From: Trueperaceae bacterium
GTDB lineage: Bacteria; Deinococcota; Deinococci; Deinococcales; Trueperaceae
Assembly (NCBI GenBank): GCA_007130855.1
Contig: SLRS01000128.1
Location: 1-32,158, forward strand
Direction of reading: 5' to 3'
Length of the DNA: 32,158 bases
Position numbers and translations under genes: made by a program. The notes beneath the pieces were generated by a model, which ran no database searches, was not told the origin of the DNA, and saw only the letters and a list, made by a program, of their open reading frames with translations. Shown one piece after another: positions 1 through 32,158 of this stretch (its first letter is position 1; every line of letters starts with the position of its first letter).

Positions 1-2
1 AC

Positions 3-143
3 CACAACGTCATGACACTGATCGGCAGCGCCAGCGACTCCGCCCAGGCGTACCGGCACCTTCCCGGCTGCCTGCGCTTCCTCTACCCCTCACCCGGGAT
101 CCTGGAGGACTGGTACACGGGCGGGCGGCCGCTCGATTTCTAA
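3..143 (+). CDS. C-terminal fragment of an unidentified protein
   Basis: An open frame enters from the left edge and ends at TAA (141-143), leaving the last 46 residues. It reads through with high-GC third positions and ends in the residues DWYTGGRPLDF. I do not recognise the family. The gene begins outside the window. It is convergent with the TPR gene, and a strong hairpin lies just beyond its stop. Confidence 0.55.
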   Translation, partial: HNVMTLIGSASDSAQAYRHLPGCLRFLYPSPGILEDWYTGGRPLDF

Positions 144-236
144 GCGCTCACGACGGGCGACCGTGGGCGCAACGGCCGGGGCAAAGAACGTTGGTATCTC
201 GAACCCCCCTCGTGCCAACCGTAGCGGTGACGGGAC

Positions 237-270
237 CTCGCGGTGCCGCCCAGCCGGACGGCACCGCGAG
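237..270. terminator. Hairpin between convergent genes
   Basis: A perfect 12-bp inverted repeat (CTCGCGGTGCCG, 237-248, and its complement, 259-270) encloses a 10-base loop. A T-rich stretch follows on the + strand (about 288-298). It lies between the end of the leftmost gene and the 3' end of the TPR gene, so it could terminate both transcripts. Confidence 0.6.
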
Positions 271-314
271 CGGACGTCGGGACGTCGCGTTTCCTTTCTC
301 CGGCTGCCCGCGAG

Positions 315-2018
315 TCAGTTGCTCATGGTCGCGGTCGCGGCCGCCACGCTCACCCCTCTGTCGTCGGCCTGCAGCTCGACGTCGGCATGCTGCCAGGCAT
401 CCTCGAAGCGCGCGCGGACCGACTCGGCCGCGGCATCGTCACCACCGGCCTCGAGCGCCTCGGCGAGGCCGAACAGCGCCCAGCCATTGTTCGGGTAGAC
501 CTCGAGATCGGCTCGGAAGACGCGCTCCGCGTCGTCGTAGCGACCGGCGGCCAGCAGCGCACGCCCCAGATCGAGACGAGCGGAGACCGACCAGTACGGC
601 GGCTCCATGTACGGCAGTGCGTCTTGCGTCGCGACGGCGCGCTCGAGCAGGCGCACCGCCGCCTCGAGGTCGCCCTCGAGGATGGCCAGGTCGGCCGCCA
701 ACACATCCTCCATGATGCTGAGCATGCTGCGCCCGGGGAAGAACGCCTCGGGCAGCTCCCAGCCCTGCGCCTCCTCGGCGCTCGCGATCGCGTGCAGCGC
801 CGCGGCCTCGCGCGCGGCGTCCTCGGTCTGCTCACGGCCGGCGTAGGCGCGGCCGCGGGCGAAGTGGCGCGTGGCGGTCACGAACTCGTGCGGATCCTCC
901 TCGACGCTCGCGTCCAGGATCTCGTCCCACATTTCGAAGCGCACCTGGCTGAGGAGCGGCGTCACCAGGAACCCGTTGAGGAACGGCACGTCGGCGGCGA
1001 GTTCGGCCGGCGTGGCGGCCACGACGTCCGCAGCGGCCTCGAGCGCCAGCGCCTGCCTGCCCTCGACGCCCGCGGTCCACGACAGGAAGTGGAGGTTGTG
1101 CGGGTGGTAGAGCAGCGGAACCAGACCCTCGGCCTCGTACGCCTCGAGGTAGGCGCGATCGGCGACGATGGCGCGCTCGTTGGCGCTCGAGGCGTCGTGC
1201 CAGCGCCCGATGCGGGCGTAGATGTGCGAAGGCATGTGGATCATGTGCCCGATCTGGATGTCGAGCTCCGCGAGCCGATCCGCCGCCGCTTCGGCCTGCT
1301 CCGGCGTGGGCGACGCCTCGACCGCGTGGATGTAGTGATGGTTCGCGCCCGGGTGGTAGGGATGCCGCTCGAGCACCGACTCGAGCACCGCCACGAGCTC
1401 GAGCGTTTCGGCTCGGGGCTCGCGGTAGGCGTCCCAGTAGTCCCACGGGATCAGGTTCATGAGCGCCTCGGCGAACAGCGTGGCCGCGTCGAGGTCGTCC
1501 GGGTGGGCCGCCACGACCTCGCGCATCGCGTCGGCATAGGCGCGGTCGAGCTGCGAGCGGTCCGCGAGCGCCTCGGGGCCGTAGCGGCTGGCGAGCGCCT
1601 CGATGTAGGCACGCTCCCGCTCGGACGCGTCCGCGGCGAGCTCGAGTGCCCGCCGGCTGGCAGCGAACGCTTCCGGTACGGCCTCAGGAGGCATCGCGGC
1701 GTTGATGTGCGGGCCGAGCGCCAGGGCCAAGCCCCAATGGCACATCGCGCAGCGCTCGTCGACCTCGATCGCCGCGCGGAACGAGCGCGCGGCCTCGAAG
1801 TGGTCGAAGCCGTAGACGAACATCAGGCCCTGATCGAAGTAGCGCTGGGCCTCGTCGGCGGTCGTGGTGATGGCAAACGTGTGGTCGCCGAGCCCCGCGA
1901 AAAGCGGCACGGTCCCCGCGGCAGCGTTGGCGTCGGGGTCGGCGTGAGCGTGCTGGGCCGCGGCGAGTGCGACGAGACCACTCGCCAAGATCAGGCAACA
2001 GGTACGTAGGAAGTGCAT
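315..2018 (-). CDS. Secreted TPR-repeat protein with a CxxCH motif
   Basis: A 567-aa protein with an N-terminal signal peptide (hydrophobic stretch to about residue 21, likely cleavage after the AHA near residue 26), so exported. The rest is helical with TPR-like repeats, for example near residues 55-90 and again in the C-terminal third. Blocks shared by a large uncharacterised family of secreted TPR proteins are visible: YFDQGL, HPGANHHYIHA and HMPSHIYARIG. At residues 90-94 it has CAMCH, formally a haem c attachment motif. Most relatives I recall have another residue at the His position, so haem binding is unproven; the many conserved His residues may bind metal. The start is supported by GAGGAG six bases upstream. 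The gene is monocistronic and divergent from the transporter operon at 2385. Function unknown. Confidence 0.85.
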   Translation of the reverse strand: MHFLRTCCLILASGLVALAAAQHAHADPDANAAAGTVPLFAGLGDHTFAITTTADEAQRYFDQGLMFVYGFDHFEAARSFRAAIEVDERCAMCHWGLALALGPHINAAMPPEAVPEAFAASRRALELAADASERERAYIEALASRYGPEALADRSQLDRAYADAMREVVAAHPDDLDAATLFAEALMNLIPWDYWDAYREPRAETLELVAVLESVLERHPYHPGANHHYIHAVEASPTPEQAEAAADRLAELDIQIGHMIHMPSHIYARIGRWHDASSANERAIVADRAYLEAYEAEGLVPLLYHPHNLHFLSWTAGVEGRQALALEAAADVVAATPAELAADVPFLNGFLVTPLLSQVRFEMWDEILDASVEEDPHEFVTATRHFARGRAYAGREQTEDAAREAAALHAIASAEEAQGWELPEAFFPGRSMLSIMEDVLAADLAILEGDLEAAVRLLERAVATQDALPYMEPPYWSVSARLDLGRALLAAGRYDDAERVFRADLEVYPNNGWALFGLAEALEAGGDDAAAESVRARFEDAWQHADVELQADDRGVSVAAATATMSN

Positions 2019-2171
2019 GCAGTACTCCTCATGGTCTGGAGGGCGTCATCCATGCGGGTCGCGCCGACGAACTGTGTCATGTCGGCCAGGTCGTCCAGCT
2101 GTCATCACCGCCCTTCGGCCCGGCCCGGTCGGGCAGGCACGTGTCTGGGCCGCAGCCTGCCGAGGCGACCA

Positions 2172-2346
2172 CTACCAAGCCCCTAACGGACGGTGCAGGC
2201 GATGGCGCACCGGGACCGAGCCGTCGACCCAGCGCGGATCCGCTGCGACGAGGTACGTGGCGAGCTCCTCGACGGCGGCAGTCAGCGTCTCCTCGCTCGC
2301 TCAGGGCGGCGACGCATGTCCAGACGGCGTTGCCGTGGACGCTCAC
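2172..2346 (-). pseudogene. Possible frameshifted small-ORF remnant
   Basis: On the minus strand, a frame starting at GTG (2346) gives VSVHGNAVWTCVAALSE. After about one base of shift, near a GAGCGAG repeat around 2290-2300, a second frame continues through EETLTAAVEELATYLVAADP and ends at TAG (2174-2172). Both halves show coding-like GC3 choice. A one-base error or mutation would join them into a protein of about 58 aa. No family is recognised, and chance in GC-rich DNA is a real alternative. Confidence 0.2.
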
Positions 2347-2359
2347 GTACCTTTATATT
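2330..2359 (+). promoter_or_regulatory. Predicted promoter of the first ABC operon
   Basis: TTGCCG (2330-2335), an 18-base spacer and TATATT (2354-2359). This is the only AT-rich patch in the intergenic region. Transcription would start near 2366, leaving a leader of about 20 bases with GGAGGGAGG (2372-2380) just ahead of ATG at 2385. Confidence 0.5.
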
Positions 2360-2384
2360 CACGGTCACCTCGGAGGGAGGTTCC

Positions 2385-3929
2385 ATGCCCCGACCCCGCC
2401 CGCTCGTCGCCGCGCTGCTCGCCGCGCTCGCCCTGTCGCTCCCGCTCGCGCACGCACAGACCGCCACGGTGGTGGTCCCGCAGGAGCCCGGCAGCCTGCT
2501 GCCGCACTTCGACCTGCTCTCCATCGCCCACGAGGCGCAGAACCTGGTGTTCGAGCGCCTCTTCGTCATCGGCCCCGACGGCGACTACCTGCCCGAGCTC
2601 GCCGCCGAGGTGCCGACGCTCGAGAACGGAGGCCTCTCCCCCGACGGCACCACCTACACCATCCGGCTCCGGCCCGAGGCGCGCTGGCACGACGGCACAC
2701 CCGTCACCGCCGGCGACGTGATCTACACCTGGCGCGTGATCACCGACCCCGACCTGCCCATCCCCACCCGCACCGTGTGGCAGGACATCGACGCCATGGA
2801 GGCCGCCGACGACCACACTGTCGTGGTCACCTTCCCCGGCCCCAACGTCACCTTCTTGGGTGCCGCGGCCTTCGCCGGCGCCTACGTCCTCCCCGCCCAC
2901 CTGCTCGAAGGCACCGATCTGAACGTCTCTGCCTTCCATCGCCAGCCCGTCGGCAGCGGCCCCTTCCGCCTGGTCGAGTGGCAGGCCGGCACGCTACTGC
3001 GCTTCGAGCGCGTCGACGACTACTGGGGCGAGAACGCCGAGCTCGAGGGCGTGATCATCCGCGTCGTGCCTGGTGCCGAGGCGCAGCGCTCGCTCCTCGA
3101 GCGCGGCGAAGCCGACCTGGTGCTGCAGCTCGCCATGACCGAGCTGCCGTTCGTGAACGCGCTCGCGGACTACGAGGCCGTACCGGTGCCGACCTTTGCC
3201 AACTGGCAGGTCTGGCTGAACAACGAGGACCCCGTGCTCGCCGACGTGCGCGTCCGGCAGGCACTCGTGTACGCCATCGACCGCGAACTGATCGCCGAGG
3301 CGCTCCTCGGCGGGCTCACCGAGCCGAGCGACGCCGCGATTCCGCCCAGCCACTGGGCGCACGCAGACGACGTGCGCTCCTACCCCTTCGAGCCCGAGAC
3401 CGCCGAGCAACTCCTCGAGGAGGCCGGCTGGACTCGGCCCTCGCCCGGCGCAGTTCGCACGCAAGACGGCGCCGAGCTCGAGATCGAGGTCATCAACATC
3501 GCCGGGCAGGCCGATCGCCTGCAGGTGATCCAGGCCATCCAGTCGTTCTGGCGCGACGTCGGCGTGCGCGCGGAAGTGCGGACGATCGACGCCGCCTCGT
3601 TCCCGCCCACCCTGGGCGCCGGCGAGTACCAGGCCGCCTACGGCTTCTTCAGCGAACAGCAGGAGCCGACCTGGAACCTCTGGCTCGGCACCAACTGGCA
3701 ACGCTACGACAACCCCGAAGCCTTCGAGCTCCTCGAGCGCTACGGCATGACCATCGACCGCGACGAGCGCCGCGAGCTCGCGATCGCCTTCCAGCGCATC
3801 GTGGCCGAGGACGTACCGGTCGTGTTCGTCGCGCCGCGTCCGCTGCTCGCCGCCGCCAGCACCGCCCTCGAGGGGTACGCCCCCACGACTACCACCAGCC
3901 TCTGGAACGCCGCGCGCTGGAACAAGTGA
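2385..3929 (+). CDS. ABC transporter peptide-type substrate-binding protein
   Basis: A 514-aa extracytoplasmic solute-binding protein of family 5 (DppA/OppA class). It has an N-terminal signal peptide (hydrophobic core LLAALALSLPLAHAQ). Family hallmarks follow: an NLVFERLF segment, PDGTTYTIRLRPEARWHDGTPVTAGDV, and GSGPFRLVEW. The start at 2385 is set by GGAGGGAGG four bases upstream; the frame is open further upstream but that part is not protein-like. It is the first gene of a three-gene operon with two permeases. Substrate could be oligopeptides, opines, sugars or nickel chelates; the sequence does not say. The family is secure and the ligand is unknown. Confidence 0.93.
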   Translation: MPRPRPLVAALLAALALSLPLAHAQTATVVVPQEPGSLLPHFDLLSIAHEAQNLVFERLFVIGPDGDYLPELAAEVPTLENGGLSPDGTTYTIRLRPEARWHDGTPVTAGDVIYTWRVITDPDLPIPTRTVWQDIDAMEAADDHTVVVTFPGPNVTFLGAAAFAGAYVLPAHLLEGTDLNVSAFHRQPVGSGPFRLVEWQAGTLLRFERVDDYWGENAELEGVIIRVVPGAEAQRSLLERGEADLVLQLAMTELPFVNALADYEAVPVPTFANWQVWLNNEDPVLADVRVRQALVYAIDRELIAEALLGGLTEPSDAAIPPSHWAHADDVRSYPFEPETAEQLLEEAGWTRPSPGAVRTQDGAELEIEVINIAGQADRLQVIQAIQSFWRDVGVRAEVRTIDAASFPPTLGAGEYQAAYGFFSEQQEPTWNLWLGTNWQRYDNPEAFELLERYGMTIDRDERRELAIAFQRIVAEDVPVVFVAPRPLLAAASTALEGYAPTTTTSLWNAARWNK

Positions 3930-4005
3930 CCGACCGCCGCTGAGCGCCCCTCGCGGGCCCTCTGTCGCGGCGCCGCTCGTACACTACCCGCGGGAGGTCG
4001 CAGCC

Positions 4006-4959
4006 CTGCTCGCCTACGCCCTGCGCCGCATCGTCGGCCTCGTGCCACGATTGCTGCTCATCTCGGTCCTGCTCTTCGGCGTGGTCCACCTCCCCCGGGG
4101 TGGACCCGCCGACGTGTACGCCGCCGATCCCGCCGCCACGCCCGCGGCGATCGAGCGCATGCGCGAGCTGTGGGGCCTCGACCAGCCGCTGCACGTGCAG
4201 TACGGGCGCTGGCTGTCGCGCCTGGCCCAGGGCGACTGGGGCATGTCGTACACCGAGCGCCGCCCCGCCATCGCAGTCGTCGGCGACCGCGTCGGCGCCA
4301 CGCTGCGCCTCACCGGCGCCGCCCTGCTCGTCGGGCTGGTCGCCGGCGTCACGCTCGGCATCGTCGCCAGCGTTTCGCGCAACCCGCTCGTGCGCCACGC
4401 CGCGCGCCTCTTGGCGGTGCTGGGCATGAGCGTTCCCACCTTCTGGAGCGGCGCCCTCGTGCTGCTCGTGTTCGCGTCCACACTCCGCTGGATCCCCGCC
4501 GGCGGGATGGCCTCGATCGGCGAGCCCCACACGCTGCGCGACGCGCTCTGGCACCTCGCCGCGCCCGCACTGGTACTCGGCTCGGTCTACGTGGCGCAGT
4601 GGATGCGCTTCGTGCAGGCGGGTCTCGACGCCGTCGCCGAGGAAGACTTCGTGCGCACCGCCCGCTCCAAGGGACGTTCGCGCGTCGTGGCCTTGCTCCG
4701 GCACGGCCTCCCCAACGTGCTGCTGCCGCTCGTCACCGTGCTCGGCCTGGAGCTGCCACGACTCATCTCGGGCGCGATGGTCACCGAGGTGGTGTTCACC
4801 TGGCCCGGCATCGGACGGCTGCTGCACGGCTCGCTCGTCGCCCGTGACTACCCGGTGGTGCTCGGGGTCCTGATCGTCGCCGCAACCGCCGTCATCGTCG
4901 TCAACTTCCTCACCGACCTCCTCTACGGCGCGCTCGACCCGCGCGTGCGCTACGCATGA
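4006..4959 (+). CDS. ABC transporter permease, DppB type (probable CTG start)
   Basis: Inner-membrane permease of the binding-protein-dependent peptide transporter family. It shows the DppB N-terminal signature (GLDQPLHVQYGRWLSRLAQGD), several hydrophobic segments, and the EAA loop that contacts the ATPase (TARSKGRSRVVALLRHGLPN). The first conventional start is GTG at 4042, but this would cut off half of the first membrane helix and has no ribosome site. In frame upstream, CTG at 4006 lies eight bases after GGGAGG (3992-3997) and restores the usual DppB beginning, LAYALRRIVGLVP, matching the second DppB in this window. I therefore call a CTG start and 317 aa. Its stop overlaps the next gene in ATGA. 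Confidence 0.88.
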   Translation: MLAYALRRIVGLVPRLLLISVLLFGVVHLPRGGPADVYAADPAATPAAIERMRELWGLDQPLHVQYGRWLSRLAQGDWGMSYTERRPAIAVVGDRVGATLRLTGAALLVGLVAGVTLGIVASVSRNPLVRHAARLLAVLGMSVPTFWSGALVLLVFASTLRWIPAGGMASIGEPHTLRDALWHLAAPALVLGSVYVAQWMRFVQAGLDAVAEEDFVRTARSKGRSRVVALLRHGLPNVLLPLVTVLGLELPRLISGAMVTEVVFTWPGIGRLLHGSLVARDYPVVLGVLIVAATAVIVVNFLTDLLYGALDPRVRYA

Positions 4960-5777
4960 GCGCCCTGCGCCGGCTGCTGCGCAGGCCGCTCGGGGCCGCC
5001 GGGCTGGTGGTGCTGGTGATGCTGACGCTGGCGTCGCTGGCGGCGCCCGTCATCGCGCCCTTCGATCCGAGTGCCGTGAACCTGCGCGCCATGCAGCAGC
5101 CACCCGGTGGTGAGCACCTGCTCGGCACCGACGACCTCGGCCGCGACGTCCTCTCGCGGCTGCTCTACGCGGGCCGCGTGTCGCTTTCGCTGGCGGCGCT
5201 CGTGACCGGCTTCGCGGTGCTGATCGGTTGCAGCCTCGGCGCCCTGGCCGGCTTCCACGGTCGCTGGGTCGACCGGCTCGTCTCGCTCGCCGCCGACTCG
5301 ATGCTGTCGGTGCCGGCGCTCGGCCTGGCGATGGTCGCCGGCGCCATCTTGCGCCCCAACGTCCTCACGTTGGCCGTGGTGCTGGCGCTGGTGACCTGGC
5401 CCGACCTGGCGCGCATCACCCGTGCACAGATCCTCACGCTGCGCGAACGCACCTACGCCGAGGCCGCGCAGGCGCTCGGCAACACCCCCGGCCGGGTCCT
5501 CTTCCGCCACCTGCTCCCCAACGCGCTCGCGCCGCTGGTGGTGGCCGCCACTCTCCTCTCCGCCAACGTCCTGCTGATCGAGTCGGCGCTGAGCTTCCTC
5601 GGCTACGGCATGCGCCCGCCCACGCCCAGCTGGGGCGGCATGCTCTTCGAGGCGCAAGCCTTCTACCGCCAGTCGCCCTGGCTCGCCGTCATCCCCGGCC
5701 TCGCCATCACCCTCACCGTGATGGCCATCAACCTCCTCGGCGACGCCCTGCGCGACGCGAGCGGCGGGCGAGGCTGA
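4956..5777 (+). CDS. ABC transporter permease, DppC type
   Basis: A 273-aa inner-membrane permease that pairs with the DppB-type protein before it. Family signatures are LLGTDDLGRDVLSRLLYAGRVS near residues 50-70 and the EAA loop AAQALGNTPGRVLFRHLLPN, then FLGYGMRPPTPSWGGML near the C-terminus. The start codon overlaps the previous stop (ATGA at 4956-4959), so translation is probably coupled. No ATPase gene follows; the next genes are unrelated. The energising subunits must be encoded elsewhere or shared with another system. Confidence 0.92.
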   Translation: MSALRRLLRRPLGAAGLVVLVMLTLASLAAPVIAPFDPSAVNLRAMQQPPGGEHLLGTDDLGRDVLSRLLYAGRVSLSLAALVTGFAVLIGCSLGALAGFHGRWVDRLVSLAADSMLSVPALGLAMVAGAILRPNVLTLAVVLALVTWPDLARITRAQILTLRERTYAEAAQALGNTPGRVLFRHLLPNALAPLVVAATLLSANVLLIESALSFLGYGMRPPTPSWGGMLFEAQAFYRQSPWLAVIPGLAITLTVMAINLLGDALRDASGGRG

Positions 5778-5926
5778 GCGGCGGGTGCAGCTGATGGGTG
5801 GCCTCGCTCCGAATCACATGGCAGCTGGGCAGGCAGCGTAGGCGCCGGCGGGCCGGTGTCGTAGCCTGGAGTCCACCTCGGGCGGGCAGGGATGACGCCG
5901 CGGTTTCGGATCGGGAGGTCTCGGTG

Positions 5927-6049
5927 ATGAGCGACATCGTGTGGCCCTTCGAGGAGACCGCTCTGGCAGCGCGCGCCTTGGCGAAAGGTGGCCTGGCAGC
6001 GGGCGTCGGCCAGGTCGCGGCCCGCGAGGAACCATGGTCGCCGAGCTGA
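5927..6049 (+). CDS. Small ORF overlapping the nucleotidyltransferase start
   Basis: A 40-aa ORF beginning MSDIVWPFEE, rich in Ala, Gly and Leu. It has a good Shine-Dalgarno sequence (GGGAGG, 5913-5918) eight bases before ATG. Its last 16 bases overlap the start of the downstream nucleotidyltransferase gene in another frame, an arrangement often used for translational coupling. It could be a real small protein, such as a partner of the nucleotidyltransferase, or a leader peptide. No family is recognised. Confidence 0.4.
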   Translation: MSDIVWPFEETALAARALAKGGLAAGVGQVAAREEPWSPS

Positions 6050-6843
6050 CCTCGGTCCTGCCGCCCCATCACGCCGCGGCCGTCGCGGCTGTCGTCGAGC
6101 GTTTCGCGCCGGACGACGCATGCGAGGCCCTGCTGCTCGTAGGTTCGCTGGCACACGGTACCGGTTCGCCGGGATCGGACGTCGACGTCGTCCTCGTCAC
6201 CACCGAGGAGGCGTTCGCTCGGCACCGGAGCGAGCGGACGCTGGCCTTCGTGATCCACGACCTCGTGACGTGGCCTAACGGCTACGTCGACGTGAAAGTG
6301 ACTTCGAGGTCGCTGCTGGAGGAGATCGCTCGGCGCGGTAGCGATCCCGCCCGCTACGCGTTCCGCGACGCCAGGATCCTGCTGACCCGGGATCCGTCGA
6401 TCGGGGCCCTCTTGGAACGCATCGTCCGTTTCCCGGTCGAGCAGCGCGAGACGCGCGAGCGCCGCTTCCTCGCGCAGGTGCTGGCGTGGACGTGGTTCAT
6501 GGAGCAGGCCGAGACCCACCGCAACCTCTACCTGCGCACCGTCGCCACCCACAAGCTGGTCCTCTTCGCCTGCCGAGTGGTCCTGAACGCCAACGAGGCG
6601 TTGTACCCGTACCACAAGTGGCTGCTGCAGGAGACGGAGCGGCTGCCACGCCAGCCGGAGGGGTTCACCGAGCACGTCGCGGAGTTGCTGGAGCGCCCGT
6701 CGTTCGCCGCGGCCCAGCGGCTGAGGGATACGGTGCTCGTGTTCGCGGGGAGGCGCGAGCAGGAACTCGACTGGCCGAATCAGTTCATGGCCGACAGCGA
6801 ACTCACTTGGCTCGAGCACGAGGCGCCGATCGACGACCTGTAG
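6034..6843 (+). CDS. Nucleotidyltransferase-domain protein
   Basis: A 269-aa protein with an N-terminal DNA polymerase beta-like nucleotidyltransferase fold. It has the GS motif at residues 37-38 (LLVGSLAHGTGS), the paired aspartates D49 and D51 (SDVDVVLV), and a likely third metal-binding aspartate at D86 (YVDVKV). The region after about residue 110 is helical and contains many Arg, Glu and Trp residues, as in aminoglycoside adenylyltransferases or HEPN-like partners. It probably transfers a nucleotide to a small molecule, RNA or protein; the acceptor cannot be told. The start at 6034 was chosen because the longer frame (GTG at 5941) encodes an Arg/Gly-rich, unprotein-like extension. Confidence 0.8.
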   Translation: MVAELTSVLPPHHAAAVAAVVERFAPDDACEALLLVGSLAHGTGSPGSDVDVVLVTTEEAFARHRSERTLAFVIHDLVTWPNGYVDVKVTSRSLLEEIARRGSDPARYAFRDARILLTRDPSIGALLERIVRFPVEQRETRERRFLAQVLAWTWFMEQAETHRNLYLRTVATHKLVLFACRVVLNANEALYPYHKWLLQETERLPRQPEGFTEHVAELLERPSFAAAQRLRDTVLVFAGRREQELDWPNQFMADSELTWLEHEAPIDDL

Positions 6844-6868
6844 CACCACCGGCACGGCCTTCGAGGCG

Positions 6869-7753
6869 CTATACCCCGCGCAGTCGTGGATCGAGCGTGT
6901 CGCGAAGCCAGTCACCAATGATGTTGATGCCGATCACCGCGAGCGAGAGCATGACACCGGGGAACGTACTCACCCACCATGCGGTGTAGAGCAGATCGCG
7001 ACCATCAGCGATGAGGTTGCCCCAGGTCGGCGTCGGTGGCTGGATACCGAGGCCCAGGAAGCTGAGCGAGGCCTCGATGATGATGACGCCCCCGAGCCGC
7101 GTCGACGCCATGACGATGACCGAGGCCATCACATTGGGAAGGATGTGCGCGACCATCATGCGCAGGTGCCCGGCGCCGAGCGCCGTGGCGGCAAGGACGT
7201 ACTCGTTCTCACGGACCGACAGCACCTCGCCGCGCACGATACGAGCGAACGGCACCCAGCCGGTCACACCGAGGACGATCACCACGTTGCGCAGGCTCGG
7301 GCCGAAGATCGCCATGATGGTGAGTGCGAGGATCAGGACCGGAATGGCGAGCTGGATGTCGGCGATCCTCATGATGACGGTGTCGACGTGACCACGGAAG
7401 TACCCGGAGACGAGCCCGAGCGTGACACCGAGGGCTCCCGACACGATGACGGCAGCCACGCCCACGAGCAGCGAGATGCGGCCCCCATGGAGGACCCGAG
7501 AGAGTACGTCGCGACCGAGAGAGTCCGAACCCAGCACGTAGCTGCGCTCGCCAACGGTGCCACCCGGCGGCTGCAGCCGGGCCGAGATCCGCTGGTCGTT
7601 CGGTGCGTAGGGAGCGAGGGTGTCGGCGAACATGGTCGCCACGAAGATCGGCATGATGAGCGCCAAGCCCATCCACGCCGCGCGGCTGCGAGCGAACTCT
7701 CGCAGCCAGCGGCGCCGGCGCGGCGTGACGGCACTCGCATTGAGGATGGTCAT
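6869..7753 (-). CDS. ABC transporter permease, DppC type
   Basis: A 294-aa inner-membrane permease and the last gene of the five-gene minus-strand operon. It has the DppC signatures VLGSDSLGRDVLSRVLHGGR, the EAA loop ALGAGHLRMMVAHILPN and FLGLGIQPPTPTWGNLI. An N-terminal basic stretch (RRRRWLREFARSRAA) precedes the first helix. It follows the DppB gene by 48 bases. No ATPase gene follows; the operon ends 25 bases from the convergent nucleotidyltransferase gene. Confidence 0.93.
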   Translation of the reverse strand: MTILNASAVTPRRRRWLREFARSRAAWMGLALIMPIFVATMFADTLAPYAPNDQRISARLQPPGGTVGERSYVLGSDSLGRDVLSRVLHGGRISLLVGVAAVIVSGALGVTLGLVSGYFRGHVDTVIMRIADIQLAIPVLILALTIMAIFGPSLRNVVIVLGVTGWVPFARIVRGEVLSVRENEYVLAATALGAGHLRMMVAHILPNVMASVIVMASTRLGGVIIIEASLSFLGLGIQPPTPTWGNLIADGRDLLYTAWWVSTFPGVMLSLAVIGINIIGDWLRDTLDPRLRGV

Positions 7754-7801
7754 CGGAATCGACCTCGAAAGGAGCGCCAGTCGCCTGGTTCAGGCATGGC
7801 C

Positions 7802-8713
7802 TCAGTACCTGATCCGTGGGTCGAGGAGGGTGTAGAGCAGGTCCACGAGCATGTTCGCAAGGGCGAAGATGATGGCCGCGAAAGCCACGAACGCCTGCAC
7901 CACCGCGAAGTCGCGATTGTTGATCGCTTGCACGGCCAGTCGCCCGACGCCCGGATAGCCGAACACCGTCTCCGTCACGATCGACCCGCTCAGGAGGTAA
8001 CCGAGTTGCAGGCCTGTGAAGGTGAGTGCGGGGATGGCCGAGTTCCGCAGGACATGCTTGCTCAAGATCATGTACTCCGGGAGACCCTTCGCCCGTGCGG
8101 TACGGACGTAGTCGAGGTGCATGGTCTCGAGCACGTTCGATCGCACGAGCCGCATGATCGTCCCGGCGGCAGCCGATCCGAGCGCTATGCCAGGCAGGAT
8201 CAGGTGCGTCGCATCGCCGCGCCCAAAGGCCGGAAGGAGGCGCAGGTTGACGGAGAAGACGAGGATGAGCATGATGCCGAGCCAGAAGTTGGGGATCGAG
8301 AGCCCGAGCAGCGCCACGATCCTGGCAGCAGCATCGAACGCCGAGTTGCGCCACACAGCGGAGAAGACGCCGGCCGGCACGGCGATCACCATCGCGAAGA
8401 GGAGCGACACGAGGGTCAGTTCGATCGTGGCGGGGAGGCGCTCCAGCACGAGATCGAGTGCCGGCCGGCGGTGCCACAGCGAGATGCCGAAGTCGCCGCG
8501 GACCATGCGTGATACGAAGCTGCCGTACTGCACGTGCAGCGGTTGTTCGAGTCCGAGGCGCTCGCGCAGCGCCGCGATCTGCACTTCGGTCGCTCCCTCG
8601 GGGAGGTAGAGCGCAGCAGGGTCCCCACTGAGCCTGATGAGGATGAACACCAGCAAGGTGACGCCGAACAAGATGACGACGGTGTGGGCCAGTCGATGCA
8701 GGAGGTAGATCAT
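7802..8713 (-). CDS. ABC transporter permease, DppB type
   Basis: A 303-aa inner-membrane permease starting MIYLLHRLAHTVVILFG. It has the DppB motif GLEQPLHVQYGSFVSRMVRGD, the EAA loop TARAKGLPEYMILSKHVLRN and a C-terminal DLLYTLLDPRIRY. It pairs with the DppC-type protein downstream. Its binding protein is encoded immediately upstream, 61 bases away. Confidence 0.93.
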   Translation of the reverse strand: MIYLLHRLAHTVVILFGVTLLVFILIRLSGDPAALYLPEGATEVQIAALRERLGLEQPLHVQYGSFVSRMVRGDFGISLWHRRPALDLVLERLPATIELTLVSLLFAMVIAVPAGVFSAVWRNSAFDAAARIVALLGLSIPNFWLGIMLILVFSVNLRLLPAFGRGDATHLILPGIALGSAAAGTIMRLVRSNVLETMHLDYVRTARAKGLPEYMILSKHVLRNSAIPALTFTGLQLGYLLSGSIVTETVFGYPGVGRLAVQAINNRDFAVVQAFVAFAAIIFALANMLVDLLYTLLDPRIRY

Positions 8714-8774
8714 CGTCAGCGCGCATCCTCAGGGGGTGGGGCTTGCAGGGACGCTCGGGCGTAGCTAGCGTCGG

Positions 8775-10313
8775 TCAGTCCCGGAACGAAACCTCCTCCA
8801 TGAACATACGGATGTCTGGCCGTGGACGCCAATCGATGTCGGAGCGCATCGCGTAGACCTGCTGGAGACCGTGGGTCCAGAGGTACGGCTGGTTGACCAC
8901 GAGGTAGCGCATCATCTCGCCGTAGATCGCCGCCCGCTCGTCGGGATTCGTGACGAGGCGTGCGCGCTTGCCGAGCGCCGTCAGTTCGGGCGAGTTGTAG
9001 TAGGCGCCGCCTCCGTCAGGATCGAAGTGCACCGTGAAGAGGTGGTCCGGGTCGAACAGCGGGTTCCCCATGGTGAAGAAGCCCATGTGCTCGATGCGAC
9101 CCCCGCGATACACGTCGGTGAGGTAGACCGCATACTCGGAGACGCGTACCTCGGCGTCGATGCCCACGCGAGCCAGCTCGCTTGCGACGGCTTGTGCAAG
9201 CTCGGCATCTTTGGGCCACTGCCCCCTGGGTGCTTCGATGGTGATCGACAACCCATCGGGGTAGCCTGCCTCGGCGAGGAGCTCGCGGGCACGCTCCGGG
9301 TCGTAGGCGGGCAGCAGCGGCTCGAGATCGTCGATGTAGGCGCTGTAGCCGAAGTCCGTCTGCAGCCCGGGGGCGGCGACGCGGAAGCCGTACCCTTCGA
9401 AGATCCAGAGGATCTCGTCCCAGTCGATGGCGTGCGCCACAGCCAGGCGGACCCGGGGATCGTCGAAGGGTGGCCGGCTGCTCTGGAACGCGTAGAAGTA
9501 GAAGCGATTGTCGTTGGTCGCTTCGACCCGGATGCTGGGGTCGGCCTCGAGTCGCGGGATGTCGACGAGGTTGACCTGCTCGATGATGTCGACGGCCCCG
9601 CTCAGCAAAGCTGCAATGCGCGTGGACGCCTCTGGGATGGGGCGAAAGGTTGCCCGTTTGACCTCTGGTTCACCGGCCCAGTGGTCCTCGAAGGCCTCGA
9701 ACGTCCAGTACTCGCCGTGTACCCACTCGACGAAGCGGAAGGGGCCAGTACCGATCGGTGCCCGCGCGAAGGCGTCGTCCCCGACCTCTTGGACATAGGC
9801 CGCCGGGACGATGTAGAACGTCGGCAGGCGGTTGAGGAAGGGTGCGTATGGCGCGTGGAGGGTGATCTGGACCGTTAGCTCGTCAAGAGCCACGACGGAC
9901 TCGATGATCGGCCGAACGTAGTTCCCCATGCTCTCGAAGCCTGGTTGCAGCATGCGGTCGAATGAGAACACCACGTCCTCTGCCGTCAGAACTTGACCGT
10001 TGTGGAAGCGGACGTCCTCACGGAGCGTGAAGACGTAGATTCGGTCCTCGCTGATCTCCCACGACGTCGCGAGATTCGGGACGATGGCCATGGTCACCGG
10101 GTGTCGCTGCACCAGATTGTCGAAGATGTGGTTGACGGTCGTGACGGTCTGTGTGGTGGCGGCGACGTGCGGGTCCATCGAGAGTGGGTCGGAGGTGATA
10201 GCGACCGTCACCTCCCGCTGCGCCCACGCAACGGTGAGCAGCAACGCCAGTGCTATCGAGACGGTCGGGCGGAGCACTCTCTGACGACGTGTCGTGATGC
10301 ATGTCCCGTGCAT
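8775..10313 (-). CDS. ABC transporter peptide-type substrate-binding protein
   Basis: A 512-aa family 5 solute-binding protein with a signal peptide (VSIALALLLTVAWAQ). Typical segments include ITSDPLSMDPH, YVFTLREDVRFHNGQVLTAEDVVFSFDR and GTGPFRFVEW. The start at 10313 is fixed by AGGAGG a few bases upstream and by the signal peptide directly after it; the longer frame would extend into the preceding gene. It sits between a gamma-glutamyltransferase-like gene and two permeases, which suggests a conjugated amino acid or peptide-like ligand. This is context, not proof. Confidence 0.93.
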   Translation of the reverse strand: MHGTCITTRRQRVLRPTVSIALALLLTVAWAQREVTVAITSDPLSMDPHVAATTQTVTTVNHIFDNLVQRHPVTMAIVPNLATSWEISEDRIYVFTLREDVRFHNGQVLTAEDVVFSFDRMLQPGFESMGNYVRPIIESVVALDELTVQITLHAPYAPFLNRLPTFYIVPAAYVQEVGDDAFARAPIGTGPFRFVEWVHGEYWTFEAFEDHWAGEPEVKRATFRPIPEASTRIAALLSGAVDIIEQVNLVDIPRLEADPSIRVEATNDNRFYFYAFQSSRPPFDDPRVRLAVAHAIDWDEILWIFEGYGFRVAAPGLQTDFGYSAYIDDLEPLLPAYDPERARELLAEAGYPDGLSITIEAPRGQWPKDAELAQAVASELARVGIDAEVRVSEYAVYLTDVYRGGRIEHMGFFTMGNPLFDPDHLFTVHFDPDGGGAYYNSPELTALGKRARLVTNPDERAAIYGEMMRYLVVNQPYLWTHGLQQVYAMRSDIDWRPRPDIRMFMEEVSFRD

Positions 10314-10392
10314 GAAGGCCTCCTGGTCGAGTTCTCGGTGTATCGGAACCAACGCTGCCGCGCTGTCCGAAGCGTGCGCGTCCACGTCGTGC

Positions 10393-11997
10393 TCAGCACG
10401 TGACCAGGCCACCACCCCCCCTCGGATCGGCGACGGCTTCCCAAGAGCCGTCACGATGCTTGAGGATCGTGCACATCGGTACGGCCATGTTGACGACGAT
10501 CGACTCCCAGCCGAGTCGCTCGAGCTCCGACCGAGTCTGCTGTGGAAAGGTCGGCTCGAGGTACAGCTTCCCCGGCGCGTACTCGGCGTGGATACGTGGG
10601 TGCTCCAGGGCGTCATGGAGTGACGCCCCGAACGTGAACAGGTCGACGAGAACCTGCAGCTCCGCCGTTACCCGATACCTGCTCTTCGAGCCGCTCACGA
10701 TCTCCGGCGCACCCGCTCGCATGAGCATGAGCGGCGAGCAGCCGTAGAGTGGGCTCTTGCCGGCAGCGATGCTGTCGTTGTAGCCCGGACGCGGATCGAA
10801 GTTGTGCATGTGATGGTTGTGGAGGAAGCCGAGGCCGGGTGTGACGACGCCCGCGCTATTGCCGTTGGAGTGCGTGAAGCTCGCCGCATTGCCCCAGCGG
10901 TCGACCGCCGACACGTGGGTGGTATCACCCGAGCCACTCGCGCCGGCACCGGCTGCCAGCCGCGCTCCCTGGTCGATCTCGACAGCCAGTTGCTTCGCAC
11001 GCTCGCGCGAGTGGAACGACGCGATGGGCACGTCGACGAAGTTCGGATCTGCGTTCCAGCGAGCCCGATCGCGGTAGATGACCTGGAACACGCGCGCGAG
11101 GAGATCGTAGTAGCTCGGTGAGCGCCAGCCCGCGCCGACGAGATCGAGCTCCTGCAGGATATGCAGCGCCTCGATCTCGAGCGAGCCCATGCTGGGGCTC
11201 CGTTCCGTCAAGACCTCCATGCCGTGGAAGGTGCCGCTAACGGGTCGTTCGAACGGCGTGCGGTAGGTGCGCAGGTCCTCACGCGTCACGAGCGCTCCGT
11301 TGGCCTCGAAGTCGTCGGCGATCGCGCGCCCGATGTCGCCCTCGTAGAAGACGTCGGCTCCCTCGGCTGCGATTCGGCGAAGCGTGCGCCCGTAGTCGGG
11401 CTGGTACAGCCTCTCACCGATGCCGTAGACCGACCCGTCGTCCTTGAGGTAGATCCGCGCGCACTCCTCGGTGGCGGTGAGCGTGACGCGTGGGTCGGGG
11501 CTGTCGCCATGCCGCACCCGCTGCGGATCCCAGAACGAGAACGTGAACTCGTCGATCGTCACGCCGTCTTCGGCCGCCTCGACGGCAGGTTCCAGCAGTG
11601 CATCCCATGCCAGTCGTCCGAATCGTTGGTGCGTATCCCACGTTCCGCGGACGAAGCTGGGGATCGTGATGGACTGGTAGCCGACGTAGTTCGCCCAGCC
11701 GCGCGCCCTGAAGCGGTTGGCGAACACCGTGGGCTCGATGTCCGGGTACACCCGCTCGTGCGCGAGGGAGCCGGCGCGCGAGCCGAAGTTTGCCATGACG
11801 CTTTCACCCGTCTCGGACTCATGCACGAGGATGTGTCCGGTGCCTCCGATCCCACACATGAGGGGATTCACCAGGCCCTGTGCGTAGGCCGCGGCGATCA
11901 CCGCATCGACCGCATTCCCACCGGCTCGCAGGACACGGCCGCCCGCCTCGGCGGCAAGCGGTTCTGGGCATACGACGATCGCGTCTCCTCGAGCCAT
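10393..11997 (-). CDS. Gamma-glutamyltransferase-family hydrolase, atypical active site
   Basis: A 534-aa N-terminal-nucleophile (Ntn) hydrolase of the gamma-glutamyltranspeptidase family. The N-terminal half contains AEAGGRVLRAGGNAVDAVIA. The self-processing site and nucleophile are in GDTTHVSAVDRWGNAASFTH, where the second Thr aligns with the catalytic Thr of E. coli Ggt. GVVTPGLGFLHNHHMHNFDP is also typical. Two pocket motifs differ. The E. coli PLSSMSP loop, whose serines hold the substrate carboxylate, is here PLYGCSP. The GSPGGSR oxyanion loop is here GSKSR, two residues shorter. No signal peptide is seen, so it is probably cytoplasmic. It likely cleaves an amide or gamma-glutamyl-like bond in an imported compound. 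ATG at 11997 follows AGGAGG, which overlaps the aldolase stop. The family is firm and the substrate open. Confidence 0.88.
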   Translation of the reverse strand: MARGDAIVVCPEPLAAEAGGRVLRAGGNAVDAVIAAAYAQGLVNPLMCGIGGTGHILVHESETGESVMANFGSRAGSLAHERVYPDIEPTVFANRFRARGWANYVGYQSITIPSFVRGTWDTHQRFGRLAWDALLEPAVEAAEDGVTIDEFTFSFWDPQRVRHGDSPDPRVTLTATEECARIYLKDDGSVYGIGERLYQPDYGRTLRRIAAEGADVFYEGDIGRAIADDFEANGALVTREDLRTYRTPFERPVSGTFHGMEVLTERSPSMGSLEIEALHILQELDLVGAGWRSPSYYDLLARVFQVIYRDRARWNADPNFVDVPIASFHSRERAKQLAVEIDQGARLAAGAGASGSGDTTHVSAVDRWGNAASFTHSNGNSAGVVTPGLGFLHNHHMHNFDPRPGYNDSIAAGKSPLYGCSPLMLMRAGAPEIVSGSKSRYRVTAELQVLVDLFTFGASLHDALEHPRIHAEYAPGKLYLEPTFPQQTRSELERLGWESIVVNMAVPMCTILKHRDGSWEAVADPRGGGGLVTC

Positions 11998-12008
11998 GGT
12001 GATTCCTC

Positions 12009-12773
12009 CTAGGCGCCGGCTCGCTCGAGCCAGGTACGAAGTCCGGGGATCAACACCGATTGCAGACTGCAACGGACCATGAGCGCGCCTCGGTCGATCC
12101 ACGTCTTCGCCTCATCGCCGTCTTGCACCGTCACCTGCAATGCCTTCGTCGAGGCAATGATCTTGTCCTGGGCCGCCCGGCCGACTCGCAGCACATCGGG
12201 ATGCCCCTTGTCGGCGGGGTGCCCCATCGTGAGCGCGAGATCTCCGAATCCGATCACGACCGCATCCAAGCCGTCCACGTCGAGGATTGCGTCGATGTTG
12301 GCGAGCCCCTGCTCGTCTTCGACCAGCGCGACGACCACTGTTCGATGGTTCTCCGAGGCGTAGAACGCCGGGTTGGGACCCCCGGCAGCCCAGCGCGCCG
12401 GCCGGAACTGGCCGGCACTGCGAACGCCGAGAGGCGGATACTTGACCGCGCTGACGGCGAACTCGACGTCCGCTCGGCTGCGGACGTGCGGGAGAACGAT
12501 GCCGGTTACGCCCGTCTCCAGGTAGCGCAGAATCGCTTCAGGGTCGCGGGTCTGGGACAGCCGAACGATGGTCTCCATGCCAGCGACCTCGGCAGCACGC
12601 ACCACGTTCGTCAGCGAGTCGAGATCGAACGGGCCATGCTCCAAGTCCAGCCACAACCAATCGAAGCCCAGATACCCACTCAGCTCGGCAAGCTCAGGTG
12701 ACGGCCAGAGCAGACCGATCCCGAATGAAGGCTGGCCGAGCTCGAGGCGCCGCCTGAGACCATTCGTCTGCAT
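12009..12773 (-). CDS. HpcH/HpaI-family class II pyruvate aldolase
   Basis: A 254-aa TIM-barrel enzyme of the HpcH/HpaI aldolase/citrate lyase family, which cleaves 2-oxo-hydroxy acids to pyruvate (or a related oxo acid) and an aldehyde. It keeps the catalytic His after Glu in WLDLEHGPF, an Arg in TIVRLS, and two metal-ligand candidates: Glu in ALVEDEQGLANID and Asp in VVIGFGDLA. YPPLGVRSAG is also a family hallmark. It is the first gene of the minus-strand operon. Its stop overlaps the ribosome site of the hydrolase gene 11 bases on, so the two are probably coupled. Upstream lies the palindromic promoter region shared with the RraA-type gene. Confidence 0.9.
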   Translation of the reverse strand: MQTNGLRRRLELGQPSFGIGLLWPSPELAELSGYLGFDWLWLDLEHGPFDLDSLTNVVRAAEVAGMETIVRLSQTRDPEAILRYLETGVTGIVLPHVRSRADVEFAVSAVKYPPLGVRSAGQFRPARWAAGGPNPAFYASENHRTVVVALVEDEQGLANIDAILDVDGLDAVVIGFGDLALTMGHPADKGHPDVLRVGRAAQDKIIASTKALQVTVQDGDEAKTWIDRGALMVRCSLQSVLIPGLRTWLERAGA

Positions 12774-12856
12774 CTGACGTCCTTTCGCCGCGCCTCGACG
12801 GACGCTGGCTGTAGAAGCGGCCTCGACGACTCGTCGGGTTTCTTAACAGTGTCTGA

Positions 12857-12874
12857 CATTATACCATTATAATG
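12857..12874. promoter_or_regulatory. 18-bp inverted repeat with back-to-back -10 elements
   Basis: CATTATACCATTATAATG is a perfect inverted repeat with 7-bp arms and a 4-bp centre. Each arm contains a perfect TATAAT: 12868-12873 on the + strand facing the RraA-type gene, and 12863-12858 on the - strand facing the aldolase operon. Possible -35 elements are TTAACA (12843-12848) for + and TGTGGA (12886-12881) for -. RNA polymerase cannot easily occupy both, and a dimeric repressor of GntR or similar type could block both promoters. Confidence 0.65.
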
Positions 12875-12927
12875 CCGATGTCCACAGCCGCGCCGGCGCG
12901 TGCCCTCCGGGGCCGATAGGAGCATTC

Positions 12928-13665
12928 GTGAGCACGCAAGGAAGCCGCTTCGAGGGCCTCTACCCCATGGTCGGACTGAAGATCGTCAAGACGTTTCAGC
13001 GCCCTGACCCAGCGCTCGTCGAAGCGTTCCGCGACCGCTTCCTGCCCGACATCGCCGACTGTGTCGGCGTGCTCTTCTGCATCGACCAGTCGCTTCGACC
13101 CGCATACACGCCGATGCCGAGGCTCTTGGGACCAGCGTTCACCGTGCGCGTTCCACCGGGGGACAACCTCATGGTCAAGAAGGCGCTCCACATGGCACAG
13201 CCGGGGGACGTGATCGTCGTCGACGCTCGCGGGCATCTGGATTGGTGCCTCGGCGGCGCCGGCATGACCGTCGTCGCCAAGCAGCGTGGCATAGCAGGGA
13301 TGCTGGTGGACGGCGCCTACCGGGACATCGAGCAGATGCGCAGCATCGCCTTCCCCATGATCCTGAAGGGCGTTGCGCCCGCTACGGGCCCCAAGAGGGG
13401 CCCCGGGATGATCAACGTCCCGGTCCACTGCGGCGGCGTGGTCATCCATCCGGGTGACATCATCGTTGGAGACGTCGAAGGTGCCGTGGTGGTCCCGCGC
13501 GACGCAGCCAGTCTCGTCGCAAGGCAGGTTGCCACGAAGCCGCTCAAGGTCCGTGCCGAGGACTGGGACTGGGTGGGCGCCGTGGAGGCCGATCGCGAAC
13601 GCGATCAGTACTTCGACTCGGTGCTGGCCTCACGCAACTGCGAGTACGTGGAACGAGCGGATTGA
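12928..13665 (+). CDS. RraA-family aldolase/oxaloacetate decarboxylase-like protein
   Basis: A 245-aa protein of the RraA/HMG aldolase family, with GDVIVVDARG, the catalytic-type Arg-Asp pair in VDGAYRD, and GDIIVGDVEGAVVVP. Members with the RD pair and metal site are 4-hydroxy-4-methyl-2-oxoglutarate aldolases or oxaloacetate decarboxylases; the RNase E regulator RraA lacks this chemistry. It is divergent from the operon that starts with the HpcH/HpaI aldolase and shares its promoter region, so it probably acts on the same pathway. GTG at 12928 follows AGGAG. It is somewhat longer at both ends than the compact family core. Confidence 0.9.
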   Translation: MSTQGSRFEGLYPMVGLKIVKTFQRPDPALVEAFRDRFLPDIADCVGVLFCIDQSLRPAYTPMPRLLGPAFTVRVPPGDNLMVKKALHMAQPGDVIVVDARGHLDWCLGGAGMTVVAKQRGIAGMLVDGAYRDIEQMRSIAFPMILKGVAPATGPKRGPGMINVPVHCGGVVIHPGDIIVGDVEGAVVVPRDAASLVARQVATKPLKVRAEDWDWVGAVEADRERDQYFDSVLASRNCEYVERAD

Positions 13666-13746
13666 CGACCAGCCGATCGGGGCCGCTCAATCCTGGATCC
13701 GAGCGTCCGCCGTGGGCCGATAGCCTTCCATACCCGCCGCGCGCCG

Positions 13747-14259
13747 CTACGGCACCACCGCGTCGAAGGCCGCTTCCAAGCGCGCCACCCCGGCGGTCGC
13801 GGGCAGCCCCGCGGCGCCGAGCACGGCGAGCATCCACACGTCTTCGGGGACGTCAGGCCATGGGCAACGCACCGCGTAACGCGAGGCGGGCTCGAAGCCG
13901 AAGCGCGGGTAATACCCCGGGTGCCCCACGAGCACCACGAATGCCCACCCCTGCGAACGCAGCTCGTCCAGGGCGTGGCGGGTGAGGTGCGAGCCGATCC
14001 CCTGCCGCTGACGCGCCGGCAGCACCGCCAGCGGCGCCAAGTTCATGCCGCGCGCCTCGCTGCCCTCGATCGTCACCGGCGTGAACGACACGTGACCCAC
14101 GACCTGCTCACCGTCGACGGCGACGAATGCGACGTAGGCCCGCGCGGTCGCGCGGAGCGCGTCGACGAGGTCGGCCTCCATCGGCGTATCGAAGGCCTCC
14201 AGGTTGACGCGCCGGACCGCGGCCTCGTCCCCAGGTCGCTCCGACCGGATCGTGATCAC
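13747..14259 (-). CDS. GNAT-family N-acetyltransferase
   Basis: A 170-aa acyl-CoA-dependent acetyltransferase. The acetyl-CoA binding motif is LAPLAVLPARQRQGIGSHL (residues about 72-90), followed by GHPGYYPRFGFEPAS, typical of the YhbS-like group. The substrate is unknown. It starts at GTG (14259) after GGGAGG. TAGCCT on the minus strand at about 14290-14285 may be its -10. It is convergent with the RraA-type gene. Confidence 0.88.
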   Translation of the reverse strand: MITIRSERPGDEAAVRRVNLEAFDTPMEADLVDALRATARAYVAFVAVDGEQVVGHVSFTPVTIEGSEARGMNLAPLAVLPARQRQGIGSHLTRHALDELRSQGWAFVVLVGHPGYYPRFGFEPASRYAVRCPWPDVPEDVWMLAVLGAAGLPATAGVARLEAAFDAVVP

Positions 14260-14407
14260 ACTGTGGCCCTCCCCTTCGTCCTGCTACAGGCTACCGTGTC
14301 TCGGCGAGCCCTTCACGCCGGCTCGGCCCCGACGCCACATGCCTCGCGCCAGCTGACCGAGCCGTCGACCTCGTCGCACTCCCGACGGCGCCGCGCTGGG
14401 GGCCCCG

Positions 14408-14413
14408 TACCAT
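14408..14413 (+). promoter_or_regulatory. -10 element, probable leaderless start
   Basis: TACCAT lies exactly six bases before the ATG at 14420, and there is no Shine-Dalgarno sequence. The transcript would start at or within a base or two of the start codon. A -35 is weak (CCGACG near 14382). Confidence 0.45.
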
Positions 14414-14419
14414 GCGGGC

Positions 14420-14668
14420 ATGTGCCGCAACATCCAGCAACTCAGGGGCGCGGATCCGCCGGCCACCGAGACCGAGATCCGCGACGCCGCACTCCAGTTC
14501 GTGCGCAAGATCAGCGGCTACCGGACGCCGTCCGCAGCCAATCGGGCCGTCTTCGACGACGCCGTCGACGAGGTGGCTGCCGCAGTCCAGAACCTGCTCG
14601 CCGGCCTGCACGTGGCGCCGACGGCGAAGCCGGTCGAGCCGCTGCAGCGGCGCCGTGCCGCGCCGTGA
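14420..14668 (+). CDS. DUF2277 family protein
   Basis: An 82-aa protein beginning MCRNIQQLRG, with PPATETEIRDAALQFVRKIS and a Pro/Ser-Asn-Ala segment, the pattern of the DUF2277 family. The family is small, soluble and of unknown function. Length fits. No ribosome site; see the -10 element at 14408-14413 for the likely leaderless start. Confidence 0.88.
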   Translation: MCRNIQQLRGADPPATETEIRDAALQFVRKISGYRTPSAANRAVFDDAVDEVAAAVQNLLAGLHVAPTAKPVEPLQRRRAAP

Positions 14669-14669
14669 G

Positions 14670-14834
14670 CGACGCGCGCGATACCGAGATGTCGAGCGGG
14701 TGAGGCGTCCGAACCACCACGTTCGGTGCGCCGATCGGGTCGAGGCTGTCGATGTGCTCACCCCCCTCGCTGCGAGTTGCCACGTCGAAGAGGTGGTACG
14801 AGACGCTGCCGAGCGAGCCCTGGAACTCCCGCAC
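14670..14834 (-). pseudogene. Possible minus-strand coding remnant
   Basis: The minus strand reads from a GTG at 14834 through MREFQGSLGSVSYHLF (taking GTG as start) and then SLDPIGAPNVVVRTPHPLDI, with strongly coding-like third positions. The frame stays open to 14511 but there becomes an Arg/Pro-rich antisense of the DUF2277 gene. It may be a gene remnant whose 3' end was replaced. No family is recognised, and chance is possible. Confidence 0.25.
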
Positions 14835-14901
14835 GACGAGCCCTGCGCGGCGGCGCCGGGTACGGTGTGAGCCCACGCCAGCGCAGGCCACTTCGCGCTG
14901 C

Positions 14902-14907
14902 TATGGT
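14902..14907 (+). promoter_or_regulatory. -10 element, probable leaderless start
   Basis: TATGGT is six bases before ATG (14914), the same geometry as at the DUF2277 gene. No Shine-Dalgarno sequence is present in between. Confidence 0.5.
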
Positions 14908-14913
14908 CACACG

Positions 14914-17520
14914 ATGCCTCCCACGGCGCTCCTCGAACGCGACGAGCAGCTCCGCAGCCTGCGCTCGCGCCTGACGCAGGCCGCGTCGGGAAGTGGCGCC
15001 ATGGTGCTCGTCGGGGGCGAGGCCGGGATCGGCAAGTCGGCGCTGGTTCGACGCTTCTGCGAGGACGCTGCGCGCACGGCCCGGGTGCTGATCGGGGGAT
15101 GTGACGCCATGCAGACGCCCCGCCCACTCGGGCCCCTGTTGGACATGGCGCCCGGCCTGGGGCCGCCGCTCACGACGCTGCTCGGCGACGAAAGCGCCCG
15201 GCAACGCGCCTTCGAGCACCTGCTGGACGCGTTTCGTGCCCGAGCGACTGTGGCCGTGTTCGAGGACGTCCACTGGGCCGACGACGCGACACTCGACCTG
15301 CTGCGCTTCCTCGGTCGCAGGCTCGACGCCACGCGCGGCCTCGTGGTCGCCACCTACCGCCGCGAGGAGCTCGGGCCGCGCCATCACCCCCTGAAGGCGG
15401 TCCTGGGCGACCTCGCGAGCGTCACGTCCGTGACACGCATGAGCGTCCCACCCCTGAGCCGCGACGCGGTCGCCCACCTCGCCGCGGGCATCGACGCCGA
15501 CCCCGACGAGCTGCACCGCCTCACGGCCGGCAACCCCTTCTTCGTCACCGAGGTGGTGGCGGCCGGCGGCGACCGGCTCCCGACGAGCGTCAGCGACGCG
15601 GTCGGCGCGCGCGTCGGGCGGCTGCCCGACGCGGCGCGCGATGCGCTCCAGGCCGCCAGCGTCATCGGCCTCACGGTGGAGCCCAGCCTCCTCACGGCGC
15701 TCGGTCACAGCGTCGACGCGATCGAGGCGTGCCTCATCGGCGGGTTGTTCGTCGAGCACGAGGGCCGGCTGGCGTTCCGCCACCAGCTGGCGCGCGACGC
15801 GATCCACGACACGCTCTCCGCACCACGCCGCCGCGCGCTCCACGCCGCAGCGCTCGCGACCCTGGAGCGCGCACCCGGGGCAGGCACCGACCGCGCCACG
15901 CTCGCGCACCACGCCGCGGAAGCAGGCGACGCCGACGGCGTCCTGCGCCACGCACCCACCGCTGCCCGCAAGGCAGCCGCGCTCGGCGCCCATCGCGAAG
16001 CGCACGCCCAGTTCGCGCGCGCCCTCCCCTACCTCGACCGGCTCCCGGACGACGAGCACACCGAGCTGCTCGCGGCCTACGCGTACGAGTGCGAGGTCGT
16101 CGACCGTCACCCCGAGGCCAGGGACGCGTGGCGCTCGGCGATCGAGCGCTGGCGCGCGGCCGGAGAGCGCGAGCGCTGGGCGGACGCACACACCGACTTG
16201 GCGCGCGTCCTGTTCCACCTAGGCGACAACGCCTCCGCCGAGTCAGCGAGCGCCCGTGCGATCGAGGTGCTCGAGGGCCTCCAGGCCGGAGCGCCCTTGG
16301 TGCGCGCCTACCAGTACCGCGCCGCGCTGCGCATGCTGGAGCGCGACCCCGAGGCAGCGATCACATGGGGGACCCGGACCATCGAGCTCGCGACGGCGGC
16401 CGGCGACCACCGCACCCTCGCGGGCGCCCACGTCACCGTGGCGTCCTCGCTGATGCTCGCAGGACGGCCGAGCTACGCCCCCCACTTCGAGCGCGCCATC
16501 GCGCTGGCCGAGGCGCACGGCCTCCACGTGCTCCACGCCAACGCCCACCTCAACCGCGGCTCCGGCGCCGGCGAACTCCACCGGTTCGACGAAGCCGAGC
16601 ATCACCTGCGCCAGGCCGTGGCGATCGCCGAGCAGCACGACCTGGACTCGCAGACGTCGTACGCCCTGGCGTGGCTGGCCCTCACACGCCTCTACCGCGG
16701 CGACTGGGACGAGGCCGCGGCGTTGACAGGGCGCTCGCTCGTGCGCTCCTCGACGTCGACGATCACGCGGATCATGGCGCTCGCTGCCCTCGGTCGCCTG
16801 CGCGTGCGCCGCGGCGACCCGGAAGCCTGGCCGCCGCTCGACGAGGCCCTCGAGCTCGCGCTCCGCACCGGAGCGTTGCAGCGCCTCGCCCCGGTGCGAG
16901 CAGCGCGTGCGGAGGCCGCCTGGTTCGATGGCGACCTCGACCGGGTGCGCAGCGAGGCCGCGGCCTGCTTCGAGCTCGCCGCCCAGGCACGGCACCCGTG
17001 GTTCGTCGGCGAGCTCGCATACTGGCGCTCCCTGGCAGGCGACCTCGACGCGCTTCCCGCGTTCGCCGCCGAGCCCTTCGCGCTGCAGGTGCAGGGTCGG
17101 CACAGCGACGCCGCCGCGGCCTGGGCCACGCTCGGATGCCCCTTCGAGGCGGCCCGCGCCTTGGGCGAGAGCCTAGATGAGCGCCATGTCCGAGACGCCT
17201 TCGACGCCTTCACCCGCCTCGGCGCCCGCGTAGCAGCCGACCGCGCTCGCGCGCACCTGCGCGAGCGCGGCGCCAAGCGCATCCCGCGTGGCCCTCGCGA
17301 GCGCACCAAACGCCATCCTGCCGGCCTGACGCCACGCGAGGCACAAGTCCTCGCGCGGCTGGTGGACGGCCTGTCGAACGCCGACATCGCCGCACGCCAC
17401 CGCGTCAGCCCACGCACCGTCGAGCACCAGGTCTCCGCCGTCCTGTCCAAACTCGGCGTCGACAGCCGCACAGCCGCGATCGCAGAGGCGCACCGACGCG
17501 GCCTCATCGACCCAACGTAG
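14914..17520 (+). CDS. Large ATPase-LuxR transcriptional regulator (LAL type)
   Basis: An 868-aa cytoplasmic regulator. The N-terminal AAA/STAND ATPase has Walker A GGEAGIGKS at residues 34-42 and Walker B VAVFED at 113-118, followed by HWADD. The middle, about 330-780, is helical with TPR-like repeats (for example AEHHLRQAVAIAEQHDLDSQ), probably an effector- or partner-sensing array. The last 64 residues form a LuxR/GerE helix-turn-helix: LTPREAQVLARLVDGLSNAD, then VSPRTVEHQVSAVLSKLG. Length and order match LAL regulators such as the MalT group. The start was chosen at the ATG six bases after TATGGT; the longer frame overlaps the preceding intergenic DNA. The targets are unknown; nearby candidates are the DUF4242 and secreted-protein genes downstream. 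Confidence 0.9.
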   Translation: MPPTALLERDEQLRSLRSRLTQAASGSGAMVLVGGEAGIGKSALVRRFCEDAARTARVLIGGCDAMQTPRPLGPLLDMAPGLGPPLTTLLGDESARQRAFEHLLDAFRARATVAVFEDVHWADDATLDLLRFLGRRLDATRGLVVATYRREELGPRHHPLKAVLGDLASVTSVTRMSVPPLSRDAVAHLAAGIDADPDELHRLTAGNPFFVTEVVAAGGDRLPTSVSDAVGARVGRLPDAARDALQAASVIGLTVEPSLLTALGHSVDAIEACLIGGLFVEHEGRLAFRHQLARDAIHDTLSAPRRRALHAAALATLERAPGAGTDRATLAHHAAEAGDADGVLRHAPTAARKAAALGAHREAHAQFARALPYLDRLPDDEHTELLAAYAYECEVVDRHPEARDAWRSAIERWRAAGERERWADAHTDLARVLFHLGDNASAESASARAIEVLEGLQAGAPLVRAYQYRAALRMLERDPEAAITWGTRTIELATAAGDHRTLAGAHVTVASSLMLAGRPSYAPHFERAIALAEAHGLHVLHANAHLNRGSGAGELHRFDEAEHHLRQAVAIAEQHDLDSQTSYALAWLALTRLYRGDWDEAAALTGRSLVRSSTSTITRIMALAALGRLRVRRGDPEAWPPLDEALELALRTGALQRLAPVRAARAEAAWFDGDLDRVRSEAAACFELAAQARHPWFVGELAYWRSLAGDLDALPAFAAEPFALQVQGRHSDAAAAWATLGCPFEAARALGESLDERHVRDAFDAFTRLGARVAADRARAHLRERGAKRIPRGPRERTKRHPAGLTPREAQVLARLVDGLSNADIAARHRVSPRTVEHQVSAVLSKLGVDSRTAAIAEAHRRGLIDPT

Positions 17521-17626
17521 GTACCGTCTCGAGCGCGTCTAGGTGGTTCCGCCGATGCGCACCACCCGGTGGTCGCTGCACCATGACCGCACGCCGGCCG
17601 GCGAACCCGACGCAGGAGGAACCACC

Positions 17627-17899
17627 ATGCCCCGTTACGTGATCGAACGCCGATTCGAAGATGGCCTCGCCATCCCCGCCACCCCCGAGGGCGCCACGGC
17701 CTGCCTGAACGTGGTCGACCGCATCGCCGAACACGGCGTGCACTGGGTCACGTCGTACGTCAGCGACGACAAGCGCTCGACGTACTGCGTCTACGACGGC
17801 CCCAACGCGGAAGCGCTGCGGGCCGCCGGCCGCGACACCGACCTGCCGATCGAGCGCATCACGAAGGTGAGCGTGCTCGACCCGCACTTCCATCACTGA
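17627..17899 (+). CDS. DUF4242 domain protein
   Basis: A 90-aa protein beginning MPRYVIERRFEDGLAIP, with HGVHWVTSYVSDDKRSTYCV and a C-terminal LDPHFHH. It matches the DUF4242 (SCO4226-like, nickel-binding) family in length and pattern. His residues in HGVHW and the HFHH tail are candidate metal ligands. The start is preceded by AGGAGGA (17614-17620). Role unknown. Confidence 0.85.
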   Translation: MPRYVIERRFEDGLAIPATPEGATACLNVVDRIAEHGVHWVTSYVSDDKRSTYCVYDGPNAEALRAAGRDTDLPIERITKVSVLDPHFHH

Positions 17900-17945
17900 C
17901 GCCGATCTCTCGGCTCGACCATCCCGGACGGCGCCAGAACCACCG

Positions 17946-17973
17946 GCCACCACGAGGAGGCCACCACGAGGAG
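17946..17973 (+). repeat. Tandem 14-bp repeat with duplicated Shine-Dalgarno
   Basis: GCCACCACGAGGAG occurs twice in tandem, immediately before the start of the secreted-protein gene at 17980, and a third partial copy (GCCACCA) runs into the ATG. The result is two GAGGAGG ribosome sites, only the nearer one at normal spacing. It is probably a slippage duplication. Confidence 0.7.
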
Positions 17974-17979
17974 GCCACC

Positions 17980-18603
17980 ATGATCGACCGCACCCGCACA
18001 CCCCACACCCTGATCGTCATGCTCGCCATCGCCCTCACCGCCATACTCACTAGCACGGCAGCCGCCCACTTCGTCATCACACCAGGGAACGCCGCCCTGC
18101 CGGGCGAGCCGGTGACCGCGGCCACGGCGCTGGCGCTAGGCCTATCCGAGGTCGAGCCGACGCTCGAGCAGCTTGCCGAGCTGCGGGCGACCCTCGCACC
18201 CTTCGAGGACGTCGGCGCTGCCGTGGCCGCCGGCTACGAGCGCTTCGGAGACTGCATGAGCGGCCCGCAGGGGGCGCAAGGCATCCACTTCACCCACGGT
18301 GAGCGCATCGAGGACACGTCGCTCGACGTCCTACGCCCGGAAGTGCTGATGTTCGAGCCGCGCCCGGACGGCAGTCTGCGCCTGATCGGCGCCGAGTACC
18401 TCGTGTTCCAGGAGGCCTGGCACGACGCCGGCAACGGCGCCCCACCCAGCCTGCTCGGTCGCGAGTTCACGCTCAACACCACGCTGCTCGACGAGCCTTT
18501 CTACGCGCTGCACGTCTGGGTATGGCACTACAACCCACTCGGGCTCTTCGCGAACTGGAACCCGCTGGTGCAGTGCGACGACGCGACCGCGCTTGGTGGC
18601 TGA
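17980..18603 (+). CDS. Conserved secreted protein of unknown function
   Basis: A 207-aa protein with a signal peptide (hydrophobic segment at residues 10-25, likely cleavage after AAA). The mature part has blocks I recognise from an uncharacterised secreted family: GYERFGDCM, GIHFTHGERI, EVLMFEPRPDGSLRLIGAEY, LHVWVWHYNPLGLFANWNP and a C-terminal Cys in LVQC. The two conserved Cys could form a disulfide, and the many His and Trp residues could bind a ligand. It lies 80 bases after the DUF4242 gene and may share its transcript. Function unknown. Confidence 0.82.
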   Translation: MIDRTRTPHTLIVMLAIALTAILTSTAAAHFVITPGNAALPGEPVTAATALALGLSEVEPTLEQLAELRATLAPFEDVGAAVAAGYERFGDCMSGPQGAQGIHFTHGERIEDTSLDVLRPEVLMFEPRPDGSLRLIGAEYLVFQEAWHDAGNGAPPSLLGREFTLNTTLLDEPFYALHVWVWHYNPLGLFANWNPLVQCDDATALGG

Positions 18604-18645
18604 CGAGGACCGCGCCACCGCCGTTCGCTCTCCGACGCGACCGAA

Positions 18646-18674
18646 GCGAGCCCCGACACGACGTCGGGGCTCGC
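18646..18674. terminator. Hairpin between convergent genes
   Basis: A perfect 12-bp inverted repeat (GCGAGCCCCGAC and its complement) with a 5-base loop (ACGAC), 43 bases after the secreted-protein stop. There is no T-run, so it may need Rho or act through the stem alone. It lies between convergent genes and could serve both. Confidence 0.55.
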
Positions 18675-18723
18675 GCTCACACGCCGATGATGTCGACGAC
18701 GCCCTTGCAGCGCCCACAGCCAA

Positions 18724-18758
18724 CGCCCGACGTCGGGCGGGTGCCACTCCAGTGGCAC
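18724..18758. repeat. Two adjacent palindromes
   Basis: CGCCCGACGTCGGGCG (18724-18739) is a perfect 16-bp palindrome. One base later, GTGCCACTCCAGTGGCAC (18741-18758) is an inverted repeat with 8-bp arms and a 2-base centre. Both lie between convergent genes, 60 bases before the ArsR-fusion stop. They could be operators, a protein-binding site or terminator stems for the minus-strand gene. Confidence 0.55.
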
Positions 18759-18818
18759 GACCTGCTGCACGCGTCTCACGTTGCCCCCTTCGTCGCAACG
18801 ACCTCGGTCGTCCCGACG

Positions 18819-19649
18819 CTACGGCAAATCGGTCATCTGCTGCGACGTCTTGGGCCCGACGCCACCGTCTGCACGCTCGCGGGCGAGGTACCTGAGCGAC
18901 GCCGGAGTGGTGAGGTCCTCCCCCGTCTCCAGCAGCGTCTTGAGCCCCGAGAGGAGCATGGGCCAGCCACCATAGAGCTGGTCGTTGGCACCGTCGCGCA
19001 ACTGGTCGTGGGTGACGGTCAGGCGGCAGGAGTCGGCGACGCGCTCGATCTCCCACGTCACCCGCGACGTCCCTTCCGCCACGACGTCCTCGCCCCACAG
19101 CGCACGGAAGCTCTGCACGAGCCGGCGCGGTGGGTCGACTTCGAGGTTCTCACCCTCGGCGATGGGCATCCCGGGCGAGATCGTCTCCGGCCCCGTCGAA
19201 GCGGTGTAGCGCGAGCCAGGTGTCCACTCGGACTCGACGCCCAGGCCGAACGAGAAGCGCCGGCGGAGGTCCGGATCGGTGATCGCCTGCCAGATCCGCT
19301 CGGGCGTCGTCTTGATGTAGATCTCGAACACCTTCTCCATGGTCTCCCCCTCCAGGTCGCGCTTGAGTGCGCTGAGCGCCGACGCCCAGGGCGCCGCGTA
19401 CTTGCTCACCCAGCGCTCATAGACGAGGCGGATCGGCACGGGGTTGAGGTAGTGCAGCTTCTCGCGCCCGCGCCGCCTCGTCAGGACCAGGCCGGCCTCC
19501 TCGAGCACCCGCAGGTGCTTCATCACGCCGAACCGGCTCATCTCCAGGCCGGACTCGAGCTCACTGAGCGTGCGGCCGTCACGCTCGAAGAGCCAGTCCA
19601 ACAGGAGGCGCCGGGTCGGGTCGCCGAGGGCCTTGAACACTGCGTCCAT
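18819..19649 (-). CDS. ArsR-type regulator fused to an SRPBCC (AHSA1-like) domain
   Basis: A 276-aa protein. Residues 1-95 form an ArsR winged helix: MDAVFKALGDPTRRLLLDWL, recognition region MSRFGVMKHLRVLEEAGLV, then the wing RRRGREKLHYLNP. No metal-site cysteines of the ArsR/SmtB type are seen. From about residue 104 comes an SRPBCC/AHSA1 domain (EKVFEIYIKTTPERIWQAIT, then TWEIERVADSCRLTVTHDQL), which commonly binds hydrophobic ligands. The fusion suggests a one-component ligand-responsive repressor; such fusions are known. A palindrome covers its promoter (19661-19680), pointing to autoregulation. Its target genes are not obvious here. Confidence 0.9.
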   Translation of the reverse strand: MDAVFKALGDPTRRLLLDWLFERDGRTLSELESGLEMSRFGVMKHLRVLEEAGLVLTRRRGREKLHYLNPVPIRLVYERWVSKYAAPWASALSALKRDLEGETMEKVFEIYIKTTPERIWQAITDPDLRRRFSFGLGVESEWTPGSRYTASTGPETISPGMPIAEGENLEVDPPRRLVQSFRALWGEDVVAEGTSRVTWEIERVADSCRLTVTHDQLRDGANDQLYGGWPMLLSGLKTLLETGEDLTTPASLRYLARERADGGVGPKTSQQMTDLP

Positions 19650-19655
19650 GGCGCG

Positions 19656-19685
19656 ACCTTACGTGACAATTTGGTCACGTGTCAA
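19656..19685 (-). promoter_or_regulatory. Promoter of the ArsR-SRPBCC gene, leaderless geometry
   Basis: On the minus strand a perfect TTGACA (19685-19680) is separated by 18 bases from TAAGGT (19661-19656). ATG (19649) follows six bases later, so the transcript probably starts at or next to the start codon. Confidence 0.55.
19661..19680. promoter_or_regulatory. Palindromic operator candidate for the ArsR-SRPBCC protein
   Basis: ACGTGACAATTTGGTCACGT has perfect 7-bp arms around a 6-base AT-rich centre. It fills the space between the -35 and -10 of the gene's own promoter, an ideal site for a dimeric winged-helix repressor. Confidence 0.6.
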
Positions 19686-19719
19686 GTGATGGCGCGCGGT
19701 GGTCCACAGCGCTGCGGCC

Positions 19720-19943
19720 TCAGGTTCGCCCGTGCCGGCGGTGGTCGCGGCGCACGCTGGGCAGGAGCGCCAAGGCGATGAAGAGGGCGGCGTTGACGCT
19801 CCGGCAACTGCGGCAGTACTCCGTCAATGCCGAGCACGCGACCGCTGGTGTCGGTCAGTCATGGCGATACCGCCATAGAGGTCGCCGAGCGCCAGGAACA
19901 CGAGCGCAGCGATCAACCCCCAGGTCGCGGCCGGGCGCCCCAT
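19720..19943 (-). pseudogene. Frameshifted small membrane protein
   Basis: Three minus-strand frames together give one plausible small membrane protein. Frame one, from ATG at 19943, encodes MGRPAATWGLIAALVFLALG and DLYGGIAMTD. Frame two continues TSGRVLGIDGVLPQLP. Frame three gives SVNAALFIALALLPSVRR and ends at TGA (19722-19720). The order (helix, GGIA, acidic/TSG turn, LP segment, second helix) resembles a common family of two-helix membrane proteins. At least two frameshifts would be needed, so it is a decayed gene or contains sequencing errors. The remaining DNA from 19944 to 20125 shows nothing I can name. Confidence 0.4.
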
Positions 19944-20125
19944 CACGCGCCCCCGCTCGGGAGCGTCGGCCGGCGCCACGTCGCGGCGCGCGCGGCTCGG
20001 CGCGACGTTCCGATGCTCGGAGTCCCGCCCGACACGAACCGACCCAGGCCTGGCGCCATCATGTCGACCTCCCCTGCCGTCCGCGGGCTCGCGCCCTCGA
20101 TCGCGCGATGTCGTGGAGCTGCGGC

Positions 20126-20150
20126 GGCTACGCCATTGTGCGGCGTAGCC
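20126..20150 (-). terminator. Second hairpin after the minus-strand SARP gene
   Basis: A 9-bp perfect inverted repeat (GGCTACGCC and GGCGTAGCC) with a 7-base loop, about 80 bases beyond the stop of the minus-strand regulator. It has no T-run. Confidence 0.4.
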
Positions 20151-20206
20151 CCGGGCAGGATGTCCCTCGGTCGATGGGCCGGTACCGATCCTGCTCAGGA
20201 CGCCGG

Positions 20207-20224
20207 CCGAGCCGTTCGGCTCGG
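20207..20224 (-). terminator. Hairpin just after the minus-strand SARP gene
   Basis: An 8-bp inverted repeat (CCGAGCCG, TT, CGGCTCGG) starting six bases beyond the stop codon of the minus-strand regulator. It is a compact GC stem without a T-run. Confidence 0.45.
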
Positions 20225-20230
20225 TCGTCG

Positions 20231-23200
20231 TCACAGCAAGCCCTCGGTCTCGGCGACGGCGACGGCGCGTTGGAGCGCCGCGCTCACCTCCGGTTCACCG
20301 GCCGCCTGCAGGGCGCACGCCAGCGCCTCCGTCAGGGCGTTCGGAAGACGCTGCCGGTCGGGTTCGAGCAGCGGCGCCGCACACGCCAGCGCCTCCTCGT
20401 GCCTGCCCTGCCGCAACCGGACCGCCATCAGCGGCAAGCGTGCGCTCCATTGCAGGGGATACCACCGCCCCGAGCGCCAACACGCCAGCGCCGCCTCGCC
20501 CTCGCGCTCACACGTCGCGAGATCCTCGCCCCGCCACGCCAACCATGCCAGCTGACCGTGTGCCGCGCCAGCGTACTCGGGCATCGGCAACGCCGTCGCG
20601 GCCTCCAACGCACGGTCCGCATACGCCCGCGTCGCATCCCGGGTCCCCGCCAACCGGTGCGCGAAGCTGAGGTACGTCAAGCAGCTGACACGCATGACGG
20701 CGTTGCCGACCAGTTCGCTCGCGGCCAAGGACTTATCGAGCTGCGTCTGGGCCTCGCTGCGATCGTCCTGCCACAGCAACGCGAAGCCGAGCAGGAAGTG
20801 CGCGATGATGGTGAGGCCTGCGACGTTCGCCACCTCCGCCTCCGCCAGGGCAGCGCGCAGGCGCGCAACGGCCTCGTCGGAGTGGACGAAGCCGCCGCGC
20901 GCGAAGATCGCGAATCCCAGGCGCGCGTAGACCTGGCCTCGTTCGAGCGCCGTGCCGCGGCGCTTCACGGCCGTCTCCATGCGCTTGAGTACCCGCTCGT
21001 TCTCGTCCCATTCGCGCTGCCAGTGGAGCCTGTCGCTGCGCGCGAGCCCCAGGTCGATCCACTCCCGCCACCACGCGCTGCCATCACCGGCGTCACCCGG
21101 GCCGAGCTCGGCCTCGGCCGCCACGAACGCCGCGAGCGCTTCGCCGTAATCGTACTGGGCCACCCAGGCCGAACCGATCTTGCGCCACAGCCGTGCCCGG
21201 CTGATCCGTTCCGGCACCGGCGTCCGCGCGAGTGCGCCGGCGAAGCGCTCGCGGGCAGCCTCGTGCAGTCCCTGCAGCGCGAAGACGTCACCGAGACCCT
21301 CGAGCAGCTGAGCACCGACATCGTCCCGCCAGCGCGTGAAGGCCTCACTCGCCGGCAGACCGTCGAGCAAGACCAGTGCTCGCCGGTAGGCCTTGACGGC
21401 CTCCTCGCTCGCGTAGAGCGCGCGCGCCGCCTCGGCCGCCTGCCGGTAATACGGGATCGCCCGCTCGGGGGAGCCGGCGAGGTCGTAGTGATACGCGATC
21501 TGCCCGCTCTCGCCCCCGGCGAGGTTCTCGAGCGCTTCGGCGGTATGGCGGTGGAGCAGACGCCTGCGGGTCAGGCTCAACGCGCCGTAGGCGACCAGGC
21601 GCAGCTTGTCATGGCTGAAGTCGTACTGACCCGCTCCCACCTCACGTACGATGCGCCGCTGCCACAGCTCGTCGAGGCCTCGTACCACCTCCTCGTCGCG
21701 CTGGCGGCTCACCTTCACGAGTAACTCGAATCCGAACTCGCGCCCGATGACGGCCGCTATGCTCACGAGCGCGAAGGACGGCGGCGACAGCTGCTCCAAG
21801 CGCGAGCTGATCACCGCGCGCAGCTTCGGCGGCAAGGACGCCGCGTGCGTTTCGCCGGTCGACGCTTCGTCCTCGGAACGCTCGATCCAGCCGTCGCGTA
21901 GCATCTCCACCACGAAGAGCGGGTTCCCTTCCGTCTCCTCGAACAGCGCCGTCAACGCCTCGGGCTTCGGATCCGCTCGCCACAGACTTCGCGCCAGCAT
22001 GCCCGTCTCGACCTCACTGAGCGGGCCGAGCTCCACTTCGCGCATCAGCTCCTCGCTGCGCAGTGCCGCGAGCAGCCCCACCAGGGCGGCGTTGGCGCCG
22101 ATCTCGTGCGTTCGCGCCGTGGCCAGCACGAGCAATTGAGCGCGCAGGTCGAACCGTAGCAGGAAGTGGAGCCACTCCAGCGTGTCACGATCGCACCACT
22201 GCAGGTCGTCGATCATCGCCAGCATCGGCTGATGGTGCGCCAGCGCCACGCGCGCCAGGGCCTCGAAGAGGCGCTGGCGCTGCCAGTTCTCGGTGAGGGG
22301 TCCGAGCGCACGCGACCGGTCGTCGGCCAGCTCTGGAAGCAGCCGGCTCACCTCCCCACGCCAGACCGGATCGAGCTCAGCCGACGGGGCCGCCAGCAGC
22401 GCACCGCGCAGGAGGGCCGTGACGGGCGCGAAAGCGAGCGCACCCTCGGCGGCATAGCAGCGGACGGCGACCCGGAGCGCCTCACGCCGCAAGAGGCCAC
22501 GGGCGTACTCCTCGACCAGTCGCGTCTTGCCGATACCGGAGTCGCCGGTCACGAGCACCAGCAACGCCCGACCCGCTCTGGCACTCTGCCACGCCGTTCG
22601 CAAGCGTGCCATCTCCGGCGATCGCCCGACGAGCGGCGCGACGGTCGCAAGGGCTGCGTGGCGGGTATCGTCGGCCCTCGTCAGCGCGCCAGGTCCGCCC
22701 TCGGGGTCGCGTTGCAGCACCTGCTCGTACGCCGCGAGGGTCGCACCGGTCGGTTCGATGCCAAGCTCGCGCTGCAACAGCGACACACAGGTGTGGTAGG
22801 TGTGCAACGCCTTCGCTCGCTCACCGCAGAGCGCGTGGAGCCGCATGAGCCGCCGGTACGGTGCCTCCACCAGTGGATCGTGCTGCACGAGCCGCCGCGT
22901 GTAGCGCACCGCGGCACGGTAGTCGCGCTGGCCCTCTGCCAGCGTCACGAGGCGCTCGAGGACGCCGGCATGGCTGCCCCGCAACCGTTCGCGCGCGTCC
23001 TCCACCCAGGCGTCGTACATCTCGGGCAGGAGCTCGCCGCGGTAGAGCCGCACCGCCTCGTCCAACCATGCGCGTTCCAGCGTGACGTCCTCGGCATCCT
23101 GCGCCTGCTCGGCGCGGACGACCGCCGCCTCGAAGCGCGCGACGTCGAGTTCGCACGTGGCGTCCTCGCGCCACTGCAGCCACTGCCCGTCCAAGTCGAG

Positions 23201-23446
23201 GTAGTGCTCCGCCTGCGGCAGCGAATGGCGCAGCTGGTACAGCGCTTGGCGGAGGTTCGTCCGCGCTTGCCCCTCGTCGGACTCCGACCACAACAAGAAC
23301 GCCAACCGCGCCCGTTCGTGGGGGCGGTCGCGGTGCAGGAGCAGGTAGGCAACGATCGCCCGAACGCGTGCCGAAGCCAACTGCACGATGGCGCCGTCGT
23401 ACTCGAGCCTCAGACCACCGAGCATACGGACGGTGAGCGCCACCAC
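20231..23446 (-). CDS. Large SARP/AfsR-like regulator (BTAD + ATPase + TPR-like), copy A
   Basis: A 1071-aa cytoplasmic transcription activator. Residues about 1-95 are an OmpR-like winged helix (VRMLGGLRLEYDGAIVQLA, then RTNLRQALYQLRHSL). A bacterial transcriptional activation domain (BTAD) follows to about 250 (LYRGELLPEMYD, LVQHDPLVEAPYRRLMRLHA). The STAND-type ATPase has Walker A GDSGIGKT at 301-308 and a Walker B ending MIDDLQWCD. The C-terminal 450 residues are helical, TPR-like repeats. The frame is open for 116 codons upstream, but that stretch is antisense to the SnoaL-like gene and not protein-like. GTG at 23446 (or 23443) follows AGGAG and aligns with the starts of copies B and C. 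A probable promoter is TTGCTG (23524-23519) with TATCAT (23500-23495). It is divergent from the SnoaL-like gene, its likely target. Confidence 0.88.
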   Translation of the reverse strand: MVALTVRMLGGLRLEYDGAIVQLASARVRAIVAYLLLHRDRPHERARLAFLLWSESDEGQARTNLRQALYQLRHSLPQAEHYLDLDGQWLQWREDATCELDVARFEAAVVRAEQAQDAEDVTLERAWLDEAVRLYRGELLPEMYDAWVEDARERLRGSHAGVLERLVTLAEGQRDYRAAVRYTRRLVQHDPLVEAPYRRLMRLHALCGERAKALHTYHTCVSLLQRELGIEPTGATLAAYEQVLQRDPEGGPGALTRADDTRHAALATVAPLVGRSPEMARLRTAWQSARAGRALLVLVTGDSGIGKTRLVEEYARGLLRREALRVAVRCYAAEGALAFAPVTALLRGALLAAPSAELDPVWRGEVSRLLPELADDRSRALGPLTENWQRQRLFEALARVALAHHQPMLAMIDDLQWCDRDTLEWLHFLLRFDLRAQLLVLATARTHEIGANAALVGLLAALRSEELMREVELGPLSEVETGMLARSLWRADPKPEALTALFEETEGNPLFVVEMLRDGWIERSEDEASTGETHAASLPPKLRAVISSRLEQLSPPSFALVSIAAVIGREFGFELLVKVSRQRDEEVVRGLDELWQRRIVREVGAGQYDFSHDKLRLVAYGALSLTRRRLLHRHTAEALENLAGGESGQIAYHYDLAGSPERAIPYYRQAAEAARALYASEEAVKAYRRALVLLDGLPASEAFTRWRDDVGAQLLEGLGDVFALQGLHEAARERFAGALARTPVPERISRARLWRKIGSAWVAQYDYGEALAAFVAAEAELGPGDAGDGSAWWREWIDLGLARSDRLHWQREWDENERVLKRMETAVKRRGTALERGQVYARLGFAIFARGGFVHSDEAVARLRAALAEAEVANVAGLTIIAHFLLGFALLWQDDRSEAQTQLDKSLAASELVGNAVMRVSCLTYLSFAHRLAGTRDATRAYADRALEAATALPMPEYAGAAHGQLAWLAWRGEDLATCEREGEAALACWRSGRWYPLQWSARLPLMAVRLRQGRHEEALACAAPLLEPDRQRLPNALTEALACALQAAGEPEVSAALQRAVAVAETEGLL

Positions 23447-23565
23447 GGCGTCTCGTCTCCTCTCGGACCCCCGACGAGCTGACGACGTACTGGCATGATA
23501 GACGACCGAGCGGTGCAACAGCAAAACGACCACGACCGGGCCGACTGGGCCCACGCGCCGGAGCG

Positions 23566-23619
23566 GGAACGCCGGCACGGGACCCGAGAACGCTTTCGGA
23601 ACGCTGGCCTCTCTAGGGT
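23566..23619 (+). promoter_or_regulatory. SARP-type activator site and promoter of the SnoaL-like gene
   Basis: Heptamers GGAACGC (23566-23572), AGAACGC (23587-23593) and GGAACGC (23598-23604); the last two are 11 bp apart. After 9 bp comes TAGGGT (23614-23619), a TANNNT -10. The position expected for a -35 (23591-23596, CGCTTT) is not a consensus hexamer. Known SARP sites are direct heptamers with 11-bp period, 8-10 bp upstream of the -10. The same layout recurs at 31052-31084. Confidence 0.65.
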
Positions 23620-23639
23620 CGGGCGGGAGGAGGTCATCC

Positions 23640-24149
23640 ATGCGCACATGGAAGCAGTCGATGCTACTCGCCAGCCTGTTCCTCTTGAGTTTCGTGATCA
23701 TGCCGCCGTTCGTCGTCGCACAGACGAGCGACGGCCTGCCAGAGGCGAGGGAGGGCACCTCGGCCGGCAGCCTCGCGGTCATGTTGGAGTTCATGGTCGA
23801 CCACGACCCCGCGTTCTACGCCGAGGACGCGGTGTTCCACGTCATGGCGATGCCGGAGCCGTACGTGGGCCGCGAGGCGATCGGCGCGGCGCTGGCGACG
23901 TTCTACGGCGGCGCCTTCACCGACACCCACGTCGAGCTCCGGACGATCCTGGCCGACGGCACGCGGGTCGTGCTGGAGTTCGTCTACAACGGCACCCACT
24001 CGGGCGAACTGATGGGGATGCCGGCGACCGGCCAACGCGTCAGGGTCCCGATGCTCGGCATCTACGAGATCGAGGGCGACCACATCCGCGAGGGCAGGCT
24101 GTACTACGACGCGGCGACGATGATGGCGCAGCTGCGCCCGACCGAGTGA
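23640..24149 (+). CDS. Secreted SnoaL-like/ketosteroid isomerase-like protein
   Basis: A 169-aa protein with a signal peptide (MLLASLFLLSFVIMPPFVVAQ, cleavage probably at VAQ near residue 28). The mature domain has the SnoaL-like pattern: FYAEDAVFHV, VGREAIGAALATFYGGAFTD, FVYNGTHSGELMGMPATGQR and IYEIEGDHIREGRLYYD. Such domains bind or isomerise hydrophobic small molecules; export is less usual for them. GGGAGGAGG precedes the ATG. The promoter carries the SARP-type repeats, and the divergent neighbour is a SARP-type regulator, so regulation by it or its paralogues is likely (inference). Confidence 0.85.
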   Translation: MRTWKQSMLLASLFLLSFVIMPPFVVAQTSDGLPEAREGTSAGSLAVMLEFMVDHDPAFYAEDAVFHVMAMPEPYVGREAIGAALATFYGGAFTDTHVELRTILADGTRVVLEFVYNGTHSGELMGMPATGQRVRVPMLGIYEIEGDHIREGRLYYDAATMMAQLRPTE

Positions 24150-24169
24150 GCGGACCGACCCGGGTCCGC
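24150..24169 (+). terminator. Hairpin after the SnoaL-like gene
   Basis: GCGGACC and GGTCCGC, 7-bp arms with a 6-base loop, directly after the stop codon. There is no T-run. A longer stem follows at 24235-24284. Confidence 0.4.
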
Positions 24170-24234
24170 CCTGCTGGAGACGAACACCTACGAACATAGC
24201 CGTCGGCAGGTGATCCCGCCCGCGGCCCTGAACG

Positions 24235-24284
24235 CGAGGGCGAGCGCGCCCCTTCAGCTACGTGCCGGAGCGCGCTCGCCCTCG
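24235..24284 (+). terminator. Long 15-bp-stem inverted repeat
   Basis: CGAGGGCGAGCGCGC (24235-24249) and its perfect complement (24270-24284) enclose a 20-base loop. It lies between the SnoaL-like gene and regulator copy B. It probably insulates the two transcripts; the large loop leaves room for another role in the leader of copy B if transcription enters from upstream. Confidence 0.5.
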
Positions 24285-24382
24285 AGGGCCTCGCACCCGA
24301 TGCACGACCCCGCCTCGAGCCCTATGATCAGGCATCAGCAGCACTGTCGTGGCGACCCGGCCGGTGGAGGGAGAGGGGTCCC

Positions 24383-27300
24383 GTGGCGACGCTTCTCTTC
24401 CGCCTGCTCGGCGGGCTCCGCATCGAGCGCGACGGTGCCGCGGTCGAGTTGGGTCCGCAGCGGGCCAGGGGGCTGGTCGCCTACCTCCTCGTCCACCGGG
24501 ACCGACCGCACCCCCGTGCGCGTCTTGCCTACGTCCTGTGGCCCGAGTCGAACGAGGCGCAAGCCCGGACCAACCTGCGCAAGACGCTCCATCAGGTCCG
24601 TCGGTCGCTGCCCGAGGCGGAGGGGCTCGTCGTCCTGGATGCCCAGGCGCTGACCTGGCGGCCGGAAGCCGAGTTCGAGCTCGACGTGGCGCGGTTCGAC
24701 GAGGCAGTCGAGCGCGCCCAACGGGCCGAGGCGGCGGGCGAGCTGGCCCTGGAGCGGGAGCACCTCGAGGCCGCGGCCAACCTCTACCGCGGCGACCTGC
24801 TGCCGGAGCTGTACGACGACTGGCTCGAGACCGAAAGGGAGCGCCTGCACCAGCGCTTCGGCCACGTCCTCGAGCGGCTCGTCGACGTGCTCTGGCTGCA
24901 GCGCGACGACCGCGCGGCCGTCGACTACGCCCAGCGGCTCGTGCAGCACGACCCCCTGGTGGAGTCCAGCTACCGTCAGCTGATGCGACTGCACGCCCGC
25001 TCGGGTGAGCGGGCGAAGGCGCTGCACGTCTACCACCGCTGCGCTTCGATCCTCCAGGAGCAGCTGCGGATCGCCCCCGGCGAGGAGACCACAGAACGCT
25101 ACGAGGACGTGCTGCGGCTCGAACCCGAAGCTGGGATGGACGCAGCGAACGCGTCACACGCTCCCGGCCCCGCCTTGATCGCCGACGCCCCGCTCGTCGG
25201 TCGGCGATCCGAGTTGGGCCAGCTCCAAGCCGTCTGGGACCAGGCGCACGGCCGGCCGCGGCTCGTGCTCGTGACCGGCGACTCCGGCATCGGCAAGACG
25301 CGGCTGGTCGAGGAGTTCACCGGAGCGTTCAGGCGCGAGGCGGCTGTCATCGCCACGCGCTGCTACGCCACCGAACGCTCGCTCGCCTTCACGCCGCTGA
25401 TCACGCTGCTGCGCACCCCCGTCGTCAGGAACGCACTGCACGACCTCGAGCCCGTCTGGCGCCGCGAGTTGAGCCGGTTGCTCCCCGAGCTCGAGGACGA
25501 CGCGACCGGAGCTCCGAGCCCCCTGACCGAGGGTTGGCAGCGCCGGCGGCTCTTCGAGGCGCTCGCGCACGCGGTGCTGGCAACGCAGCCGCTGCTGGTG
25601 TTCATCGACGACGTGCAGTGGTGTGACGGCGACAGCCTCGACTGGCTCCACTACCTGCTGCACCTCGAGACCGGCGTCCGGTTGATGCTGGTGGCGACGG
25701 CCAGGACGCACGAACTCGACGCCTACGCTCGGCTCGGCGGGCTCCTGGAGGATCTCGAGCGCGACGGGCTGCTGACACGCATCGAGCTCGCGCCGCTCAG
25801 CGAGGCGGACACCATGCACCTCGCGCGCAGTCTGCATCAGCGCGAACCCGAGCCGGAAGCGCTCGCCGCGCTCGTCGCGGAGACGGAAGGAAACCCCCTG
25901 TTCGTCGTGGAGATGGTGCGAGAAGGAGCCCTCGCCACGAGCCCAGCGGCGATCGCAGGCGAGGGGCGCCAAGTCACGGCCCTGCCCCGGAAGGTACGCG
26001 CCGTGATCGCCTCGCGCCTGGAGCGGCTGTGCGCACCGACCTCGGAGCTGTTGGGGATGGCAGCAGTGATCGGGCACGACTTCGACTTCGATCTGCTGGT
26101 GCAGGTGAGCCGACTGCCCGAAGACGTGGTGGTGAAGTGCCTCGACGAGCTCTGGCGCGGCCGCATCGTGCGCGAGCTCCGCGCTGGTCAGTACGACTTC
26201 AGCCACGACAAGCTGCGCGAGGTGGCCTATGGCGAGCTGAGCCTGACCCGCCGGAGGCTCTTGCACCGCTACACGGCCGAAGCACTGGAAGGGCTCGACC
26301 TCGGCGAGCGCGAGGGCGTGCACGCACAGATCGCCTACCACTACGACCGCGCCGGCTACGCCGAGCGGGCCATCGCGCACTACCAGCAGGCCGCCGCCGC
26401 GGCGCGGAGCCTCTACGCCCACGAGGAAGCGCGCTTGTCCTACCAGCGCGGCCTGGAGCTCGTCGACGAGACGCCGACGACTGCCGTGCTGGCGAGCTGG
26501 CGGCGCGTCGCCGCTGGGGAGCTCGAGGAGGGCCTCGGCGACATCCTCGGCCTCAAGGGTCTTCACGAGGACGCCAGGGAGCGCTTCGAACGCGCGCTCG
26601 AGCACCGCAGCGGCGAACGGATCGCCTGCGCCCGGCTCTGGCGCAGGATCGGCCTGGCGTGGACGGCGCGGTGCCGTTACGACGAGGCAGCCCAGGCCTA
26701 CTCGTCGGCCGAAGCGGTGCTCGACAGCGCAGACGCGGCGGCCGACGCCGACTACTGGCGTGAGTGGATCGACATCCGCCTCGAGCGCAGCACCCTGTAC
26801 TACTGGCAACTCGACTGGCGCGAGTGCGGAGGCGTGCTCGAGTCCATGGAGCAGGTCGCCATGCAGCATGCGACGCCACTGCAGCGCGGCAGGTACTTCA
26901 CCGCCCTCGCCAATCAGCACTTCACCCTGAACCGCTGGACCATGGCAGCCGAGGGCGTGGAGTACATGCGCGCTGCGCTCGCCGGGGCCGAGGATTCGGG
27001 CTCCCTGGCCGACATCGCCACGGCTCGCTTCGCCCTGGGGTTCGCTCACCTCTGGCACGGGGACCTGGTACCTGCCGCGGAGCAGCTCGCGGCGGCCCTC
27101 TCGATGAGCGAATCAATGGGCAACTCGGTGCTCAGAGCCCGGATCCTGACGTACCTCTGCTTCCTCCACCGCCGGCGCGGCGACGCTGCGGGGACGCAGC
27201 GCTACGCCGACGAGGGCTTGGCCGCCGCGCGCGCGCTGGCGATGCCCGAGTACGTCGGCGCCGCACACGGTCACCTGGCGTGGCTGGCGTATCGACGCGA

Positions 27301-27598
27301 GGACCGCGGGGCCTGCCTCGGCGAGGGCAGCGCGGCGCTGCGGAGTTGGGAGACGGGGCAACGCTATACCTTGCAGTGGTGCGCGCGCCTGCCGCTCCTC
27401 GCAGTGAACCTGACGCAGGACCGGCTGAGCGAGGCCGTGTCGAACGCGGCCGCCATGCTCGAGCTCTCCCAGCAACGCCTACCGGACGACCTCACGGAGG
27501 CGCTCGGGTGTGCCGTACTGGACGGAGCCGAACCGGACGCGGTGCGATCAGCGCTCGAGCGGGCGGTCGCCCTGGCCGTAGCTGCGAGGCTGCTGTGA
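24383..27598 (+). CDS. Large SARP/AfsR-like regulator, copy B
   Basis: A 1071-aa protein with the same order as copy A. The winged helix starts at FRLLGGLRIERDGAAVELG and contains RTNLRKTLHQVRRSLPEAEG. The BTAD follows to about residue 250 (LYRGDLLPELYDDWLETERE, LVQHDPLVESSYRQLMRLHA). The ATPase has Walker A GDSGIGKT at 299-306 and Walker B LLVFIDDVQWCD from 404. The TPR-like C-terminal half contains YDFSHDKLREVAYGELSLTR. It starts at GTG after GGAGGGAGAGGGG. A TATGAT (24323-24328) may be its -10. It is much more similar to copy C than to copy A, including the ribosome site and first codons, which marks a tandem duplication. Confidence 0.9.
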   Translation: MATLLFRLLGGLRIERDGAAVELGPQRARGLVAYLLVHRDRPHPRARLAYVLWPESNEAQARTNLRKTLHQVRRSLPEAEGLVVLDAQALTWRPEAEFELDVARFDEAVERAQRAEAAGELALEREHLEAAANLYRGDLLPELYDDWLETERERLHQRFGHVLERLVDVLWLQRDDRAAVDYAQRLVQHDPLVESSYRQLMRLHARSGERAKALHVYHRCASILQEQLRIAPGEETTERYEDVLRLEPEAGMDAANASHAPGPALIADAPLVGRRSELGQLQAVWDQAHGRPRLVLVTGDSGIGKTRLVEEFTGAFRREAAVIATRCYATERSLAFTPLITLLRTPVVRNALHDLEPVWRRELSRLLPELEDDATGAPSPLTEGWQRRRLFEALAHAVLATQPLLVFIDDVQWCDGDSLDWLHYLLHLETGVRLMLVATARTHELDAYARLGGLLEDLERDGLLTRIELAPLSEADTMHLARSLHQREPEPEALAALVAETEGNPLFVVEMVREGALATSPAAIAGEGRQVTALPRKVRAVIASRLERLCAPTSELLGMAAVIGHDFDFDLLVQVSRLPEDVVVKCLDELWRGRIVRELRAGQYDFSHDKLREVAYGELSLTRRRLLHRYTAEALEGLDLGEREGVHAQIAYHYDRAGYAERAIAHYQQAAAAARSLYAHEEARLSYQRGLELVDETPTTAVLASWRRVAAGELEEGLGDILGLKGLHEDARERFERALEHRSGERIACARLWRRIGLAWTARCRYDEAAQAYSSAEAVLDSADAAADADYWREWIDIRLERSTLYYWQLDWRECGGVLESMEQVAMQHATPLQRGRYFTALANQHFTLNRWTMAAEGVEYMRAALAGAEDSGSLADIATARFALGFAHLWHGDLVPAAEQLAAALSMSESMGNSVLRARILTYLCFLHRRRGDAAGTQRYADEGLAAARALAMPEYVGAAHGHLAWLAYRREDRGACLGEGSAALRSWETGQRYTLQWCARLPLLAVNLTQDRLSEAVSNAAAMLELSQQRLPDDLTEALGCAVLDGAEPDAVRSALERAVALAVAARLL

Positions 27599-27780
27599 GC
27601 GGCGCCTCGACGCCGCAGGCCACTCCGGCGCGCGCGACGGCGACGACATGGTCGCGCCCGACCCCTGTGGGGCACGCTCGTCGTCTCAGTCGTCACCACG
27701 GACACAACCGACCGCTCCACCTGCCACAATGGCCGGCACGACCAGCGTGACGGCCCGGGCCAGCGGAGGGAGGGGATCCC

Positions 27781-30700
27781 GTGGCGACGCTTCGCTTCCG
27801 CCTGCTCGGTGGGCTCCGGATCGAGCGGAGCGGAGCCGCGGCCGAGCTCGATCCCCCGCGCGCGCGAGTCCTCGCCGCCTACCTCCTCGTGCACCGCGAC
27901 CGCCCGCACCCCCGTGCCCATCTCGCCTACACGCTGTGGCCCGAGTCGGACGAGGCGCAAGCCCGGACCAACCTGCGCAAGACGCTCCACCAGCTCCGTC
28001 GCTCGCTGCCCGACGTGGAAGGGCTCCTCGCCATCGACGCTCGAGCGCTGCGGTGGCGATCCGAGGCCGAACTCGAACTCGACGTGGCGCGGTTCGAGGA
28101 GTCGATCGAGCGCGCTCGGCTCGCCGAAGCAGCGGGTGAGCTCGACGTCGAGCGCGAGCACCTCGAGGCGGCAGCCGGCCTCTATCGCGGGGACCTCTTG
28201 CCGGAGATCTACGAGGACTGGCTCGAGCACGAGCGGGAGCGCCTCCGCGAGCGCTTCGGTCACGTCCTGGAGCGGCTCCTCGACGTGCTCTGGCTGCAGC
28301 GCGACGACCGCGCTGCGGTCGGCTACGCCCAGCGGCTCGTGCAGCACGATCCACTGGTAGAGTCCAGCTACCGTCAGCTGATGCGATTGCATGCCCGCTC
28401 GGGAGAGCGGGCGAAGGCGCTGCACGTCTACCACCGCTGCGCCTCCGTGCTCCACGAACAGCTGCGGATGACGCCCAGCGAGGAGACCGTCGCGCTCTAC
28501 GAGGACGTGCTGCGGCTGGAACCCGAAAGTGGAATGCCCGAGACGAGAGCGCCGGTTGGAGTGGGTTCAGCCGTGGTCTCCGAAGCGCCGCTCGTCGGTC
28601 GCCGCCGCGAGTTGAGCCGGCTGCGAGCCGCCTGGGCCGAGGCGCGCGGTGGGAGGCCGGGGCTGGTGTTCGTCACCGGCGACTCCGGAATCGGCAAGAC
28701 GCGGCTGGTCGAGGACTTCGCTCGGACGCTCCCGAGGCACGAGGCGGCGGTCGTCGCCACGCACTGCCACGCGACCGGGGACTCGCTCGCCTTCGCGCCG
28801 CTCATCGCGCTGCTGCGCACTCCGGTCCTCAGGAGCGCCCTGCAGGACCTCGAGCCCGTGTGGCGGCTGGAGGCGGGCCGCCTGCTCCCCGAGCTCGACG
28901 ACGAGGCGACCCGTGCCACTGGCCCATTGACCGAGGGTTGGCAACGCCGGCGGCTCTTCGAAGCGCTCTCCCACGCCATGCTCGCCAGCCAGCCGCTGAT
29001 CGCGTTCGTCGACGACGTGCACTGGTGCGACGGCGACACCCTCGACTGGCTCCACTACCTGCTGCGGTTCGGCACCAGCGCTCGGTTCATGCTGGTCTTG
29101 ACGGCCCGCACGCACGAGCTCGACGCCAGAGCGCGGCTCCGGGGCATCCTCGAGGATCTCGAGCGCGACGCGCTCGTGACTCGAATCGAGCTGGCCCCCC
29201 TCGCCGTGGAGGAGACCATGACCCTCGCACGCAGTCTGCACCAGCACGACCCCGAGCCGGAGGCGCTCGCCGCGCTCGTCGACCAGACCGAGGGCAACCC
29301 CCTGTTCGTGGTCGAGATGGTGCGAGAAGGTGCGCTCGCCACGAGCACTCCGGCGATCGCACGCGCGGAGCGACCGGCTACGACCTTGCCCCGGAGGCTG
29401 CGCGCCGTGATCGCCTCGCGCCTGGAACGCCTGAGTGCCGGCAGCTCCGAACTGCTGGGCATGGCCGCGGTCATCGGGCGCGAGTTCGACTTCGACCTGC
29501 TCGTGCAGGTGAGCCGCCGGGACGAAGACGCGGTGGTCACGAGCCTCGACGAGCTCTGGAGAAGGCGCATCGTGCGCGAACTCGGTGCCGGCCAGTACGA
29601 CTTCAGCCACGACAAGCTGCGCGAGGTGGCCTACGGCGAGTTGAGCCTGACGCGCCGGAAACTGCTGCACCGCTACACGGCCGAAGCGCTCGAAGCACTC
29701 GATGCCGGCGAGCGCGAGGGGGTGCACGGCCAGATCGCCTTCCACTACGACCGTGCCGGCTACGCCGAGCGTGCCATCGTGCACTACCAGCGGACGGCAG
29801 AAGCGGCACGGAGCCTCTATGCCCACGAAGAGGCGCTCTTCTCCTACCGACGCGGCCTGGAACTGGTCGACGAGCTGCCGGTGACGACCGCCCTCGAGCC
29901 CTGGCGGCGCCTCGTCGCTGGGGAGTTCGAGGAGGGCCGCGGCGACATCATCGCCCTACAGGGGCTGCACCAGGACGCTAGCGAGCGCTTCGAGCGCGCG
30001 CTCGAGTATCGCAGTGGCGACGCGATCACCTGCGCCCGGCTCTGGCGCAAGATCGGCCTGAGTCGGACGGCGCAGTACCGCTACGACGAGGCCCTGGGGG
30101 CATTCGAGGCGGCGGAAGCGGCGCTCGGCACTGCGGCGGCGGCGGCGGACGAGGCCTGGTGGCGGGAGTGGATCGACATCCGCCTCGAGCGCAGCGCCCT
30201 GTACTACTGGCAACTCGACTGGCGCGAGTGCGGACGCTTGCTCGTGTCCATGGAGCACGACGTCACCCGGCATGCGGCCGCGCTGCAGCGCGGCCGGTAC
30301 TTCAGCGCCCTGGCCAACAAGGACTTCGCTCAGCACCGCTGCACCGTTTCGGCCCAGCGTCTGGAGTACTCCCGCTCAGCGCTCGCCGCGGTCGAGGAGT
30401 CGGGTTCCATCCCCGCCATCGCCACGGCGCGGTTCAGCCTCGGGTTCGCCTACCTCTGGCACGGTGACCTCGAGCAGGCCACCGAGCAGCTCGAGGCGGC
30501 TCTCGCGATGAGCGAATCGATCGGCAACGTGGTGCTCAGAACCCGTTGCCTGACCTACCTCGCCTTCGTCCACCGCAAGCGCGGCGACACTGCGGCAACG
30601 CAGCGTTACGCCGACGAAGGCCTCGCCGCCGCCCGCGCGCTGACGATGCCCGAGTACGTCGGCGTCGCCCACGGTCACCTGGCGTGGCTGGCGTGGCGAC

Positions 30701-31002
30701 GCGAGAAGCACGGAGCCTCGCGGCGTGAGGGCCGTGCTGCGCTGCGGAGTTGGGCGACGGGGCAACGCTACCCCTTGCAGTGGTGTGCACGCCTGCCGCT
30801 CATTGCGGTGAGCCTGCTCCAGGATCGACTGAGCGAGGCCGTGTCGAACGCGGCGGCACTGCTCGAGCCCTTCCAGCAACGCCTGCCCGACGACCTCACC
30901 GAGGCGCTGGAGTGCGCCGTGCGGGCCGAAGCCGATCCGGGCGCGGCTCGATCGGCGCTCGAGCGCGCGGTCGCCCTGGCCGTAGGCGCACGGCTGCTCT
31001 GA
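27781..31002 (+). CDS. Large SARP/AfsR-like regulator, copy C
   Basis: A 1073-aa tandem paralogue of copy B, 182 bases downstream in the same direction. Winged helix from FRLLGGLRIERSGAAAELD; BTAD with LYRGDLLPEIYEDWLEHERE; Walker A GDSGIGKT at 300-307; Walker B ending FVDDVHWCD (DD at 411-412); the TPR-like C-terminus ends AVALAVGARLL, as copy B ends AVALAVAARLL. GTG follows GGAGGGAGGGGATCCC, the same leader as copy B. Differences from copy B are spread over the gene, denser in the linker after the BTAD (residues about 250-265) and in the TPR part. All motifs needed for ATP and DNA binding are intact in both copies. A CACAAT near 27734-27739 may be its -10. It lies next to the NmrA-like gene, a likely target. 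Confidence 0.9.
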   Translation: MATLRFRLLGGLRIERSGAAAELDPPRARVLAAYLLVHRDRPHPRAHLAYTLWPESDEAQARTNLRKTLHQLRRSLPDVEGLLAIDARALRWRSEAELELDVARFEESIERARLAEAAGELDVEREHLEAAAGLYRGDLLPEIYEDWLEHERERLRERFGHVLERLLDVLWLQRDDRAAVGYAQRLVQHDPLVESSYRQLMRLHARSGERAKALHVYHRCASVLHEQLRMTPSEETVALYEDVLRLEPESGMPETRAPVGVGSAVVSEAPLVGRRRELSRLRAAWAEARGGRPGLVFVTGDSGIGKTRLVEDFARTLPRHEAAVVATHCHATGDSLAFAPLIALLRTPVLRSALQDLEPVWRLEAGRLLPELDDEATRATGPLTEGWQRRRLFEALSHAMLASQPLIAFVDDVHWCDGDTLDWLHYLLRFGTSARFMLVLTARTHELDARARLRGILEDLERDALVTRIELAPLAVEETMTLARSLHQHDPEPEALAALVDQTEGNPLFVVEMVREGALATSTPAIARAERPATTLPRRLRAVIASRLERLSAGSSELLGMAAVIGREFDFDLLVQVSRRDEDAVVTSLDELWRRRIVRELGAGQYDFSHDKLREVAYGELSLTRRKLLHRYTAEALEALDAGEREGVHGQIAFHYDRAGYAERAIVHYQRTAEAARSLYAHEEALFSYRRGLELVDELPVTTALEPWRRLVAGEFEEGRGDIIALQGLHQDASERFERALEYRSGDAITCARLWRKIGLSRTAQYRYDEALGAFEAAEAALGTAAAAADEAWWREWIDIRLERSALYYWQLDWRECGRLLVSMEHDVTRHAAALQRGRYFSALANKDFAQHRCTVSAQRLEYSRSALAAVEESGSIPAIATARFSLGFAYLWHGDLEQATEQLEAALAMSESIGNVVLRTRCLTYLAFVHRKRGDTAATQRYADEGLAAARALTMPEYVGVAHGHLAWLAWRREKHGASRREGRAALRSWATGQRYPLQWCARLPLIAVSLLQDRLSEAVSNAAALLEPFQQRLPDDLTEALECAVRAEADPGAARSALERAVALAVGARLL

Positions 31003-31051
31003 CCGGCGTCCGCAACCCCGGGCAACCCCGCGCCGACGTAGCCTGGGACCG

Positions 31052-31084
31052 GGAACGCTTTCGGAACGGCGCTCGACCTAGGCT
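31052..31084 (+). promoter_or_regulatory. SARP-type activator site and promoter of the NmrA-like gene
   Basis: GGAACGC (31052-31058) and GGAACGG (31063-31069) are 11 bp apart. After 9 bp comes TAGGCT (31079-31084). The hexamer 17 bp upstream of the -10 is CGCTTT, identical to the SnoaL-like promoter and unlike a -35. The 16 bases GAACGCTTTCGGAACG are identical at both sites, and GGGACC precedes both. Confidence 0.65.
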
Positions 31085-31138
31085 CACGACCAACGTAGGG
31101 CGGCTCCCTCGACTCGAGCCGTCTCATGGAGGTGGAGC

Positions 31139-32098
31139 ATGATCCTGGTCGTCGGCGGTACCGGCCAGCTCGGGACGAGGGTGACCGAGAAGCTGCTCGC
31201 AGAAGGCAAGCGGGTGCGCGTCATGACGAGGACGCCAGAGAACGGAAGGACCCTCACCGACTTGGGCGCCGCAGTGGTCGGCGGCGACCTGCGCGATCAG
31301 GACTCGATCAGGCGCGCCTGTGACGGCGTCGAGCGCGTGGTCGCCTCGGCGCACGCGCTCACCGGCAAGGGAGGCAACGATCCGCGTTCCGTCGACGACG
31401 CCGGCAACCGCCGCCTCATCGACGCCGCCCTCGGGGCCAGGGTCAGCCACTTCGTCTTCGTCTCGGCCCTCGGCGCGGCACCGCGACACCCGCTCGAGTT
31501 CTACCGCATCAAGCACCGGATCGAAACCCGGCTCGCCGAAAGCGGGCTGAGCTACACCGTCCTCCGTCCACCGGCCTTCATGGAGACCTGGGCCGGCCTG
31601 ATCGGCGACTCCATCATCGCGCGCGGGAAGACCACGATCTTCGGGCCGGGCCGCAACCCCATCAACTTCATGGCGGTCGACGACCTCGCCCACTACGTGC
31701 TGCTCGCCCTCTACCACCCGGGGGCGCGCAACCGCGTCATCGAGATCGGCGGGCCCGAGAACCTCTCGGCCGTAGAGGTCGCCGAGACGTTCGAGCGCGT
31801 GACTGGCCGCCGCGCCAAGCGGTCGCACGTGCCGCTGCCGGTGCTGCGTGTCATGAGTGCCCTATTGCGCCCCATCGACGGAGCCGCGAGCCGGCTCATG
31901 GCCGCCGCCGTCCACCTCAACAGCAGCGATCAGACGTTCGACGCCTCACGCACGCTCGCCGAGTTCCCACTCCGGTTGACGCGCCTCGAAGAGCTCGCGC
32001 AGCGTCGCTACCGCCTCGCACGCGAAGCGGCCGTGGCGGGCGACTCCCCGGCCGATACCGGCCCGCGGCCGAGCACCGCTCCGACCCAGCGGTCGTAG
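31139..32098 (+). CDS. NmrA-like/atypical SDR NAD(P)-binding protein
   Basis: A 319-aa Rossmann-fold protein starting MILVVGGTGQLG, with the dinucleotide motif GGTGQLG at residues 6-12 and an Arg (VMTRTPE) after the second strand that suggests NADP(H). HFVFVSALGA, FYRIKHRIETRLAESGLSYT and VLRPPAFMETW are typical of NmrA-like oxidoreductases or redox sensors; the classical SDR Tyr-x3-Lys is present as YRIKH with altered spacing. The C-terminal 20 residues are Pro/Thr-rich and probably disordered. GGAGGTGGAG precedes the ATG. Its promoter carries the SARP-type repeats. It may reduce a small molecule or sense redox state; the substrate is unknown. Confidence 0.88.
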   Translation: MILVVGGTGQLGTRVTEKLLAEGKRVRVMTRTPENGRTLTDLGAAVVGGDLRDQDSIRRACDGVERVVASAHALTGKGGNDPRSVDDAGNRRLIDAALGARVSHFVFVSALGAAPRHPLEFYRIKHRIETRLAESGLSYTVLRPPAFMETWAGLIGDSIIARGKTTIFGPGRNPINFMAVDDLAHYVLLALYHPGARNRVIEIGGPENLSAVEVAETFERVTGRRAKRSHVPLPVLRVMSALLRPIDGAASRLMAAAVHLNSSDQTFDASRTLAEFPLRLTRLEELAQRRYRLAREAAVAGDSPADTGPRPSTAPTQRS

Positions 32099-32158
32099 CT
32101 CTGCCGTTACGTTGCATGACCCGTGGCCCGGGCTCGACCGGCGACGCCGCCTCCGCGA

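Follow-up and report, generated by a model that had tools for sequence, protein, structure and literature searches.

Repeat sites at two promoters beside a cluster of three large regulators as predicted operators of AfsR/SARP-type activators

The window, by which we mean the whole 32,158-nucleotide stretch of DNA analysed here, comes from a 3.55-Mb genome assembly of 287 contigs and contains three regulators of the SARP type together with two genes that share a promoter sequence. Its family is probably one of the Deinococcota, perhaps Trueperaceae, to judge from genes resembling those of Thermus in one member of the order and from a protein of another member that closely matches a purine nucleoside phosphorylase of solved structure. 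The features on which the argument turns are these:

20231..23446, minus strand: SARP1, a wHTH-BTAD-AAA_16 regulator, divergent from target gene 1 (presumed GTG start)
23566..23571, plus strand: extra GGAACG unit, 21 bp upstream of the first repeat of predicted operator 1
23588..23603, plus strand: predicted operator 1, GAACGCTTTCGGAACG, two GAACGCTT-type units with an 11-bp period, over the -35 position
23614..23619, plus strand: predicted -10 of target gene 1, TAGGGT, 10 bp past the second GAACG
23640..24149, plus strand: predicted target gene 1, secreted SnoaL-like protein, 169 aa (Pfam PF07366, 8e-24)
24383..27598, plus strand: SARP2, a wHTH-BTAD-AAA_16-TPR regulator
27781..31002, plus strand: SARP3, a tandem duplicate of SARP2
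31053..31068, plus strand: predicted operator 2, GAACGCTTTCGGAACG, about 50 bp past the end of SARP3
31079..31084, plus strand: predicted -10 of target gene 2, TAGGCT
31139..32098, plus strand: predicted target gene 2, NmrA-like/atypical SDR protein, 319 aa (Pfam PF05368, 1e-32)

The preliminary description of this DNA had placed three BTAD regulators between the two genes, and by their Pfam domains these are real: BTAD (PF03704; E values of 5e-24 to 3e-27) and AAA_16 are found in all three, and TPR_12 weakly in SARP2. The tandem duplication that relates SARP2 to SARP3 is visible as long 16-mers common to 24379-27566 and 27777-30970. SARP2 is similar to AfsR (PDB 8hvr) over residues 3-248, the whole SARP domain (phmmer E=8e-18), and the N-terminal OmpR-like winged helix aligns without gaps to AfsR ODB residues 24-97 in 8k60/8hvr; PF00486 is not reported for the window SARPs, and relatives give weak matches to it. 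The window proteins score far below the equivalog cut-off of the NCBIfam AfsR model (9e-17 to 4e-21) and are therefore not AfsR itself. The product of target gene 1 has a signal-like hydrophobic N-terminal stretch, and target gene 2 has two paralogues in its own genome which likewise bear the site. A LuxR-type large ATP-binding (LAL) regulator with AAA_16 and GerE domains is encoded within a few kb of the SARP cluster (14752-17520, plus strand), so that the window holds four STAND-type regulators. Elsewhere, 2193-12773 contains two gene sets for dipeptide/oligopeptide ABC importers (SBP_bac_5 with permeases) that run in opposite orientations, after which come genes for a gamma-glutamyltranspeptidase (10393-12102) and an HpcH/HpaI aldolase (12009-12773).

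Ahead of the SnoaL-like gene the sequence reads AGAACGCTTTCGGAACG at 23587-23603, then 10 bp, then TAGGGT; ahead of the NmrA-like gene it reads GGAACGCTTTCGGAACG at 31052-31068, then 10 bp, then TAGGCT. Both promoters thus have the form GAACGCTTTCGGAACG-N10-TAGGNT, and the coordinates and sequences are as given when it was first proposed that the two share heptamers with an 11-bp period. Also confirmed at both is the proposal that the last heptamer lies 9 bp from TAGGNT (10 bp if the gap is counted from GAACG) and that CGCTTT, 17 bp ahead of the -10, occupies the -35 position. A search for a consensus sigma-70 promoter found none. The possibility that the two window sites are products of the SARP2/SARP3 duplication was dropped, because, of the two duplicates, SARP3 alone is followed by operator 2, and operator 1 precedes the SnoaL gene.

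In a GC-rich genome, a repeat of this kind might be a matter of chance or composition, and the identity of the 16-mer is not in itself unusual: a Markov copy of the 70% GC window yields about two repeated 16-mer pairs. A longer pattern was needed because shorter repeat searches were either at background level, as for GGAACG-N5-GGAACG with up to three mismatches in the window, or confounded by coding repeats, as for plain GAACG pairs genome-wide. The pattern GAACG-N6-GAACG-N10-TANNNT has two exact matches in the window against a shuffle mean of 0.01, and across 39 family genomes it has 47, compared with a single match when the pattern is reversed. With these counts and the fixed -10 offset described below, chance is already refuted for the set and its probability as a general explanation is negligible; single sites could still be chance, and one of the 47, in G022, seemingly lies inside a coding frame.

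The promoter of the SnoaL gene can be followed across genomes, three of which have the same block and a fourth an almost identical one, forming an island in diverged flanks. The orthologous secreted SnoaL genes of G005 and G004 have AGAACGCTTTCGGAACGCT unchanged both in sequence and in distance from the ATG, and that of G006 has AGAACGCTCTCGGAACGC. As -10, the window and G006 have TAGGGT, and the other two have weak elements (CACACT in G005, GAGACT in G004), which counts against the interpretation that we favour below. The extra heptamer noted earlier at the SnoaL site is indeed present at 23566, but its position is not kept in the orthologues; in G004 a third unit lies 11 bp upstream in its place.

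The anatomy of the motif emerges most clearly from the seven genomes of the genus, in which GAACGCTT-N0..25-GAACG was searched with the -10 left out of the pattern. Almost half of the pairs (27 of 55) fall at a gap of 3, which is the 11-bp period, and the remainder are spread over the other 25 gaps. Adding one site with GAACGCTC to these 27 gives 28 repeat-pair sites; TANNNT starts exactly 10 bp past the second GAACG in 22 of them, NANNNT in 25, and none has TANNNT at the remaining offsets between 4 and 17. A third copy of the repeat is found at G000:C267, G000:C161, G003:C309 and G031:C519, and in the three-unit site of G003:C309 the distance from the last unit to the -10 is unchanged. Among the 47 exact sites of the family, positions 6-8 of the first unit, which the pattern did not select, are conserved (C in 37, T in 38, T in 34), as are positions 6-7 of the second (C in 36, T/C in 45), and positions 9-11 differ little from background, so that the unit consists of GAACGCTT followed by three free bases. 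Eleven exact sites are distributed over ten contigs of the window's own genome, which makes this a dispersed regulon rather than one confined to the cluster. The original observation that the site stands at the genes flanking the SARP cluster holds for both genes, but not as a restriction to them. Far from being common genome-wide without link to promoters, the outcome that the preliminary description had set against its own proposal, the motif is rare and promoter-like; the Thermus-like genomes of the order (f2-f4) have no exact site.

A promoter-like position also brings sigma factors to mind. Some ECF groups typically have SnoaL- and NmrA-like genes for neighbours, and GGAAC resembles ECF -35 elements, so that it might be read as the -35 of an alternative, ECF-type sigma factor. 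The gaps to the -10 are 10-11 bp and 21-22 bp where 16-17 would be needed, a misfit already recognized in the preliminary description, and such a factor would leave two to three repeats with an 11-bp period unexplained. We consider it very improbable.

Direct repeats of 11 bp that replace the -35 are also found in the Pho box of PhoB and PhoP. The sites here have the same operator geometry, and PhoB and PhoP have the same DNA-binding fold as SARPs. Anatomy alone cannot separate an OmpR-type regulator from a SARP, because the winged-helix fold, the 11-bp repeats and the replacement of the -35 are common to both, and the protein that binds the sites might be a response regulator of PhoB/OmpR type with no relation to the SARPs; each genus genome has 5-10 Trans_reg_C matches, and the majority of sites are not beside a SARP. 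What argues against it is the company that the sites keep. The seven genus genomes have ~45 genes for OmpR-type response regulators, of which not one is on a site-bearing contig, and the Trans_reg_C matches on site contigs are the SARPs themselves and nothing else. The linkage of sites to SARPs, by comparison, recurs across several genera within the family, and again in a sister family. A response regulator of this type is in our estimation unlikely.

The linkage can be put in numbers. Within 1 kb of a BTAD/SARP gene lie 11-12 of the 47 exact sites (p 7e-14 to 5e-8) and, if up to one mismatch is allowed, 11 of 50 (p 2e-12 to 4e-8), about a quarter where ~1-3% would be expected by chance; these p-values are optimistic because some of the sites are orthologous, and roughly eight of the SARP-site arrangements look independent. 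The order SARP-site-gene is found at SARP3 of the window and at G000:C267, where a SARP is followed by a three-unit site and then another NmrA gene, G010:C77, G011:C3, where the gene is a 263-residue open frame, G007:C703, G007:C633, G023:C121 and, in the sister family f5, G042:C21 and G054:C78. The order site-SnoaL-SARP occurs in the window and at G004:C23, G005:C22 and G006:C8. At G023:C121 and G007:C633 a site stands directly ahead of a SARP gene, and at G027:C190 a GAACAC-variant site is upstream of one. A wHTH close to those of SARP1-3 is present in nine of 15 site-bearing genomes against one of 24 site-less ones (Fisher 2e-4), and the sole exception among the latter is G027, with its GAACAC variant.

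Weighing on the other side, about three quarters of the sites have no SARP gene beside them. SARPs with the closest wHTH but no adjoining site occur at G000:C46, G002:C463 and G028:C182, and the site-bearing G001 and G003, which are incomplete assemblies, have no close SARP1-3-like wHTH. A linkage scan of SARP-selected loci cut at 1.5 kb gave a weak result, the 3' flank being mostly missed, and wider stretches were then taken. A scan of genome contigs with SARP2 gave distant relatives only. In favour of the link, no such site was found near the more distant plasmid-borne SARPs of Cupriavidus, Paraburkholderia, Deinococcus, Meiothermus and Nostoc, which are 30-41% identical and carry other helices.

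In a sister genus of lower GC content, about five SARP-type sites lie in 11 kb around two tandem SARP genes (L187, G007:C633, 6700-17201), a regulon island. A variant operator, GAACGTTTTTGGAACGC, occurs in sister family f5 at L255 (G042:C21) 5391, L256 (G042:C47) 5234 and L257 (G054:C78) 7160 and 5897, at two of these loci directly after a SARP gene with the helix ARNNLRKE. At L227 (G031:C519), a SARP is seemingly split over adjacent frames (3932-5442), and a perfect triple-repeat site at 8646 is ~3 kb from it.

The recognition helices of the site-linked SARPs have the form AR(T/R/N/Q)NLR(K/Q/R), for example QARTNLRKTLHQLRRSL in SARP3, and those of many unlinked SARPs differ, in a comparison made after the linkage had been seen; the helix of SARP1 is GQARTNLRQALYQLRHSL. 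When aligned on AfsR, the phosphate contacts W74, R87 and R94 are kept, but the base contacts T88 and R92 are replaced by K/Q and Q (PMC10936776). The target sequence is thus not derivable from AfsR, and the altered base-contact residues are in line with a different one.

Among the closest known systems is AfsR with its afs box in Streptomyces coelicolor (PMC10936776; PDB 8hvr/8jke/8k60). There, the contacts that the SARP makes within each 11-bp repeat are confined to the first eight bp, the last three being left free, and it is the upstream repeat that extends over the -35 (PMC10936776). The likeness extends to the wHTH-BTAD-NTPase-TPR regulator, similar over its whole SARP domain, the two 11-bp direct repeats over the -35, their division into eight contacted and three free bases, and a weak -10. 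In contrast, the predicted operator here is GAACGCTT-NNN and the afs box is CGTT(T/C)ATCGNN (PMC10972967), the base-contacting helix residues differ, the targets are SnoaL, NmrA and secreted proteins rather than afsS, and the host is not Streptomyces and probably not an actinobacterium. PimR-type SARP-LAL operators resemble the present sites in having heptamers with 4-bp spacers in two or three copies, but the PimR consensus is CGGCAAG and its main operator is not over the -35 (PMC5930380).

With a probability of roughly 85%, we read the two window sites as predicted operators of AfsR/SARP-type activators, for which one or more of the three adjoining regulators are the likeliest candidates, and very probably a regulator and its DNA target can be paired here from sequence alone. 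This is the reading that the preliminary description had put forward, and it is supported by the period of 11, the fixed -10 spacing, the 8+3 unit, recurrence beside SARP genes and the lack of OmpR-type response-regulator genes on site contigs. By analogy with AfsR, two regulator molecules would sit side by side, one on each 11-bp unit of GAACGCTT and three free bases, covering the non-consensus -35 so that the operator would take its place. They would hold RNA polymerase on the TANNNT -10 that starts 10 bp past the second GAACG, and the STAND NTPase and TPR parts linked to the BTAD might gate activation in response to a signal. Binding, activation and the paralogue acting at each site we infer from repeats, spacing, recurrence, promoter-like position, conservation and SARP-gene linkage, which are direct observations.

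The genes downstream of the sites encode SnoaL/NTF2-like proteins of several families, three NmrA-like SDRs, flavodoxin-ferredoxin proteins (in two genomes), a DUF3237 protein, a DinB-like protein, a methyltransferase, an acyltransferase and numerous small secreted proteins that match no Pfam family; no antibiotic gene cluster was seen, and there are no pho/pst genes among the annotated targets. The same promoter class would then control a dispersed regulon of SnoaL/NTF2-like, NmrA-like SDR, DUF3237, flavodoxin-ferredoxin and small secreted proteins in the genus and, in sister genera, the genes beside SARPs and some of the SARPs themselves. At six loci (L065, L070, L074, L057, L260, L261), the site promoter is followed by a partly conserved leader of 200-300 bp that shares CTACGCTC..., GGCGCCGGGAG and GGAGGCAGACGACACG and precedes a small secreted or DUF3237 protein. 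This leader may be an RNA element.

The mechanism is one that is already known, but the operator sequence, the regulon and the pairing with regulators appear to be new within the open-access literature searched, in which we found no description of SARP operators in this bacterial group. Nearly all that is known of SARPs comes from antibiotic clusters of Streptomyces. Here a predicted SARP operator sequence, its promoter geometry and its regulon could be read off the genomes themselves, with paired regulators in many of them, which provides material for how SARP recognition helices read DNA and bears on the role of large STAND-type SARPs outside antibiotic production. More tentatively, and at less than even odds, the whole family might share one SARP operator code, in which GAACGCTT-NNN repeats are set at a constant spacing to the -10 and several paralogous STAND-SARPs do the reading. 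What it would serve is then no antibiotic cluster but a dispersed regulon, sensing stress or chemistry, of small secreted proteins and SnoaL/NmrA-like ones. If this is true, the co-evolution of operators and helices, as in the GAACGCTT, GAACAC and GAACGTTTTTG variants, would let the SARP recognition code be deciphered.
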